From: Bacteroidia bacterium
GTDB taxonomy: Bacteria; Bacteroidota; Bacteroidia; NS11-12g; UBA955
Reading direction: 5' to 3'
Assembly: GCA_023653095.1 (NCBI GenBank)
Contig: JAMNXP010000001.1
Coordinates: 388,853 to 452,852 of the forward strand
Length of the DNA stretch: 64,000 nucleotides
Part shown: one piece after another, positions 1 to 64,000 of the stretch
How positions within the stretch are numbered: position 1 is the first letter of the stretch
Layout: every line of letters begins with the position of its first letter
Translations under genes and position numbers: made by a program
Notes under the pieces: model-generated
Told to the model about the DNA's origin: nothing
Database searches by the model: none
Seen by the model: only the letters and a program-made list of their open reading frames with translations

Positions 1-1071
1 TTGAAATCAGATACCACAACCGCAAGATATTTGGCAGGAAAGGAACAAATTGCCGTTCCAAGTTCAAGGAGAAAATGGACCGATAGCATCAAATTAAAGG
101 GATGTAAAGGACATAATTTAAAAGGGACCGATTTAGAAATTCCTTTGGGAGTTTTTGTTTGTGTGACAGGAGTTAGTGGTAGCGGAAAATCATCGATGAT
201 CAACGAGACCCTCTATCCTCTAGCTCACCAAAGAATTTACGGCTCACATTACAGAGTTTTGGAACATGATTCTATCTCTGGCTTGGAGCACATTGATAAA
301 GTCATTCGAATAGATCAAAGTCCCATAGGAAGAACCCCCAGAAGCAATCCAGCGACTTATGTAGGTGTATTTCAAGAAATCAGAAATCTTTACGCGAACC
401 ACCCTGAAGCAAAAATAAGGGGCTACAAACCCGGAAGATTCTCGTTCAACGTAAAAGGTGGAAGATGCGAAGAATGTTCAGGTGGAGGTAGAAAAGTGAT
501 TGAGATGAACTTTTTGCCCAATGTAGAAATCGAGTGTGATGTTTGCCTTGGTAAACGCTACAACAGAGAAACATTGGAAGTTAGGTACAAGGGAAAGAGT
601 ATTTCGGACGTGTTGGACATGCCCATTTCTCAAGCAGTAGAGTTTTTTGAGCACATACCCTTGATTCACCGGAAGATCAAAACGATGGAAGAAGTGGGCT
701 TGGGTTATATCACTTTGGGTCAAAGTAGCACCACATTGAGCGGCGGAGAAGCCCAAAGGGTAAAACTCGCTACAGAATTGAGCAAAAGAGACACTGGAAA
801 AACTCTTTACATTCTTGATGAACCCACTACAGGTCTTCATTTCGACGATATCAAACAACTTTTAGGTGTTCTTCAAACATTGGTAGACAAAGGCAACACT
901 GTTTTGGTCATAGAACACAACATGGATGTCATCAAAGTGGCAGATTGGCTGATTGATGTAGGTCCAGAAGGCGGTGTTGGAGGTGGAGAGATTGTGGGAG
1001 TTGGAACCCCTGAGAAAATTGCAAAGTTACCTCAATCACATACGGGAAGATTTTTGAAGTTGGAGTTGTGA
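1..1071 (+). CDS. uvrA: Excinuclease ABC subunit A, C-terminal part (5' end outside window)
   Basis: This is the C-terminal 356 residues of UvrA, the damage-recognition ATPase of nucleotide excision repair. The reading frame is already open at base 1, and full UvrA proteins are about 940 residues, so roughly two thirds lie upstream. Visible elements of the second ABC cassette are the Walker A motif GVSGSGKSS near residue 57, a zinc-binding module with CEEC and CDVC pairs at about residues 156-182, the ABC signature [12 protein letters not shown] near residue 248, and Walker [13 protein letters not shown] near residue 270. The family identification is secure. The first base pairs should not be read as the true start. 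The gene ends in a heptamer repeat array that separates it from the convergent gene downstream. Confidence 0.97.
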
Positions 1072-1074
1072 GGG

Positions 1075-1207
1075 TGGTGATCGGTAATCGGTAATCGGTA
1101 ATCGGTGATCAGATTTCAGCTATCAGCGGTCAGCTTTCAGCCGACAGCCGACAGCCGACAGCCGACAGCCGACAGCCGACAGCCATCAGCTTTCAGCCGA
1201 CAGCCGA
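1075..1207. repeat. Heptanucleotide tandem array 1 (19 units)
   Basis: From 1082 to 1207 the sequence reads as 18 consecutive 7-bp units in perfect register, with one more degenerate unit at 1075-1081. The left part is CGGTAAT three times, then CGGTGAT. The middle is variable CAGNNNT units. The right part has six exact CAGCCGA copies at 1138-1179, followed by variants. On the minus strand the main unit is TCGGCTG, which shares a GCTG core with arrays near 11.05 kb and 46.85 kb. The array fills the space between two convergent genes. Confidence 0.95.
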
Positions 1208-1214
1208 TCACCAT

Positions 1215-2648
1215 TTAAGCCTTCGGCTTTTTGATGGTTGTTGGAGGTGGTTTAATGCCAGGAAATGCTTTAATTGTGCCGGAACCAGAGCCAGAAGGGG
1301 TTGGAGATGGATTGGGATTGTTTGGAAATGCTTGAATGGTTCCGCTAGAATTGGAGCCAGAGTTTATATCAGAATTAGAATTTTTTGGGGCAGAAGATTT
1401 TGAAGGGGCGGGCTTTAATTCTGAATTGTTGTTTGGCCTACCGTTACCGTTGCCACCATTTAAGCGGGAGTTTATTATCGAGGTCTTCTTTGTAGTGTCA
1501 CAAAAGCAATTCTTGCATTTTGTCAAATAATAACCCTTAAGTCGAGAATCAGTAACTTTTAGAATCTCTTCTCTGTATATAGGTTCATCTAACCAAACTG
1601 TGTCGAATACGACCAAATTGGTCATGTATGTTGTATCAAATCTTTCGGGAGTGATTTCACGGCGTTCTCTTTCGGCAGCGCTTAAGTTGAATAGAACTCC
1701 GAATTTTATGTTCTCAATTTTATAATCGAGAACACGAACATCGTTATGGTATGTGAAACCATTAAAAGTTGATTGTGATAGATTTACAACTTCAAGTTTG
1801 TTACCAGTTCGATTTTCGTAAGATGCGAAAACACTGAAACCACCTGTAAGTCTAGCACGAACTCCTAACTCATATGAAAAAAACGGAGTAACATCAGTTG
1901 AAATATTTTCAGTGTTTTGAGATTCGTAACTGGTCGAATTTCTGTAAGCTTCTGTGTATTGTTGGGTACTGTAAAGATTAAAACCAATTCTCGCAGCGGC
2001 ATACGGATAAATCAACCCTACCCTTTTTTCAAAACGTGCAATTCCATGGAAGTTGAAAGCAGATGTTTCCAATCGGGTGAAACCCTTATCTTCTAAATCT
2101 GTATTAAAAATCACATCGCTCTTTGGTCCGCGTCTAAAATGATTGAAATCCATTCCCAAGCCCCAATTAAATGAACCAATTTGTGTTTGTGGAACGAATT
2201 GACGTCCCCCGAAAAGAAAATGAAAACCAAATCCACTCACTTTATTCATCTGAGACCCCGGAACAAATTGAGCATCTGAATTACGGAATCGAAGAGAATC
2301 CCAAGAAATGGGATCCAAAAATGATTCCTGGGAATAATACAATCCGAGGGCGAAATCATTGATGTACCGCTTTGGCTTGGAGATATATTGATAAGTGGGC
2401 TCTGATTGCTGAACTGTGTATGCCACGCGTTCGTGTTGACTGGCAACCACATATTTGGCAATGCTTCTGTTGGAGGAGGAAATGCGAACGGTATCTACGC
2501 CGAGAGATGGGTCAGAGACTGGCTTTGTTGACTCGATGTAAACACCAGAATTTGGAGTGTTTTGGATTTTATAATTGTTTGTTTGGGCATTTACAAGGGC
2601 ATTTTGCACAACAAACGGGGCTAAAAGGAAAAGAAATTTGCGAATCAT
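1215..2648 (-). CDS. Exported outer-membrane-barrel-like protein with low-complexity C-terminal tail
   Basis: I do not recognise a named family. The 477-residue protein starts with a signal peptide (hydrophobic run ending near residue 21 at VNAQ). Residues about 95-325 show alternating aromatic/hydrophobic patterns with paired G-F/Y endings, typical of outer-membrane beta-barrels of Bacteroidota. A short CKNCFCD cysteine cluster lies near residue 376. The last 90 residues are rich in Gly, Ser, Asn and Pro and contain two copies of an SGTI(Q/K)AFP motif. No T9SS sorting domain is visible. A TAAATTTG box on the minus strand at 2665-2672 gives a short 16-nt spacing to the start. A surface or outer-membrane role is an inference. 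Confidence 0.7.
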   Translation of the reverse strand: MIRKFLFLLAPFVVQNALVNAQTNNYKIQNTPNSGVYIESTKPVSDPSLGVDTVRISSSNRSIAKYVVASQHERVAYTVQQSEPTYQYISKPKRYINDFALGLYYSQESFLDPISWDSLRFRNSDAQFVPGSQMNKVSGFGFHFLFGGRQFVPQTQIGSFNWGLGMDFNHFRRGPKSDVIFNTDLEDKGFTRLETSAFNFHGIARFEKRVGLIYPYAAARIGFNLYSTQQYTEAYRNSTSYESQNTENISTDVTPFFSYELGVRARLTGGFSVFASYENRTGNKLEVVNLSQSTFNGFTYHNDVRVLDYKIENIKFGVLFNLSAAERERREITPERFDTTYMTNLVVFDTVWLDEPIYREEILKVTDSRLKGYYLTKCKNCFCDTTKKTSIINSRLNGGNGNGRPNNNSELKPAPSKSSAPKNSNSDINSGSNSSGTIQAFPNNPNPSPTPSGSGSGTIKAFPGIKPPPTTIKKPKA

Positions 2649-2664
2649 ACAAACAATTTAACAC

Positions 2665-2672
2665 CAAATTTA
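2665..2672 (-). promoter_or_regulatory. Bacteroidota -7 promoter box for the 1215-2648 gene
   Basis: The minus strand reads TAAATTTG, an exact match to TAnnTTTG, 16 nt before the start codon. No convincing -33 TTTG was found. Confidence 0.5.
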
Positions 2673-2702
2673 CGCATATCCCCCAAGAAGAAAGAATATA
2701 CT

Positions 2703-2710
2703 TAACTTTG
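2703..2710 (+). promoter_or_regulatory. -7 promoter box upstream of purB
   Basis: TAACTTTG matches TAnnTTTG and ends 11 nt before the purB ATG, so the predicted leader is only a few nucleotides long. A clear -33 element is not visible. Confidence 0.55.
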
Positions 2711-2721
2711 CAGGCCAGTTT

Positions 2722-4077
2722 ATGTCAAGTTTGTCAGCCATCAGCCCCATTGACGGAAGGTATTCCAAAAACACCCAACCCCTACAATCGTTCTTTTCAG
2801 AAGCCGCTCTCATTCAATATCGTGTTCGAGTTGAAATTGAGTATTTAATCGCATTGTCGCATGTTTCATTGAAAGGATGGGACTTTGGAATGCTGTTAGA
2901 TAAAGCCGTTGAATTAAGAAATTGGGCTAAAAACCTATCCGAAGAAGAAATTTTAGGAATTAAAGAAATTGAAAAAACGACCAACCACGATGTAAAAGCG
3001 GTGGAATATGCCGTGAAAAACAAGCTTGATTCTTTGGGACTTGATTACTACAAAGAGTTGGTGCATTTTGGATTGACATCTCAAGACATTAACAATACGG
3101 CTATTCCGTGGTCATTGAAAGATGCAGTTGATCAGGTTCTGATGCCCAAATTGATGAGCATTGTTGAGAAAATTGAATCACAAGGCGATCAATGGAAAGA
3201 CCAACCTATGTTGGCTAGAACTCATGGACAACCAGCCAGTCCTACGAATTTAGGAAAGGAATGGTACGTGTTTGCCATTAGATTGAGGGGGCAAATTGAA
3301 CCCTTGAATCACATTCCATACAAAGCTAAATTTGGAGGTGCGACGGGTAATTTGAATGCCCATCATATTGCATTTCCAGAAATTGATTGGATATCGTTTG
3401 CTGATAATTTCGTGAATTTACAGTTGGGATTGGTCAGGAATTCAATGACTACTCAGATTGAACCTTATGATTCATTGGCGGCTCAACTAGATGCATGGAA
3501 ACGCATTGGTAATATAATGATTGATTTTTCAAGAGATGTTTGGACGTATATCTCTATGGATTATTTCAAACAAGAAATCAAAGCGGGTGAAGTGGGCTCA
3601 AGCGCAATGCCTCATAAGGTGAACCCCATTGACTTTGAAAATGCCGAAGGTAACTTAGGCATAGCCAATGCCTTGTTTGAGCATCTTTCGGGGAAATTAC
3701 CAATTTCCAGATTGCAGAGAGATTTAACTGACAGTACGGTTTTAAGAAACTTAGGGGTTCCATTTGCACATCTTTTGATTGCTTTGAATAGTTTGGAGCG
3801 CGGATTAAATAAAATCATTTTGAATGCTCAAAAAATGGATGAAGATTTAGACAACAACTGGGCTGTGGTGGCTGAAGCTATTCAGACCATTCTTCGTCGT
3901 GAGAAATATCCAAATCCATACGAAACCTTGAAAGAATTGACCCGAAGCAACAGTAAGATTACCCGTGAGACCATTCACGAGTTTGTAGATACCTTAGATA
4001 TTGAACAACGAATTAAAGATGAACTCAAGGGAATTTCTCCGAAAAATTACACAGGTGTTTACCCCAAAAAGGGTTAA
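2722..4077 (+). CDS. purB: Adenylosuccinate lyase
   Basis: PurB catalyses two eliminations of fumarate in purine biosynthesis, from SAICAR and from adenylosuccinate. The 451-residue length is normal for the fumarase/aspartase superfamily. The signature loop SSAMPHKVNPIDFENAEG begins near residue 293 and contains the catalytic serine. The ARTHGQPASPTNLGKE motif near residue 166 contributes the conserved histidine, and TSQDINNTA near residue 119 is the first conserved region. The ATG at 2722 is preceded closely by a TAnnTTTG box. The 3' end is overlapped by the next gene on the same strand by up to 77 bp, suggesting translational coupling. Identification is secure. Confidence 0.97.
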   Translation: MSSLSAISPIDGRYSKNTQPLQSFFSEAALIQYRVRVEIEYLIALSHVSLKGWDFGMLLDKAVELRNWAKNLSEEEILGIKEIEKTTNHDVKAVEYAVKNKLDSLGLDYYKELVHFGLTSQDINNTAIPWSLKDAVDQVLMPKLMSIVEKIESQGDQWKDQPMLARTHGQPASPTNLGKEWYVFAIRLRGQIEPLNHIPYKAKFGGATGNLNAHHIAFPEIDWISFADNFVNLQLGLVRNSMTTQIEPYDSLAAQLDAWKRIGNIMIDFSRDVWTYISMDYFKQEIKAGEVGSSAMPHKVNPIDFENAEGNLGIANALFEHLSGKLPISRLQRDLTDSTVLRNLGVPFAHLLIALNSLERGLNKIILNAQKMDEDLDNNWAVVAEAIQTILRREKYPNPYETLKELTRSNSKITRETIHEFVDTLDIEQRIKDELKGISPKNYTGVYPKKG

Positions 4078-5959
4078 AATACTCGGATTTATAATAATTG
4101 GATTTTTCACCTTGTTTACCGGTGTCTGGATGCTTGGTAGAAAGGCTCTTGTTGACTGGGGATTAAAAAAGGCTCAAACTAAATTAGCCCAAAAAGGTAT
4201 TGAATTCAAAATTAAAAATGCCTCGTTTGACGGGATTTTTGGCATTCGTCTTGGCCAGGTTTATTTGGGGTCTAATACTTCAAATCATTCCCTCCCACCC
4301 TTGTTTGTTTGCGATACATTTGGTTTTTCTGTGGATTTTTGGAATACCCTTTGGCATGGGCCAAGTATTCAAAATTTGAAAATTGCTCATGGTGAGATGA
4401 ACTTGTTTGATTCAGCGGGAATTCAGAATTTTCAGTTTAATTCTGAAAAGGAAGAGACATCCAAAGAACCACGCGAAAAAACAAACATGATCAAAGCTGC
4501 CCGTAAATTACTCGCTCAAGTGCCAAAAAATCTCCAAGTTAGAAATTTTAAAATCAGAATTCAAGATTCATCTGAAGTTTATAAAGCCAAAATTCAGAGT
4601 ATAAGTTTTAAGGGAGAAAGCCTCAACGCCGAAATTGACCCTTATGTAATTACAGGACAATTAGATAGGACCGATCTCACAGGCAATATTGAATTTAATT
4701 GTACTGATCCTAATGGAAAAATCAAGTTGCCCGGTGGATTCTTTGGATTTGGAAAGGCAAAATTCGAAATTCAAGATCTCGTTGAAGGTAGTAATAATGA
4801 ATTAGAAATAGTTGCTGACGGAAACATAGAAAACTTAAGACTGCTTCACCCTAGAATTTCTGATACTACTGTTCAGCTGAGCAATATTGCAGGTAATGTG
4901 AAAGTAAAATACAATTCAGGTGTTTTGGAACTTGATAGCAACAGTGCATTCAAATTAAATGCATTGAATTTTACTGCCGGGGGACACTATGAATGGGACC
5001 AAGGGAAAACCTATTGGGTTAACTTTAAAATCCCCACAAACCAAGGAAAAAATTTATTTTCTAGCCTCCCTGCGGGATTGTTTCAAAATACATCGGGAAT
5101 TAAAACAACGGGTAGCTTCGGTTATCGCTTTTTTGTTTTCTTAGACGGCAACAAACTTCAAAATACTCGTTTTGAAAGCGAATTAACTGCAGATAAAGAT
5201 TTCAAAGTCATTCAATGGGGACTTGCACAGCCTTCAAAATTAAATGGTTCTTTCAGTCATACTTATTTTAAGGGAGATAATGCAATGCGCACCTTTATGG
5301 TGGGGCCTAGCAATCCTAATTACACTTCCTACAATGATATTTCTCCTTTTGTAGTTAGAAGTGTTCTTAGATCTGAAGATCCATCGTTTTTCTATCACAA
5401 AGGATTTTATACCGAAGCCTTTAGAGGTGCATTGATACACAATTACCGAGCAAAGAGATTTGCACGCGGAGGCAGTACCATTAGCATGCAATTGATTAAG
5501 AACGTTTATTTGAGACAGCATAAAACCTTAGCAAGGAAAATAGAAGAAATCATGCTAGTTTGGCTCATTGAACGTGAAAGAGCGGTAAGTAAAAATCGCA
5601 TGATGGAAGTGTATTTGAATTTAATTGAGTGGGGACCCAATGTGTTCGGTATTGGTGAAGCCAGTTGGTTCTATTTTCAGAAATACCCCATACAATTGAG
5701 TATTGGAGAGAGCGTATATTTGGCGTCTTTAATTCCTGCACCGAGTAAAGCGGCTTGGAGCATTGACTCATCAGGTGCAGCGAGTGAGCGTTGGAGCCGG
5801 TTTACCATTTTAAGAAATCGTTTTCTGGCTGTAGATAGTTTAGAATTTGACCGAGAAGATTTCAAAGTTCAACTACACCCCATGGCGGTGGAAAAGCTTA
5901 GAGGTCCACAAAAACGACAAATTGACGTTATTCCCGAAGAAATTGAAGATTTAAACTGA
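4001..5959 (+). CDS. GT51 peptidoglycan glycosyltransferase with long AsmA-like N-terminal region
   Basis: The C-terminal third is a family GT51 glycosyltransferase, which polymerises lipid II into glycan strands at the outer face of the inner membrane. Its motifs are intact: EDPSFFYHKGF with catalytic Glu near residue 459, RGGSTISMQ near residue 489, RKIEEIMLVWLIER, and MEVYLNLIEWGPNVFGI. No transpeptidase domain follows, so it is monofunctional. An N-terminal membrane segment (about residues 26-47) is followed by about 380 residues resembling AsmA/DUF3971-type beta-rich proteins, which I infer from composition only. Three starts are possible: ATG 4001, ATG 4019 or GTG 4055. All overlap purB. 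Similar long fusions are, from memory, common in Bacteroidota. Confidence 0.85.
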   Translation: MNNELKMNSREFLRKITQVFTPKRVKILGFIIIGFFTLFTGVWMLGRKALVDWGLKKAQTKLAQKGIEFKIKNASFDGIFGIRLGQVYLGSNTSNHSLPPLFVCDTFGFSVDFWNTLWHGPSIQNLKIAHGEMNLFDSAGIQNFQFNSEKEETSKEPREKTNMIKAARKLLAQVPKNLQVRNFKIRIQDSSEVYKAKIQSISFKGESLNAEIDPYVITGQLDRTDLTGNIEFNCTDPNGKIKLPGGFFGFGKAKFEIQDLVEGSNNELEIVADGNIENLRLLHPRISDTTVQLSNIAGNVKVKYNSGVLELDSNSAFKLNALNFTAGGHYEWDQGKTYWVNFKIPTNQGKNLFSSLPAGLFQNTSGIKTTGSFGYRFFVFLDGNKLQNTRFESELTADKDFKVIQWGLAQPSKLNGSFSHTYFKGDNAMRTFMVGPSNPNYTSYNDISPFVVRSVLRSEDPSFFYHKGFYTEAFRGALIHNYRAKRFARGGSTISMQLIKNVYLRQHKTLARKIEEIMLVWLIERERAVSKNRMMEVYLNLIEWGPNVFGIGEASWFYFQKYPIQLSIGESVYLASLIPAPSKAAWSIDSSGAASERWSRFTILRNRFLAVDSLEFDREDFKVQLHPMAVEKLRGPQKRQIDVIPEEIEDLN

Positions 5960-6008
5960 CAAATTGACGCTACATTAAGGGTGGAATGAGATTTGTGCGT
6001 TCGAGAGC

Positions 6009-8603
6009 ATGAATACACAACAATTCACCATCAAGACTCAAGAGACCTTGAATAATGCTCAGAACATGGTTCTGGCAGAAGGTCAACAGAGTATAGAATT
6101 AGCGCACTTGGTGTTAGCCATACTCAGAGAAGACGAGGAAATGATGAAATTTGTCGCAGGTAAAACTGGGGCCAATATATCCAATCTCGAAAAGGTACTT
6201 GAAATTCAAGCCAAAAAGTATGCTAAAGTTGCCGGTGGACAGATTTACGCATCGCAAGAAGTTAGTAGGGTTCTGGCAGTTGCTGAAAAATTCATGAAAG
6301 AATTCGGCGATGAATACATCACCAACGAACATGTATTGATGTCGGTACTTGAGAGTTCCGATGAAACATCCAGAGTATTAAAAGATGCTGGATTTAAGTT
6401 AAATGATTTAAAGAAGGCAGTTAAAGAACTTCGGGGAGGCCACAAAGTGGATAGCCAGACGTCTGAAAACCAGTTTAACGCATTGAAGAAATATGCACTT
6501 AATTTAAATCAAATGGCTCGTGAGGGCAAACTAGACCCGGTGATTGGAAGAGATGACGAAATTCGAAGAGTTTTACAAATATTAAGCAGAAGAACCAAGA
6601 ATAACCCTGTTATAATTGGTGAACCGGGTGTGGGTAAAACGGCCATTGCAGAGGGACTGGCTCACAGGATCATTAGAGGAGATGTTCCAGAGAATTTAAA
6701 ATCAAAGCAAATTTACAGCCTTGACATGGGTGCTTTGGTAGCAGGTGCAAAATACAAGGGTGAGTTTGAAGAACGTCTGAAAACAGTGGTGAAAGAAGTC
6801 ACTCAAAGCAGCGGAGAAATTGTGTTGTTTATTGATGAAATTCACACCTTAGTTGGGGCTGGAAGAAGTGAAGGTGCCATGGATGCAGCAAATATATTAA
6901 AACCTGCATTGGCAAGGGGCGAACTTAGGGCCATTGGAGCCACTACCCTTGCAGAGTTTCAAAAATACATTGAAACGGATAAGGCATTAGAGAGACGTTT
7001 CCAGAAAGTAATGGTTGAAGAACCTGATACACAGGAGGCCGTTTCAATTTTACGAGGACTGAAAGAGCGCTACGAAGTGCATCACAAAGTTAGAATCAAA
7101 GACGAAGCCATTATTTCAGCGGTAGAAATGAGTCAAAGATACATCAGTGACCGTTTTCTCCCTGATAAAGCCATTGACCTTCTGGATGAAGCTGCCAGTA
7201 AATTGAGGTTGGAGATGGATTCAGTTCCAGAAGAATTGGATGAATTGAACCGTAGAATCATGCAATTGGAAATTGAGCGTGAAGCCATTAAACGTGAAAA
7301 TGATGAAGCCAAACTGGGCAAACTTAACGAAGAAATAGCCAATTTGAGTGTAAGGCAAAATGAACTCAAGGCCCAATGGGAAAACGAGAAAAACATCCTC
7401 ACTCAAATCCAACAGAAAAAAACAAACATCGAAAGTTTAAAATTGGAAGCTGAGCAGGCTGAACGTGAGGGTAATTATGGTAGAGTGGCAGAGATTAGAT
7501 ATGGATTAATTAAAAACAACGAAGAAGAGTTGTATGCTTTGACCATGAAAATGCGTGAGAACAAGACGGGCAAGGCATCGATGGTTAAGCAAGAGGTAGA
7601 CTCTGATGACATTGCCGAAGTAGTGAGCCGATGGACGGGAATTCCGGTGAGTAAAATGCTTCAAAGCGAACGTGAAAAATTGTTGAGACTGGAAGATGAA
7701 TTGCATAAGCGAGTAGTTGGACAGCAGGAAGCCATTTCAGCGTTGTCGAACGCCATTCGAAGAAGTAGAGCGGGACTTCAAGATCCCAAGAAACCCATAG
7801 GGTCGTTCATTTTCTTAGGAACCACGGGCGTTGGTAAAACTGAACTCGCAAAGGCGTTGGCAGATTATATGTTTAACAGCGACCAAGCCATGGTGCGCAT
7901 TGACATGTCTGAATATCAAGAGAAACACACGGTGAGCAGACTTATTGGGGCGCCTCCGGGTTATGTGGGATACGATGAAGGCGGACAATTGACTGAGGCC
8001 ATCAGACGAAAACCCTACAGTGTCATTTTGTTGGATGAAATTGAGAAGGCCCACCCCGACGTTTTCAATATTCTCTTGCAAGTTTTAGACGACGGACGGT
8101 TGACCGACAATAAAGGTAGAACCGCTAATTTTAGAAATACCATTATTATCATGACGTCTAATATTGGAGCAGATGTGATCAGGGAAAACTACGAGCAACT
8201 AACCATTACCAATTATGAAGAAGTTCAAGCAAAAACCAAAATTCAGGTTTTCGATATCTTAAAGCGTTCAATAAGACCTGAATTCTTGAACCGAATTGAT
8301 GAAATTGTGATGTTTGAACCGTTGAACAGGGAAAACATCAGAGCCATTGCTCAAATCCAATTTGATCTTTTATATCAACGATTGAACGACGCGGGTTATC
8401 AATTGGATATCACTGAGGATGCGTTGGATTGGTTGGCTCAGTTGGGTTTTGACCCACAATTTGGTGCTCGTCCGTTGAAACGCGTGATTCAGAAAAAAGT
8501 GATGGACGAGTTAAGCAAGTTTATTTTGTCTGGTTCTGTAGATCCAGCCAAACCCATAAAAGTAGATTTGGCTGGAACAGAATTGGAATTTTCGCAGAAT
8601 TAG
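6009..8603 (+). CDS. clpB: ATP-dependent disaggregase ClpB
   Basis: ClpB is a hexameric AAA+ chaperone that works with DnaK to rescue aggregated proteins. The 864-residue protein has the full family layout: a Clp N domain (about 1-145), a first AAA domain with Walker A GEPGVGKT at residue 204 and Walker [10 protein letters not shown], a coiled-coil middle domain (about 400-530), and a second AAA domain with Walker A GTTGVGKT at residue 604 and [14 protein letters not shown]. The middle domain distinguishes it from ClpA and ClpC. I saw no CIRCE-like inverted repeat upstream. The stop lies only 3 nt from the stop of the convergent pit gene, so no separate terminator fits between them. Confidence 0.98.
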
Positions 8604-8606
8604 TTT

Positions 8607-10262
8607 TTATATAAGGCAAAGTACCAAATAAACCAAAGCGGCAACTAAAGCACTTATAGGTATTGTTACAATCCATGCAAAAAGAAGGCTTCGGGTAACA
8701 CCCCAACGCACAGCGCTCAATCTTTTGGTTGCTCCTACACCAATGATTGACCCGGTTATTGTATGGGTAGTACTTACGGGAACTCCCATTTGAGCTGTTA
8801 AAAACAAGGTAATTGCACCTGCGGTCTCAGCTCCTACTCCTTCTAACGGCGTTACTTTTGTGATTTTGGTTCCCATTGTTTTTACAATTTTCCAACCTCC
8901 ACTAAGAGTTCCAAGTGCAATTGCAGTATAGCATGCTAATGGCACCCAATTGGGAATTTCTTTAAAATCAATAATCTGTCCGCTAGCTATCATGGCGGCG
9001 CCAATGATACCCATTACCTTTTGGGCATCACTTCCACCATGTCCGAGTGAAAATGCTGCTGAAGACAGTAACTGTAGTTTTTTGAACATGTTGTTCATTT
9101 TTGCCGCAGTTGGAACTTTTATCTTTTCTACATAAATATAGATACCCGCAAATAAAGCAAACATAACCATCATGATGTATGAAAGAGTTCTATTATCTGC
9201 TTTTTCGAGGTCTTTTCTCAAAGACTTAGCAACATCAATTTTATAAGCATCAATGAACTTTATTCTTTCTTTATCGCCCAAAGATAGTTTTGAAGAAATT
9301 GCCACTGCAGTTGCTGAATCGCCAATATTTGAAAGGTTCTCAAATTCAGGTTGACAAGTGTGAATTTTCTCTTTTGCTGCTTCATAAACGGCAATTTTTG
9401 AAGTATCAAAGAAGGCATCCTTCTTTAATGCCCCAAATCGAAGGATTTTCTCTACAACTTCTCTTTGTTTGTTGATTTGTATGTCAGATACATCTACATG
9501 AGAAATGATATTTTGAACTACATATTCAGAACCCTTAGATTTATATTCTTCGAGGAATGGTTTTGATTCTTCGAAATGCTGCACTGCTAAATCGTAATTG
9601 GCTTTAATCTTTAGGTCGTCTGGGTGTTTTTTCCATTCCTTTTTATATTTGTCAACACGGTAAAACTTCGAAAGGTTCTCTTCCAGTTTTACACCCATAT
9701 AATAATCAAAAATCAGGAAAAGCGCAACCGAAGACACGGCAATAAAACTCAGCTTAAGCCACATTTTTCTAGAAATTGTAACCAAAGTGATATATGCAGA
9801 AAGTAACATTCCAATAATTGGAGCTAAGAAAATAAAGTAAATGGTTTTCATGATACTATCAGATTCTACAATTTGGCTGATAGGCATCATGCCTTTTTCC
9901 ATAAAGGCATGCATTATAGCAGCTCCTGCAAATCCTCCAATAAGCGTATGTGAAGAAGAGGATGGAATACCAAACCACCAAGTTAACAAATTCCAAAATA
10001 TGGCTGCTAGCAAACCAGATAAAATCACATCTAGCGTAATGTAATTTTCAGCGACTGTTTTTGAAATTGTATTTGCAACCGCATGATCTTTAAACATGAA
10101 AAATGCCACAAAATTGAACATAGCAGCCCAAAGTACTGCTTGAAACGGAGTTAATACCTTGGTACTAACGATAGTAGCGATTGAATTTGCAGCGTCATGG
10201 AAACCATTGATATAATCAAATACCAACGCCAAGACGATTATCAAAATTACCATTGAAGTCAT
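8607..10262 (-). CDS. pit: Inorganic phosphate transporter of the Pit family
   Basis: Pit carriers import phosphate, usually as a metal-phosphate complex, by ion symport across the inner membrane. Both duplicated signatures are present: GFHDAANSIAT near residue 20 in the N-terminal half and LGHGGSDAQKVMG near residue 410 in the C-terminal half. Transmembrane segments flank a long hydrophilic insert of about 170 residues (roughly 190-360), larger than in E. coli PitA and probably cytoplasmic or periplasmic; its role is unknown. The start follows the stop of a DUF47 gene by 10 nt, the standard pairing for this transporter. A second ATG three codons in is an alternative start. Confidence 0.93.
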   Translation of the reverse strand: MTSMVILIIVLALVFDYINGFHDAANSIATIVSTKVLTPFQAVLWAAMFNFVAFFMFKDHAVANTISKTVAENYITLDVILSGLLAAIFWNLLTWWFGIPSSSSHTLIGGFAGAAIMHAFMEKGMMPISQIVESDSIMKTIYFIFLAPIIGMLLSAYITLVTISRKMWLKLSFIAVSSVALFLIFDYYMGVKLEENLSKFYRVDKYKKEWKKHPDDLKIKANYDLAVQHFEESKPFLEEYKSKGSEYVVQNIISHVDVSDIQINKQREVVEKILRFGALKKDAFFDTSKIAVYEAAKEKIHTCQPEFENLSNIGDSATAVAISSKLSLGDKERIKFIDAYKIDVAKSLRKDLEKADNRTLSYIMMVMFALFAGIYIYVEKIKVPTAAKMNNMFKKLQLLSSAAFSLGHGGSDAQKVMGIIGAAMIASGQIIDFKEIPNWVPLACYTAIALGTLSGGWKIVKTMGTKITKVTPLEGVGAETAGAITLFLTAQMGVPVSTTHTITGSIIGVGATKRLSAVRWGVTRSLLFAWIVTIPISALVAALVYLVLCLI

Positions 10263-10272
10263 GGCAATGAAT

Positions 10273-10920
10273 TTATGCGTATTTAACGATGATGGTTTCG
10301 ATTACATTCGCTACATCTTCAAACTTATCTGTAGCTACTTCCATTACCGTGTATACCTCACGTCTTTTAATGAGTTGTTTGAAATCATTTTCCTTTTCAA
10401 ACAATTCGCGAATACTCAGATCAAATACATTATCGGCGTGATTCTCTAAACTATTAATTTTAACAATTGATTCCATGATTTTTTCAGGGCGTTTCAACTC
10501 ACGCAATTGCATAATCACTTTGGAAACTTCATTTGCACCTTGGCAAATAAGTTCTGCTAAATTTTGGATTCCTGTATCATTTGGATTCACACCGTGAAAT
10601 TGCATTTTTTTACTAGAAGCATAAATATAATCTGCAACGTCATCTGTAGCAGTAGCTAAGTAATGAATATCTTCTCTATCAAATGGAGTAATGAAATTCT
10701 TACCCAACTCATGGAAAATCTGATGGGTTATTTCATCATTTTTATGCTCTAAGTCCTCTATTTGTTTATTGATGATGGATCTCTTTTGTTCTTCAGGTTC
10801 GTATACAAATTCTTTGAATTTCAATCCCATCTCGGCAATGTTCTTTGCAGTCTCTTCAAAAAGATTGTAAAACACTTGGTCTTTGGGCAGGAAAATGCTG
10901 AGTAAATTATTTAATGCCAT
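10273..10920 (-). CDS. DUF47 family PhoU-like Pit accessory protein
   Basis: This 215-residue all-helical protein belongs to the DUF47/PhoU-like family. Visible hallmarks are the N-terminal FLPKDQVFYNLFEE segment, the FDREDIHYLATATDDVADYIYA motif split over residues about 78-101, and the LENHADNVFD stretch near residue 150, which supplies acidic metal-binding residues. Family members are encoded next to Pit transporters and are thought to modulate them. Here the gene is the first of a two-gene operon with pit 10 nt downstream. A weak -7-like box, TAGTTTCG on the minus strand, lies just upstream. Function is from family knowledge; operon structure is seen directly. Confidence 0.9.
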   Translation of the reverse strand: MALNNLLSIFLPKDQVFYNLFEETAKNIAEMGLKFKEFVYEPEEQKRSIINKQIEDLEHKNDEITHQIFHELGKNFITPFDREDIHYLATATDDVADYIYASSKKMQFHGVNPNDTGIQNLAELICQGANEVSKVIMQLRELKRPEKIMESIVKINSLENHADNVFDLSIRELFEKENDFKQLIKRREVYTVMEVATDKFEDVANVIETIIVKYA

Positions 10921-11028
10921 TATATAATAGTTAATACGCGAAACTAATCAAGAATGGGCGGCATTGTGCATATGCAACATATATTTAATGTTTTGATAAT
11001 ATTTATTGTGAGTCTTTATTCTTTGGTT

Positions 11029-11112
11029 GACTGGTGTCCGCTGTCCGCTGTCCGCTGACGGTTGTCCGCTGTCCGCTGATAGCTGTTAGCTGACGGCTGT
11101 CGGCTGCCGGCC
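11029..11112. repeat. Heptanucleotide tandem array 2 (12 units)
   Basis: Twelve 7-bp units in register run from 11029 to 11112. GTCCGCT occurs five times and is interspersed with GACGGTT, GATAGCT, GTTAGCT, GACGGCT, GTCGGCT and GCCGGCC. In circular permutation the units carry the same GCTG core as arrays 1 and 3. The array sits immediately after the stop of the 11118-12071 gene, in the space upstream of the DUF47 gene. Confidence 0.93.
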
Positions 11113-11117
11113 GATTA

Positions 11118-12071
11118 TCAATTCGCATCCCACAACCGGTAGGTGCGCAAATTGCCTCTCGATTGGAGGTTGATGGTGATGACATCTGAAAAAGTGACCC
11201 ACATAAAGGCTTTCTTCAGTTTGTTGTAACGATATTCTTGCTCGGAGTTTAGTCCAACTGAAGTAACCTCCGAAGTGGGTTCGTTGGTATTGTTTCTGCT
11301 GCGGAGGTATTCTTGGCATTCTTGGAGAAGCAAGGGTTTTTCATCTGGACCCGCTTGGTTGTGAGCTAGTATATTGACAGTGTTACTGGAACCTTCTTTG
11401 TATTCGGCGTAGTAGTCACCCAAAATTTCGAGGTCTTCTTGGGTGAAAGGGTCTTTTACCTGTTTCAGTCTCAAGTATTTGACGTTCAAATCAAAAGTAT
11501 CCCCATAGGGAAGAAAAAGATAATGTATATCGCCTAAAACAAGCTTTTGGACTTCGTCGTGGTTGTTGAATTGAGTTTTGCGTTCAGCGAATAAGGAAGA
11601 ATTGATTAGGTTTTCCCGAGCCTGAACAGAGAGGGCCGAAACGAACATATCTCTGAATTCTTTCCAGTTGTAAAGTGAATCAATTTCGCCTTGGGCGTTA
11701 AATTTAATTAACCACTCCTTTTTCTCAACGGAAGATATGTTTTTAGCGGACTTTTTGCCTTTATCATCGCCGAAAAATCCGATAGAATAGACATCTTTGA
11801 TTTTGGGACTTTTCTTGATGATGATGTAAGTGGTATCTAATTTTACATCCAAGAAAAATTGGTTTTCGTTGGTGATGTATTGTTGGGTGATTCGCTGATA
11901 GATGATGTTTTTATATTGAGACAGTCCGGAAGTGATGATTTCTAATTTCGGGGAAACCACATTCCCGTTAGAATCAAGCATTTGTACTTGGGTTTCGGGT
12001 TTGTTGGTAATGAGTTGAGCGAAAGAAGAAGAGAAGCTAAAAAGTGAAGCAATGATGATGAGTTTGCGCAT
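11118..12071 (-). CDS. Exported protein of unknown function
   Basis: I do not recognise the family. The 317-residue protein begins with a clear signal peptide (MRKLIIIASLFSFSSSFAQ), so it is exported to the periplasm or beyond. No lipobox cysteine, transmembrane helix or T9SS domain is visible. The mature part mixes charged and aromatic residues, with repeated segments such as KYLRLKQVKDPFTQEDLEILGDYY near residue 205, and ends without low complexity. Gliding-motility protein GldN was considered because of size and location class, but its characteristic motifs are absent. The gene is alone, flanked by a heptamer array at its 3' end and the rplT terminator at its 5' side. Confidence 0.6.
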   Translation of the reverse strand: MRKLIIIASLFSFSSSFAQLITNKPETQVQMLDSNGNVVSPKLEIITSGLSQYKNIIYQRITQQYITNENQFFLDVKLDTTYIIIKKSPKIKDVYSIGFFGDDKGKKSAKNISSVEKKEWLIKFNAQGEIDSLYNWKEFRDMFVSALSVQARENLINSSLFAERKTQFNNHDEVQKLVLGDIHYLFLPYGDTFDLNVKYLRLKQVKDPFTQEDLEILGDYYAEYKEGSSNTVNILAHNQAGPDEKPLLLQECQEYLRSRNNTNEPTSEVTSVGLNSEQEYRYNKLKKAFMWVTFSDVITINLQSRGNLRTYRLWDAN

Positions 12072-12139
12072 AGGTGATGTTTAGACGGAAATTGAATAAA
12101 AATGGTTGACTGGAAAATTACGAATTTGGAAAGTAATAA

Positions 12140-12172
12140 AAAAGCCACCCGATGAGGGTGGCTTTTTTTTTG
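12140..12172 (-). terminator. Intrinsic terminator after rplT
   Basis: A 9-bp stem AAGCCACCC / GGGTGGCTT around the loop GATGA is followed by T-runs on both strands. It lies 20-50 nt beyond the rplT stop on the minus strand and is the natural end of the thrS-infC-rpmI-rplT transcript. Confidence 0.85.
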
Positions 12173-12191
12173 ATTAATGTTTTGGTTTGGA

Positions 12192-12542
12192 TTAACCGTT
12201 CATTACTTGATCGAAGATGGCTTTGAAAGCAGCAGTATCGTGAACAGCAAGATCTGCCAACACTTTACGGTTGATTTCTAAAGTACTTGCGTTCAATTTA
12301 CCCATGAACTGAGAATAACTTACACCTTGCTCGCGGCAAGCTGCGTTGATACGCATGATCCAAAGAGCGCGGAATTCGCGTTTTTTGGCGCGGCGATCGC
12401 GGTAAGCATAGGTTAAACCTTTTTCAACGGCATTTTTTGCAACCGTCCATACGTTTTTACGTCTTCCGAAGTAACCTTTGGCTAACTTCAGGGTCTTTTT
12501 TCTGCGCGCCTTACTGGCGACGTGATTGACTGATCTTGGCAT
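12192..12542 (-). CDS. rplT: 50S ribosomal protein L20
   Basis: L20 binds 23S rRNA early in assembly of the large subunit and in several bacteria also represses its own operon. The 116-residue length is standard. The N-terminal [16 protein letters not shown] and the central [19 protein letters not shown] segment are diagnostic of the family. It is the last gene of a four-gene operon after rpmI (64 nt gap) and is followed by a strong terminator. No obvious L20-binding pseudoknot was identified by eye in the leader. Confidence 0.97.
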
Positions 12543-12606
12543 ATTATATTAGTTTAATGGCTTGAGCGGCACAAGGCACTTGTTTGCTCCGGCCAAAGTT
12601 TTTCTA

Positions 12607-12807
12607 TTATTTTCCTAAGCGCAACATGAATTTTACGTTGCTCATATCTGAATCATGAACCAATGCAGGCTTTGCAAGGGCTTCTTTACGCTTCTTAGAC
12701 TTTTTGGTCAAGATGTGGTTTTTAAATGCTTTCAGACGCTTAACTTTACCGGTTCCAGTCACTTTGAAACGCTTCTTAGCGCTGGAATTTGTTTTCATTT
12801 TAGGCAT
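12607..12807 (-). CDS. rpmI: 50S ribosomal protein L35
   Basis: This 66-residue, highly basic protein matches L35, a small component of the large ribosomal subunit. The N-terminal [20 protein letters not shown] and the internal [11 protein letters not shown] stretch are typical. It lies between infC (15 nt) and rplT in the classic IF3-L35-L20 order, which supports both the identity and co-transcription. Confidence 0.96.
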
Positions 12808-12822
12808 ATACTTAATTCTTTA

Positions 12823-13374
12823 TTATTTTTTTCCTTTGGGTGCAAGTAAGATAACCATTTTCTTACCTTCTCTTTTGGGTTCCATTTCTAACTTGGCGTG
12901 TCCACCTTCAATCAGTTTATTTGCAAAACCCATCAAAAGCTCAACACCGCGCTCAATGAAGATGATGGTACGACCTTTGTAAAATACGTAAGCTCTTACC
13001 TTATTTCCTTCATCTAAAAACGCTATGGCATGCTTGAGTTTAAAGTTCACGTCATGCTCATCTGTGTTTGGACCAAACCTAATTTCTTTGATCTCTTGTT
13101 TGATGGCATTGGCTTTGATTTCTTTCTGTTTCTTCTTCTGTTCGTAGAGAAACTTCTTGTAATCAACCACCTTACAAACAGGAGGTTCAGCATTGGGACT
13201 GATTTCAACTAAATCCAAGCCTAGTTCAAAAGCAATTTCAATTGCCTTCTCTGTTGGATAAACGCCCATTTCGACGTTATCACCTACAAGACGAATTTCT
13301 TTTGCAGAGATCCTTTCGTTGATCTTGTGCGGGTCTTCCTGGCGTCTGCCTCTTGGTTTAAAGTTTGGATTCAT
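12823..13374 (-). CDS. infC: Translation initiation factor IF-3
   Basis: IF-3 binds the 30S subunit, prevents premature 50S joining and proofreads start codons. The 183-residue protein shows the N-domain ([14 protein letters not shown] near residue 18), the linker [20 protein letters not shown] in two adjoining parts, and the C-domain ending in basic residues. It starts with ATG at 13374 rather than the rare ATT/ATC start used in Escherichia coli, and its start overlaps the thrS stop by 17 nt. The overlap implies translational coupling within the thrS-infC-rpmI-rplT operon. Confidence 0.96.
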
Positions 13375-15286
13375 TCAGTATTCTTTCAGCCAATTGCTGT
13401 ATTTCCATGGATCCTAAATCTGTTCCGCCGTGCATTCTAACAGAAACGGTTTGGCTTTCTTGCTCCTTCTCTCCTACTATAATCATGTAGGGAATTTTCG
13501 CTACCTCAGCGTCTCTGATTTTCTTGCCCGCCTTCTCAGATCTGTGATCTACGGAGGCGCGAATATCGGATATTTTCAGATATTTTCCAACTTCCTCTGC
13601 GTAATCTGCATATTTATCTGAAATTGGAAGTACAATTGCTTGTTTTGGTGCCAACCAAACTGGGAAGTTTCCAGCATAGTGTTCCAGTAAAAACCCAATG
13701 AATCTTTCATGCGTACTCAATGGAGCACGGTGAATGATGATGGGCCTTATCTTTTCATTGTTTTCGCTGGTATAACTCAAATCAAAACGTTCGGCTTGAG
13801 CAAAATCGACTTGGTTGGTAGCTAATGTAAATTCTTTTCCGATGACGCTATATACCTGAATGTCAATCTTGGGACCGTAAAACGCGGCTTCGTCTTCTAC
13901 TTCTACGTAGTTAACACCCATTTTGTCTAATACCTTGCGAACCATGCTTTCGGTTTTCAACCATAGCTCAGGCATGTCAATGTATTTTTGTCCCAACTTA
14001 GCCGGATCGTGCTTGGAAAAGCGCATCACATATTTCTCTATTCCGAACTTTTCAAAGTGTTTCAGGTACAATGCGTTTACCGCCTGAAACTCTGATTCGA
14101 ATTGCTCTTCGGTACAATAAATGTGCGCATCGTTCATTTGCAAACTGCGAACGCGCATCAATCCAAACAACTCACCGCTTTGCTCGTAACGGTAACAGGT
14201 TCCGTATTCAGCAAAACGAATGGGTAAATCGCGATAACTCTTGGGAGTTGCAGCAAAAATTTTGTGGTGATGCGGACAGTTCATCGCCTTCAAATAGTAA
14301 TTCACGCCGTCAATTTCCATGGGTGGAAACATGCTATCCTTATAATAAGGTAAGTGTCCGCTTTTGATATACATGCTTTCGCGGGCAATGTGGGGCGATT
14401 TTACTCTGAAGTAACCAGCTTCTTTTTCAATTTTCTTGGCGTAGGCTTCCATTTGCTCAATGATGACTCCGCCGTTGGGCAACCAAAGGGGCAATCCGGG
14501 TCCTACATCATCATCGAAGGTGTAGATTTCTAACTCCTTGCCCAATTTGCGGTGATCGCGTTTTTTAGCTTCTTCAAGAAGTTCTAAATATTCGTCAAGT
14601 TCCGATTTTTTGGGGAAGGTAATTCCGTAAATACGGGTCAACTGCTTATTTTTCTCATCGCCGCGCCAGTAAGCTCCTGCTGTGTTGAGTAGCTTGATGG
14701 ATTTGATGTGGCCGGTATGAGGAATGTGCGGACCACGACAAAGATCAGTGAAATTACCCTGGGTATAGAAGGTAATTTGACCGTCTTCGAGGTCTTGAAT
14801 CAATTCTAGTTTATATGGGTCGCCTTTTTCGGTAAAATACTGAATGGCTTCAGATTTGCTGACTGATTTACGCACAAACGAGTTGTTGGATTTAGCCAGT
14901 TCGCGCATCTTGTTTTCTACCTTCTCGAAATCATCGGAGGTGAATCTCATGTCCCCAAAATCAATGTCGTAGTAAAATCCACGGTCAATTGGCGGACCGA
15001 TGGCCAATTTGATGCCGGGATACAGGGCTTCTAGGGCTTCCGCCAGAAGGTGAGCCGAAGAGTGCCAATACGTCTGTTTGCCTTCATGGTCGTTCCACGT
15101 CAACAAGCTCAAGGTAGAATCTGTGGTAATGGGCGTATTCGCGTCTACCACTTGATCGTTCACCTTTGCCGACAACACGTTGCGGGCAAGTCCTTCGCTG
15201 ATGGATTGGGCAATTTCCATGGGGCTCACTCCGGCGTTGTAGGAACGCTGGGCGCCGTCTGGAAATGTAATAACAATTTGACTCAT
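13358..15286 (-). CDS. thrS: Threonyl-tRNA synthetase
   Basis: ThrS attaches threonine to tRNA-Thr in the cytoplasm. All expected domains are present: TGS (about 1-63), the editing domain with [11 protein letters not shown] near residue 72 and [12 protein letters not shown] near residue 200, the class II catalytic core with KAMNCPHHH near residue 327 (zinc ligands), and a C-terminal anticodon-binding domain with [16 protein letters not shown] chose ATG 15286 because it begins the standard [11 protein letters not shown] sequence; an ATG 33 nt upstream would add residues not expected in the family. It heads the operon with infC, rpmI and rplT. Confidence 0.97.
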
Positions 15287-15364
15287 GATTTTACAAGTTT
15301 GCAAAGGTCGTGAAATCATTGAATATTCCCAAGTGATTTAATTGCGTAACTTCGTGAATAAGGT

Positions 15365-16261
15365 ATGAATTGGAAGTGTTTGTTCTTTCTGGGGATGTTT
15401 TGGGCGCAGGGTACTGTTTTTGCTCAAAATACAGATGTTGACTCGGCAAAATCAAGGGTTGAAATCAAGACCAGCGATGGAAACGTCCACCGTGGAACGG
15501 TAAAAAAAGAGGAACCTTCGAGCATCACCATATTAAGGGAAGACGGTTTGGAAATTGAAATTCCCAAATACGTTATTGTATACAAGAGAAACGTCAACGG
15601 AAAATCTGCGCCGGCGCGCGCTAGCGAACATGCCAGCAGGTATTTGTATTCGCCGTCTGCTTTTCCCATCAATAAAGGTGAGGGCTACATAAACTTATTG
15701 TATTTTTCTGTGGTTCAGGCCCAATATGGTTTGACAGATAACCTTTCCATAGGAATTACCTCAACGGCCATCTTTATGCCTACCCTCTTAAATGCCAAAT
15801 ATTCAGTTAAAATAAACGACAAGCTCCATTTAAGTGTGGGTGGACAATTTGGTAAGTTGTGGTTCGCCGACGAAGAAACGTTGGGAATTGGATTTGCAAA
15901 TATGACTTATGGCGACAAAAAAGAGAACATCACCTTAAATGCGGGTTACGGCTTTTACACGGGTTTAGATGAGCAATTGCCTATTTTTTCGGCGTGTTAT
16001 GCCAGAGAAACCTCTGAAAAGGTGGCATTCATTGCAGAGTTTTGGGCCATGTTTCCTCAGAGCGAGGGAGCCGTTTACGCGGGTGGTCCGGCGATGAGAA
16101 TCAAGGTGGGCAAGAATTTATTTTTCGATGTGGGAGTTTTGGGATTGAGTTTCACCAGCAGCGGTGATTACTACAACGCTGACAATGGAACATATGAATT
16201 CAGAAGGAACCGTGAGACTTACACTCCCCTTCCCTTTTTGGGATTGAACTGGGGATTATAA
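15365..16261 (+). CDS. Exported beta-barrel-like protein of unknown function
   Basis: This 298-residue protein has a signal peptide (first 21 residues, ending in VFAQ). Residues about 30-78 form a small beta-rich domain (VEIKTSDGNVHRGTVKKEE and following strands) that resembles the short nucleotide-free SH3-like leaders found on some Bacteroidota surface proteins. From residue 95 on, the pattern of short amphipathic strands with G/Y turns, ending in LPFLGLNWGL, fits an outer-membrane beta-barrel. No named family is recognised. Upstream TAACTTCG (15349) is a one-mismatch -7 box. The gene is divergent from thrS and is followed by tRNA-Ser. Confidence 0.65.
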   Translation: MNWKCLFFLGMFWAQGTVFAQNTDVDSAKSRVEIKTSDGNVHRGTVKKEEPSSITILREDGLEIEIPKYVIVYKRNVNGKSAPARASEHASRYLYSPSAFPINKGEGYINLLYFSVVQAQYGLTDNLSIGITSTAIFMPTLLNAKYSVKINDKLHLSVGGQFGKLWFADEETLGIGFANMTYGDKKENITLNAGYGFYTGLDEQLPIFSACYARETSEKVAFIAEFWAMFPQSEGAVYAGGPAMRIKVGKNLFFDVGVLGLSFTSSGDYYNADNGTYEFRRNRETYTPLPFLGLNWGL

Positions 16262-16299
16262 TTTTTTCAAAAAAAGCTGGATTTATTGTAAACAAATTT

Positions 16300-16307
16300 T
16301 ATATTTG
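16300..16307 (+). promoter_or_regulatory. -7 promoter box of tRNA-Ser
   Basis: TATATTTG is an exact TAnnTTTG match ending 10 nt before the mature tRNA 5' end. A TTG lies upstream at 16286 but its spacing of 11 nt is short. Confidence 0.55.
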
Positions 16308-16317
16308 CAGCCCCATT

Positions 16318-16404
16318 GGTGAGGTGGGTGAGTGGCTGAAACCAGCAGTTTGCTAAACTGCCGAACGGGAAACTGTTCCGGGGGTTCGAATCCCCCCCTC
16401 ACCG
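16318..16404 (+). tRNA. tRNA-Ser (GCT anticodon)
   Basis: The 87-nt cloverleaf has acceptor arms GGTGAGG and CCTCACC, anticodon arm GCAGTTTGCTAAACTGC with GCT in the loop, a long variable arm (class II, as expected for serine), and a T arm with GGTTCGAATCC. The discriminator is G and the 3' CCA is not encoded. It reads AGC and AGU codons. A terminator follows within 10 nt. Confidence 0.95.
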
Positions 16405-16410
16405 CAAGAA

Positions 16411-16441
16411 AAAAACCGCTGTAAACGCAGCGGTTTTTTTG
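16411..16441 (+). terminator. Intrinsic terminator after tRNA-Ser
   Basis: The stem ACCGCTG / CAGCGGT around TAAACG is flanked by an A-run and followed by seven T residues, starting 7 nt after the tRNA. Confidence 0.88.
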
Positions 16442-16550
16442 TTTGAACTCTGCAGAGTCAGAAAAATCGGATAACCAAGCGCGTAATCTATTATAAGGCG
16501 CATTTGTATGCTCTTATTTATCCTAAATACAAACTACAATCATTGAAAAG

Positions 16551-16582
16551 TGCCATTTAATGCATTTTTAAATGCCATTTAA
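16551..16582 (+). promoter_or_regulatory. Direct-repeat candidate operator of the hipBST-like operon
   Basis: TGCCATTTAA occurs twice, at 16551-16560 and 16573-16582, 22 bp apart (about two helical turns). The repeats lie just upstream of the -7 box at 16594-16601. The placement fits autorepression by the HTH protein encoded next. This is inferred; no footprint can be seen. Confidence 0.5.
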
Positions 16583-16593
16583 CAAAATAAAGT

Positions 16594-16601
16594 TATTTTT
16601 G
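16594..16601 (+). promoter_or_regulatory. -7 promoter box of the hipBST-like operon
   Basis: TATTTTTG matches TAnnTTTG, 19 nt before the first start codon and directly downstream of two TGCCATTTAA repeats. Confidence 0.5.
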
Positions 16602-16620
16602 CATCAAATAATGCCTTAAA

Positions 16621-16839
16621 ATGCACTTTTCGGAATTAGTATCGACCATCAAGAAACGCAGAGAAGCACTGCAAGTCACACAAGAGGATTTGGCGGAGAT
16701 ATCTGGCGTTGGATTAAGAACCCTAAAGCAGTTTGAAAGAGGCAAAGGAAATCCTACGCTATCAACCTTACAAAAAATCTCAGATGTGCTGGGCATGGAA
16801 GTTTGCCTGAAAATCAAAAATTTAAACCCATCTGAATGA
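16621..16839 (+). CDS. hipB: HipB-like Xre-family HTH antitoxin/repressor
   Basis: This 72-residue protein is a single helix-turn-helix domain of the Xre/Cro type (recognition region TQEDLAEISGVGLRTLKQFERG, split across residues about 19-40). HipB proteins bind operators in their own promoter and, in HipBA and HipBST systems, join the kinase complex. The gene starts a tight three-gene operon; its stop overlaps the next start as ATGA. Two direct repeats in the promoter are candidate binding sites. The symbol rests on context and fold, not on strong sequence specificity. Confidence 0.85.
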   Translation: MHFSELVSTIKKRREALQVTQEDLAEISGVGLRTLKQFERGKGNPTLSTLQKISDVLGMEVCLKIKNLNPSE

Positions 16840-17165
16840 GAAAAGCCAAAGTTTTATTCAAGAATCGAGAAGCGGGAATTTTGACCCAACACGATGACGG
16901 ATCTTTTTCGTTTCGGTATCTAGAAGACTGGGTAACGCATACCAACGGGCAAGGTATCAGTCTCACGTTTCCTTTAACAGAAAGAGAATTTCATTCAAAG
17001 TACTTATTCCCTTTCTTTTTTAGTATGCTTCCTGAAGGGTCCAACAAAGAAGTGGTTTGCAAACACAATAGAATAGACCAAGAGGATCATTTCGGATTGT
17101 TAATGACCACTGCAAAAAACGACAGTATTGGCGCAGTTAGAATAATAAAACTAGATCAAGAATGA
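16836..17165 (+). CDS. hipS: HipS-like small protein (HipA N-terminal subdomain)
   Basis: The 109-residue protein corresponds to the N-terminal subdomain 1 of HipA (Couple_hipA type), with the characteristic FFFSMLPEGSNKEVV near residue 60 and a DSIGAVRI motif near residue 95. In ordinary HipA this region is fused to the kinase; here it is a separate gene. In the E. coli HipBST system the equivalent small protein HipS acts as the antitoxin towards the kinase HipT. It overlaps both neighbours by 4 nt (ATGA junctions), consistent with coupled translation of the three proteins. Assignment as HipS is by architecture and order. Confidence 0.85.
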   Translation: MRKAKVLFKNREAGILTQHDDGSFSFRYLEDWVTHTNGQGISLTFPLTEREFHSKYLFPFFFSMLPEGSNKEVVCKHNRIDQEDHFGLLMTTAKNDSIGAVRIIKLDQE

Positions 17166-18148
17166 ACTTGCCCGAAATTAAATACTGTCCTGCTACCCTA
17201 TCGGAAGGGTTTAATACCTATAGCAGAACAGCTTTGAAACGGATTTTTCAAGGCAAGAAGGTATTTCATGTTTTACCTTACGATGCCCCAACATCCAATC
17301 CCGATATGTATCAAATGTTTGAGGAAAACCGCAGTCGCATGTCAATTTCGGGGGTACAAGAAAAATTTTTATTGCTTCTTGATAAAAACAAGTTAAGGTT
17401 GATTCAAGAGAATGAACTGGGAACCTATATCCTAAAACCCATTCCAGGTGCAGGTAAAAGACCAGATCAAATGCCGGCTAATGAGCACTTAACCATGCAA
17501 ATCGCCCGTCAGATTTATGGTATTGAGACTGCTGAAAATGCTATGATCTTTTTTAAAGACGGTAGTCCTGCATACCTTACCAAGCGATTTGATGTGAAAG
17601 AAGATGGCACAAAATGGGCACAAGATGATTTTGCATCCTTAGCGCAAAGAACCCCACAAACTCATGGTGAACACTACAAGTATTTGGGGAGTTATTTAGA
17701 CCTATTTGAGTTGATGCGTCAGTATTTAACTACCTATAAGATAGAAGCTCCAAAACTTTTTAGGTTAATTGTTTTTAATTATTTGTTTTCAAATGGGGAC
17801 GCGCACTTCAAAAACTTCTCAATACTTGAAACTGCATTTGGTGACTACCGACTTAGTCCGGCTTATGACCTGTTGAGTAGTCGTATACATATTGAAGACA
17901 GAGATTTTGCCTTGGATGAGGGACTTTTGCCACAAAAAATAGCTCAAGGAAAAATAGGTTTTCGGTTCGCGAAACTCGCAGAAAAAGCGGAAATCAGTGA
18001 AAAGACATTTCAAGAAATCATGGGCTTAATGGTCTCCAAATCTGATTCTGTCGGCAAAATGATAGCTGCCTCTTTTCTCAACAATTCAACCAAAAGAAAT
18101 TATTTCCAATCCTATCAAGAACGCTTGAACCAACTGACCAAAGGTTGA
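17162..18148 (+). CDS. hipT: HipT-like HipA-family Ser/Thr kinase toxin
   Basis: HipA-family kinases inactivate aminoacyl-tRNA synthetases by phosphorylation and stop growth. The 328-residue protein lacks the usual N-terminal subdomain, which is supplied by the preceding gene. Kinase elements are visible: the Gly-rich loop SISGVQEK (S61-I62-S63), an ATP-binding Lys in YILKPIPG (K92), the catalytic loop NGDAHFKN (D213) and the metal-binding SPAYDLL (D236). The SIS motif in the loop resembles the paired autophosphorylation serines reported for HipT. All catalytic residues are intact, so the toxin is predicted active. Its target is unknown; HipT modifies TrpS and HipA modifies GltX. Confidence 0.87.
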   Translation: MNLPEIKYCPATLSEGFNTYSRTALKRIFQGKKVFHVLPYDAPTSNPDMYQMFEENRSRMSISGVQEKFLLLLDKNKLRLIQENELGTYILKPIPGAGKRPDQMPANEHLTMQIARQIYGIETAENAMIFFKDGSPAYLTKRFDVKEDGTKWAQDDFASLAQRTPQTHGEHYKYLGSYLDLFELMRQYLTTYKIEAPKLFRLIVFNYLFSNGDAHFKNFSILETAFGDYRLSPAYDLLSSRIHIEDRDFALDEGLLPQKIAQGKIGFRFAKLAEKAEISEKTFQEIMGLMVSKSDSVGKMIAASFLNNSTKRNYFQSYQERLNQLTKG

Positions 18149-18219
18149 AGTTCTTTATAGCACCCTCAATTATTTTTGGGAATTAATTTGCATCTGGAGA
18201 ATATTGTAACGAATAAGGG

Positions 18220-18644
18220 CTATTTAAAAAATTGATTGATTAGATTGCTGATCATCGTGGGATTTGTTAAAATTTCATTGAAATCGGGCATATCGCAGGG
18301 TTCGATGGGGTCGCCAGGGTTTCTGAAATGCAATCGAGTGGCGTTGTAATTGGATACGGGAGTTTGAAGTTTGGAGTAACTGTGGGAAGTGGTTGTTGGA
18401 TGCTTGAATTTCATCTTCGGTGGCAGAAACGCCCATTGCTTGCGCTTCGGCAGTTTCGGAAATGAACATGTCAGTGTGGAAGCCTGAAAGTCCGTGGGCA
18501 TCGAAGTAAGACTTGGCGAAACACCAGATTCCAACGAGTTCCTTCAAAGTTGCGGTGAACTTGGGTGAATCCCCAACCCTCTTAAATGACTTTTAGAAAA
18601 TCGGTGGTGGGATCTTCGGGTTGAATGATGAGTGTTTTTTTCAT
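18220..18644 (-). pseudogene. Decayed small gene (stop plus frameshifts)
   Basis: A minus-strand gene can be traced in three frames. It begins at ATG 18644 with MKKTLIIQPEDPTTDFLKVI and hits a TAA at 18582-18584. A second frame from about 18560 reads GIWCFAKSYFDAHGLSGFHT and continues to about 18370. A third frame then reads LQTPVSNYNATRLHFRNP and ends at 18220. Joined, these look like the start, a conserved core and the end of one small protein, with material missing between the first two pieces. I recall similar uncharacterised proteins but cannot name the family. It is interpreted as a relic, not an expressed gene. Confidence 0.55.
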
Positions 18645-18650
18645 GGATTT

Positions 18651-18699
18651 ACTATTTATTTACTTACCTCACCCCAGTAAGGGTGAGTAAATAAATAGT
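18651..18699. repeat. Near-perfect inverted repeat with short loop
   Basis: The left arm ACTATTTATTTAC + TCACCC (interrupted by TTACC) pairs with the right arm GGGTGA + GTAAATAAATAGT around the loop CAGTAA. That gives 19 paired positions with one 5-nt bulge. It lies between the decayed gene and the next promoter. It could be a terminator-like hairpin, an operator, or the remnant of an inserted palindromic element. Confidence 0.8.
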
Positions 18700-18707
18700 T
18701 AAATACC

Positions 18708-18715
18708 TATATTTG
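18708..18715 (+). promoter_or_regulatory. -7 promoter box upstream of the 18810 gene
   Basis: TATATTTG matches TAnnTTTG exactly and would start transcription near 18720, leaving a leader of about 90 nt before the ATG at 18810. Confidence 0.5.
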
Positions 18716-18720
18716 TGAAG

Positions 18721-18782
18721 TCATCAAGAGGCCTGTGGGTCACCAACCGAGCTAACGTCCAGCTGCGGTGGTAAAATGATGA
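18721..18782 (+). other. Potentially structured 5' leader element
   Basis: Within the predicted leader, TCATCA (18721-18726) pairs perfectly with TGATGA (18777-18782). Inside it CACC (18741-18744) pairs with GGTG (18767-18770), and within that AGCT (18750-18753) pairs with AGCT (18761-18764). The three nested helices enclose conserved-looking unpaired segments such as CAACCG and GGTAAAA. It resembles a small cis-regulatory RNA, but no known riboswitch consensus is satisfied. Confidence 0.4.
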
Positions 18783-18809
18783 GGGCAACGAGCCAAAAAC
18801 TAAGGAACC

Positions 18810-19148
18810 ATGAGTAGACCTATTATAATCACCAACGAAAACCACGGCGGAAGTCGTAGTTCAAACCTGTCACACCTCTATTTACACAGGGAGGGAGACC
18901 AAGAGCGTATCAAAGAATTTTATCAATCCTACAAGGAATTGAGCAAGCAAGAGTTGATTGACAAGTACAATCAGAGCTATCGACTTGGATTTGTGGGCGT
19001 ACATGCTCAGGCATTATCGATGATTGCCTTGCATTTCTGCTTTTTAAAGTCCTTCGGAAAGTCGGCATTCACCTTTGAAGCCAATACCATTTTGGAGTTT
19101 ACTGGGGAGATTGAGATGATGGAGGAAAACTTCGTCAACAAGCAGTAA
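18810..19148 (+). CDS. Small protein of unknown function
   Basis: I do not recognise this 112-residue protein. It has no signal peptide or membrane segment. The first 25 residues are polar with a Gly/Ser/Asn-rich stretch (NENHGGSRSSN). The rest is predicted helical and amphipathic, with an acidic C-terminus (EIEMMEENF). An AAGGA sequence lies 3 nt before the ATG, a rare purine-rich ribosome-binding-like site for this genome. It is preceded by a long, possibly structured leader and followed, 45 nt later, by a membrane-protein gene with its own promoter box. Confidence 0.6.
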   Translation: MSRPIIITNENHGGSRSSNLSHLYLHREGDQERIKEFYQSYKELSKQELIDKYNQSYRLGFVGVHAQALSMIALHFCFLKSFGKSAFTFEANTILEFTGEIEMMEENFVNKQ

Positions 19149-19154
19149 TTCCAT

Positions 19155-19162
19155 TATTTTTG
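19155..19162 (+). promoter_or_regulatory. -7 promoter box of the HTTM-protein gene
   Basis: TATTTTTG matches TAnnTTTG, 31 nt before the ATG at 19194. Confidence 0.45.
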
Positions 19163-19193
19163 GCGTTCGTTTTAGAGTATTATTACAAAAAGA

Positions 19194-20756
19194 ATGAACA
19201 TCGGTCCTTATACAAAATTTCAAAAAGTCTTAATTCTATCATTAATAGTCTTGATTTCCATGATGATATCATGGTTCATTTTTGCGAATTATTTGGTTGA
19301 TTACTTTTTGAATCAAAGTGATATTTCAATATTAAAACATCATCAGAGTTTAAACCCAGAGGAAAGAAATTTTGATTATTACAAAAAGATGGTTGAATCT
19401 GGACTGCTAAGATTTTCATTTTTTTGGTCTTTCGTTATTGTTTTAATTCTTTGTTTCGGAGATAAATTCAAAAAATTATCTGACTCGTTTATCAATGAAA
19501 ATCACAATCCATACGCGCTTTCTTTGTTCAGGATAATTTCTTTTTCCGCACTTTTAGTATATACTGAATACCCTGTAATTTATGAGATGAGTGGTTTACC
19601 AGGACAACTTATTCACTCACCCATCGGGTGGTCGGGTATATTGTCCTTTTTAAAACCCGATCAAAATTCACTGCATTATTTAATTCCTCTTTTTAAGTTA
19701 TCGCTATTGCTATCTATTCTAGGATTTAGATTGCGATTTTTTGGAATTGTTTCTGTGATTTTAGGGATATGGATCTTGGGGATTCCTCAATTTTATGGAA
19801 AAATCAATCATTACCATCATTTATTGTGGTTTGCTGCAATCGCTGTATTTGCTCCGTCTAACGAGGTTTGGACCGTTCAGAAGAACAAACGAAAGATATA
19901 CAACAGTAAAACCCATAGATATTTCCTTCAACTCATTTTATTTAGTTTATATGTCATGTACTTTTTCCCTGGGGCATGGAAGGTCATTGGAAGTGGGTTT
20001 GATTGGCTTTGGGGTGAAGCCGCAAAGAGACAAATTGAGTTACAGTGTATCTCCTTGAACAAATCCTTGCCTGTTTTTATTGTTGAAAATCCATTGGTAT
20101 ATAAATTCATTGGATTAATTACTATAATCATCGAATTAACTTGGGGGTATTGGATGTTAAAAAAGAATACCAGAATTGGGATGATTATTGTTACCTGCAT
20201 CTTTCATTTGAGCATTTATTTCATCATGGATATCAACTTTTGGATTTTGCCAATATTCCTATTGGTGTTTCTTCCGTTTGATAAATTATTTCATTCACAC
20301 AAAAAATCCGAAACAGTTTCAGCCAATAACCTCTTAGCTACAGATACAACTCCATCAACATTTTGGTCAAAATGGTATTTAGGGACTATTATTGTTTTTG
20401 GATTCTTCCATATTGATACTTGGCCATTTGCTGTATATCCTAGTTTCGGGAATCCCATTGAAAATTACTCTTGGCAAGTATCACTGAGATTTGAACAATC
20501 CGGAAAAACACAAAATGTTAATTTAGTTGGAGATAGTACTTTAAGACAATGGTTACCAAAAACTCGATTGCTCGGACTTCAGAAACAAATTATAGGTGAG
20601 GATGAAGCATCTCAGTTAAAACTCAAATCCATCGACCCTTTTTATTGCAAGGCTTTAGGTATTGGAAAAGAGGTGAATAGAGTTTATTTGAAATACAAAT
20701 TCAATGTTGCAACTGGATCCAAAATTGATAGCCTAGTTTTGATGAAATTACCTTAA
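19194..20756 (+). CDS. HTTM-domain multipass membrane protein
   Basis: The 520-residue protein has about ten hydrophobic helices and matches the HTTM (horizontally transferred transmembrane) group, related to vitamin K-dependent gamma-carboxylase. Supporting motifs are RIISFSALLVYTEYP near residue 110, KINHYHHLLWFAAIAVFAPS near residue 203, YFFPGAWKVIGSGFDWLWG near residue 257, and the FHLSIYFIMDINFWILPIFL segment near residue 342. A soluble tail of about 130 residues follows the last helix. Whether it has carboxylase activity is unknown; most bacterial members have no assigned reaction. The next gene starts 2 nt after its stop, so the two are probably co-transcribed. Confidence 0.75.
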   Translation: MNIGPYTKFQKVLILSLIVLISMMISWFIFANYLVDYFLNQSDISILKHHQSLNPEERNFDYYKKMVESGLLRFSFFWSFVIVLILCFGDKFKKLSDSFINENHNPYALSLFRIISFSALLVYTEYPVIYEMSGLPGQLIHSPIGWSGILSFLKPDQNSLHYLIPLFKLSLLLSILGFRLRFFGIVSVILGIWILGIPQFYGKINHYHHLLWFAAIAVFAPSNEVWTVQKNKRKIYNSKTHRYFLQLILFSLYVMYFFPGAWKVIGSGFDWLWGEAAKRQIELQCISLNKSLPVFIVENPLVYKFIGLITIIIELTWGYWMLKKNTRIGMIIVTCIFHLSIYFIMDINFWILPIFLLVFLPFDKLFHSHKKSETVSANNLLATDTTPSTFWSKWYLGTIIVFGFFHIDTWPFAVYPSFGNPIENYSWQVSLRFEQSGKTQNVNLVGDSTLRQWLPKTRLLGLQKQIIGEDEASQLKLKSIDPFYCKALGIGKEVNRVYLKYKFNVATGSKIDSLVLMKLP

Positions 20757-20758
20757 TA

Positions 20759-21031
20759 TTGATATCTGTGAATACATCATCAAACTGGCAGGAATCAAAC
20801 CATAATATCACCAAAACCTTTGAATTCAATAGTTTTGAAGAGGCCATCAATTTCATGGTTCGGGCGAGCCAGGAAATAAGCCAATTGAACCACCACCCAG
20901 AATGGACCAACATTTACAACAAGGTGATGGTCAAATTGAGCACCCATGATGCCGGGAATATAGTCACCGAAAAAGATTGGGAATTGGCGAGGGTATTGGA
21001 CCACCTCTCCACCCTAAACTCTAAACTCTAA
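20759..21031 (+). CDS. Pterin-4a-carbinolamine dehydratase
   Basis: This enzyme dehydrates 4a-hydroxytetrahydrobiopterin, regenerating pterin cofactor for aromatic amino acid hydroxylases; in bacteria lacking such hydroxylases its role is less clear. The 90-residue protein carries the active-site signature HHPEW (H45, H46) and STHDAG (H63). The start is TTG at 20759, or GTG at 20768; neither is preceded by a ribosome-binding site, but the gene follows its upstream neighbour by 2 nt. The last codons and the stop lie inside a TAAACTC heptamer repeat shared with the convergent gene. Confidence 0.9.
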   Translation: MISVNTSSNWQESNHNITKTFEFNSFEEAINFMVRASQEISQLNHHPEWTNIYNKVMVKLSTHDAGNIVTEKDWELARVLDHLSTLNSKL

Positions 21032-21035
21032 ACTT
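21015..21035. repeat. Short heptamer repeat TAAACTC at a tail-to-tail junction
   Basis: TAAACTC occurs twice in tandem, followed by TAAACTT. The repeat encodes the C-terminus and TAA stop of the plus-strand dehydratase gene (21029-21031) and, on the other strand, the TAG stop and last codons of the 21028-22191 gene. Confidence 0.85.
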
Positions 21036-22191
21036 CACTCCCCTCCCTCTCAACCACAAACCGTCTATACCCTATCTGAAGAATTCCAGGTCGAGGGATA
21101 TCAAAATACTTAGTACCACAAAATCCTTCTTCATCGAAGTTTAAGTCAAGTTTTTTTGATGCTCTCTTGAGGTCGTCTTGTGCTACGTTAATTACTATTC
21201 GCGGACTCCACAAAGAATCGTACTGATAGATTTTCGCAGGAATACCATCAATGAAAACGGAGAGTGCGTGACTTAAAAAATTGCCTTCGAAATGTTCTGG
21301 CTGAAGATTGGGTATATCGTATTCTGATACGAATCTGGGATGATCGAAAATGACCGATTCTTTGATGGCACGGTCTAGATATTCTTTGGATTCCCATCCC
21401 AAAACATCTAAACCCTGATATAAATGTGATGCATATTTTTTCGTAGGTTTTAGACCGTTTTCGATTTTTTCTGGATGAGCAATGTAAACAACTGCATCAA
21501 TAGAATCGCCATCACCAAAGTGTTGAACCGACATAAATACCTTTTTGTAGTGCATGGTTTCAACCCCTTCGCGAATATCCAATTCTGCCAATCCACTGTC
21601 ATCAATTTCGTAGAGAATTCCTTCCACCATTTGATTTTTTTCAGATATGATGTTGGCGTACCCAAAACCCGAGCTTCGTGTAGTTTTATTGAACACCAAA
21701 CGATAGTCGGCAATCCAACCCTTGATTCGCTTTGTAAAGAATGCATTTCTCTCTATCATTCTTTGGGGATTCATGTTCGAGCCATATGCAAAATACCAGA
21801 TACTCTTTTTCTTCGAGTAAAATCGCTGATTGTCGGCAAAATCGCCCGTAGAAATGATGGTATGATGAGTTTGGTCGTTGTTGAAATACATCCAAGCATC
21901 CTCAGGAACTGCAGAATCAATGTCTCCAGCAAGCAAAACTGAAATTGTCTTTCTTGTATAGCCATATTCTAAGCGATCTAGGTTCTGTAGTGTGACTTGA
22001 TCAACTTCGTACACTTCGCCGATGATTGGGCAAACAGACTGTGTGTCGCTCACAAATGGAATGTACCCCGAAGTGAACATCACGTAGTTTTTAGCGGTTT
22101 TAGCATTACCCAAAAAACGGGCAGTTTGAAGGAAGGAATGGTTGCTGAAATTCTTTCTCAGCGTGCCGTAAACAAAAATTTTTGTGCTCAT
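21028..22191 (-). CDS. Protein with two gamma-glutamylcyclotransferase-like domains
   Basis: The 387-residue protein contains two AIG2/GGCT-like domains in tandem. The first begins at residue 5 with FVYGTLR and has the GEVYEVD strand near residue 62. The second begins near residue 131 with YFAYGSNM and has EGILYEIDDS. The conserved glycine-rich loop (YGTL or YGSN) in each forms the substrate pocket in family members, which cyclise gamma-glutamyl amines to 5-oxoproline. About 100 C-terminal residues follow without a recognised domain. The substrate is unknown. A TAGTTTTG box lies at 22211-22218 on the same strand. It ends tail-to-tail, overlapping the dehydratase by 4 nt. Confidence 0.82.
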   Translation of the reverse strand: MSTKIFVYGTLRKNFSNHSFLQTARFLGNAKTAKNYVMFTSGYIPFVSDTQSVCPIIGEVYEVDQVTLQNLDRLEYGYTRKTISVLLAGDIDSAVPEDAWMYFNNDQTHHTIISTGDFADNQRFYSKKKSIWYFAYGSNMNPQRMIERNAFFTKRIKGWIADYRLVFNKTTRSSGFGYANIISEKNQMVEGILYEIDDSGLAELDIREGVETMHYKKVFMSVQHFGDGDSIDAVVYIAHPEKIENGLKPTKKYASHLYQGLDVLGWESKEYLDRAIKESVIFDHPRFVSEYDIPNLQPEHFEGNFLSHALSVFIDGIPAKIYQYDSLWSPRIVINVAQDDLKRASKKLDLNFDEEGFCGTKYFDIPRPGILQIGYRRFVVEREGSEV

Positions 22192-22210
22192 AATGTAAAA
22201 TATTATGATG

Positions 22211-22218
22211 CAAAACTA
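22211..22218 (-). promoter_or_regulatory. -7 promoter box of the two-domain GGCT gene
   Basis: The minus strand reads TAGTTTTG (TAnnTTTG), 19 nt before the ATG at 22191. Confidence 0.5.
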
Positions 22219-22257
22219 GAAAGGGCTGTTAACGGCATTGTTGATTCGTCGACGTCG

Positions 22258-23286
22258 TCAACGCAAAAAATGCAAATAATTTCGATCTAAAGTGATACGT
22301 TTATTGTGTCCGTTCCTGCCCGAAATGGTGTATTGACGAGTGATTAAAGCATTTCCCAAGGTGTCTTTGATGCGTTTGTTGGCATTGTTCACCGCATCGC
22401 GCCAAGGTTTGTCTTTTTCATCAAAGCAAGATTCAATGATTGATTCCCAATCATCACTGGTTTTTACTCGTCTGTACCATTCAATGGCACGCTGTTTAAA
22501 TTGGTTCCGATTGGCATTTGAAAAACCCTCTTCTACCTCCAGATATAGGCAGTAAATGGCAAAAGAAAGTGGTGGAAGTTGGCATTTCAAATTCAGCTCT
22601 TGAAAATGAAGCGTACAGTCGTAAGTGTCAATGTTTAAAGGACTCGGTTGTTGCTGAATAGAACGATTTATCGCAGAAAGCGCATTTAACTTATTGTCGT
22701 TGAACAGCAGTGTTAAAATCTTTGAAATGGTAGGAGAAATTTGATGCTTTTCCTCAAATTCATTGAGTAATTGAGGTATGTCGGTTTGATTTGTGTTGTT
22801 TCGGGGGATGTTTGAGCGGTAATAATCTTCCACTGCTGATTTTAAATGAGCAATGGGGGGTTGATGTTCAAATCGAATAGCGTAGGATTTTCCGGTGCCT
22901 CCGAAACAGATTAAATATCCCCAGGAATTCAAGTCCAGCTTGAGTTTTTGCAATATAATTTGGTTGGCTCTTTGTGCATTGTATCTCTGCATCAGTTCTG
23001 ACATCAAAATATACTGTTTTCGGTAATCGAGGAGCGCAAGTCCAGGCAATTTGCTGAACCAATATTGTCGAGCTTCGTATGATTCTTCGAAAGCCTGTTG
23101 ATTGAATTGCACTGGAAACTCCAAACTGCTACCCCAATGATGACAGGTAATTTTCAATTTTTCAACCACGTTATCAGCAAATGAACCATTGGCGGTAATC
23201 AATGCCCATGAATTTGGTTGAAAGAAGAAATTCAATCGGTTGGATATGGGGTTGAATTGCACGGACGCAAGATAATTAAAAAACAA
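22258..23286 (-). CDS. Protein of unknown function with winged-helix-like C-terminus
   Basis: I do not recognise a named family in these 342 residues. No signal peptide or membrane segment is present. The C-terminal 110 residues (from LPPLSFAIYCLYLEVEEGF, near residue 240) end with NKRIKDTLGNALITRQYTISG and a basic strand, a pattern like the wHTH tails seen on some regulatory or ring-nuclease proteins. The start appears to be TTG at 23286, supported by a TAGTTTTG box 23 nt upstream. The neighbour upstream is divergent DUF2130. No CRISPR array or cas gene is nearby, so a CRISPR-related role is not supported. Confidence 0.55.
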   Translation of the reverse strand: MFFNYLASVQFNPISNRLNFFFQPNSWALITANGSFADNVVEKLKITCHHWGSSLEFPVQFNQQAFEESYEARQYWFSKLPGLALLDYRKQYILMSELMQRYNAQRANQIILQKLKLDLNSWGYLICFGGTGKSYAIRFEHQPPIAHLKSAVEDYYRSNIPRNNTNQTDIPQLLNEFEEKHQISPTISKILTLLFNDNKLNALSAINRSIQQQPSPLNIDTYDCTLHFQELNLKCQLPPLSFAIYCLYLEVEEGFSNANRNQFKQRAIEWYRRVKTSDDWESIIESCFDEKDKPWRDAVNNANKRIKDTLGNALITRQYTISGRNGHNKRITLDRNYLHFLR

Positions 23287-23309
23287 ATTCCGTATTTGTT
23301 GATATGTTT

Positions 23310-23317
23310 CAAAACTA
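23310..23317 (-). promoter_or_regulatory. -7 promoter box of the 22258-23286 gene
   Basis: The minus strand reads TAGTTTTG, identical to the box of the neighbouring minus-strand gene at 22211, 23 nt before the TTG start. Confidence 0.45.
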
Positions 23318-23372
23318 TTGATTGGGTTTGAAATGTTAAATCTGTAATTTCACTACCCTTTTTTTAGATTTT

Positions 23373-24626
23373 ATGAACGATATCATTTGTCCCAATTGTA
23401 AAACAGCATTCAAGGTTGATGAGGCTGGGTTTGCGGCGATTTTGAAGCAGGTGCGAGACCAACAATTTAACAGCGAACTTCAGACTCGAATGGCCATGGC
23501 TCAGAAAGAAAAAGAGCAAGAGCTCAAGTTGAGTGAGGCGAATTTGAAGCAGGCTTTACAAACTCATATCCAAAAGAAAGATCAAGAATTGGCCGACATG
23601 AAAGCAAAATTGGCTGCCTCAGATTTGGAGAAACAGTTGAGCATCAATCAGGCGGTTCAAAAGGTATTGGATGAAAAAAATGCGTTACAAAACGAGTTAA
23701 AGTCCAAAGAAATGGAAAAAACCTTGGCTGAGAACGCGCTGAAAGAAAAGTTTCAACTGGAATTGAAAACCAAAGATGAGATGATTCGCATGAAGGATGA
23801 GGAGATTGAACTTCGCAAGGACATGAAGCTGAAAATGTCGACCAAAATGGTGGGCGAATCGTTGGAGCAATTCTGCGAAAACGAGTTCAATAAATTGAGG
23901 GCAACAGCTTTTCAAAATGCGTATTTCGAAAAAGACAATGATTCGAAGAGTGGCAGTAAAGGCGATTTTATTTACCGAGAGTCGGATGCTGCTGGAAATG
24001 AGATCATATCCATCATGTTTGAGATGAAAAATGAGAACGACGGAACTGCAACTAAAAAGAGGAATGAGGATTTTTTCAAGGAATTAGACAAAGACCGCAA
24101 CGAGAAGAAGTGTGAATATGCGGTGTTGGTGAGCATGTTGGAGGCAGACAATGACCTTTACAATGCTGGGATTGTGGATGTATCGTATAGGTTTGATAAG
24201 ATGTATGTGGTACGTCCGCAGTTTTTTATACCCATCATTACGTTGTTGAGAAATGCTGCCATGAATACCTTGAAATATAAGGCGGAGTTAGCTGCGGTGA
24301 GGAATCAGAACATTGATATTACCAACTTTGAAGAGAAGATTAACAATTTCAAAGATGGTTTTGCCCGCAACTACCAATTGGCCAGTCAAAAATTCAAAAC
24401 GGCCATAGACGAGATTGATAAGACCATTTTACATTTGCAAAAAACAAAGGAAGCTTTATTGTCATCTGAGAATAATTTGAGATTGGCTAACAACAAAGCC
24501 GATGAATTGACCATCAAAAAATTGACGCACAACAATCCTACGATGAGGCAGAAATTCGAGGATTTGAATGGTGGAAAAGGCCTTGATTCTGGAAAAAAAG
24601 ACGATTTTAGCGACGACGAGGATTAA
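23373..24626 (+). CDS. DUF2130 family protein (coiled coil plus nuclease-like core)
   Basis: The 417-residue protein matches DUF2130. It opens with a CPNC pair (C6, C9) that looks like half a zinc ribbon, followed by a long charged coiled coil (about 25-165). The globular core begins near residue 165 ([18 protein letters not shown]). It contains D198 in GDFIYRE and E217-x-K219 in FEMKNE, the spacing and order of a PD-(D/E)xK nuclease active site. A second helical region and an acidic tail (DFSDDED) follow. No function is established for the family. The stop overlaps the convergent OsmC gene by 4 nt. Confidence 0.82.
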
Positions 24627-25102
24627 GTAAATTCTATTTGCGGAAGGCAAAGCACTTCGGTGTTAACTGAATTGGCCATGAAACAGTATTTATGGGCTTC
24701 GGCGTGAAGTTTTTCGGCAATTTCCAGGGCATTATCAACCGAGAGGTTTCTTTCTATTTTCACCTGTGGTTTAAGGATTAATTGTGACATTCTTCCGATG
24801 CCATTTTCTCCTATTTCAAGGGTTCCTTCGAAGTTGTCTGAATATTCGGTCACCACAATTCCCCGATCGGCGCAAAGATGAAAATACCACAACATGTGGC
24901 AGGATGATAGGGCATTCATGAAGAAATCTTCTGGATTAGACCTTTCGTCATCGCCTCGAAAGGCAGAGTCAGCGGACCCCAGAATGGGAATTTTATTGGG
25001 TGTGTTGACTTCGAAATTTCGTCCGTATTGATCGTAAGCGCTGGTGCCAGAGCCGAGGTTGCCTGTCCAGATGATGGAGCCTTTGAAGGAGTGGGTTTTC
25101 AT
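24623..25102 (-). CDS. OsmC-family hydroperoxide reductase-like protein
   Basis: OsmC/Ohr proteins reduce organic hydroperoxides using two conserved cysteines. This 159-residue protein has both: C68 in ALSSCHMLW and C140 in HKYCFMANS, plus the [11 protein letters not shown] lead-in near residue 55. It belongs to the wider OsmC/YhfA-like group rather than clear Ohr. The start codon overlaps the stop of the upstream membrane coiled-coil gene by 1 nt, so the two form an operon. The 3' end overlaps DUF2130. Confidence 0.88.
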
Positions 25103-25614
25103 TAATTATATAATTTTAGAGTTTCATTGAGTGAATTCAATTGATCTGAAAGGGATTGCATTCGTTTTTGAATTTCTTGGATGATGCTAACCTGATTTTG
25201 GATTTGCATTCTTTTTTCATCAGCCTTTCTTAAGAAATGAAACTCGGAAATATCTTTTAGTTTCACTTTTTCATAAACCAATTGATGTTGTAGGTCCATA
25301 AATTCCTGACTAATACTATCTCTTTTTCTTTGTATTTCTTGCTTGTTTAATTCATTGAGTTTATCCCGAAGAATAACAGCTTCTTCTTCCAATTCTCTCA
25401 ATTTTGAGGCATCAGCGCGCAGTTTTGTTGATGAGTTGATCTGGCTGAGTAGTTGATCGTTTTTCGTTTTAATTTGACTCTTTAAAGTGTTGTTCTGATA
25501 AAACAGAATGATTATCAAGACAGATAATGCAATGGTAAGCATTCTATACAGGGTATTCCAATTTTTCTTTGGATTTTCTGGTTCATCCTGACTATTGAAT
25601 TGGTTCATATTCAA
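25102..25614 (-). CDS. Membrane-anchored coiled-coil protein of unknown function
   Basis: The 170-residue protein has a polar N-terminus, one transmembrane helix (about residues 26-42, MLTIALSVLIIILFY) and a long coiled coil (about 45-165) of heptads rich in Leu, Lys, Glu and Gln. The layout suggests an inner-membrane anchor with an elongated periplasmic or cytoplasmic rod. No family name is justified. It is first in an operon with the OsmC-like gene, joined by a TAATG overlap, and has the best-formed promoter among the protein genes: TTTG, 20 nt, TATATTTG. Confidence 0.7.
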   Translation of the reverse strand: MNMNQFNSQDEPENPKKNWNTLYRMLTIALSVLIIILFYQNNTLKSQIKTKNDQLLSQINSSTKLRADASKLRELEEEAVILRDKLNELNKQEIQRKRDSISQEFMDLQHQLVYEKVKLKDISEFHFLRKADEKRMQIQNQVSIIQEIQKRMQSLSDQLNSLNETLKLYN

Positions 25615-25634
25615 TAAAGTGAATTCAAATTCCT

Positions 25635-25666
25635 CAAATATACTGCGGCCTATTTACATGAACAAA
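25635..25666 (-). promoter_or_regulatory. Full Bacteroidota promoter (-33 and -7) for the coiled-coil/OsmC operon
   Basis: On the minus strand TTTG (25663-25666) is followed after 20 nt by TATATTTG (25635-25642). Both elements and the spacing match the TTTG-N19/20-TAnnTTTG form. The ATG is 20 nt downstream. Confidence 0.65.
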
Positions 25667-25725
25667 CCCTTCGTCATTCACTCTAGGAATATCTAATATG
25701 CTCTAACCCTTCGTTCCAAACCACC

Positions 25726-25733
25726 TATCTTTG
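25726..25733 (+). promoter_or_regulatory. -7 box ending 4 nt before cvfB start (leaderless candidate)
   Basis: TATCTTTG is followed by CGGC and then ATG. With transcription starting about 4-5 nt after the box, the mRNA would begin at or within the start codon. Confidence 0.55.
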
Positions 25734-25737
25734 CGGC

Positions 25738-26568
25738 ATGATTCGCATTGGAAGGAAAACTACGCTCAAATTAAATAGACAAACAGATAATGGGTGGTAC
25801 CTCATCGATGCCCTCGAAAACGAAGTCCTTCTTCCCAATAAATACTGTCCCGATAGAGCTTTTAAGGGACAAGAACTCGAGGTCTTCATTTACCTTGACG
25901 GTAAGGAACGCCCGGTAGCTACAACCATCGAACCTTTAATTTCTTTGTATGGTTTTGGATATTTAGAAGTTGTTTCTTCCACCCGTTTAGGGGCTTTCAT
26001 GGATATGGGACTTGAAAAGCATTTGTTTGTCCCTTATAAAGAGATGCACGAACGACTTCAAGAAGGAGAAAAAGCGGTTATTTTCATGTTCCTCGATTCA
26101 TTGACTGATCGTTTGGTTGGATCAGCCCGAGTGACTAAATGGTTGGATAGAGAAAATGTGGAATTGAATAAGGGTCAAAAGGTCAGAATTCTATGTTTTG
26201 ATGAAAACGAGGTAGGGTTCAAAGTGGTGATTGACCAAAAATATCAAGGAATTGTTTACAAAAACGAGGTATTTTCAAGATTGGCTATTGGCGAAGAAAC
26301 CGAAGGTTTTGTGCGAATGATTCGAGATGGCGGATTGGTAGATGTTTCATTGACGTTGCCAGGAAGAGGCAAGTTAAGATCTGTGAGCGAAGATTTGTTG
26401 GATAGATTGAAGGCTTCAGGCGGCTTCCTACCCTATCATGATAAAACTCCGTCTGATGTTATTCAAACGGAGTTAAATATGAGCAAAAAGGCGTTTAAGG
26501 AAGCGGTTGGCGGATTATATAAATCCAAAAAACTTCGAATTTCAGATACAGGTATTCATCTTATTTGA
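25738..26568 (+). CDS. cvfB: CvfB-like S1-domain RNA-binding protein
   Basis: CvfB/YitL proteins bind RNA through S1 domains and influence gene expression; in Staphylococcus aureus CvfB affects virulence regulation. The 276-residue length and the layout fit the family: OB/S1-like domains in the first 200 residues, with a canonical S1 segment STRLGAFMDMGLEKHLFVP near residue 82, and a C-terminal winged helix (DVIQTELNMSKKAFKEAVGG near residue 239). It is alone on its strand. A -7 box ends 4 nt before the ATG, so the mRNA may be leaderless. The 3' end overlaps the convergent adhesin gene by 8 nt. Confidence 0.87.
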   Translation: MIRIGRKTTLKLNRQTDNGWYLIDALENEVLLPNKYCPDRAFKGQELEVFIYLDGKERPVATTIEPLISLYGFGYLEVVSSTRLGAFMDMGLEKHLFVPYKEMHERLQEGEKAVIFMFLDSLTDRLVGSARVTKWLDRENVELNKGQKVRILCFDENEVGFKVVIDQKYQGIVYKNEVFSRLAIGEETEGFVRMIRDGGLVDVSLTLPGRGKLRSVSEDLLDRLKASGGFLPYHDKTPSDVIQTELNMSKKAFKEAVGGLYKSKKLRISDTGIHLI

Positions 26569-29500
26569 TGATCCACGGAGTAGTTTGGATTTGATTTCCA
26601 GATACCACTTTAATATAGTAGACCCCTGTTGTCTGACCGCTTAAATCCATTTCTAAGGTTGATGAGTTAGAATTCAACTCTTTTTCCATGATAATTTGTC
26701 CCAAAGAATTAATGACCCAAACCTTTCCTTGTCCGTTAAATTGAGTTGAAAAATTCAATACAACATGAGATTGAGAATGATCAGTAGATTTTATAGAGAA
26801 CACATTGCGATTGATTTTCGAAGTAGACGAAGAAGATGAATTAATGATCAGCGCAAAACGATCTTTTTCAGAAAGATCAGTAGCATTTTCAACCACAAAA
26901 TTATAGGTGGTTTTACCCGTAGTTTCTAAAGGATAATCTAGTCCTAATTTTTTATCTAATAAATATACATTTTGTCCGAGAGCATCGGTAAATTCAAGTT
27001 CTAAAGTATAATTTTTATCTCTGATTTGAGTGAACTCAAACGGAATGGTATCAGTAAGTTCGGGTAAATTTCTAGAGTCAATACTTACTTTTTTACCTTG
27101 ATTAATCAAAGCAAAATTCTCATCCAAATTAGTAGGCTTTGTAGCATCTAGTTGATCATAGGAACTATTAAAATTGGGATCAAATTTTACAATGACACCG
27201 TCTAAGGGGCGAGAATTCAAAATATTAAATGAGTCAGTTTGCCATAAATTAATGTTCAGTGTTGACAACGGTGGGGTCATTCTCCATGTGGAGGTCAAAC
27301 TTGTTCCTTTGCTAGCCTCTGTAAATGTGAGAGAAGCACTTCCATTGCTAGCAGTTTTAACAAAGCAGGCTTGCCATGGTTGTAGGAATCTATTAGCATT
27401 TGAACCTGTTGTTGAAGTGTTATTCGAGACGTCAACAGTAACATAGGCTCCTCTTGTTGACATGGTTGGATCCCAAATGTAGTAATAAGTTTGATTTAAA
27501 TTGGTTGAATTACTTAAGATAGTCTGCATATTCACTGGTGCCATGTATGGATTTCCAACCAAGCTAAATCCATCGGTGGTTTGGTTTAAGTTGGTCACTG
27601 CCACTGTACCTGCTACAATAGTCCCTGCTGCTTGCAGAGTTGTATTAGTAGGTGTTGGAGTATTAGTTGCCAAGCTGATTGTTCTATCTCCTCTGATCAT
27701 CAATCTATAAGGGGTACCTGAAATTAATTTTGTTTGATTAGTATTTGGAATGGAACTCCAAGTTTGACTAGTATTACTATATGTATACATGGAGGGATTA
27801 CCAGTTAATGTGGCATCAAATCCATTACTCGATGTTGTTGTACCAGTAATATGTGTTCCATAGCCAGTGGTTGGATTATTGAGTTGCAGATTTTCCATGA
27901 TTGTTCTTTCAGTATTTACTGGAGAAGATATCAAACGAAAAGCCCTTCTAGCTGGAATATATCTTTGAACTCCAATATTACCGGTTATCGATGCTCCTGA
28001 AGCAATTGGATTTATTATTGCGGTTCTAGATGAATTGCTAGTTAACCACAACCTTAGATCAAAATTACTATAAGATGTTGCAACGGTCGATAAATTTCCA
28101 TTGGTAAGTGTAAGTGATTCAGAAATAACCGCTCTCCAAACAAATGAAGAAAATCCATTTGGCTTTATTAATTGAACACCAGCACTGTTATCTATTTCAA
28201 GATTTGCTAATTGGTTACTTCCACCCAAATATTGTTTTACAGTTCCATCCAATTTCAATAAAGATGATGTTCCGCCTATTATTGTTCCTTCATTTGTCAT
28301 GTCACCCGACATAGTCAGAGTTGAACTTGCAGTTAAATTTAAAGTTTTACCAGTTGGAATCATCAATGCACCATCAACACTCCAATCTCCTCCAGATGTA
28401 AAAGATGTTGTACCAGTGGTATTATCTAAGATAAATATTTTCCCACTACCAAAATTCACAGGCGCTGTGCCGGATTCATCAGGGAATGGTCTCCAACTCG
28501 AAACACTATTTAATGAGGATGCGTTAGCTGCGCGTGGATAATACTTAATGTAAGGTTCCCATTTCGCGTATAACGTAATATTGGATGTTGTAGAATAGGT
28601 TGATCCAGCTGAATAATCAGTTCCTTGTCCTGTTGGTTCTGTGTTCCAACCATTAAAATAATACTCATCTCTTACCAAAGTTGAGCCGGCGCCTGATAAG
28701 GTGACTGATCCGCTCGTTCCAAAGGATTGTGACGAAGGCGCAGAACCACTGGTTTGATCGTTGCCATCATAACTGACCGTGTATGAGGCAGTAGATTTAA
28801 AGAAGGGTTTCAAGGTCAAATTGCGATTTAAAATAAAGGTTAAAGGATTCGTGGTAGATAGAATGGAGTCTCCAATTACGTCGTACCAATGTGAAAATTC
28901 ATATCCAGTATATGGAATTGCCGTAACAGTGTATTGTCCACCTGAAATATAAGCAACACCGCAGGTTCCGGCACCCGTAACATAGCCACTATCTGATCTT
29001 TGAGCTTGATAACAATAAATTACAGGATATTCAACCTCCATATTTCCGCGAGTAGGGGCTGTGGTGCTTCGAGTTGTTAGAGATTGATCTACATTAACTA
29101 CGTTTGTAGACGCTGCAGTGCCGAGAATATTGACCCAGCTTGATGTGCTATTATTATAATATCCAAAAGAAGGAGTACCTGAACCAAAGGTAAACCCAGT
29201 TAAAATACCCTTATTGGCGGTTTTATTTAAGAAACTACCTACTCTAATTGCTGAATATACAGAACTTTGAATTTTAGCTGTAGTTATTTCCAAAGGTCTA
29301 TAAACCATTGCGGTACCTATAGGATACCAATCAACATTGGTTATTCTACTATATTCACCGCCTGCAAAAATACTGTCATTGGTTCCTGTAGCATTTCCAG
29401 TGTAAAGTATATTACCAGAAGAGGAATTGGTATTGATATTGTTTGAACTAGAGTGATGAACGCAGTTTATTAATATGTGTGATGTTGTACCAGATCCAGA

Positions 29501-30481
29501 CTGAGAAAAATCTTCTAGGGTAAAAGCGGTTGGATTTGATTCTGAACCAGAAGTACGTGCATAATTATAAGCAAATACGCAGTTCACAAATTGGGAAAAC
29601 GTTCCTACGCTAGATACTGCCGCTCCATATTTGGAACTGTTAGCCACATTGCCAGAGAAGGTTGAATTCATGACATACAAATACGCTTGAGAAGCACTTG
29701 ATGCGGTGTAATTATGAACGGCTGCACCTTGGTCGGTTGTAATATTATTTCTAAAAGTTGAATTGTTTATATAGAGATTTTTATGATTCTCTATCCCTCC
29801 TCCTCCACCTCCAGAGCCATCAGAACGATTATTCACAATTCTACAACGGTCTAAGAACATATTACCGTTATTAACTATAGCGCCACCGTATGTAGCCGTG
29901 TTAAAAGTAAATTGACAATCGGTTGCATATACTTTTCCTGTGGCGTCATTGAAAAGGGCACCACCATTTCCGGCATTTGTAGGAAAGCTGGTTCCTGAAG
30001 AGGCTCTAGATCGGGTAATGTGAACGTTGTTCATGACCAAGGTGGTGAAATTCTCAATGGCGCCTCCAGGTCCTCTGTTGCTTTCCATATTACCGCCAAT
30101 GATGGTCATGTTTTCCAGGGTAACCGTAACGGTTGAGCCTGTAAGTCGGAACACTCTATATTTAGAATAACTAGTATTGGGAGTACCCCAAGGCGACATT
30201 CCGGGACCGGCCACAGAAATGGTTTTACCGTTACCTTTAATCTTAATACTTTTACTGATATTGAAAGCAGATGACAATGTCGGATTTGTCACACTAGAAG
30301 GAACAATAATATCGGCCATCAACTCAATAACATCAGTCACTGAACTAGATGAATTACTAAGAGCGGTGTTGAATTCGGAATAGGTGTAGACGTAGCGTGT
30401 TGTTTGTGCGCTCAATGTCGAAATCTGAAAAAAAGCGACAAGTACTAATGCTTTAGTAAAGAGTAATTTAGATAAATTCAT
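26561..30481 (-). CDS. Large T9SS-exported beta-helix/InlB-repeat surface protein (paralog A)
   Basis: The 1306-residue protein starts with a signal peptide (from ATG 30481, ending in TLSAQ). Residues about 30-330 form a right-handed beta-helix of the polymorphic outer-membrane-protein kind, with recurring GGA(I/V)xN and S-T-F-x-x-N elements. Residues about 565-645 are a Listeria-Bacteroides (InlB B) repeat ending in ITLYAKWEP. A G8-like filamentous region and a type A sorting domain (VWVINSLGQIIMEKEL near the end, final IIK) follow. T9SS should export it to the surface or medium. A TTG start 12 nt upstream is possible. It is paralogous to the divergent gene next door. Adhesion is inferred. 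Confidence 0.85.
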   Translation of the reverse strand: MNLSKLLFTKALVLVAFFQISTLSAQTTRYVYTYSEFNTALSNSSSSVTDVIELMADIIVPSSVTNPTLSSAFNISKSIKIKGNGKTISVAGPGMSPWGTPNTSYSKYRVFRLTGSTVTVTLENMTIIGGNMESNRGPGGAIENFTTLVMNNVHITRSRASSGTSFPTNAGNGGALFNDATGKVYATDCQFTFNTATYGGAIVNNGNMFLDRCRIVNNRSDGSGGGGGGIENHKNLYINNSTFRNNITTDQGAAVHNYTASSASQAYLYVMNSTFSGNVANSSKYGAAVSSVGTFSQFVNCVFAYNYARTSGSESNPTAFTLEDFSQSGSGTTSHILINCVHHSSSNNINTNSSSGNILYTGNATGTNDSIFAGGEYSRITNVDWYPIGTAMVYRPLEITTAKIQSSVYSAIRVGSFLNKTANKGILTGFTFGSGTPSFGYYNNSTSSWVNILGTAASTNVVNVDQSLTTRSTTAPTRGNMEVEYPVIYCYQAQRSDSGYVTGAGTCGVAYISGGQYTVTAIPYTGYEFSHWYDVIGDSILSTTNPLTFILNRNLTLKPFFKSTASYTVSYDGNDQTSGSAPSSQSFGTSGSVTLSGAGSTLVRDEYYFNGWNTEPTGQGTDYSAGSTYSTTSNITLYAKWEPYIKYYPRAANASSLNSVSSWRPFPDESGTAPVNFGSGKIFILDNTTGTTSFTSGGDWSVDGALMIPTGKTLNLTASSTLTMSGDMTNEGTIIGGTSSLLKLDGTVKQYLGGSNQLANLEIDNSAGVQLIKPNGFSSFVWRAVISESLTLTNGNLSTVATSYSNFDLRLWLTSNSSRTAIINPIASGASITGNIGVQRYIPARRAFRLISSPVNTERTIMENLQLNNPTTGYGTHITGTTTSSNGFDATLTGNPSMYTYSNTSQTWSSIPNTNQTKLISGTPYRLMIRGDRTISLATNTPTPTNTTLQAAGTIVAGTVAVTNLNQTTDGFSLVGNPYMAPVNMQTILSNSTNLNQTYYYIWDPTMSTRGAYVTVDVSNNTSTTGSNANRFLQPWQACFVKTASNGSASLTFTEASKGTSLTSTWRMTPPLSTLNINLWQTDSFNILNSRPLDGVIVKFDPNFNSSYDQLDATKPTNLDENFALINQGKKVSIDSRNLPELTDTIPFEFTQIRDKNYTLELEFTDALGQNVYLLDKKLGLDYPLETTGKTTYNFVVENATDLSEKDRFALIINSSSSSTSKINRNVFSIKSTDHSQSHVVLNFSTQFNGQGKVWVINSLGQIIMEKELNSNSSTLEMDLSGQTTGVYYIKVVSGNQIQTTPWIIK

Positions 30482-30741
30482 AATTTTATACAATGTGTGC
30501 GCAAAGTACTGTGTTGATGTTCAAACCATCGCAAAGGTGTAATGTAACAATATCTACCCGAAAATCTTAAAAACCGATAACAATATATAACAATCAGATT
30601 TTGAAATGCCTTCAAACTTCTTTGAAAAAATTCATTACTCATAAATTTTCGACTAATTCCTTGGCCATATCCCTTTGATTTTACAGTATTTATGAAAGTT
30701 TTTTGTTATTTTCGTGAAACTTTTTAAACTTATCAATCAAA

Positions 30742-33700
30742 ATGGTTTCAAGAAAACAGATTCTTTTTTCTTTTTTTACAGTTAGCTGCTTTAGCTTATT
30801 CGGACAAACCACCAGATACGTAACAACTCATTTAGAACTTGCTACGGCTATTTCCAATTCTTCGAGCAGTGTTATAGATATTATTGAAATTCAGAATAAT
30901 ATTACCATAACCTCTTCACTTTCCATAAGTAAGTCTATAACTATCAAGGGAAAAGGAAATACCTTGACCGTTCCTGTTACAGGTGTTTCTGATGAGGGAG
31001 TAAACAACACAAGTCCTTCAACCCACAACATTTTTACTACTAGTGGCTCGTCTGTGACCATCACCATTGAAAACCTCACACTTAAAGGCGGAGATTACAG
31101 CAGTGGTGGTGCATGTATTAGGAATACTGCTAATAAATTAGTCTTGAATTCAGTTACTATTTCGAATGGGAGAGCTTCTGGATTCACAGGTGGTGGTGGA
31201 CTAAGGAACTCAGGCTCCATATATATGACAAATTGCCAGTTGATTCGTAATTCAGCAGGATACGGAGGTGGTTTTCTAAATTCTGGAACCATGTATATAG
31301 AGAAGACTACCTTCTCAGATAACCGCTCTGAATCATCTAATGGCGGTGGCGGAGGTTGTGAAAACCAAGGCACTTTGTACATGAATAACTGTACGTTTTC
31401 AAATAATAAAAGCACAGAAATTGGAGGAGGAATTAATAATTACAACGGAACGTTGTATTTATTGAATTCAACATTCACTGGAAATGTTGCGTACGGTGAT
31501 TACGGCGGTGGGGCCGTTGGTGTAAATGGAGGTAATTCGAATTTAATCAACTGCATTTTTGCCTACAATTACAGAAGATCTGCCTCAAATTCGGGTACAA
31601 CCTCATCTCCCACGGCATATTCCTTGGATGATTTTGCAGGACACAACACCAACTCAACGGCTTATTATTGTATCTATCACTCAAGTAGCAACTTACTTAG
31701 TACTTCTTCCCTTGGAAACATCCAATACGGGGGATCTGCAGACGGTTCTGACAACACCATTTTTGCGGGTGGCGTCTACACCAAAATTACCGATGGCACA
31801 GGAGCTGAAATTGGAACTGCAAAAGTTTTTCAACCCCACTTGGTTTCAAATGCCACCAAAACAGCTACGCTCAAATTGAGTAGTTATCCCAATCAAACGT
31901 CCAACAAAGGAACCGAATCTGGATATTCGAGCAACAACGGAAGTCCAATTGTGGGATATTATAATAAAACCACATCAAGCTGGGTTACTCTTGTGGGCAG
32001 CAATGCAAACAACTATAAAGTTACCACGGATCAATTAGGTACTACTAGAGGCACTGTCCCTACTCGTGGATCTGTAGAATCAGAAATAAACACCGTGTAT
32101 ATGCTAAAGGTGTTAAAAAGCACCAACGGAACTACCACAGGTGGTTCACTTTATGGAGATGTTTACGAAAGTGGTACTCAAATCACCCTAACCGCATCAC
32201 CCAATACAGGTTATCAGTTCGATTATTGGAAAAATACCAGCACCGGCAATAGCGTTTCTACAAGCAATCCTTACACGTTGACTTTGAATGCTGACTTAAC
32301 TTTAGAACCTGTATTCAAAGTTGCAGCCACTACCTACACCGTGACCTATTTCAGCAACGGTGCCACATCCGGTACAGCTCCTTCCCCACAGTCATTTACC
32401 AGCGGATCAATCACACTTTCAGGTCAGAATACCTTGGTAAAAGATGAATACTATTTTAATGGTTGGAATACCACACCTTCAGGTTCAGGAACCAATTATA
32501 CTGCCGGAACTACCTATTCTACAACGGCCAACTTAACCTTGTACGCAAATTGGACGCCCTACGTAAAATTCTATATCAAATCTGGCAGCACTACTGCGCT
32601 GACCAGTACTTCGAACTGGACAGGAAATCCAGATGGAACCGGGGGAAATCCTAGTAATTTCGCCTCTGATAAAATCTTTATTTTAGACAATACGGCTGGA
32701 AGCACTACATTTTCTACAGGTGCAAATTGGAGTGTTGATGGTGCTTTGCAAATCCCAGTAGGTAAGACATTGACCATTACTTCGGGAACTACCATGACTT
32801 TAAGTGGTGACGTCATTAACTCAGGAACAATCACCGGAGCTTCAGGTTCAACGTTTATTTTAGATGGAACTACTGCTCAATATTTGGGCGGAATTAAAAA
32901 TTTACAAGCATTTGAAATTGACAATGCCGAGGGTGTAACCCTACAAGGGGCAACCAATGTTTTTGGTTCACTAACCTTAACCGATGGTGTTTTGACTACC
33001 GGGGGACATTTAACTCTGAAAAGTAATTCATCGGGAACGGCCATTGTCAATCCTGTAGGTACAACAGCCTCTGTATCTGGTAATGTAACCACAGAACAAT
33101 ATATACCTGCAAAACGTGCTTACCGCTTTATAAGTCCCACGGTAACAACAACCACCGCTATCTACGCTAACTGGCAAGAATCAGGCAGTTCTGTGGCTGG
33201 ATTTGGAACTCATATTGCTGGTTCAACAACAGGAGCCAATGGATTTGACCAAACCTTAACTGGAAACGCTTCCTTGTTTACTTTTAATAATTCGAATCAA
33301 ACTTGGTCAGGCATTGCCAATACCAACAGCACTACATTAACGGCAGGAACTCCTTACCGTTTGATGGTTCGTGGAGATAGAACCGTAAGTTTGGCTACCA
33401 ATACCCCTACTCCTACTAACACGGTAATTCGTGCAACGGGAACCTTGTTCACGGGTTCAAAAACGGTTACCGATTTCAATACAACGAACGGAAATAGCAA
33501 TTTTGTGGGTAATCCTTACCAGGCACCTGTTGACATGGGAACAGTTCTGAATAATTCTACGAATTTGTCTAAAACTACCCTATATATCTGGGATCCTAAA
33601 TTGTCTACCCGAGGCGGGTATACCACCGTTGATATTAGTAATAATACCGCAACGGGTGGTTCGGCAGCTCGTAAGTTTTTACAACCTGGACAAGGTTGTT

Positions 33701-34497
33701 TTATTGTTAGCAACGGCGGTAGCGCCTCTTTGACCTTTACTGAAGCAAGCAAATCGACTACCTTAACGAGCACTTGGAGAGCAACTCCTCCTATGGGTAT
33801 GTACGATGTATTGTTATACCAATCTGATTCATTGAATGCGCAAGCCATGCCTGCTGATGGTGTTTTGATTTATTTTGATACCATTTTCTCGAATGATGTT
33901 AGAGGCGAAGATGCCACCAAATTCAAGAACTTGGATGAAAACATGGGCATTGCTAATCAAGGCAAATTGCTCTCTATTGAAAAGCGCAACATACCACAAA
34001 ACGGCGATAGCATTCATTTGAACATCACACAGTATAGAGATTCGAAATATACGTTTGTTGTGAGCCATACTGGCGATTTTAATATTGAAGGATATATTTT
34101 AGATAAATACCTAAAATCACTGACACCGTTAAACAACAACGGAAAAACCGAATATTCGTTTACCGTTGCAACCGGCGCTGAAACCGCTAATGCAGATCGC
34201 TTTAGTCTGGTATTCTTAAACTCAAGCAGTTGTTTTGATTTGACACGCGGAAATTGTCGAATCAGTCCCAACCCTGTCATTGCTGGAAATGAAGTTAAAA
34301 TTAACTTGAACGGCGCAAATAATTCTACCGTAGAATTTGAATTATATTCTGTTGCGGGCAGCTTGATTTTTAAAGGCTCACAGAAAGCCAATGACGGTAA
34401 AATATCTGTTCAAATGCCAGAATTACCAGCGGGCGTTTACTCTCTAAGAGCGACTGCTAACGGAAAACAATTTTCTCAGATTTTGCAGGTTAAATAA
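30742..34497 (+). CDS. Large T9SS-exported beta-helix/InlB-repeat surface protein (paralog B)
   Basis: The 1251-residue protein mirrors paralog A: signal peptide (first 22 residues), beta-helix repeats (about 25-300), an InlB-type repeat (about 530-610, with LVKDEYYFNGWNT shared almost exactly with paralog A), a long region including TNTPTPTNT and KFLQPGQGCF blocks also shared, and a C-terminal type A sorting domain (CRISPNPVIAGNEVKINL onwards). The shared blocks run through the whole length, so the pair arose by duplication. The promoter region is common to both. Its stop lies 4 nt from the xseB stop. Surface adhesion or matrix function is an inference. Confidence 0.85.
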   Translation: MVSRKQILFSFFTVSCFSLFGQTTRYVTTHLELATAISNSSSSVIDIIEIQNNITITSSLSISKSITIKGKGNTLTVPVTGVSDEGVNNTSPSTHNIFTTSGSSVTITIENLTLKGGDYSSGGACIRNTANKLVLNSVTISNGRASGFTGGGGLRNSGSIYMTNCQLIRNSAGYGGGFLNSGTMYIEKTTFSDNRSESSNGGGGGCENQGTLYMNNCTFSNNKSTEIGGGINNYNGTLYLLNSTFTGNVAYGDYGGGAVGVNGGNSNLINCIFAYNYRRSASNSGTTSSPTAYSLDDFAGHNTNSTAYYCIYHSSSNLLSTSSLGNIQYGGSADGSDNTIFAGGVYTKITDGTGAEIGTAKVFQPHLVSNATKTATLKLSSYPNQTSNKGTESGYSSNNGSPIVGYYNKTTSSWVTLVGSNANNYKVTTDQLGTTRGTVPTRGSVESEINTVYMLKVLKSTNGTTTGGSLYGDVYESGTQITLTASPNTGYQFDYWKNTSTGNSVSTSNPYTLTLNADLTLEPVFKVAATTYTVTYFSNGATSGTAPSPQSFTSGSITLSGQNTLVKDEYYFNGWNTTPSGSGTNYTAGTTYSTTANLTLYANWTPYVKFYIKSGSTTALTSTSNWTGNPDGTGGNPSNFASDKIFILDNTAGSTTFSTGANWSVDGALQIPVGKTLTITSGTTMTLSGDVINSGTITGASGSTFILDGTTAQYLGGIKNLQAFEIDNAEGVTLQGATNVFGSLTLTDGVLTTGGHLTLKSNSSGTAIVNPVGTTASVSGNVTTEQYIPAKRAYRFISPTVTTTTAIYANWQESGSSVAGFGTHIAGSTTGANGFDQTLTGNASLFTFNNSNQTWSGIANTNSTTLTAGTPYRLMVRGDRTVSLATNTPTPTNTVIRATGTLFTGSKTVTDFNTTNGNSNFVGNPYQAPVDMGTVLNNSTNLSKTTLYIWDPKLSTRGGYTTVDISNNTATGGSAARKFLQPGQGCFIVSNGGSASLTFTEASKSTTLTSTWRATPPMGMYDVLLYQSDSLNAQAMPADGVLIYFDTIFSNDVRGEDATKFKNLDENMGIANQGKLLSIEKRNIPQNGDSIHLNITQYRDSKYTFVVSHTGDFNIEGYILDKYLKSLTPLNNNGKTEYSFTVATGAETANADRFSLVFLNSSSCFDLTRGNCRISPNPVIAGNEVKINLNGANNSTVEFELYSVAGSLIFKGSQKANDGKISVQMPELPAGVYSLRATANGKQFSQILQVK

Positions 34498-34501
34498 CCT
34501 C

Positions 34502-34705
34502 CTAATCTTCGGGTTGTTCCAGGTTTCTCAAAATTTGATCAACGTCTTGTTCGGTTTGGAATAGTTTTGCTTTGCAAACTTCTATGAGTTCGCTGGCGCG
34601 CTTGACTTTTTGAGAAATTTCGTCAATTCCTATTTCTCCAGCTTCAATTTCTGAAACTATCTCCTGAAGTTCATTGTATGCGTCTTGATAGGTCATATTA
34701 ATCAT
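34502..34705 (-). CDS. xseB: Exodeoxyribonuclease VII small subunit
   Basis: XseB associates with XseA to form exonuclease VII, which degrades single-stranded DNA from both ends into oligonucleotides. The 67-residue helical protein has the family pattern YNELQEIVSEIEAGEIGIDE near residue 9 and a second helix ending QDVDQIL. The start overlaps the end of xseA by 8 nt, giving the usual xseA-xseB operon. Confidence 0.93.
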   Translation of the reverse strand: MINMTYQDAYNELQEIVSEIEAGEIGIDEISQKVKRASELIEVCKAKLFQTEQDVDQILRNLEQPED

Positions 34706-36014
34706 TTGATGTATTATTTACGGTTGATGTGATTTTTCCCTCAGACAACCAAGTAGTAATTTCTTCACCTGCTTTAACTTGTGCAGCTGATTTTAGGGGT
34801 TTTCCGTTGTGGAGGGTTAATGAATATCCTCGTTCTAAGAGTCTTTTGGGGTCAAGCAATTCAAGGTTTTTCTGCATCCACTCCAACTTCTGAGTTTCTT
34901 GAGAACGTTGTCTGCTCCAGAATGTTTTGAGGTTGATTTTTAGTGTTTCGAGGGACTCTTTCTCTCGGGATATTCTTCTAGGTATGTTCTTTTGCAACGA
35001 CTCAACCCATCTGTTTAAGCGGGTATGTTGTTGATTCAAATTCATGCGGGTATTTGCCCGTAAAAGTCCAGCAGATGTAGAAAGTGACAATTTCTGAGCG
35101 TCCAATAGTCCAAAAGCAGAACCAACTATAGATTGAGAAAAATGTTCAATTTCGCGTTCAAACCACTCCATTTTTTTCAGTAGAAAATCAGCTAAATCTG
35201 TGGGAGTAATTCCTGAATAATGGCTGACCATTTCAACTACTGTGAGATTGGTTGAATGCCCAATTCCTGAAAGTACAGGTACTGGGAATTCGGCCACTTT
35301 TTTGGCTAAGTTGATGTGGTTATAGCAAGTGAGTCCAACATCTCCACCCCCACCTCGAATGATGGCTACTGCATCAAAATTATCAAGTTGCTTTTCAATT
35401 TGCTCTAACGCCATTTCAATGCTCTCTACGGCTCTATCTCCTTGCATGGTTGCGGGAAACACTTTGATAAAAAAGTGGTATTTGTGGGTGTTGCGAGTCA
35501 AAACGTTGTAAAAATCTGAATATCCTTGGCTACTTTCAATGCTAATTACAGCCAACCTGTTGGGGACCAGAGGAAGCGATTTGTACTTATTTAAATCAAA
35601 TAATTTCTGATCTTTGAGCCACTGTATGTTTTGAATTTTTTCTTTTTCGAGTTCGCCTAAGACAAAGGATGAATCAATATCCAAAATCTGCAGGCTCAAC
35701 CCGTATAATTCATGAAACGTGATTCTGACCTTGATGAGTGCTGTAATTCCTTCGCGCAGAGGCTCTTTGATTTTGCTTCGGAAGTCTTGGTCTATTCGTT
35801 CAAAATCGCTGCGCCAAAGGGTAGCTCGCATCTCTGCAACCAACTTTCCATTGACCTTCTCAACCAATTCCGGGTATGCATGTCCGGAGTGTTTTTGGAT
35901 GCCCAATTTGTTGATTTCGGCCTTTATCCAAAATTCAGACTTAAATATTTCTTGCACCACCGACTTGATTCGGGTGGTGACTTCAGAAAGTGTGAAGAAC
36001 TTGGGACTAGACAC
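34698..36014 (-). CDS. xseA: Exodeoxyribonuclease VII large subunit
   Basis: XseA is the catalytic subunit of exonuclease VII. The 438-residue protein has an N-terminal OB-fold (about 1-100), the conserved catalytic region with IIRGGGGDVGLTCYNH near residue 213, LSGIGHSTNLTVVEMVSHYS and GITPTDLADFLL, then a long coiled coil (about 270-390) and a C-terminal strand domain (ERGYSLTLHNGKPLKS). The start is GTG at 36014. A TAAGTTTG box ends exactly 4 nt before it, so the mRNA is predicted leaderless. Transcription is divergent from the helicase gene. Confidence 0.95.
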   Translation of the reverse strand: MSSPKFFTLSEVTTRIKSVVQEIFKSEFWIKAEINKLGIQKHSGHAYPELVEKVNGKLVAEMRATLWRSDFERIDQDFRSKIKEPLREGITALIKVRITFHELYGLSLQILDIDSSFVLGELEKEKIQNIQWLKDQKLFDLNKYKSLPLVPNRLAVISIESSQGYSDFYNVLTRNTHKYHFFIKVFPATMQGDRAVESIEMALEQIEKQLDNFDAVAIIRGGGGDVGLTCYNHINLAKKVAEFPVPVLSGIGHSTNLTVVEMVSHYSGITPTDLADFLLKKMEWFEREIEHFSQSIVGSAFGLLDAQKLSLSTSAGLLRANTRMNLNQQHTRLNRWVESLQKNIPRRISREKESLETLKINLKTFWSRQRSQETQKLEWMQKNLELLDPKRLLERGYSLTLHNGKPLKSAAQVKAGEEITTWLSEGKITSTVNNTSND

Positions 36015-36018
36015 AGTG

Positions 36019-36026
36019 CAAACTTA
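36019..36026 (-). promoter_or_regulatory. -7 box ending 4 nt before xseA start (leaderless candidate)
   Basis: The minus strand reads TAAGTTTG, then CACT, then the GTG start of xseA. It is back-to-back with the helicase box at 36030-36037. Confidence 0.55.
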
Positions 36027-36029
36027 ACT

Positions 36030-36037
36030 TAAATTTG
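36030..36037 (+). promoter_or_regulatory. -7 box ending 4 nt before the helicase start (leaderless candidate)
   Basis: TAAATTTG is followed by CTTT and the GTG start at 36042. The two divergent boxes are separated by only 3 bp. Confidence 0.55.
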
Positions 36038-36041
36038 CTTT

Positions 36042-37886
36042 GTGGAATCCATTTCGGTGGCAGATATTGCTCTTGATATTGTTGAAAATACGCGAAGAAA
36101 CGTGTTTTTAACGGGAGAAGCGGGCACAGGCAAAACTACGTTTTTGCGAAATTTTCTAAAAAATACCGAAAAAAAATGCGTCGTAGTGGCTCCAACAGGT
36201 GTGGCAGCCATCAATGCCGGTGGTAGTACCATACATTCAATGTTTGGTTTGCCCACCAGAATGTTTTTACCCACCGTTGAAACGGTTGACCCCAACATGG
36301 CTCAGAACATACCCATGTTGCACAGTCATTTCCACTACCCTCGTCCCAAATTAGATATTTTCAAGAATTTAGACCTTCTGATCATAGATGAAATCAGTAT
36401 GGTTCGTTGTGATCTTTTTGATGCCATTGATGAGTCGCTCAGATTTAGCCGCAGAAGCCATCAGGCCTTCGGTGGTGTTCAAATTTTGATGATAGGTGAC
36501 CTATTTCAGTTACCACCGGTAGTTCGTCCATTTGAGAAAGAATTATTAGACGTTTATTATAAATCAGAGTTCTTTTTTGATTCGCGGGTTTACGATGATT
36601 TAGGAGTGCTCCAGTTAAAACTGAATAAGGTTTACAGACAATCTGATAAATCCTTTGTAGGACTGCTCAACAACATCCGAAATGCCACATTGGAGCAGGG
36701 GGACTTTGAAACCCTTCAAGAACGTTACCAACCTGATTTCGAACCCGATGAAGACGGGTTTGTCACTCTTTGTTCGCACAACGCTACCGCAGACAGCATC
36801 AATAAAACCAAATTAGAGAATTTACAAGCGCAGGAATACCGCTTCAATGCTGACATTCGCGGTGACTTTTTTGAGAGTCAATATCCCATAGATCCCCTAT
36901 TGAAAGTCAAAGTGGGCGCGCAAGTCATGTTTGTAAAAAACGATGTGTCTGGCGATAAGCGTTACTATAACGGGAAAATTGGCATCGTTACAGAGGTCCA
37001 AGACGATAAAATCTTTGTTGAAGACCCGGTTAAAGGAACCCTGATAGAGGTGGTTAGAGAAACTTGGCAAAACCTTAAATATCAATACGATCCTGCAAAA
37101 GATTCAGTCTCACAGGAGGAAGTGGGCACTTTTAAGCAGTTTCCGTTAAAACTAGCTTGGGCCATCACCATTCATAAAAGCCAAGGACTGACCTTGGAGA
37201 AAGTCATCATTGATGCTGAGCGTTCTTTCGCACCAGGACAGGTTTATGTGGCGTTGAGCCGGGCAGTAAATCTGTATAATTTGTATCTAAAATCGGGAAT
37301 AACTGGCAGAAACATCTTCTTGGATCCTCGAATTGTGGAGTACTCCCAGAACAATGCTCCGGTAGATGAACTTCCCGAAATCCTCGAAAAAGAAAAACGC
37401 ATCCACGGAAAAGAAAAATTATTGAACCGTTTCGAATTTGAAGTCCTCCGAGACAAAACAGCGGGCTGGTATTCCAAATTGGCACGCAGAAATGAGGGGA
37501 AAGTTCCGACCGATATTTCTGATTATTATGAAAATTGTTTGAGAAAATCGCACGAATTGGAATTGGTGATGATGAAATTCCGAAGGCAATTGCAAGATAT
37601 TTTCAGAGAACACGAAGATAACGAAGAGGCCTTGCACCAAGAATTATTAGACCGTGGCCAAAAAGCCATTGAATACAGTCTTCAGCAATTATCGCAACAT
37701 ATGCTGATTCCGGGAATCAAACTTTTGGAAGCGTACAAAGCCAAATCGAAAACAAAAAAATGGCAAACAGCCTTGCAAGAATTGATTGATCTCCAATTGG
37801 GCAAACACGATCAACTTAAAAACATCCATTACAGAAACATCCCCCTGCACCCCGAAAAAGTAAGTCCACCCATCATTCAACCATGA
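36042..37886 (+). CDS. Pif1-like DNA helicase
   Basis: The 614-residue protein is a superfamily 1 helicase of the Pif1/RecD type. Visible motifs are Walker A TGEAGTGKTT near residue 23, motif Ia VVAPTGVAAINAGGSTIHS, Walker B LLIIDEISMV near residue 110, QILMIGDLFQLPPV, and the C-terminal UvrD-like motif WAITIHKSQGLTLEKVI with VYVALSRA. A tail of about 180 residues with a helical HRDC-like segment (KLLEAYKAKSKTKKWQTALQ split over two helices) follows. Such enzymes unwind DNA 5' to 3' and resolve difficult structures; the specific role here is unknown. The start is GTG. The next gene overlaps by 4 nt. Confidence 0.9.
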   Translation: MESISVADIALDIVENTRRNVFLTGEAGTGKTTFLRNFLKNTEKKCVVVAPTGVAAINAGGSTIHSMFGLPTRMFLPTVETVDPNMAQNIPMLHSHFHYPRPKLDIFKNLDLLIIDEISMVRCDLFDAIDESLRFSRRSHQAFGGVQILMIGDLFQLPPVVRPFEKELLDVYYKSEFFFDSRVYDDLGVLQLKLNKVYRQSDKSFVGLLNNIRNATLEQGDFETLQERYQPDFEPDEDGFVTLCSHNATADSINKTKLENLQAQEYRFNADIRGDFFESQYPIDPLLKVKVGAQVMFVKNDVSGDKRYYNGKIGIVTEVQDDKIFVEDPVKGTLIEVVRETWQNLKYQYDPAKDSVSQEEVGTFKQFPLKLAWAITIHKSQGLTLEKVIIDAERSFAPGQVYVALSRAVNLYNLYLKSGITGRNIFLDPRIVEYSQNNAPVDELPEILEKEKRIHGKEKLLNRFEFEVLRDKTAGWYSKLARRNEGKVPTDISDYYENCLRKSHELELVMMKFRRQLQDIFREHEDNEEALHQELLDRGQKAIEYSLQQLSQHMLIPGIKLLEAYKAKSKTKKWQTALQELIDLQLGKHDQLKNIHYRNIPLHPEKVSPPIIQP

Positions 37887-38779
37887 ATACAAAGTCAATA
37901 ATCGCTATCGCCGTTCTTGGAATGTCAGTGTCTACTGTTTTTTCTCAGAAGAACTTGTATATCTCTCGTGCACAAATGATGCTATTGGAGAAAAACCTGG
38001 AAGAAACGTCTGGGTTGTGCATGACCAGCGAGGGACTTTGGAGCATCAACGACAGCCACAATCCAAACGAAGTTCATTTGCTACCCAAAGATAGCGTAGA
38101 CTCTCAAATTGAATCAAACCAATGTTATTTTTGGGGAGGGCAGCCTGTAATAAAAAATGTACGATTTCCAATTCCAGTTCAAAATAACGACTGGGAAGCC
38201 ATTGAAACTGATGGAAAACACCTGTTCATTGGAGATTTTGGAAACAACGCTGGCGCGAGAAGAGACTTGAGAATTATAGAATTAAAGCGTGTTGACACGG
38301 GCTTGCAAGTGGTTAAGATTTATAATTTCAAGTACGAAAACCAATCGAATTTTGAACGCAGAAAGCTCCACAACTTTGACTGTGAAGCCTTCAGAATTAC
38401 CGATTCTAGTTTTCAGCTATTTACTAAAAACTGGAAAAACTTGCGTTGTAACATATATGAATTCAAAATACCTGCAGACAAAGATACCTCTGTTCAGGTG
38501 GCTCGAAAAATCGCCTCATTCAACCCCAAGTTTTTAGTTACAGACGTTAGTTATCAGAACGAAGGACTCATTTTCTGCGGTTATTCACCCTCAGGGAATC
38601 AATATATTGGATACCTCAGAGATAAAACCTTCAACCACTTTTGGCGAGTAAAATTACCATACAAACCTGCACAATTTGAAGCCATTCAAGCCACGGAAAA
38701 AGGCCTGTTTTTAAGTACCGAGAGCAGAAAAACGATGCCCGCTACTCTATTCTACATGCCATTTATTTTCGTTTTTTAA
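37883..38779 (+). CDS. Exported beta-propeller-like protein
   Basis: The 298-residue protein has a signal peptide (first 21 residues, ending VFSQ) and a repeating pattern of short blades such as GLWSINDSHNPNEVHLL, NDWEAIETDGKHLFIGDFGNN and KGLFLSTESRK. This resembles SdiA-regulated-like or phytase-like propellers that Bacteroidota often export, though usually with a sorting domain; none is present here. It starts inside the last codons of the helicase gene (ATGA overlap), so the two are co-transcribed despite unrelated functions. The function is unknown. Confidence 0.65.
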   Translation: MNTKSIIAIAVLGMSVSTVFSQKNLYISRAQMMLLEKNLEETSGLCMTSEGLWSINDSHNPNEVHLLPKDSVDSQIESNQCYFWGGQPVIKNVRFPIPVQNNDWEAIETDGKHLFIGDFGNNAGARRDLRIIELKRVDTGLQVVKIYNFKYENQSNFERRKLHNFDCEAFRITDSSFQLFTKNWKNLRCNIYEFKIPADKDTSVQVARKIASFNPKFLVTDVSYQNEGLIFCGYSPSGNQYIGYLRDKTFNHFWRVKLPYKPAQFEAIQATEKGLFLSTESRKTMPATLFYMPFIFVF

Positions 38780-38780
38780 T

Positions 38781-41411
38781 CTACAACTTAAAGCCTATTC
38801 CGCCTGATGCATAGTTGGGCTTAATGTCTGTAGTAAATTCTTCAACATCTGCAAAAGTCAATGTTTCAACATCATTATCTTTGCGATCGGAGGCGTCTAG
38901 ACTTGCCAATCTTAAGTGTTGGTTTCTGACAGATTCTTCAATGACTCTTCTAACTGAACGTCCATTCCCAAAGTATTTATCACGTGTTTTATACATGAAA
39001 TCAATGTATTTCATCAAATGATCTACTGCTTTGGGTTCAGGATTGATGTTTTGATCGTGCAACTGATTCATTGCAATCACATATAGGTCTTCAGCTGTGA
39101 AATCTTCGAAGTGGAATATTCGATCAAATCGGGACTTAAGTCCAGGATTACTTTCCATGAAACGCTCCATATTTTGAGAATAACCCGCTGCAATGACAAT
39201 AAACTCACCACGTTGGTCTTCCATTCTTTTGAGGATGGTTTCAACCGCTTCACGGCCATAATCACTGGAACCACCATCGGTTAGGCTGTATGCTTCATCA
39301 ATAAATAGTACTCCACCCATTGATTTATTGATCATATCGGTGGTTTTGATGGCTGTTTGTCCAACATAACCACCCACCAAACTTTGCCTGTCGCATTCAA
39401 CCAAATGTCCGCGTTCCAAAATGCCCAAGGCCTTGAAAATTTGAGCCAAGATTCTCGCAACGGTGGTTTTACCAGTACCAGGGTTTCCTGTAAACACTGA
39501 ATGCAACGAAAATGTTTTGCGAACATCCTTTCCGAGGCTTTTGTAAAATCTCACCAATTTGACGAGTTCTTCAATTTCCTGCTTCACCACGCCCAATCCA
39601 ATCATGCCCTTCAGTTTATTGAGGCTTTCTTTTAAAAGTTCCTCATCAATGGGGATTTCGGGTAAAATGCGTTGTTTTTGAGTAAAAATCTTCTCAAAAT
39701 CAGCCTTTTCAAGGGTAGAAAGGGTTTGATTATCAAGTTCTTCGGGGTGTTCAGATTTCATAATTCTGAGGCCCAAATTGATCTTAGCTTCATCGAGCAT
39801 GGAGTTAACTAAGCGGGCATTTCCGAAGAATCTATCCCTGTCTCTGTAACTATCAATCAAGAACTTACTCAACGATTCTTTCGCCGTTTCAGAGAAATTA
39901 ACTCCCCTTTTTTGGGAAGCAAACTCGGCTATCTGAACCAATTCCTGTGGAGTGTAATCTGGAAAGTCATATTGAACCACAAAACGACTCTTCAAACCTG
40001 GATTGCTTTGTAAAAAGACTTCCATTTCCGATGGATATCCAGCAACAATGATGGCGATATCATCTGCATCTGACAGTTCTTTGAGCAACACCTCAATGGC
40101 CTCCTTACCGAAATCTTTGCTGTCATCGTCAGCTCGAGCCAAGCTGTACGCTTCATCAATAAACAGAATGCCGTCTTTGGCTTTTTTAATGGCTTCCTTT
40201 GTTTTTGGGGATGTTTGCCCAATATATTCTGCTACCAGATCACCTCTATCAACCTCGTGGACATGTCCTTTTTTGAGAAGGCCCAACTCTTTGTAAATCT
40301 GCCCAAGAAGTCGCGCTACCGTAGTTTTGCCGGTACCTGGATTTCCTTTGAAGACTGCGTGAAGATTGATTCGATCGGTTTCTTCGAATCCTTTTTCTTT
40401 CCTGAGGGACACGAACCGTAAATAGTCTGAATATTCACGAATTTTTTGTTTGATGGGCGTAAGTCCAATAAGTCCATCGAGCTCTTTCATCACCAATTCG
40501 AAGCTTTCCTTTGGATCTTTCAGAGGTTCGGCCAATTCTACAGCTTGAGTTTCTTGAAGTGATTGAAACTCCTGATAAAAAGCATGTTGTGGAAATGGAC
40601 TAAAATCAGATTCATCGGCTTCCACAAAATCGTCGCCAATTTCAAAGGGGATATGGGCCATCATCTCGCTCATAAAAATGATTTCGATGAAGTACTTTCC
40701 TCGTCCCCAAGAACCCAAAGTATCGCTGCCGTAACCTACGGAAATATTAATGATGTCTTGATCAGGTTCTATGAAAAAAATCTTATTCACTCTGCCTTTC
40801 AGATATCCTGAGTTGGTTCTGAAATTTACAATGAGTTCAATAGGAAGTTGCGAATGTCTTCGGGTTAAATTCTGGGCATTGATTTCAGCCCAAATGTACT
40901 TTGTGTGTAATGCATTAAAAATCTTATAATACTTTTTTTCGTTGGCATTAAACTGATCTGCACTTGCTTCGTAAAGTTTGACAGCTTCTAGTTTAAAATA
41001 GGGATTTCTTCCTGGCTTTACGATACCAATATTTTCTACATAAAATGACTTTGATGCAATTTTATCATCACCTACGTAGGCTTCCCATCTGTAAATGCCT
41101 GGCTTCCAATATGTACCTGGCATTCTAACTCCCCAACCCTCTCTGATGTAGGAAATATTTTCTTCCTTTGGAATGAACCTATCACAAGGAATATTACAAA
41201 TTTCATTGTTCTTTTCGTCAATACACTTCAGGTGCATTTTGAAGGTCCAATCTTCTTCGTCGTATTTTTTGTTAAAGATACTAACCTCACAATAAACGAA
41301 ACTTATTTCGTCTTGTTCAAAAACGCTTCTGTATTTTTTGGTGTTATCAGCCAACCATTCTGTTGAGCTGTAGGTTTTGATTTCGCGTAACTTATAAAAA
41401 GATGAATTCAT
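38781..41411 (-). CDS. Tandem AAA ATPase of the CbxX/SpoVK type with N-terminal beta domains
   Basis: The 876-residue protein carries two complete CbxX/CfxQ/SpoVK-type AAA domains. Walker A GNPGTGKTT occurs at residues 356 and 642, with matching ILFIDEAYSL and VLFIDEAYSL Walker B motifs and GLKSRF arginine-finger regions. Each domain is preceded by an LxGLIGLxxxKQ-type helix typical of the group. Residues 1-285 hold two beta-sandwich-like domains of unknown family (first about 5-130, second about 140-265), followed by an acidic linker. Relatives include RuBisCO activase CbxX and EccA of type VII secretion, which remodel partner proteins. There is no signal peptide, so it acts in the cytoplasm. 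The partner here is unknown; the gene stands alone. Confidence 0.85.
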   Translation of the reverse strand: MNSSFYKLREIKTYSSTEWLADNTKKYRSVFEQDEISFVYCEVSIFNKKYDEEDWTFKMHLKCIDEKNNEICNIPCDRFIPKEENISYIREGWGVRMPGTYWKPGIYRWEAYVGDDKIASKSFYVENIGIVKPGRNPYFKLEAVKLYEASADQFNANEKKYYKIFNALHTKYIWAEINAQNLTRRHSQLPIELIVNFRTNSGYLKGRVNKIFFIEPDQDIINISVGYGSDTLGSWGRGKYFIEIIFMSEMMAHIPFEIGDDFVEADESDFSPFPQHAFYQEFQSLQETQAVELAEPLKDPKESFELVMKELDGLIGLTPIKQKIREYSDYLRFVSLRKEKGFEETDRINLHAVFKGNPGTGKTTVARLLGQIYKELGLLKKGHVHEVDRGDLVAEYIGQTSPKTKEAIKKAKDGILFIDEAYSLARADDDSKDFGKEAIEVLLKELSDADDIAIIVAGYPSEMEVFLQSNPGLKSRFVVQYDFPDYTPQELVQIAEFASQKRGVNFSETAKESLSKFLIDSYRDRDRFFGNARLVNSMLDEAKINLGLRIMKSEHPEELDNQTLSTLEKADFEKIFTQKQRILPEIPIDEELLKESLNKLKGMIGLGVVKQEIEELVKLVRFYKSLGKDVRKTFSLHSVFTGNPGTGKTTVARILAQIFKALGILERGHLVECDRQSLVGGYVGQTAIKTTDMINKSMGGVLFIDEAYSLTDGGSSDYGREAVETILKRMEDQRGEFIVIAAGYSQNMERFMESNPGLKSRFDRIFHFEDFTAEDLYVIAMNQLHDQNINPEPKAVDHLMKYIDFMYKTRDKYFGNGRSVRRVIEESVRNQHLRLASLDASDRKDNDVETLTFADVEEFTTDIKPNYASGGIGFKL

Positions 41412-41420
41412 AGAATATAA

Positions 41421-42170
41421 TTAGAGGGTATAGGAAATTCCAGTCGAAAATCCAACCGAATTAAATCCGACCCCCAAATTAACCATATAGCCCAGTTTTT
41501 TAATGGGTTTTATGTTTAAGGTGTGTTTAAAACCGATTAAATTCAGCTGAAAACCCTGATTCGCGGTGCTCACATTATAAGTTGGAATATTATCTCCCGA
41601 ACCCTCAGTAACATTGGTTTGAATATTGACATTTGATACCCCTACTAGAAATCCTGAATACAGAGCAAAGGTTGATTTTATTCTGGCTCTTTTTAACCAG
41701 AAATAGTCAAACGAGCCCATGAAACTATTGAGTTTAACGCTATAATTATATTTGGTAATATCATCAGGATTTTGAATGCCTGGGTAAGTTAATGTAGGCG
41801 TTTGAACCGAAGAAACGCAGTAAGCCAACCCGATGGCAATCTTATCTTTAACATGAAATTGATATCCCAAGATTGACGGGGAATTCACGATCATTTGCAT
41901 GTTTCCAGTACCTATTGTGGGATAATCGTATTTCAATTGTTCTTCAAGTTGATCGGCAATTTGTTGTTGCACAAAATCACCGCCGCCTTGATAGTAAAAT
42001 GTAATGCTTCCATTTTGGAAGAAGTCAATTTTGGGAGTCGCAATTGATACAAGACTTACGGGAGGAGTCTTTGATGATTGATTTTGGTTGTTGATGTTGA
42101 TGGAATCAGATTGTGCAGAAACGAAGTTTGTAAATAAACAAACGGTGCTAATAATTAATTGAGTTTTCAT
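41421..42170 (-). CDS. Exported outer-membrane-barrel-like protein
   Basis: The 249-residue protein has a signal peptide ending in VSAQ near residue 19, then a short Asn/Gln/Ser-rich linker. From residue about 50 on it shows alternating strands (ITFYYQGGGDFV, YSVKLNSFMGSFDYFWL, LGYMVNLGVGFNSVGFSTG) and ends in an aromatic-free but hydrophobic SYTL terminus. This fits a small outer-membrane barrel. No family is recognised. It lies 9 nt downstream of the AAA gene's start on the same strand, upstream in transcription, so the two may form an operon in the order barrel then AAA protein. Confidence 0.65.
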   Translation of the reverse strand: MKTQLIISTVCLFTNFVSAQSDSININNQNQSSKTPPVSLVSIATPKIDFFQNGSITFYYQGGGDFVQQQIADQLEEQLKYDYPTIGTGNMQMIVNSPSILGYQFHVKDKIAIGLAYCVSSVQTPTLTYPGIQNPDDITKYNYSVKLNSFMGSFDYFWLKRARIKSTFALYSGFLVGVSNVNIQTNVTEGSGDNIPTYNVSTANQGFQLNLIGFKHTLNIKPIKKLGYMVNLGVGFNSVGFSTGISYTL

Positions 42171-42250
42171 TTAGGATGAATTGGGTGGTAAATTACAATT
42201 TTTTGAGTTGCAAAAGGTTGGCTGACAAAAAATGATTTTATGAAATTTTG

Positions 42251-42281
42251 TTTGAAATTGAATCTGAAAACATTATCTTTG
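42251..42281 (+). promoter_or_regulatory. Full promoter of the tRNA-Arg/tRNA-Pro unit
   Basis: TTTG (42251-42254) and TATCTTTG (42274-42281) are separated by 19 nt, an exact match to TTTG-N19-TAnnTTTG, 17 nt before the tRNA-Arg 5' end. Confidence 0.7.
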
Positions 42282-42298
42282 CACTCCGTTTCAGGAAA

Positions 42299-42372
42299 GA
42301 CCTCGTAGCTCAGCTGGATAGAGCAACTGCCTTCTAAGCAGTAGGTCACAGGTTCGAATCCTGTCGGGGTCG
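42299..42372 (+). tRNA. tRNA-Arg (TCT anticodon)
   Basis: The 74-nt cloverleaf has acceptor arms GACCTCG and CGGGGTC (with one G-T pair), D arm AGCTCAGCTGGATAGAGC, anticodon arm ACTGCCTTCTAAGCAGT with TCT, and T arm CAGGTTCGAATCCTG. The discriminator is G and CCA is not encoded. It reads AGA and AGG codons. Confidence 0.96.
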
Positions 42373-42387
42373 CTCCATTATACGGAA

Positions 42388-42462
<75 letters not shown>

Positions 42463-42466
42463 TTTT

Positions 42467-42512
42467 AAGAAAACAAAAAAGGCGGTCAATGACCGCCTTT
42501 TTTGTTTTCTTA
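42467..42512. terminator. Bidirectional terminator between tRNA-Pro and the di-heme peroxidase gene
   Basis: A GGCGGTC / GACCGCC stem around AAT is extended by A-run and T-run arms, with AAGAAAAC mirrored by GTTTTCTT. It can stop transcription from both directions: the tRNA unit on the plus strand and the peroxidase gene on the minus strand, whose stop codon is inside it. Confidence 0.88.
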
Positions 42513-44309
42513 TTGTGTAAGATCGTCTGACAATGTCTTCATGAACGCAATGATCTGAGATATCTCTCGAGAATTCAAGTTCAGAGAATCAGGAGAGAGT
42601 GTTTGCTGGGTCCAATTCAGACCCTTTCCAACCGCCCCACCATGATTGTAAAAATCCATTACTTCTTCAAGAGTCGCAAATGCCCCATTGTGCATATACG
42701 GTGCGGTTTTGTCTACATTTCGAATGCCTGGTGTCTTAAACATCCCTTTGATAAAATGGGCATCGGGATAAGCCGCTTTAAATAACTCATACTTTCCAAA
42801 ATCCGGATCTATTTCTATTGAATTTGGCGAAGTTGTAACCCCCAATATTTCTCCCTCAGATTCACCATAATTTGGTGGTACATACCCATTAAATAAAGGG
42901 GCAAAATGACAAGTAGCGCAAGCCGCTTTACCTAAAAATAAATTCGCTCCAGCGATCTCATCTGATGTAAGTTTGACATCTTTTTCAGATCTCATGTATC
43001 TATCAAATTTTGAATTTACGGCAATCAATGACCTAACAAACTGTTCCAATGCTAATTTTAAATGATTGTAGTTTAATGGATTTTTATCATTTGGGAATGC
43101 TCTTTCAAACCATTTATTGTATTCACTTAAACTTGCAATTTTGGATACTAATTCAGTTGCATTGGTATTGAATTCATTTGGATGATGAACCACATGATGC
43201 ACTTGATTGTTGATATCGTCAGACCTCAAATCCCAAAAAAAGTTCCCTTGGAATCCAACATTGATTAAACTAGGTGAATTCCTCTCAAAACTCTTTTTTA
43301 AAGTATCAGCATATGCAAATTTAGGATCATGACATGTTGCACAACTCATATTATTCGCGGCTGAAAGTCGAACATCAAAAAATAATTTTTTACCCAGCGC
43401 AATTTGATTACTGTCAGGTTTGAAGTCAGATCCTCTGGATGAAAAATAGGGATTCAAATAATTTGGATCAAACAGATGTTCACCTTTTGTATTGATGGCT
43501 CTTTTGGGAGCATTTGTTTCTTCATACAACTCAATTTGTGTTGATATTTGCCATCTTCGTAAATTAATTTGAATAGGAACCAATAAATCACGATAAAATG
43601 CCACTCTGTTGAAGTCATCGAATTGCCAATTTTGTTTTAAATATTCAAGTGATTTGGCGATTTGGAAGTCTAAGAATTTTACAAGTTGATTATTTCCCCA
43701 TTTTTGATACACTGAAAGATCCCATTTCAATGACTCTAATACACTTGTTGCATCTGCAATTGCATTTAACCTTACAGGAGAATCAAATCCAGTTAATCCT
43801 AGTGACATCAATCTCGAAATAATTTGATGATTAGCTTCAAAAATTTCCCATGTTTTTAAATTGAACTGTTTAAATGACTTTTCAAGATAACTAATATTCT
43901 TTATTAGCAAATAGCATTCCTTTTCCAGGCCGATAGAATCGTTATCATCTATCATTTCTTCCATTACTTGAAGCCCGTGGGGCTCCTCTTCTTTCAAGGT
44001 GATAAAATCAGTTACTATACCTGGGACCGGTCCACCGTTAATTGATTTTTCTAGTTCTGGATATCGAAAAGAAACATATGCTTCTATAGATTTATATTTT
44101 TTTCGGATATCAAGGTACAAACGCCAATTGACTTCTTGATTTGAGAATTTCAGGATTTGCCAATTTGAGGTAAGCTGATGCAAATTTTCAACTGCATTCA
44201 TGATTCTATTTTGCACTTGATCTTCTTCAGAATTAGTGCTGTAGGTGAAAGTCGAAACGGCCAAAGCAGCGAGACTAAACACTAAAAGAGTGATTGTTTT
44301 AATTTTCAT
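42510..44309 (-). CDS. Di-heme cytochrome c peroxidase family protein
   Basis: The protein (599 residues from ATG 44309) has a signal-like hydrophobic N-terminus (residues about 1-22). A helical region of about 270 residues without a recognised family follows. The last 300 residues form a CCP/MauG-type domain with two heme-binding CxxCH motifs at 323-327 (CATCHDPKFAY) and 464-468 (CATCHFAPLF), plus an ELFKAAYPDAHF...MFKTPGIRNV segment typical of the family. Such proteins reduce hydrogen peroxide or oxidise protein partners in the periplasm. I chose ATG 44309, because the longer 14-residue extension overlaps a terminator hairpin. It lies downstream of phoX behind that hairpin. Confidence 0.88.
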   Translation of the reverse strand: MKIKTITLLVFSLAALAVSTFTYSTNSEEDQVQNRIMNAVENLHQLTSNWQILKFSNQEVNWRLYLDIRKKYKSIEAYVSFRYPELEKSINGGPVPGIVTDFITLKEEEPHGLQVMEEMIDDNDSIGLEKECYLLIKNISYLEKSFKQFNLKTWEIFEANHQIISRLMSLGLTGFDSPVRLNAIADATSVLESLKWDLSVYQKWGNNQLVKFLDFQIAKSLEYLKQNWQFDDFNRVAFYRDLLVPIQINLRRWQISTQIELYEETNAPKRAINTKGEHLFDPNYLNPYFSSRGSDFKPDSNQIALGKKLFFDVRLSAANNMSCATCHDPKFAYADTLKKSFERNSPSLINVGFQGNFFWDLRSDDINNQVHHVVHHPNEFNTNATELVSKIASLSEYNKWFERAFPNDKNPLNYNHLKLALEQFVRSLIAVNSKFDRYMRSEKDVKLTSDEIAGANLFLGKAACATCHFAPLFNGYVPPNYGESEGEILGVTTSPNSIEIDPDFGKYELFKAAYPDAHFIKGMFKTPGIRNVDKTAPYMHNGAFATLEEVMDFYNHGGAVGKGLNWTQQTLSPDSLNLNSREISQIIAFMKTLSDDLTQ

Positions 44310-44319
44310 GAGTTTATAC

Positions 44320-44343
44320 AAAAAAAGGGGGCCGAAGCCCCCT
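44320..44343 (-). terminator. Strong hairpin terminator between phoX and the peroxidase gene
   Basis: On the minus strand a GGGGGC / GCCCCC stem with a TTCG loop is followed by eight T residues. It lies 22 nt after the phoX stop and only 11 nt before the peroxidase ATG. Confidence 0.85.
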
Positions 44344-44364
44344 GACAACAACTAATCAAACAAA

Positions 44365-46179
44365 CTACTGAACGATCAATTTATGGGTATCGCCTTTTGC
44401 TGTTTTCAAAACATAAGTACCAGCTTGTAAATCAGCAACATCAATCACATTGGTTTCACGAACCACTTTGATACGCTTTCCATCAATAGAGTAAAGAGCT
44501 GCATCAGTCACTGTATTGAAGTATACTTCACGAGAAGCTGGATTTGGGAACATTTGGAATCCATCCTTTTCAAAATCACTGTTTTTTAATGCTTGTTGAG
44601 TTTTGAAAGACTCATTAAAGATGGTTTTATATCCTGTCACAGCTAAAGTCACAGAATGGTTGAAAGGGAATGTATTTGAAGTTGAAGGATGTTGAATATT
44701 TACAAAATAGGTTGAACCATCAGGTGAAAAACGACCACCAGTAATCTCACAACCCTTTGGACCTACCATAAATCTTTTCAAATCGGTAATGTTGTAAATC
44801 AACCCTTCATGATCACCTGTTACGTCTAACATGTAATTTTCACAGGCCACATTTGCAAATTGAGCTGGATTTGCTGGCATTCCAGAAGGGTTCATATCTT
44901 CTTGAATAGAAAGATAAACTCTTCCATTGATTACCGTGTGAGTTAATCCATCAGGTGAGGAAAGGTGATTATTGGTTGGTTTGTAATCCTTACCAAGCAA
45001 TCCTCCACCGTCTAAAGCAGTTTCCATTTTACCTGAACTTACATTGAAACGCAATACACGTCCCCACATATCATTGAAAGATGAATCCAATTTACCGTCA
45101 TTTGCATCTAATTGAACTAAATGTGAAGCTAAATTAGCGCCTTTCAACAAAGCAGATTTAACGCTTTGTGCTTTACCACGACCTGTTTCTGCGATAAAAA
45201 TAATTTCATCGTTAATACCTTCAACCCATTCTAATCGCATGAAGATGGTAGCTCCTAATTTGAAGGCAGCATCTCTAGCTGAAATCATGGTATTCAAATC
45301 CATGCTCAATGGCAACCAAGTGCCCGTTTGAGCATCGTCAGACTGCTTGTAAGCATACAATTGACCCTTTGAAAAATCTTCAGGAGCATCAGCTACAAAC
45401 TTGAAGAAAATAGCACCAGAAGAGTAATCATCTGTAAGATAAACTGTTTTGCGATCAGAAGCAATCCAACCACCTTCATGATCATAGCGGCCCATATTGT
45501 AATTCTTACGAATTGCTTTAGCTGACTTCACATCAACTTCAACCATGTATTGAAAATTCTTGTATCTTTCAACTGACTGATTTACAGTTTGCCCGTTGAA
45601 TGATTTAATGGTATAATTTGAAGTATCAGTCATTCCTTGTGCTGCAAGAATTTTATTTGATGTAAACGCATCACCCCACTCTTCAGCCGTAAATACTTTA
45701 CCCCAATTTGTTTGGATACCTCCGCAGTTTGCACCAGTTCCGCCAACATTAGAAAAATCTACATTTCTAAATTTTCCTTGAGCATCATTTTTTACCTCCC
45801 AAGACTTGGTTTTTTGATTGTAGTAAGCAGTAAATACAGTCATACCACCACCATCTCCATTCACAGGGTCAGCAGTTACCATTTCGTGATTCACAATAAC
45901 ATAACCTGAATCTGAACGACCATTAATGGGCACGTAACCTGTAAAATCCTGCCACTCTTTAGCAAGAGCTTTAACCCCATTGTGATTTGTTACTGTGTCA
46001 GTTCCACCAATAAACAATACATCATACTTCAATGGTGAAGCAGGAATAACAACAGTGTTGGGGTCAGTTGGGAATTTTGATTTGTCGTAGATGTTTACAT
46101 CCAACGTTGGGAAAACGTTTTGGGCTTGTGCAAATGCTGCAGTGGCCAAAACAATCAATGAAAGTGTAATCTTTTTCAT
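44365..46179 (-). CDS. phoX: PhoX family phosphatase with T9SS type A sorting domain
   Basis: PhoX enzymes are secreted, iron- and calcium-dependent phosphatases that release phosphate from organic esters. The protein (604 residues from ATG 46179) has a signal peptide ending in AQAQ near residue 20, and PhoX/DUF839 motifs such as YVIVNHEMV near residue 95, GRYDHEGGWIASDRKTVYLTDD and NNHLSSPDGL. It ends with a T9SS type A sorting domain (MFPNPASREVYFNTVT onwards), so export is by T9SS, not Tat as in Pseudomonas or Vibrio. The pit/DUF47 uptake genes elsewhere in the window would handle the released phosphate. Confidence 0.9.
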   Translation of the reverse strand: MKKITLSLIVLATAAFAQAQNVFPTLDVNIYDKSKFPTDPNTVVIPASPLKYDVLFIGGTDTVTNHNGVKALAKEWQDFTGYVPINGRSDSGYVIVNHEMVTADPVNGDGGGMTVFTAYYNQKTKSWEVKNDAQGKFRNVDFSNVGGTGANCGGIQTNWGKVFTAEEWGDAFTSNKILAAQGMTDTSNYTIKSFNGQTVNQSVERYKNFQYMVEVDVKSAKAIRKNYNMGRYDHEGGWIASDRKTVYLTDDYSSGAIFFKFVADAPEDFSKGQLYAYKQSDDAQTGTWLPLSMDLNTMISARDAAFKLGATIFMRLEWVEGINDEIIFIAETGRGKAQSVKSALLKGANLASHLVQLDANDGKLDSSFNDMWGRVLRFNVSSGKMETALDGGGLLGKDYKPTNNHLSSPDGLTHTVINGRVYLSIQEDMNPSGMPANPAQFANVACENYMLDVTGDHEGLIYNITDLKRFMVGPKGCEITGGRFSPDGSTYFVNIQHPSTSNTFPFNHSVTLAVTGYKTIFNESFKTQQALKNSDFEKDGFQMFPNPASREVYFNTVTDAALYSIDGKRIKVVRETNVIDVADLQAGTYVLKTAKGDTHKLIVQ

Positions 46180-46250
46180 GAATAATTTGGTTTTTTGTTT
46201 CTGCAAAATTTGTCATTGGATGTTTATGTATTATTCGTTTAAAATGAAAA

Positions 46251-46281
46251 AATCCCTACCAAATTAGGCAGGGATTATAAT
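46251..46281 (-). terminator. Terminator after the peroxiredoxin gene
   Basis: On the minus strand, AATCCCTGCC and GGTAGGGATT form a 10-position stem (one mismatch) around a short A/T loop, followed by a T-run. It lies about 50 nt past the peroxiredoxin stop. Confidence 0.7.
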
Positions 46282-46329
46282 TCTATAATGTAAAATTATA
46301 AAAGGATTGATAATTTGATTACTGAAAAA

Positions 46330-46797
46330 TTACAGTGATTCTAGAGTCAGATTGATTTGCTCAAAACTTGGCAATTCACCTGCGTTTTCAAGGACTTCAG
46401 CGTGTCTTACAACTCCTTCTTTATCAATGACAAAAGCAGCTCTTTTTGAAACTCCTTTAAGTCCTAAGATCCAATCTTCATAAATTGAACCATAACTTCT
46501 ACTAACTTCTTTGTTAAAATCAGACAACAAAGTAAAATTCAATTTTTGATCTTCTTTGAATTTCGCCAAAGTAAAGGGCAAGTCTACAGAAATGGCTAGC
46601 ACCTCTGCATTTTCATTGCTGTAGAGATGAATAGCATCTCTCACTGTGCACAATTGTGTGGTACAAACACCGGTAAAAGCAGCAGGGAAAAAGTGTAAAA
46701 TAACATTTTTTCCTGCGAAATCGCTGAGTTTAACTTCTTTAGTTTCTGAACTAATCAGCGTAAAATCTGGGGCTTTATCTCCTAAATTGATTGACAT
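46330..46797 (-). CDS. Peroxiredoxin (AhpE/BCP-like)
   Basis: The 155-residue protein reduces hydroperoxides with a peroxidatic cysteine. The active-site pattern PxxxTxxC is FFPAAFTGVC (C45), and C50 in TTQLC is five residues on, where BCP-type enzymes keep a resolving cysteine. The C-terminal VRHAEVLENAGELP region is AhpE-like. I chose ATG 46797 because it starts the standard MSINLGDKAPDFTL, and because a TACTTTTG promoter box lies 4 nt upstream. A longer reading that runs on to 46908 would translate heptamer repeats. The gene is predicted to be leaderless. Confidence 0.9.
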   Translation of the reverse strand: MSINLGDKAPDFTLISSETKEVKLSDFAGKNVILHFFPAAFTGVCTTQLCTVRDAIHLYSNENAEVLAISVDLPFTLAKFKEDQKLNFTLLSDFNKEVSRSYGSIYEDWILGLKGVSKRAAFVIDKEGVVRHAEVLENAGELPSFEQINLTLESL

Positions 46798-46801
46798 GAT
46801 G

Positions 46802-46809
46802 CAAAAGTA
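46802..46809 (-). promoter_or_regulatory. -7 box ending 4 nt before the peroxiredoxin start (leaderless candidate)
   Basis: The minus strand reads TACTTTTG, CATC, then ATG. The box fixes the start at 46797 rather than further upstream. Confidence 0.55.
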
Positions 46810-46840
46810 ACAACGATTTGGAAGAAAAGTTCTTATTCTC

Positions 46841-46917
46841 GGCTGACGGCTGACGGCTGAGAGCTGAGAGCTGAGAGTTGTGAGCTGAGAGCTGTGAGCT
46901 GAAAACAAGAAGCTGTC
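46841..46917. repeat. Heptanucleotide tandem array 3 (9-11 units)
   Basis: Units in register from 46841 are GGCTGAC twice, GGCTGAG, AGCTGAG twice, AGTTGTG, AGCTGAG, AGCTGTG, AGCTGAA, then a decayed unit and AGCTGTC. The GCTG core matches arrays 1 and 2. The array lies between the divergent peroxiredoxin and T9SS cargo genes. Confidence 0.93.
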
Positions 46918-47009
46918 ACACTAGTGTCATTTTGAATTAGACTTAAAGAAATTCAACATTTAACATCAATCCTTTGGTAAATTTGGCGCGTCTGAAAAAT
47001 ATAATTTGT

Positions 47010-49769
47010 GTGAATTGTAAAAGAACATTTTTAGTTGTTTCATTTTTATTAGTGAGTGTGGTTGAAATTTTGGCTCAGGGTGTTTGTTATCAATACATTC
47101 AACGCAAGTACATTAGATATCAAGAGAGCGCGGCAACCACTGTTTTGTCATCGATGAATAATCAAGCAATCAGCAACAATGGTAAATACATATACACCGT
47201 TGGAAATGGTACCGTAAGAAATGCCAATCATACCGATAATTGGTTGATGCAATTCAATGATACCGGAAAGTTCATTAGGGCCATCAAATTTGGAAAAACC
47301 GGCGCCAATAATAACGAAACTACCAACGATGTTCAAACTTTAAGTTCAGGAGCCGTAATGGTTTGTGGTAGTACAAGAGAGTCTACCTTAGGAACTACCA
47401 ACCTTGGTTTTATTTCATTTATTGATGCAACGGGGAAATTGCGTTGGACAAGGAGAACTCCATCATCCAACAGAAATAATGCAAGTGACGAATACAATAC
47501 TATTTTCAAGCAAAACGATAATTCGTTTTTGGTAATTGGAAATGGCACTCAAAGAACGGGAAAACAGTGTATCATAGCCACTTTAATTGACAGCTCAGGA
47601 AATGCAAGTTGGACAACTCACATTGATTTAAATAATAACTCACATGATGCCTTTGGTGCCGTTCGAATTGGAAATGAATGGGCAATCACGGGGTGGGCAC
47701 AAAGTACACAAACCTATCCATTTGTGATATTTTTAAATAATGCGGGTTGGGTGAATAGAGCTTACAAAGGAAATTCTAACGGACAAAATACTTTTGGTCG
47801 GAGTGTAATAAGCAGTCATGGTATTGTATATACAATTGGTACTTCTGGTACAGGTTTCACAGCACAAACCCTCGTTACAGCCTTTGATAAAAATGGGAAT
47901 AGAAGATGGTCAAGATCAATTGGTGCAAATAACAATCAAGAAGTCGGACAAAATATTGTTTTGGAGGGTACCAGTTTATGGATTACATCAAGAAGCCAAC
48001 CATTTGGAAGCAATAGAACTCTGATCTATCAACTTGATACGGCTACTGGAACAACCATTACAAACCCAAAAATATTGTCTAACGGAAATACCAACTTTAC
48101 CAATAATGATTATGCCAGAACCTTTGAGACTTTGGCAAAAGGGGGAATTTCTGTAATTGGCTTAGATAATGCCGCCGGCATTCACGGCAATTTTATGATT
48201 AACTCCCCATGTCAAACAAATTGCGGCACAGCCACTGCTTCCTTAAATAACGCAGCAGCGAATTGGACATGGACAAATTCTACAAGCACATTTGTGGATT
48301 TGGGTACTTTGACTTCAGTAACCTTTGACACACAATCTTTTGGCATTAATATCACTGTTAATTGCAAACAAGATTGTCCGATGCCCGTGAAAGCAACAAC
48401 ATCTCCCCTATTGATTTGTCCTGGAAATACTTTTGTGAATATTGCCGCTGGACAACCCCTAGGAGAATCGTACTTATGGAGCGATGGAAACAACAACTCA
48501 GCTAGGAGCTTTTTCAACGATGGCACCTACTACCTTACAACTTCCAACCCATGCGGGAGTCGTCAAGATACGGTAGTTGTTGTTAAAACTGGTGCCCCAG
48601 TGAAGCCATCCAAATTAAAAGATACAACATTTTGTACTACAAATTTCAGTTATGGCTTGGATGTATCCCAAATTGGAAGCAAATACGTTTGGGATAATGG
48701 AAGTACTTTACCTACACGATTATTTACTAAAGCTGGTGTTTATTGGTTAGATACTCGTAATGCTTGCGGAAGTAGGGTTGATTCGGTAAGATTCAAAGTG
48801 ATTCCACCCCCTGTATCACCTGTATTGCCTGATACTAATATTTGTTTTGCTCAATCATTGAACGTTGACTTTCCTAAAATTGCGACCAGTAAATACGAAT
48901 GGTCCGACATGGATACCATGGTTCCTAAAGATTTTTTTCAATCAGGAACGATAATATTGAGAGTTCACAATGCCTGCGGTGAAGTATTTGACACTTTCGA
49001 TATTGCAACAAAATATGCTCCGTTTGCCGCATTAGCCAAAGATACAATATTTTGCAGCAGCAGTTTTTCTTGGGATGTTGATTGGTCTCAGTGGGATGCA
49101 GACTATTATCTTTGGGAAAACTTCACAACATCCCCAAAAAGACAGCTAATCTATCCCGGAAAATATTGGTTTACTGCAGGAAACAGATGTGGTCTTATAA
49201 CAGATACTTTTCAAATTTTTGTTGACACTCTCCCAGTAAAGCGATTGGTACCTGATGTATATTTCTGTTCTGGGGAAACTTACGTAATTAATGGTGAACA
49301 GTTTAATAGCCCAAGAACCAAATATCGTTGGAGCAATGGCTTAAAGATTCCAAATATAGGCGTAGCCCAATCAGGAATATATACTTTGGAAACTAGCAAC
49401 GCTTGTGGGATTAGAATGGATACGGTAAGAGCCTATGCAGTTAGATGTGATTGTAAGATGTGGATACCAGATGCTTTTACCCCTTTAGGAAGTCCAGGGC
49501 TGAACCAAGAGGTTTTACCCATGTTTGTAGATGATTGGGGAAATACTTGCGGAGTTAAAGAAGGTACTTGGAGTGTTTTCAATCGATGGGGTGAGTGTGT
49601 ATTTCAAGACCAGCCATTGTCTGTAGCTTGGAATGGATTATACAATGGCAAAGTTTTACCAACAGGTATTTATGTTTACTTGATTAAGGCCACCTTTGAT
49701 TCAAGCGTAACAGGATATAGAAACTTCAATGCAAAAGGTACTATATTGATTATAGATGCAAAAGATTAA
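47010..49769 (+). CDS. Exported multidomain protein with T9SS type B sorting domain
   Basis: From the GTG at 47010 the protein is 919 residues; a TTG at 46974 is an alternative. I prefer 47010 because a TAAATTTG box at 46978-46985 would lie inside the longer reading. A signal peptide ends in EILAQ. Residues about 20-400 form propeller-like repeats with a T9SS-linked SGAVMVCGSTRES pattern. Several Ig/PKD-like repeats of the type Y-x-W-x-x-G...G-x-Y-x-L...CG follow. The C-terminus is a type B (gliding-motility-associated) sorting domain: DAFTPLGSPGLNQEVLPMF, VFNRWGECVFQ, PTGIYVYLIKA. The substrate or partner is unknown. A second cargo gene follows 10 nt later. Confidence 0.82.
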   Translation: MNCKRTFLVVSFLLVSVVEILAQGVCYQYIQRKYIRYQESAATTVLSSMNNQAISNNGKYIYTVGNGTVRNANHTDNWLMQFNDTGKFIRAIKFGKTGANNNETTNDVQTLSSGAVMVCGSTRESTLGTTNLGFISFIDATGKLRWTRRTPSSNRNNASDEYNTIFKQNDNSFLVIGNGTQRTGKQCIIATLIDSSGNASWTTHIDLNNNSHDAFGAVRIGNEWAITGWAQSTQTYPFVIFLNNAGWVNRAYKGNSNGQNTFGRSVISSHGIVYTIGTSGTGFTAQTLVTAFDKNGNRRWSRSIGANNNQEVGQNIVLEGTSLWITSRSQPFGSNRTLIYQLDTATGTTITNPKILSNGNTNFTNNDYARTFETLAKGGISVIGLDNAAGIHGNFMINSPCQTNCGTATASLNNAAANWTWTNSTSTFVDLGTLTSVTFDTQSFGINITVNCKQDCPMPVKATTSPLLICPGNTFVNIAAGQPLGESYLWSDGNNNSARSFFNDGTYYLTTSNPCGSRQDTVVVVKTGAPVKPSKLKDTTFCTTNFSYGLDVSQIGSKYVWDNGSTLPTRLFTKAGVYWLDTRNACGSRVDSVRFKVIPPPVSPVLPDTNICFAQSLNVDFPKIATSKYEWSDMDTMVPKDFFQSGTIILRVHNACGEVFDTFDIATKYAPFAALAKDTIFCSSSFSWDVDWSQWDADYYLWENFTTSPKRQLIYPGKYWFTAGNRCGLITDTFQIFVDTLPVKRLVPDVYFCSGETYVINGEQFNSPRTKYRWSNGLKIPNIGVAQSGIYTLETSNACGIRMDTVRAYAVRCDCKMWIPDAFTPLGSPGLNQEVLPMFVDDWGNTCGVKEGTWSVFNRWGECVFQDQPLSVAWNGLYNGKVLPTGIYVYLIKATFDSSVTGYRNFNAKGTILIIDAKD

Positions 49770-49779
49770 AAATTCAATT

Positions 49780-51672
49780 ATGAAAAAACAATACATCTTT
49801 CTATCGGCAATATTATTTTTATTGTCTGATTTTCAACCCCTTAAAGCCCAAACTGTCACCGGCGAAGGTTTTGAAGGAGCTGCATTTCCTCCAACCGGTT
49901 GGTCAACTATTGGAAATGCTGGATTTGGTGCTGGTTGGTCAAGAAGAACTATTGCAAATGCAGGTAACACACCTACTGTGACTCCACAAACCGGTTCAGC
50001 AATGGCACGCTTTACATGTAGGAATGTGGCAGCTGGAACTACACAAACATTGGTGTCTCCAGTTATTGACTTAAGTAAAAGAGGTACAACCAACAGTTAT
50101 GTTTCTTTTTACATGTTCAGAGACACAGTTTATTCTACTGATGATTCATTGACGTTTTTATTCAATACAGCACGAAGTTTAACGGGTGCTACACGTATTC
50201 AAGGTATTAAACGTTTTGCCAGAGCAAATTACCCTGATTCTGGTGCACACGGATGGTACAAATACTCCTTTGCTATTCCTTCAAGCTTCAAAGGAAGTAC
50301 CAATTACTTCATGATTCAAGGAACCGCCCGCGGTGCGGCAAATGCCGGAAACATCTTCATTGATAGTGTGACTTGGGATGCTTATCCCACGTTTTGCGAA
50401 GGCAAACCCGACGCAGGAATTGTAACTGCAAGCACCTATTATATTTGTGGTAATACAGGTCCATCAACCATAACTTTAAGTAATTACACGAGCACCACAG
50501 GTATAACTTTATCTTGGCAATTATCTACTGATTCACAAACTTTCAATACAAATGCTTGGACAAATGCCGTAAACACCGGCAATTTCAGTGCTACAATTGG
50601 AACTTACCGATATATTAGAGCCATTGTAAAATGTAATGAATCAGGAGAAGCTGACACGTCAAATTGTATCAAACTTTGGATTGACAATACTGCTACTCCT
50701 CCAACTATCACAGTAACTCCGAATGGAGGTGTGCTTTGCTCAGGCTCCACCACCCCTTTGAAATTTGTTGCAAATGGTGCAACTACATATACATGGACAC
50801 CTGCAACTGGTTTAAGTTCTGAAACAGGAGATACTATTTATGCTCTTCCTACTGCTACAACAGGTTATTCTGTTAGCGGTGTTGATGATAAGGGTTGCAC
50901 AGGAACGAGAAATTTCTTCGTTCAAATACAAAATGGCCCGAATGTGACTGTAACTGCAACAGATACTGTGGCTTGTGATGGTGATTCTGTTCAACTAACC
51001 GCCAATGCTGGTGGAGGTGGTTTGACCTACGCTTGGAGTACAGGTGTTAATACAAGAACAACTTGGGCAAAAGCAGCGGGTGAAAAAACCACATACACCG
51101 TTTCTGTTAAAAATGGTGCCGGTTGTGAAACTATTAGAACGACGGATGTTTATGGTGTAATGCAACCAAAAGCGGCTTATTCCTTTAAGGTGATTAAAGA
51201 TAGAACCGTTGAATTCAAATTTGAAGGAACCAATACAGCTGATGTTTATTGGAATTTCAGTGACGGAAATGAGAGTTTCCAACAAAATACCACTTATACA
51301 TTCAGTGCAGATGGTACTTACAAAGTAATGTTGGTGGCAAACAATCCTCCATGCGGTAGCGACACTATTTATTTTGATGTTACTGTCGCCCAAAGCAATA
51401 GTTCGGTAAAATCTATTGGATTGAATGATTTGGTGGTTTCACCAAATCCTACATCAGATTTAGTAAATATTAAATTTAGCGGATTTGAACCAACAATAAA
51501 ATTATCAGTTCATGATCTAAATGGTCGCTTGATTGTATCAAAAAGATTTGTGAATCTTCACGGAAATACTGGTGCAATACTAAATTTAAATTATGTGCCT
51601 GAAGGAGTTTACCTAATAAAGATATCTTCTTCTCGAGGTGAGGATGTGAAAAAAATACAGGTATTTAGATAG
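49780..51672 (+). CDS. Exported choice-of-anchor/PKD protein with T9SS type A sorting domain
   Basis: From the ATG at 49780 the protein is 630 residues with a signal peptide ending in LKAQ near residue 23. The first 190 residues form a MAM/choice-of-anchor J-like beta-sandwich (GFEGAAFPPTGWSTIG onwards, TLVSPVIDLSKRG). Ig-like repeats follow, and a PKD domain near residue 480 (VYWNFSDGNESFQQNTTYTF). The end is a type A sorting domain (VVSPNPTSDLVNIKFSGF onwards). Such proteins are surface-bound or secreted and often bind polymers; the ligand is unknown. It follows the type B cargo gene by 10 nt, forming an operon, and is ended by a strong terminator. Confidence 0.82.
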   Translation: MKKQYIFLSAILFLLSDFQPLKAQTVTGEGFEGAAFPPTGWSTIGNAGFGAGWSRRTIANAGNTPTVTPQTGSAMARFTCRNVAAGTTQTLVSPVIDLSKRGTTNSYVSFYMFRDTVYSTDDSLTFLFNTARSLTGATRIQGIKRFARANYPDSGAHGWYKYSFAIPSSFKGSTNYFMIQGTARGAANAGNIFIDSVTWDAYPTFCEGKPDAGIVTASTYYICGNTGPSTITLSNYTSTTGITLSWQLSTDSQTFNTNAWTNAVNTGNFSATIGTYRYIRAIVKCNESGEADTSNCIKLWIDNTATPPTITVTPNGGVLCSGSTTPLKFVANGATTYTWTPATGLSSETGDTIYALPTATTGYSVSGVDDKGCTGTRNFFVQIQNGPNVTVTATDTVACDGDSVQLTANAGGGGLTYAWSTGVNTRTTWAKAAGEKTTYTVSVKNGAGCETIRTTDVYGVMQPKAAYSFKVIKDRTVEFKFEGTNTADVYWNFSDGNESFQQNTTYTFSADGTYKVMLVANNPPCGSDTIYFDVTVAQSNSSVKSIGLNDLVVSPNPTSDLVNIKFSGFEPTIKLSVHDLNGRLIVSKRFVNLHGNTGAILNLNYVPEGVYLIKISSSRGEDVKKIQVFR

Positions 51673-51752
51673 GTCTTTAGTCTCAAATTTAGAGCAGAGG
51701 TCAATTAACTTGTAGTTTAAATCTAAAGGCAGATTACTGAACGCCGAACGCT

Positions 51753-51785
51753 AAAAAGGGGAGTCAAATTGACTCCCCTTTTTAA
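51753..51785 (+). terminator. Intrinsic terminator after the T9SS cargo operon
   Basis: A stem AAAAAGGGGAGTCA / TGACTCCCCTTTTT with the short loop AAT lies 80 nt after the stop and can act in either direction. Confidence 0.85.
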
Positions 51786-51843
51786 TGTGTAAAAGATTCG
51801 TACAAAAACTTATTGTTTTTTTTACAAGAATCATAAGTAAGTG

Positions 51844-51860
51844 GTTATTATTGTAATAAC
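51844..51860. promoter_or_regulatory. Perfect palindrome upstream of the broken repeat-protein gene
   Basis: GTTATTA-TTG-TAATAAC forms a perfect 7-bp inverted repeat with a 3-bp centre, 12 bp before the start codon. Size and position suggest an operator or a translation-blocking hairpin; no regulator is identified. Confidence 0.4.
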
Positions 51861-51871
51861 ATAAATAAATT

Positions 51872-53164
51872 ATGATGAGAAAAATTACAATTCAATCAAT
51901 CATTCGCAACAGTATTATGGCTGCAGGTTTCCTGTCCATGTCAGTTGCGGGTGCCCAGTTTGCGGGAAACTGGAAGCTTGCAGCAAAGGCAGGAGCTTTT
52001 GCTGTAGGACCTGCTAAAGGCGATTACAGCTGGTGGGGTGTTCCTGCGGAAGAAGTTACAGGTGTTCGCGCTTGTCAATTTGATGATGTATTCAACTTTA
52101 ATGCTGATGGTTCATTTAAAAATGAACTAGGTACACAAACCTACCTAGAAGGTTGGCAAGGTGGTAACGGTTGCGGAACCCCAGTTGCTCCTCACGATGG
52201 TTCTACTACCGGTAAATGGATGTACGATGAAACTGCAAAAACCTTAACTATCATTGGAAAAGGTTGCTACATGGGGCTTCCAAAACCATAAAACGGTGGC
52301 GAATTAACCTCACCTGCAAATGCAAAAGACACCATCGTTTATGAAGTTGATGCAATGACTGCCAACTCTATGACATTGGTGATTTCTATTGGCGGTGGAT
52401 ACTGGAAATATGATTTCGTGAAAGAAATGCCAGCTCTAAACCCAGAAGGTAACTGGACATTTGCTCCAAAAGCTGGTTGCTTTAAAGTAGGTCCATCAAA
52501 AGGCGATTACAGCTGGTGGGGACTACCTGCTGGTGATTTAACTGTTCGTGCGTGTCAATTGGATGACCGTTTTGTATTCAATGCAGACGGGTCTTTCGAA
52601 AATATCATGGATGGAAGTACTTGGTTAGAAGGATGGCAAGGTTCTGACGGATGCGGAACTCCAGTTGCTCCTCACGATGGAAGCACCAAAGGTTCTTGGA
52701 TTGCCAATAAAGACAACGGTACTATTACCATCATTGGTAAAGGTTCTTACTTAGGTTTAGCGAAAGTTTATAACGGTGGTGAGTTGGCAAAGCCTGCTGA
52801 CGCAAAAGACACCATTGTATATCCCGCTATGATCAATGGAGATACCATGATTGTTGAAATTGCAATTTCTGGTGGTGCTCATTGGTATTATGAATTTGTA
52901 AGAAGTGCGGCTCCAATTGGAAGCGTTTCTACATTCAATACCGGTATGAAGGTTTATCCTAACCCAACCAATGGTATGATTTCTTTTGAATTTGAACGTG
53001 CGAGTACTGTTCAAAATGCGGTTATCTACAACACTGTAGGTATGCGTGTATTGGAAGTGGCTAATGCGAACAACGTTAATGTGGCATCATTGCCTGTTGG
53101 AACTTATTTTGTGAATGTAACTACAGCAAATGGCGTATTTACTTCACGTTTCATCAAGCAGTAA
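51872..53164 (+). pseudogene. T9SS-exported two-repeat protein interrupted by an in-frame TAA
   Basis: A signal peptide and first repeat (51872-52291) and a second repeat with a type A sorting domain (to 53164) are in the same reading frame, separated by TAA at 52289-52291. The two repeats of about 145 residues align closely (GDYSWWG, LEGWQG, CGTPVAPHDGST, IGKG, NGGEL, AKDTIVY). Where the second repeat has KVYNGGEL, the first has KP-stop-NGGEL, so one base change of a Tyr codon explains the stop. Without readthrough the product has no sorting domain. I recall this SWWG...EGWQG module beside glycoside hydrolases of the laminarinase type, which suits its position next to the glucan locus. Readthrough would give 430 residues. 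Confidence 0.85.
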
Positions 53165-53191
53165 TCTGCATTAGAAAATTTCACTTAGGTA

Positions 53192-53225
53192 TAAAAAAGG
53201 CTGCCCATGGGCAGCCTTTTTTATT
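53192..53225. terminator. Bidirectional terminator between the repeat protein and GH144-GH3 genes
   Basis: AAAAAAGGCTGCCC pairs with GGGCAGCCTTTTTT across an AT centre, giving T-runs on both strands between two convergent genes. Confidence 0.88.
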
Positions 53226-53242
53226 TAAAATTTCATCGTTAA

Positions 53243-56200
53243 TTAGCGAATATCTATCGTAATTTTCTCATCGGTGGCGAATCCTCCTTCAAATCCCACT
53301 GAAAAGGTAAATTCTCCACCCTCAAATTGACGTTTTAAGCCTGAACCAATAAAGGTTAAATCACTTTTACTGAAAGGCACTTCCACTAAAACCGATTCAT
53401 TCTTCTTAATCATTACCTTCTTAAACCCAACCAACTTCTTCACCGACGGAGTTACTGATGCAAAAAGATCACTCGAATAGATTTGCACCACCTCTTTTGC
53501 ATCGTAATTGCCCGAATTTCTCACTGTAACACGCGCTGCCATGAGTGAATCTCCATAACGAACAATTTCGAAGTTGCTGTATTCAAAGTTGGTATAACTC
53601 ATCCCCCATCCAAAGTCAAATAATGGCTGATAAGCGTTTTTTCCAAAATTGACATCGTTGTTTTCGGTGTGTTTACGGTCATAGTGCACCACATCCCCCG
53701 AAAAACGGGGATATGTAAAGGGTAGTTTTCCGCTGGGGACTTGCTTACCGTACAGAACATCGGCGATGGCACGTCCGCCTTCATCACCGGGCAAATACGC
53801 ATGAAGAACGGCATCGAAAAGTCCCACCAAAGAAGTAATGATTCGTGGGCGATTTAAAGTGAGAACAAGCACTGCTTTTCCACCGCGGTTCTTCCAATCT
53901 TGGATGAATTTCAAATCATTATCAGGAATATTTGTGGCGAGGTCATTGATGTTTCCGGTGACTTCCGTTCCGGGTTTTTCACCCAAGCAGTAAATTAAAA
54001 CCGCTGAACTCGATAAAACATTGTCGTATTTTCTCAATGCTTCTTCAATGGTGATCTTTCCCTTAGTTCTGTATCCATTGTTGATGCCCTGCCAACTGTG
54101 GGTCCATGCACCGTTCAATAAATCCATGTTCGAAGCGGCATCACCCATTATAATGGTCTTGACCATTCCTTCTTGCAATGGCAAAAGAGAGCCATCATTT
54201 TTCAAAAGTGTGATGCTTTCAACGGCGGTTTGATAACTGACTTCTGCAAACTCTGGAGTACCGATGGGTAAAACGGGAATTTGAGGAAATTCACCCACCA
54301 AACCGAGTTCATATTTCAATTTCAATATGCGATAAACGGCCTCATTGATCCTGGACATGGGAACACTCCCCTCTTCCACCAGCTCAATCAATAAATCATT
54401 GAACTGAAAATCGGATGGTGTCATACTCATGTCAATGCCTGCATTGATGGCCATTTTTACTGCTTCTTTTAGCGTTGGAGCCACTTTATGGGTTGTGTGA
54501 AGCTTGTATATATCTTCCCAGTCTGTTACCGCTACCCCTGTAAACTTCAATTCGTCGCGCAATAAACCCGTTAAGATATTTTTATTGATATGAACAGGTA
54601 TGCCGTTTAGTTCGCCGGAGTTGATCATGACGGTTTTTGCTCCCGATTGAATGGCGGTTTCAAAGGTTGGAAGGTAATATTCACGCAAAGTTCTTTCATC
54701 AATCCAAGCTGGTGTGCGGTCTTTACCACTTAGGGGATAGCTATAACCTAAGAAATGCTTCATGCAAGCAGCAACCGATGTATTGATACCGTTGTTTTGA
54801 TATCCTTCAATAGCACTTTTGGTCATGGCTTTTGCCAAATGCACATCTTCTCCGTAGGTTTCGAAGAAACGAGACCATAAAGGCTGTCTTCCAAGATCTA
54901 AAACTGGTGAAAAGTTCCAAGGGATACCCGAAGCTCTTACCTCTTGGGCGGTGATTTGAGCAGCTTTTCTGACCAATGCCGGATTCCAAGTGGCCGCTTG
55001 TCCTATTTGCTGCGGAAATAAGGTCGCCCCCATGGTGTAATTCGCTCCGTGGATAGCATCGATACCATACACCACATATACACCGTTATTACCAGAATTG
55101 AAAGAGGCTTTCTGAATATCATTGATAATTGAATGCCAGCGTTGAAGTGAAATGGTTCCTGAACCACACCCCACATTCAATACTGATCCTACCTTATATT
55201 TATTGAAAGCAGTTGCCAACTTCGAAGAATCCAAAACTTGAGGTTGTTGTAAGGCACAGATATCTCCTTTGGCAATGAGTCCCAAATCAATTTGGGTCAT
55301 TTGCCCCACCTTTTCGGTTAATGACATTTTGCTTATTTTAGACTTGATTTTTTGATCTAAAGTCAATCCTGATTCAGCACCGTATCTCAAACCAAGCAAT
55401 TTAAGTCCTTTTTGTACATCAATATGATTGTTGAAATGCTTCCAAAAAAGTCCAGTACGGTAGTTTTCCATCATCACCACAATAGGACCTTGATCTATGG
55501 CTAGATACCAAGGCTTAGACCAATTTTTATGTTCTGAGAATGCATCAATGAACCCATACTTTTTGAAATATTTGGATTTATTAATATACCAATTTGATAA
55601 GCATTTCACTGATAATTGAGGAGTGTAAGGAAAAGAGGAAAGGGCCGCCGTTGGTGATATCACCCCTTCGTCACGCGATGAATCTGGCGCATGTCCCGAG
55701 TAAAAATTCACTGAATAACTGGCTGTCAGTCCCCAAGAACTGTCACCGTATCCTTTGTATTTCAATGGATTGTTAACGCACCATTGATAATTATTCAGAG
55801 TTTGATGGATGTTTTCTTTACCAAAATCAGCGTAATTATCTTGCAATCCCATTGGATCTAAGGCTACAAATGAATAATGTGCCCAAAACAAGGGCCCTCC
55901 ATTTTGTAAATCACCCTGGTGTCTGAGCTGAAGCGGAAAATAAGCCTGTTTCTGCTTTGAAGAAATTTTGTTGATTCCTGCTACTGAACCATCTGACTGA
56001 GCCTGTGCCCAACCCTTATGATAAACAGTTGGTTTGATTGGGTGTGTAGGAGATGAAGCCGCCAAAATGTACATGATTAAACACTCATTATACCCTTTTA
56101 CCGCGAAATTCATGGCCCAACCGTGGCTTGGACTCCAATGCCAATAAAGAACGTCTTCTCCCTTTGTGTACCAATCAAACTCAATTTCTCTCCAGAGTTT

Positions 56201-56788
56201 GGTGATGCGCTTATTGATTTTTGTTATTCTAGAATTCTTGGGGATGCTTCCATTTTTCAATCCCTCAGAGAAAATCTGCTGAACCGAGAGAAATCCTTGC
56301 ATTAAAAAACTACTTTCCACCAAGTCTCCTCCGTCGTCTTTTGGACTGAAAGGCTTGACTTTTCCGGTGTTTCCATCGAGCCAATGCGGCCAGGCACCGT
56401 GGAAGCGATCGCATTTTTCAAGGAAGGACAAATTGCGTTCGTATCGGGCCAGCAATTGATCAAGAGTGATCCATCCTCTTTTATATCCTACCATAATGGC
56501 CATCACGCCAAAGCCTGAACCGCCTGTTGTGATGATGTGTTCGTCTTTATCTGGGTAATCACTATCGAGGTGAATTCGTTCACGGGCCAAACCTGAATTA
56601 GGCTCTGCCCCATCCCAAAAGTATTGGAAAGTTCGGTATTGAACGGTGTCAAAAATTCTTTTTTCGGACTCCGAAAAATCAGAATATGAAGTGTACTTTT
56701 GAATTGGAACATTTTGGGCATTTAGCTTAGAAAATGCACCACAAACGCTCAAAAACAGAATGATGATTGAATTGTACCTCATGCGCAA
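53243..56788 (-). CDS. GH144-GH3 fusion enzyme (predicted beta-1,2-glucan saccharifier)
   Basis: The 1181-residue exported protein (signal peptide ending in LNAQ) joins two glycosidases. Residues about 35-465 are GH144 (RTFQYFWDGAEPNSGLARER, HGAWPHWLDG, YWHWSPSHGWAMNF, ISPTAALSSFPYTP, AIDQGPIVVMMENYRTGLF), the family of endo-beta-1,2-glucanases. Residues about 475-1181 are GH3, with nucleophile D756 in GVAVTDWEDI, the catalytic GTEVTGN region, and a fibronectin-like C-terminus. The GH3 part is of the YGIDAIHGANY (exo-glucanase) type. No T9SS domain is present, so it is probably periplasmic. One chain could cut beta-1,2-glucan internally and release glucose. The fused order is directly seen; substrate is from family knowledge. 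Confidence 0.9.
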   Translation of the reverse strand: MRMRYNSIIILFLSVCGAFSKLNAQNVPIQKYTSYSDFSESEKRIFDTVQYRTFQYFWDGAEPNSGLARERIHLDSDYPDKDEHIITTGGSGFGVMAIMVGYKRGWITLDQLLARYERNLSFLEKCDRFHGAWPHWLDGNTGKVKPFSPKDDGGDLVESSFLMQGFLSVQQIFSEGLKNGSIPKNSRITKINKRITKLWREIEFDWYTKGEDVLYWHWSPSHGWAMNFAVKGYNECLIMYILAASSPTHPIKPTVYHKGWAQAQSDGSVAGINKISSKQKQAYFPLQLRHQGDLQNGGPLFWAHYSFVALDPMGLQDNYADFGKENIHQTLNNYQWCVNNPLKYKGYGDSSWGLTASYSVNFYSGHAPDSSRDEGVISPTAALSSFPYTPQLSVKCLSNWYINKSKYFKKYGFIDAFSEHKNWSKPWYLAIDQGPIVVMMENYRTGLFWKHFNNHIDVQKGLKLLGLRYGAESGLTLDQKIKSKISKMSLTEKVGQMTQIDLGLIAKGDICALQQPQVLDSSKLATAFNKYKVGSVLNVGCGSGTISLQRWHSIINDIQKASFNSGNNGVYVVYGIDAIHGANYTMGATLFPQQIGQAATWNPALVRKAAQITAQEVRASGIPWNFSPVLDLGRQPLWSRFFETYGEDVHLAKAMTKSAIEGYQNNGINTSVAACMKHFLGYSYPLSGKDRTPAWIDERTLREYYLPTFETAIQSGAKTVMINSGELNGIPVHINKNILTGLLRDELKFTGVAVTDWEDIYKLHTTHKVAPTLKEAVKMAINAGIDMSMTPSDFQFNDLLIELVEEGSVPMSRINEAVYRILKLKYELGLVGEFPQIPVLPIGTPEFAEVSYQTAVESITLLKNDGSLLPLQEGMVKTIIMGDAASNMDLLNGAWTHSWQGINNGYRTKGKITIEEALRKYDNVLSSSAVLIYCLGEKPGTEVTGNINDLATNIPDNDLKFIQDWKNRGGKAVLVLTLNRPRIITSLVGLFDAVLHAYLPGDEGGRAIADVLYGKQVPSGKLPFTYPRFSGDVVHYDRKHTENNDVNFGKNAYQPLFDFGWGMSYTNFEYSNFEIVRYGDSLMAARVTVRNSGNYDAKEVVQIYSSDLFASVTPSVKKLVGFKKVMIKKNESVLVEVPFSKSDLTFIGSGLKRQFEGGEFTFSVGFEGGFATDEKITIDIR

Positions 56789-56840
56789 GCAAGTTACTGT
56801 ATATTTTACAAAAAGTAAAAACCTAGGAATGTACTTTTTA

Positions 56841-56848
56841 CAAAACTA
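56841..56848 (-). promoter_or_regulatory. Possible -7 box of the GH144-GH3 fusion gene
   Basis: The minus strand reads TAGTTTTG, 52 nt before the ATG at 56788, inside the 64-bp divergent promoter region shared with the GH31 gene. That region also has ACAAAAAGTAAAA and GTACTTTTTAC, partly symmetrical. Confidence 0.35.
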
Positions 56849-56852
56849 CGTG

Positions 56853-59800
56853 ATGTTTAAGTTATTAAAGAAATTCAATTTAACACTATTGTTCCTTGTT
56901 CTTGGGACTTTGAGCATGAGCTCAAAAATGGTGAATGCTCAGAATCCGAATTTTCAAACGCTTGAAAAACGCATTTTTAAATCTAACGAAGGAGGCATTG
57001 ACTTACCCTACAGAATATATGTCCCCAGAGAAAAAAAAGAAAATCTACCCGTAGTTTTTTTCCTTCATGGACGAGGAGAATGCGGCACCGACAATGAGAA
57101 GCAATTGAACAACGGTGGGTATTGGTTGCTAGAGTATGCTGTGACGAAAGAACCGGCTATTTTGATTTATCCGCAATGCCCTGAAAACTCTTATTGGAGC
57201 AATGTAAAGCGTGAGGTAGATCCTAAAACAGGGAAGATTCACTTTGAATTTCAAGAAGGCGGAGCCCCCAGCGAAGCCATGAAAAGTCTGCAGGAATTGA
57301 TGCGCCAAGTTCTTAATGAGAAAAATGAGTTCAGCATTGATGGTAGACGTGTTTATTTGAGTGGCTTATCCATGGGTGGAATGGGAGCGCTGGAATTGGC
57401 AAAGCGCAATCCCACTATATTCGCAGCAGTGGCAGCCATTTGCGGCGGCGGAGAAATGGGAAATCCAGAACCGCTAAAAGGCACCAGATTTTGGTTGTTC
57501 CACGGACTGAAAGACGATGTAGTTGACCCAACGTTCAGTAAAAAAGTTGAGAGCGATTTAAAAGGTCTTGACGTTCGGTCGACATTCTATCCAGATGCTA
57601 ACCATAATGCTTGGGATGCTACCTTTCAAAATCCACAGGTATTGAAATGGATGTTTTCAACTCACAAAAATCAAAAGAGCAATTACCTGATCAATCAAAA
57701 ACTCACTGCAAAGGAATGGACTCTTGACACCCGAGATTATACCCTAAAAATCAAGACAGCCAAGGCAGGAACTTTGGCTTTTGAATATCAAAAAAACAAA
57801 ACAAGACACCATTCTTACGGGCTGGCCGAATCGTATGAGAAAACCATAAATGATGCACTCAGCAGTGATACATTTACCAAAATGACCGTCACTAAGGGAG
57901 AAAATGACTTGGTCACATATTCAAGTACATACAAACATTTAACGATTCTGATTCATGAAAACCCATTCACTTTTAAAATAATTGATGAGAGAAAACAATC
58001 GCCTTTCCCTATTTTAGAAGACCACACCAGCGACCCAGTGATTCAAAGTCCGGGAAAGTGGGTGAAAAATTTCAAGATGGCTAATCAGGAGATTTTTCTG
58101 GGTTTGGGAGAGAAAACCGGTGGATTAAATCGCGCGGGAAACTCGTTTACCCTCTGGAATTCAGATAATCCGGGTTACACAGGAAACACTGACCCCTTGT
58201 ATCAATCCATTGCCTTTTACTATGGGGCACACAACGGACACACCTACGGTATTTTGTTGGATCATTCGCAAAAGAGCAAGTTCAATTTCGGAGCGGCGCA
58301 AGATTTTACGAGTATAGAAGTGAACGATGACCATTTGGTGTTCTTTTTTATTCCGGGGGACAATTTGACTGAAATAGCCTCTAAATACCGACAGTTGACG
58401 GGTTGCACTCCCTTGCCTCCCAAGTGGAGCTTGGGCTACCATCAATCGAGATGGAGTTACCGATCTAAAGAACAAATTGAACACGTTGTAGAAGGTTTCA
58501 AAACACACAAATTACCCTTAGATGCCGTGCATTTTGATATTCATTACATGGATCAAAACAGGGCATTCACCTTTGACACGATTAGATATGGCAATCCTAA
58601 AATGTTGATACAATCGTTGCAAAAAAAGGGAATTCACCCGGTGTGCATCATTGATCCGGGCATTCAAGTGAACAGCGATTATTCGGTGCATGAATCTGGT
58701 TTGAAGAACAACGTTTTTGTGAAATACCCTTCTGGGAGACTCTACGAAGCCAGTGTTTGGCCAGGATTGTGCCATTTTCCTGATTTTTCGAACCCAACTA
58801 CACGCACTTGGTGGGGCGACCAAATGAAGTATTATACCAGCATGGGTCTGGATGGATTTTGGAACGACATGAACGAGCCCGCTGCTTGGGGAAAAGATGT
58901 TCCTGAGTACTTGGTTATGAATCGCGAAGGTTTGATTGGAAACATGGTTGACTGTAGGAACGCCTACGGAAGTTTGATGGCCATTTCTACCAGATTTGCG
59001 GCTGAACAGCAGCTTCAAAAGCGTGTTTTCAATCTAACTCGTGCAGGCATGACGGGTATTCAGCGCTATTCGGCTGTTTGGACGGGAGATAATGTAGCTT
59101 CAGACGAACACTTGATGTTGAGCATTAAACTTTTGACCTCTTTGAGTATTTCAGGGGTGGATTTTGTAGGCGCTGATATTGGTGGATTCATGGGGAACGC
59201 TTCTCCTCAATTGTTCACCCGTTGGATGACCGTCGGCGCATTTACTCCTTTTTTCAGAGGACATAAAATGTCTGATGAGGCCATGGCAGAACCTTGGCTT
59301 TACGGTGAAAAACACACAGATGTTATTAGGCATTACATGAATTTAAGATATAGACTGCTCCCCTATTTATACAGCAGTTTACGCGACAGCCTCACTCCCA
59401 TCATGCGACCCATGATCTTCGAAAATACCTGGTTCAATCAAGAAATGATTGGCGGACGTTTTGAGCATCAATACTATTTTGGGAAATCTTTCTTAGTGGT
59501 GCCCGTTGACAGTAAAACCGAAGTTACCGAAATTTTATTCCCCGAAATCAACACAAGCTGGTACAGCCTCGCCCACGATGAAATATACCATTCTGGTCAC
59601 TCAATTCTTGTGAAGGCACCGCTGCATCAATTACCCGTTTTTGTTAAAGAAGGTAGTGTAATTCCAGAAAATGCCGCTCGACAAATAGTCAATACCGAAT
59701 CCAATTCTGATACCATTAACATTCACATTTATGCTACCATCCATGAAGGAAATTCTTATTTCGGAAATCTATTCTTTGACGATGGCATCAGCAAGAACAG

Positions 59801-60110
59801 CAGCTTTTGTAATTACCAAGTAAGGAACGAAAAGTGTAAACTACAATTCATCAAATCAGGTTCTCGAGAATTTCCTCACAAGAGAGTACAATTGATTTTT
59901 CATGGATTCATGGATAAACAGGTAAAACTCAACGGCAAACTCTTGAAGTTCGAACCCGAATTTCAAACGCATTTCGGATTTGATGGGTTCATCTACCAAT
60001 CAGAAGTTTACACCAAGCTAGCGCAGCCCATGTTCAAACACACGGTAGTGGTAAAAGATTTAAGCGAAATTGCCTTAGAATTCGGGAGTGATAGTAGGTC
60101 TAAACGGTAA
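56853..60110 (+). CDS. Esterase-GH31 fusion (alpha-glucosidase family)
   Basis: From ATG 56853 (1085 residues, signal peptide ending in VNAQ) the protein has two enzymes. Residues about 30-275 are an alpha/beta hydrolase of the esterase/PHB-depolymerase-like type with GLSMGG (nucleophile S173) and DANHNAWD (H251). Residues about 290-1070 are GH31, with nucleophile D672 in GFWNDMNEPA and acid/base D746 in VWTGDN, plus the LPPKWSLGYHQSRWSY entry motif. GH31 enzymes release alpha-linked glucose or xylose from non-reducing ends. The esterase could remove ester groups from the same substrate. It is divergent from the GH144-GH3 gene, and its 3' end overlaps the next GH3 gene by 36 nt tail-to-tail. 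Confidence 0.88.
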   Translation: MFKLLKKFNLTLLFLVLGTLSMSSKMVNAQNPNFQTLEKRIFKSNEGGIDLPYRIYVPREKKENLPVVFFLHGRGECGTDNEKQLNNGGYWLLEYAVTKEPAILIYPQCPENSYWSNVKREVDPKTGKIHFEFQEGGAPSEAMKSLQELMRQVLNEKNEFSIDGRRVYLSGLSMGGMGALELAKRNPTIFAAVAAICGGGEMGNPEPLKGTRFWLFHGLKDDVVDPTFSKKVESDLKGLDVRSTFYPDANHNAWDATFQNPQVLKWMFSTHKNQKSNYLINQKLTAKEWTLDTRDYTLKIKTAKAGTLAFEYQKNKTRHHSYGLAESYEKTINDALSSDTFTKMTVTKGENDLVTYSSTYKHLTILIHENPFTFKIIDERKQSPFPILEDHTSDPVIQSPGKWVKNFKMANQEIFLGLGEKTGGLNRAGNSFTLWNSDNPGYTGNTDPLYQSIAFYYGAHNGHTYGILLDHSQKSKFNFGAAQDFTSIEVNDDHLVFFFIPGDNLTEIASKYRQLTGCTPLPPKWSLGYHQSRWSYRSKEQIEHVVEGFKTHKLPLDAVHFDIHYMDQNRAFTFDTIRYGNPKMLIQSLQKKGIHPVCIIDPGIQVNSDYSVHESGLKNNVFVKYPSGRLYEASVWPGLCHFPDFSNPTTRTWWGDQMKYYTSMGLDGFWNDMNEPAAWGKDVPEYLVMNREGLIGNMVDCRNAYGSLMAISTRFAAEQQLQKRVFNLTRAGMTGIQRYSAVWTGDNVASDEHLMLSIKLLTSLSISGVDFVGADIGGFMGNASPQLFTRWMTVGAFTPFFRGHKMSDEAMAEPWLYGEKHTDVIRHYMNLRYRLLPYLYSSLRDSLTPIMRPMIFENTWFNQEMIGGRFEHQYYFGKSFLVVPVDSKTEVTEILFPEINTSWYSLAHDEIYHSGHSILVKAPLHQLPVFVKEGSVIPENAARQIVNTESNSDTINIHIYATIHEGNSYFGNLFFDDGISKNSSFCNYQVRNEKCKLQFIKSGSREFPHKRVQLIFHGFMDKQVKLNGKLLKFEPEFQTHFGFDGFIYQSEVYTKLAQPMFKHTVVVKDLSEIALEFGSDSRSKR

Positions 60111-62399
60111 GCCTTGAATGTCCATCTCTAACGTTTGAGAAGTTTGTGAACTTCCACCAGCCGAGAATTTGAATTTACCTGGTTCGAAAAACCACTCACC
60201 CTTATCGTTGTAATATCCTAATTGATCACGAGAAACTTGGATTTGCACTTCTTGGGCTTCACCCGCTTTCAACCACACCTTTTCAAAACCCACCAATTGT
60301 TTAACCGGTCGGGTGAAGGTAGCTTCCACATCGCTCATGTAAAATTGTACCACTTCATATCCGTCGGTGGATGAAGTATTTTTTACAGTTACGGTCAATT
60401 TCACCCCAGTTGAACGATAAACATTCAAATTTGAATACTCAAAAGTGGAATAACTAAGTCCATATCCAAATGGAAACAAGGGCTGATTGGATACATCTAA
60501 GTACTTTGACGTGTATTTTTGGTTATTATCGAAAGGTCTCCCTGTAGTGCGCGAATTGTAGTATATTGGGATTTGCCCTTCGTTTCTGGGAAAGCTCATG
60601 GTGATTTTACCTGAAGGATTATTTTTACCATAAAGGGTATTCACAATGGCTTTTCCGCCTTGTGTACCTGGGAACCAGCACTCCAATACGGCAGCGCAAT
60701 AAGGCAATACATCGGTTAAAACTAAGGGACGACCATTCATCAATACTAAAACAATGGGTTTGCCTAATTTGTGTAGGCTTTTAATCATATCCACTTGATG
60801 TTCTGGCAAATGAATGTTAGACCTAGATGCTGCTTCGCCACTCATTCCGAAGGTCTCCCCCACAACCAACACAATTACATCTGACTTTTTAGAAACTGAA
60901 ATGGCGCCCTTCAACAAAACTTTTGCATCTTTCGGTGCTTCAATTTGTCCGTCGTGGGGATTCAACTTCGCGATTAAATCGGCATCTTCCAACAAATTAC
61001 AGCCTTCGGCATATTTGATGTTTGCTAGATTAATGGTTGCTCCGCTTGAATTCAAAGCATCTCCTGAAGTAAGCGCGTCCCAGATGCTAATGGATTTTTT
61101 CCAATCTCCGGCCCCGCTCCAATTTCCAATTAAGTCGCGTTTGCGCTTGATGTGAGGCCCCACAAAAGCTACTTTAGCCTCTGATTTCAAGGGAAGGATG
61201 TTGCCGTCGTTTTTGAGCAACACAAACGATTCTTCGGCAGCTTTAAGGGCTGCATCAAGATGCTCGGTTGACAACATTTTAGATTGTTTTGCTTCATTAA
61301 GTCCCCTGTAAGGATCAGAAAACAAACCCAATCTATATTTTGCAATCAGTATATTCTTACATGCTCGGTCAACGTATTGAACGAATTCAGGTATATCGTT
61401 GCAAATATTCTTAAGATGAAGTAAATACAGTTCGCCCACCATGTCCATCTCAGCGCCCGCCTTAATGGAGCGACCCGCAATCGTTTTTGGTGAACCCATT
61501 CCATGATTTTCCAGTTCGTTGATAGCAGTGTAATCAGTGACCACCATGCCGTCGAAACCCCATCTCTTGCGCAGAGTTCCTTGAATCAAATCTTCATTGC
61601 ACGTAGCAGGCATGCCGTTGATGTCGTTGAAAGAGGTCATCACCGTACCCACACCGGCATTGATTGCAGCTTCGTAAGGGGGTAAATAATCGTTGAACAT
61701 TTTGTAAGTACTCATATCTACGGTATTGTAATCTCTACCGGCTTCGGCGCCTCCGTAAAGGGCAAAGTGCTTAACACACGCCATAATTTTATCATTATTG
61801 GTGTAAAGCCCATTCAAACTATAGCCTTGATATCCCCAAACCATAGCTTTGGCAATGCTTGAACCCAACATAGGGTCTTCTCCAGCACCTTCCGAAACCC
61901 GTCCCCAACGAGGGTCACGAGCGATGTCAACCATGGGAGAAAACGTCCAATTCAAACCATCGGCAGATGCTTCAGCCGCAGCAACCGATGCTGATTTTTC
62001 TACCAATTTTAAGTTCCAAGTAGCTGATAGTCCCAAGGGAATAGGAAAAATAGTTCTATGACCGTGAATGACATCATATCCCAACAACAATGGAATTCCC
62101 AAACGGGTATTTTTGATGGCTTTTTCCTGAAGTTTTCTGACCGCGACTGGGGTGAAGGTATTAAACACACCTCCAACTTCACCGCGTTCAATTTTTGCTT
62201 CTACATCTTTGCTTAAAACTGGGCCGGTCACATCAAATCCCACCGAAGGTAGATTCAATTGTCCAATTTTCTCATCCAAGGTCATTTTCAACATTAGACT
62301 ATCAACAAATTGATTTGCTCTTGCATCAAAAGATTGTGCTTCGCCAACATTCACAAAAGACCATGCGGCAAACGCCAAAAACCCGTATTTGAAATTCAT
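60075..62399 (-). CDS. bglX: GH3 beta-glucosidase (BglX type)
   Basis: From ATG 62399 the protein is 774 residues with a signal peptide ending in GEAQ, so it is periplasmic. It has the full BglX layout: TIM-barrel with PLLLGYDVIHGHRTIFPIPL split over two motifs, nucleophile D289 in GMVVTDYTAI, alpha/beta sandwich with acid/base region GMSGEAASRSNI, and a fibronectin-like C-terminus. GH3 enzymes of this type remove glucose from beta-gluco-oligosaccharides. It follows a GH144 gene by 8 nt, so sophoro-oligosaccharides are the likely substrate (inference). A start at 62486 would run into the GH144 gene and is less likely. Confidence 0.92.
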   Translation of the reverse strand: MNFKYGFLAFAAWSFVNVGEAQSFDARANQFVDSLMLKMTLDEKIGQLNLPSVGFDVTGPVLSKDVEAKIERGEVGGVFNTFTPVAVRKLQEKAIKNTRLGIPLLLGYDVIHGHRTIFPIPLGLSATWNLKLVEKSASVAAAEASADGLNWTFSPMVDIARDPRWGRVSEGAGEDPMLGSSIAKAMVWGYQGYSLNGLYTNNDKIMACVKHFALYGGAEAGRDYNTVDMSTYKMFNDYLPPYEAAINAGVGTVMTSFNDINGMPATCNEDLIQGTLRKRWGFDGMVVTDYTAINELENHGMGSPKTIAGRSIKAGAEMDMVGELYLLHLKNICNDIPEFVQYVDRACKNILIAKYRLGLFSDPYRGLNEAKQSKMLSTEHLDAALKAAEESFVLLKNDGNILPLKSEAKVAFVGPHIKRKRDLIGNWSGAGDWKKSISIWDALTSGDALNSSGATINLANIKYAEGCNLLEDADLIAKLNPHDGQIEAPKDAKVLLKGAISVSKKSDVIVLVVGETFGMSGEAASRSNIHLPEHQVDMIKSLHKLGKPIVLVLMNGRPLVLTDVLPYCAAVLECWFPGTQGGKAIVNTLYGKNNPSGKITMSFPRNEGQIPIYYNSRTTGRPFDNNQKYTSKYLDVSNQPLFPFGYGLSYSTFEYSNLNVYRSTGVKLTVTVKNTSSTDGYEVVQFYMSDVEATFTRPVKQLVGFEKVWLKAGEAQEVQIQVSRDQLGYYNDKGEWFFEPGKFKFSAGGSSQTSQTLEMDIQGLPFRPTITPEF

Positions 62400-62407
62400 T
62401 TTTATAA

Positions 62408-64000
62408 TTAATTTAAGTAAGGGGCCTGAAAGCCCAATTTTTTCATCCCAGATACAACCTCTGGAACCGCCGTAAAGTTTTTCCAAAGGAGTCCAGATCT
62501 GTAATTTTCCATCATAACAATGATTGGACCTTGATCAATGGCCAAGAAACTATTTGCCGCCCAGCAATCGCCCACAGAGAATGCATCTACAAATCCATAC
62601 TCCTTCCAAATGAGATCACCCAGTTGGTAATAAAAGAACTCTAACGCTTTAGTAGATTCATCAGGGGTATATGGAAACGAACTCAGTGCTGCAGTTGGCG
62701 TTATCACTCCACGGTCATTCGTGGGTGAACTCGCCGTATAAGAATTGGGAATATCGCTAGCGGTTAGTCCCCAGCAAGAATCACTATATCCCGCTTGATT
62801 CTTAGGATTATTCTTGCAATAAAGATGATTGATTTTGGAATGATTCACATTCTGCTCCCAATAATTGGCGTATTGATCTGATAGTCCGTTTGGATCTATC
62901 CCCAAAAACGAATAATGTGCGAAGAAGAGAGGCCCTCCATAATCTTCTCCAAGGGGTAACTTCACCCCATAGAATGAGCGACCGTTTTTCATGCCGCCAT
63001 TTCTTGCCCATCCATTGTGATAAACATTGGCAGCCACTGGATGTGTGGGCGAACTTGCCGCTAAAACGTGGGTAATCAAGCATTCATTCCAACCCCTGAT
63101 TTGCATGTTCATGACAAATCCTTTGTTGGGACTCCAATGCCAATATAAATTGGACTCACCGTTTTTGGTGAACCAATACCAATCCACCCGATGCCAAATA
63201 GAGTCAATGGTTTCTCTGAGTTTGGTTTCTTCGGGGGACGATTGATTGAAATAATTACGTGCGGTCAACAAACCTTGAATCAGATAGGAAGTTTCTACCA
63301 AGTCTGCACCGTCATCGTTTGTTGAAAAAGCGATGGTTTTTCCTGTTGAACCGCTCAACCAATGAGGATAAGCCCCGTGAAATTGATCTGCTTTTGTCCA
63401 AAGGAAATCAGACATTTTATTCAGGTGAGATACTACCTGATTTCTAGTTAAATAGTTGCGATCAACGGCAGCAACCAATGCCATAATTCCAAAACCGGTA
63501 CCACCTGAGGTAACTAGATCACCAGAGGTATTCCTTTCGCGAGCCATTCCGCTTACAGGGTGTGCAAAATCCCAAAAGTAGCGAAGTGTTTTTCTTTGAA
63601 CTGAGTCTAACAAGTCTTCTTTTGAAATTCTAGAAAACTTAGGACTCTTATTATAAGTAGTTCTAATTTGGATGGTCAAGTGTTTATCTAAAGCAACTCC
63701 TGCCCTAGATTTAACGGTTACCGGAATAGGCAAGGTATATTTTGCAAAAAAACGCAAGGGCGACTTAGGTCTTAAGACCATGGTAGAATCGCCTTGAATG
63801 AAGGATACATTTTGTTCAACGCTGCTGACACCATTGAACATCAATTTGATGTTTTCTTTGGCAGAATTAGTGTCTAAAGGTTGTGAAAACGAGATTTTAA
63901 CTTCGGGATTAACGGAAGCATTTTTCTTTACCAAATAAATCGCTGAACCATCCCAAGTAACGCTTTGCATCTGGATGGGATATTTAGGTTCAGGTTGTTT
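62408..64000 (-). CDS. GH144 endo-beta-1,2-glucanase-like protein with Ig-like N-terminal domain (5' end outside window)
   Basis: The frame is open to the right edge. The last 10 codons before the first in-window ATG read KQPEPKYPIQ, a spacer-like sequence, so the true start and probably a lipoprotein signal lie beyond. An Ig-like domain (about 100 residues, VNPEVKISFSQPLD onwards) precedes the GH144 catalytic domain (RKTLRYFWDFAHPVSGMARER, HGAYPHWLSG, LYWHWSPNKGFVMNM, TPTAALSSFPYTP, AIDQGPIIVMMENYRSG). It is paralogous to the N-terminal half of the 53243-56788 fusion. It is transcribed ahead of the GH3 gene 8 nt away. The two together act like a split version of the fusion. Confidence 0.9.
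   Translation of the reverse strand, partial: KQPEPKYPIQMQSVTWDGSAIYLVKKNASVNPEVKISFSQPLDTNSAKENIKLMFNGVSSVEQNVSFIQGDSTMVLRPKSPLRFFAKYTLPIPVTVKSRAGVALDKHLTIQIRTTYNKSPKFSRISKEDLLDSVQRKTLRYFWDFAHPVSGMARERNTSGDLVTSGGTGFGIMALVAAVDRNYLTRNQVVSHLNKMSDFLWTKADQFHGAYPHWLSGSTGKTIAFSTNDDGADLVETSYLIQGLLTARNYFNQSSPEETKLRETIDSIWHRVDWYWFTKNGESNLYWHWSPNKGFVMNMQIRGWNECLITHVLAASSPTHPVAANVYHNGWARNGGMKNGRSFYGVKLPLGEDYGGPLFFAHYSFLGIDPNGLSDQYANYWEQNVNHSKINHLYCKNNPKNQAGYSDSCWGLTASDIPNSYTASSPTNDRGVITPTAALSSFPYTPDESTKALEFFYYQLGDLIWKEYGFVDAFSVGDCWAANSFLAIDQGPIIVMMENYRSGLLWKNFTAVPEVVSGMKKLGFQAPYLN

Follow-up and report, generated by a model that had tools for sequence, protein, structure and literature searches.

A GH144 glycoside hydrolase and a complete GH3 enzyme are encoded as one protein in the DNA analysed here, a 64,000-nucleotide stretch that we call the window. 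The GH144-GH3 fusion gene (53243..56782, minus strand) specifies 1179 aa from an ATG at 56782 and has an ortholog in locus L137, from a second genome of the genus. From the observed architecture, catalytic residues, PUL and lineages we infer the location, the route of capture and the substrate preferences of both heads. The reading that we hold to be slightly better than even is that the protein is exported, probably to the periplasm, and hydrolyses glucan with two heads; it would have arisen by gene capture, and its GH3 head would have retained a preference for beta-1,3 bonds. The GH144 head would cut beta-1,2-glucan internally, by inversion, and the GH3 head would take glucose off non-reducing ends, by retention.

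Enzymes of beta-1,2-glucan are often inferred from gene neighbourhood. The fused GH3 is a case that shows how neighbourhood can mislead, since the GH3 joined to GH144 differs in lineage from the sophorose-type GH3 that it adjoins. In addition, the fusion would be a traceable example of one locus landing beside another and then fusing, and it is a ready construct for asking whether the tethering of endo- and exo-glucanases helps.

Architecture and distribution of the fusion gene

The frame at 53243-56788 (minus strand) is uninterrupted and comprises 1181 aa when counted from TTG, the start at 56788 used in the initial annotation. The ATG at 56782 lies two codons inside this frame and begins a stretch that, by eye, resembles a signal peptide (56714..56782, minus strand). 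Residues of the fusion are numbered throughout in the 1181-aa frame. No lipobox Cys was seen by eye at this N terminus, and the domain search results contained no T9SS domain or tail. Export, probably to the periplasm, is the likely fate of the protein.

A Pfam search placed PF10091 at residues 227-455 (4.5e-68), the GH3 N domain at 490-824 (3e-64), the GH3 C domain at 859-1065 (7.9e-31) and an Fn3-like domain at 1099-1165 (5.1e-13). Pfam and alignment with the Chitinophaga pinensis enzyme CpSGL together define the GH144 domain as residues 38-468 (55385..56677; this and all following parts of the gene are on the minus strand). A short linker of about 10 residues follows (469-477; 55358..55384), flanked by blocks that have a mean pLDDT of 73-75 in the predicted structure. 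The GH3 N-terminal barrel (478-824; 54317..55357) holds the nucleophile D756 and the first +1 Trp, W757, the C-terminal sandwich (859-1065; 53594..54214) holds the second +1 Trp, W899, and the acid/base E942, and the Fn3-like domain (53294..53494) completes the GH3 half. The initial annotation had described a single GH144-GH3 chain, with GH144 filling the N-terminal part and a full GH3 with nucleophile D756 in the remainder. This is confirmed by the presence in one frame of Pfam domains of both families in that order, by the PF10091 match and CpSGL homology, by the three complete GH3 domains and by the alignment of D756 with the GH3 nucleophile.

The predicted structure of the fusion has a mean pLDDT of 80 and a pTM of 0.66. 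All 50 matches listed by Foldseek for this fold are GH3 crystals, so these matches are uninformative on the GH144 half. One of them is a B. thetaiotaomicron GH3 with sophorose. The structures 5XXL-5XXO are those of BT_3567.

Residues 35-466 match the crystallised endo-beta-1,2-glucanase CpSGL (5gzk/5gzh) with 537 bits. By alignment, counted by hand, D151, D155 and E158 (56315..56338) correspond to CpSGL D135, D139 and E142, and E235 (56084..56086) aligns with E211. The letters at the first three positions are identical in 49/49 aligned GH144 rows; the window's own sequence accounts for two of these rows. E142 is the proposed general base and E211 the proposed general acid (PMC12102758). The assignment to GH144 made in the initial annotation, which gave C. 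pinensis SGL as an example of the family, is upheld by score and by proposed catalytic residues. The GH144 half is very likely a beta-1,2-glucanase: the fusion is the last gene of a SusC/SusD locus that also encodes another GH144 and a separate GH3 bearing the Arg loop.

Could a sequencing or assembly error have joined two adjacent genes? In genome G003 the GH144b and GH3b frames are parted by one in-frame stop, and there an error could mimic a fusion. For the present gene such an artefact is extremely improbable. The same fusion is found in a single frame in the second genome (G002, with loci L004, L015 and L137), with like neighbours, and aligns over query residues 2-1181 at 82% identity in one search and over 1-1181 at 81% in another. 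Two separately assembled genomes, with 81.5% identity between the copies, have a like junction. Nei-Gojobori dN/dS for the pair of copies comes to 0.058 overall, with values of 0.077 for GH144 and 0.081 for the GH3 C part; within the GH3 N and Fn3 parts synonymous change is saturated and hence gives no ratio. Presence in two genomes and low dN/dS argue against an assembly accident of one genome. Likewise, a free GH3 of the fused type (GH3a) is not beside the free GH144a in loci L096, L098, L100 and L108.

The two-domain order, which the initial annotation had suggested seeking elsewhere, was thus found in one more genome, G002, among the matches listed. No third GH144-GH3 fusion was among these matches, in two scans that scored at most two candidates per genome and that weak or rare fusions could escape; the completeness of the window's genome is 74.8%. 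Long open frames with GH144 and GH3 matches in G003, G005 and G017 (1107, 1380 and 938) proved to be separate frames with in-frame stops between them. None of nine further long-frame GH144 candidates was fused (0/9; G139, G347, G451, G171, G412, G771, G806, G654 and G726), all being separate genes, and in G076 and G027, with weak PF10091 in long frames, neither the GH144 nor the GH3 queries found a match. Among plasmids searched by tblastn (15 of 276 records listed), two were inspected, H4 from Parabacteroides and H5 from Rhodobacter; in both, GH144 and GH3 are adjacent yet annotated separately. No paper on a GH144-GH3 enzyme architecture was found in the openly licensed PubMed Central literature.

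The locus and a possible origin of the fusion

The PUL has the order NrtR-SusC-SusD-LamG protein-GH144b-GH3b-[esterase-GH31]-fusion. SusC and SusD are co-directional with the GH genes (3366-7606 in locus L164; by eye, the same in L165 and L096). The esterase (CE1-like)-GH31 fusion, identified by domain search, is divergent and lies between the GH144-GH3 fusion and GH3b (56760..60110, plus strand). GH3b is a separate GH3 of the JMB19063 / BT_3567 / Lin1840 clade (60075..62399, minus strand, ATG start). Its R650 and Y658, in the frame from 62486 (60075-62486), align with JMB19063 R587 and F598, and equivalents of Arg572 and Tyr583 of the Lin1840/BT_3567-type sophorose GH3s are present in the alignment. 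The second GH144, GH144b (62408..64000, minus strand), has a Big_5 domain and a lipobox-like start and continues past the end of the window; it is 597 aa long in L164. A T9SS protein in which an unnamed domain occurs twice is encoded at 51872..53164 (plus strand), where an in-frame stop splits the gene. This domain is common to proteins beside the fusion and GH81 proteins.

How might a GH3 of another lineage have come to close this PUL? The flanking genes RsmG, GT2 and NrtR (joined by PckA and AlaS on contigs long enough to include them) lead to the PUL of G000 and of G002, whereas similar flanks run straight to GH3a in G012 and G008, some of the names being assigned by eye. Gene order of this kind suggests that the beta-1,2 locus arrived next to a resident GH3 of the fused lineage, to which the final gene of the locus then became joined. 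The ancestral GH3 would have served a beta-1,3-glucan (laminarin-type) locus as its resident exo-glucosidase, the beta-1,2-glucan PUL would have inserted between the NrtR-type regulator of that locus and the GH3, and the last PUL gene, a GH144, would have become joined in frame to the GH3.

The order of events was not simple, as NrtR follows GH144a in G001 rather than heading the PUL, and G010 and G000 differ in the side of GH3a on which PhoX/CCP lie. Another candidate origin of the fusion, considered on the basis of L096, was the loss of NrtR from a gene order GH144a-NrtR-GH3a. It was rejected because L164 has NrtR at the PUL head, which makes insertion of the PUL between NrtR and GH3a the more probable route. 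The order in G001 fits the NrtR-deletion model better.

Lineage, gene company and substrate of the GH3 half

Does the GH3 head act on the products of the GH144 head? Or, has it kept the preference of its free relatives? The initial annotation had one protein converting beta-1,2-glucan to glucose. The single chain, the catalytic residues of both families and the SusC/SusD locus stand; action of the GH3 half on beta-1,2 bonds does not gain the same support, as the fused GH3 has no sophorose-type Arg and its lineage is tied to GH81/GH16/GH158. Saccharification by a single chain is possible, but it is not the best-supported reading for the GH3 half.

In the alignment, the position of Arg572 is a gap in the fused GH3 and the Tyr583 column has Asn. 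The Arg column is a gap in 51/51 GH3a rows vs Arg in 4/4 GH3b-type rows. This Arg is tied to sophorose binding in sophorose-type GH3s, and Lin1840 is reported to be unable to distinguish sophorose from laminaribiose (PMC4757417); possession of the Arg loop does not strictly mark a beta-1,2 enzyme. The relatives kept were the best 80 of 319; the fused pair groups with the three free GH3s of the genus (100/98), which are its nearest relatives. Its sequence places the fused GH3 in a different lineage from the sophorose-type GH3 beside it.

A GH81, GH16 or GH158 gene is present at 32/42 loci of free relatives vs 2/38 control loci, as counted by phmmer (1e-8) with one query sequence per family over loci that are mutually related and unequal in length. 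Two of the three free GH3s of the genus adjoin a GH81; in G012, whose free GH3 is among the closest, no GH81, GH16 or GH158 lies nearby. Both fusion genomes have a GH81 and a GH16 elsewhere. This gene company points to a tie between the fused GH3 lineage and beta-1,3-glucan (laminarin-type) systems.

A GH3 head retuned after fusion to sophoro-oligosaccharides, making the chain a dedicated producer of glucose from beta-1,2-glucan, is possible but rather unlikely. The fusion is located in a PUL of beta-1,2-glucan type, the window and L015 have no match to the GH81, GH16 and GH158 queries, and the physical linkage of the heads suggests a common substrate. Some GH3 enzymes cleave beta-1,2 along with other bonds (PMC4967831). 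Additionally, N903 and 20 other GH3 positions are specific to the fusion; N903, which is Asp in 44/49 and Glu in 4/49 free GH3 rows, may mark an altered aglycone site. However, all 112 of the 112 positions invariant among free GH3 rows are unchanged in the fusion, the Lin1840-type Arg is absent, the lineage points to beta-1,3 systems and the PUL already has the Arg-bearing GH3b.

Would the two heads instead handle at once a glucan with both linkages, such as beta-1,3-glucan with beta-1,2 branches or segments? The joining of lineages of two linkages in one chain, the domain common to the fusion-adjoining proteins and GH81 proteins, and the GH81 and GH16 elsewhere in both genomes are in its favour. 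Yet no such glucan has been connected with this organism and the remaining PUL genes resemble an ordinary beta-1,2 set, which makes this quite unlikely. That endo beta-1,2 and exo beta-1,3 heads serve a natural two-linkage glucan, the merged locus forming a dedicated system under one NrtR-type regulator, is likewise unlikely. In the favoured capture reading, the GH3 head would still prefer beta-1,3 and tolerate beta-1,2 bonds, and the separate GH3b would be the main sophorose hydrolase.

Comparison with known enzymes

CpSGL (PDB 5GZH/5GZK) is homologous across the whole N half of the fusion, and equivalents of its D135, D139, E142, E211, F268 and Y330 are all kept, as counted from the alignment. 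It is a single catalytic domain, whereas the fusion has a GH3 added behind GH144. The exo-acting GH144 BDI_3064 (PDB 5Z06; 363 bits) is of the same family and has a large N-terminal region, the match beginning at its residue 276. The fusion is without such a region, which speaks for endo action.

For the GH3 half, the best solved relative is the beta-glucosidase BoGH3B (PDB 5JP0), with 515 bits in two pieces and 39% identity in the Foldseek match. D756 and W757 correspond to its D314 and W315, and W899 and E942 to its W458 and E534 (counted by hand), so that the two-tryptophan site is common to both. BoGH3B is a stand-alone protein from a xyloglucan locus, unlike the GH3 joined to GH144. Its paper suggests high specificity toward beta-1,4 glucans (PMC4967831); given this and the xyloglucan locus, the fused GH3 may prefer beta-1,4 bonds. 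The sophorose-cleaving Lin1840 and BT_3567 are of the same family, but they match less well (263-275 bits) and have the Arg loop that the fused GH3 is without. BuGH3, the exo-beta-1,3-glucosidase of the B. uniformis 1,3GUL, is linked to gentiobiose in PMC7553746. It is encoded as a separate gene in the company of GH16 and GH158, a gene company that recurs at many loci of the free GH3s related to the fused one.

Architecture and catalytic residues

The initial annotation read the gene at 53243-56788 on the reverse strand of the window as a GH144 followed by a GH3 in one chain, with D756 as the GH3 nucleophile. Both readings are borne out. The frame scan gives 1181 codons without a stop, and a Pfam scan places PF10091, two GH3 domains and an Fn3-like domain in that order from the N to the C terminus. 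CpSGL, the crystallised endo-beta-1,2-glucanase of Chitinophaga pinensis, aligns to residues 35-466 in the N-terminal half; the solved GH3 BoGH3B aligns to the C-terminal half.

Counted from the pairwise alignment, D135, D139, E142 and E211 of CpSGL are D151, D155, E158 and E235 of the fusion. These are identical in all 49 aligned GH144 rows, comprising 47 rows of the fusion's type (GH144a), a repeat entry of the window sequence, and GH144b, the separate GH144 of the same PUL. PMC12102758 proposes that a residue of the E211 type serves as general acid and one of the E142 type as general base, reports drastically lower activity when CpSGL D135, D139 or E142 is mutated, and reasons on the basis of the binding mode that exolytic glucose release is impossible for the enzymes studied there. 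In the GH3 half, equivalences counted from the BoGH3B alignment give D756 as the nucleophile and E942 as the acid/base. The +1 site of BoGH3B is a pair of tryptophans (PMC4967831) equivalent to W757 and W899, both present in 51/51 joint-alignment rows of GH3a, the lineage of the fused GH3 and its free relatives. The start is signal-like without a lipobox and no T9SS domain is listed for the fusion, from which we infer a periplasmic protein.

Distribution and proposed origin of the fusion

One further genome of the genus, G002 (contig CAMDUE010000008.1, L015), carries the same chain. Its copy is 81.5% identical to that of the window's genome, G000, over 1178 codons, with a dN/dS of 0.058; synonymous substitutions have reached saturation in the GH3 N and Fn3 parts. 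The domain order recurs in G002 and in none of the other matches listed. The searches covered 57 relatives, 395 genomes of the class and 395 of the phylum, and a PF10091 search of the order returned 108 genomes, 25 with a match; these sets overlap. Twelve long frames fetched as possible further fusions (three from the 57 relatives, nine from the class and phylum sets) were all unfused. Among the openly licensed PubMed Central papers listed in literature searches, none was on a GH144-GH3 chain.

Among the 14 genomes of the genus, two carry the fusion (G000, G002), five a free GH144a without GH3a (G001, G004, G007, G011 and, in pieces, G009), four a free GH3a without GH144a (G005, G010, G012 and, broken, G008) and three neither (G003, G006, G013). 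The absences are soft because four genomes (G000, G003, G004, G009) are less than 80% complete. Maximum likelihood analysis of 55 rows unites the two fused GH3s in a clade (100/100) that groups with the three free GH3s of the genus (100/98). A quick-method tree of 47 rows likewise unites the two fused GH144s (100), placing them beside the free GH144a of G001 (85) and inside the genus GH144a (99).

In G012 (L110; genes named by eye), PckA-, AlaS-, RsmG- and glycosyltransferase-like genes are followed by NrtR and then directly by GH3a. In G008 (L159), RsmG, glycosyltransferase, NrtR, a broken GH3a and GH81 run as far as the contig end; the GH3a there is two frames (14051-16461) adjoining an intact-looking GH81, and further on the other side lie genes for an AAA ATPase and XseA that the window's left part has too. 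G000 and G002 have the same first block and NrtR, then the entire beta-1,2 PUL, then GH144-GH3. The NrtR of G000 shares 77% identity with that of G012. Most simply, the PUL would have come to sit between NrtR and GH3a, and its last gene would then have been joined to GH3a, which would have lost its signal peptide and a stretch at its N terminus. This account calls for at least one further rearrangement, because an NrtR follows GH144a in G001 and the PhoX and CCP genes lie on differing sides of GH3a in G010 and G000.

The predicted beta-1,2 PUL and the two GH3 lineages

The PUL (L164) starts beyond the window and runs from an NrtR-type regulator through SusC, SusD, a LamG-domain protein, GH144b, the separate GH3b and a divergent esterase-GH31 to the fusion, its last gene. 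GH144b has a lipobox-like start and a Big_5 domain. The order is the same in G002 (L137, L165; SusC, SusD and NrtR of L165 assigned by eye), with GH31 alone. A free GH144a occupies the place of the fusion in G001 (L096), which has the esterase alone, and G004 (L098). In G007 and G011 the esterase adjoins the free GH144a, with GH144b and GH3b on another contig.

Esterase and GH31 are joined in the window (56760-60110, Pfam), which therefore holds two neighbouring enzyme fusions; the esterase and GH31 genes are adjacent but separate in G004 (L098) and G011 (L108), and the G002 GH31 is without esterase. A match to the esterase-GH31 query, a frame of 238-290 codons assigned to its esterase part by size, lies between GH144 and GH3b in seven of nine class- or phylum-level loci examined (L129, L130, L132, L140, L141, L142, L143), which hints that the natural beta-1,2-glucan carries ester groups. 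Weak PF10091 matches within 2925- and 1291-codon frames in genomes of the same family (L135 of G076, L136 of G027) are possibly cyclic beta-1,2-glucan synthases.

GH3b best matches JMB19063 (776 bits), with further matches including the sophorose-bound B. thetaiotaomicron GH3 (734 bits) and Lin1840 (557 bits), and its R650 and Y658 align with R587 and F598 of JMB19063. Arg572 of Lin1840, the equivalent of R650, is tied to sophorose and laminaribiose binding (PMC4757417). In the joint alignment this column is Arg in 4/4 GH3b-type rows and a gap in the fusion and in 51/51 GH3a rows; by these residues GH3b, not the fused GH3, is the sophorose-type GH3 that the PUL already holds. The best NCBIfam model for the fused GH3 is an exo-beta-1,3/1,6-glucosidase, far under its cut-off (378 vs 1330 bits).

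GH81, an endo-beta-1,3-glucanase family, adjoins two of the genus's three free GH3s (G005 and G010, not G012). GH16 also recurs beside free GH3a, as does a family matching solved GH158 structures (4.5e-88). In the best 80 of 319 relatives, at least one GH81, GH16 or GH158 match occurs in 32 of 42 free-GH3a loci, several of the other ten being short contigs, and in two of 38 control loci (GH144 or GH144/GH3b loci plus L015), both GH16. The window has no match to the GH81, GH16 or GH158 queries; GH81 and at least one GH16 are present elsewhere in each of G000 and G002, and GH158 has no match in either genome. In 26 of the 42 loci (e.g. L052 8054-8905) free GH3a has as a neighbour a member of a lipoprotein-like family of 284 aa, which matches nothing in Pfam and has no meaningful hit in the PDB.

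A domain roughly 150 residues long that matches no Pfam family, a candidate beta-glucan-binding module, occurs in proteins beside the fusion, beside GH3b and in beta-1,3-type loci (window 51872-53164, forward strand; L137 14894-16195; L103 10356-11639; L106 10458-11741; L099 4034-4897; also L022, L033, L055); some GH81 proteins carry it as a module too (L157, L158, L161). The two-domain T9SS protein of the window has an in-frame stop at 52289-52291; its G002 copy is one 434-codon frame.

Predicted function and known systems

The best reading of the sequence is an exported two-headed hydrolase, with a predicted endo beta-1,2 head and an exo beta-glucosidase head of beta-1,3-associated descent. 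The fusion keeps the residue at all 112 positions where the free rows are invariant at a 98% cut. Of its 21 fusion-specific GH3 positions N903, just after W899, looks nearest the +1 site, as judged from sequence. The GH3 head may well also cut sophoro-oligosaccharides, since Lin1840 does not distinguish sophorose from laminaribiose (PMC4757417) and some GH3s act on several linkages (PMC4967831). Beta-1,4 specificity is a further possibility, because BoGH3B is suggested to be highly specific for beta-1,4 glucans (PMC4967831).

PULs containing a GH144 are common among Bacteroidetes (PMC6499787), and loci that pair a GH144 with a sophorose-type GH3 are already known (B. thetaiotaomicron; PMC8861115). 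The exo-acting GH144 described in PMC8861115 has a functionally uncharacterised N-terminal region; the GH144 of the fusion begins soon after the signal-like segment.
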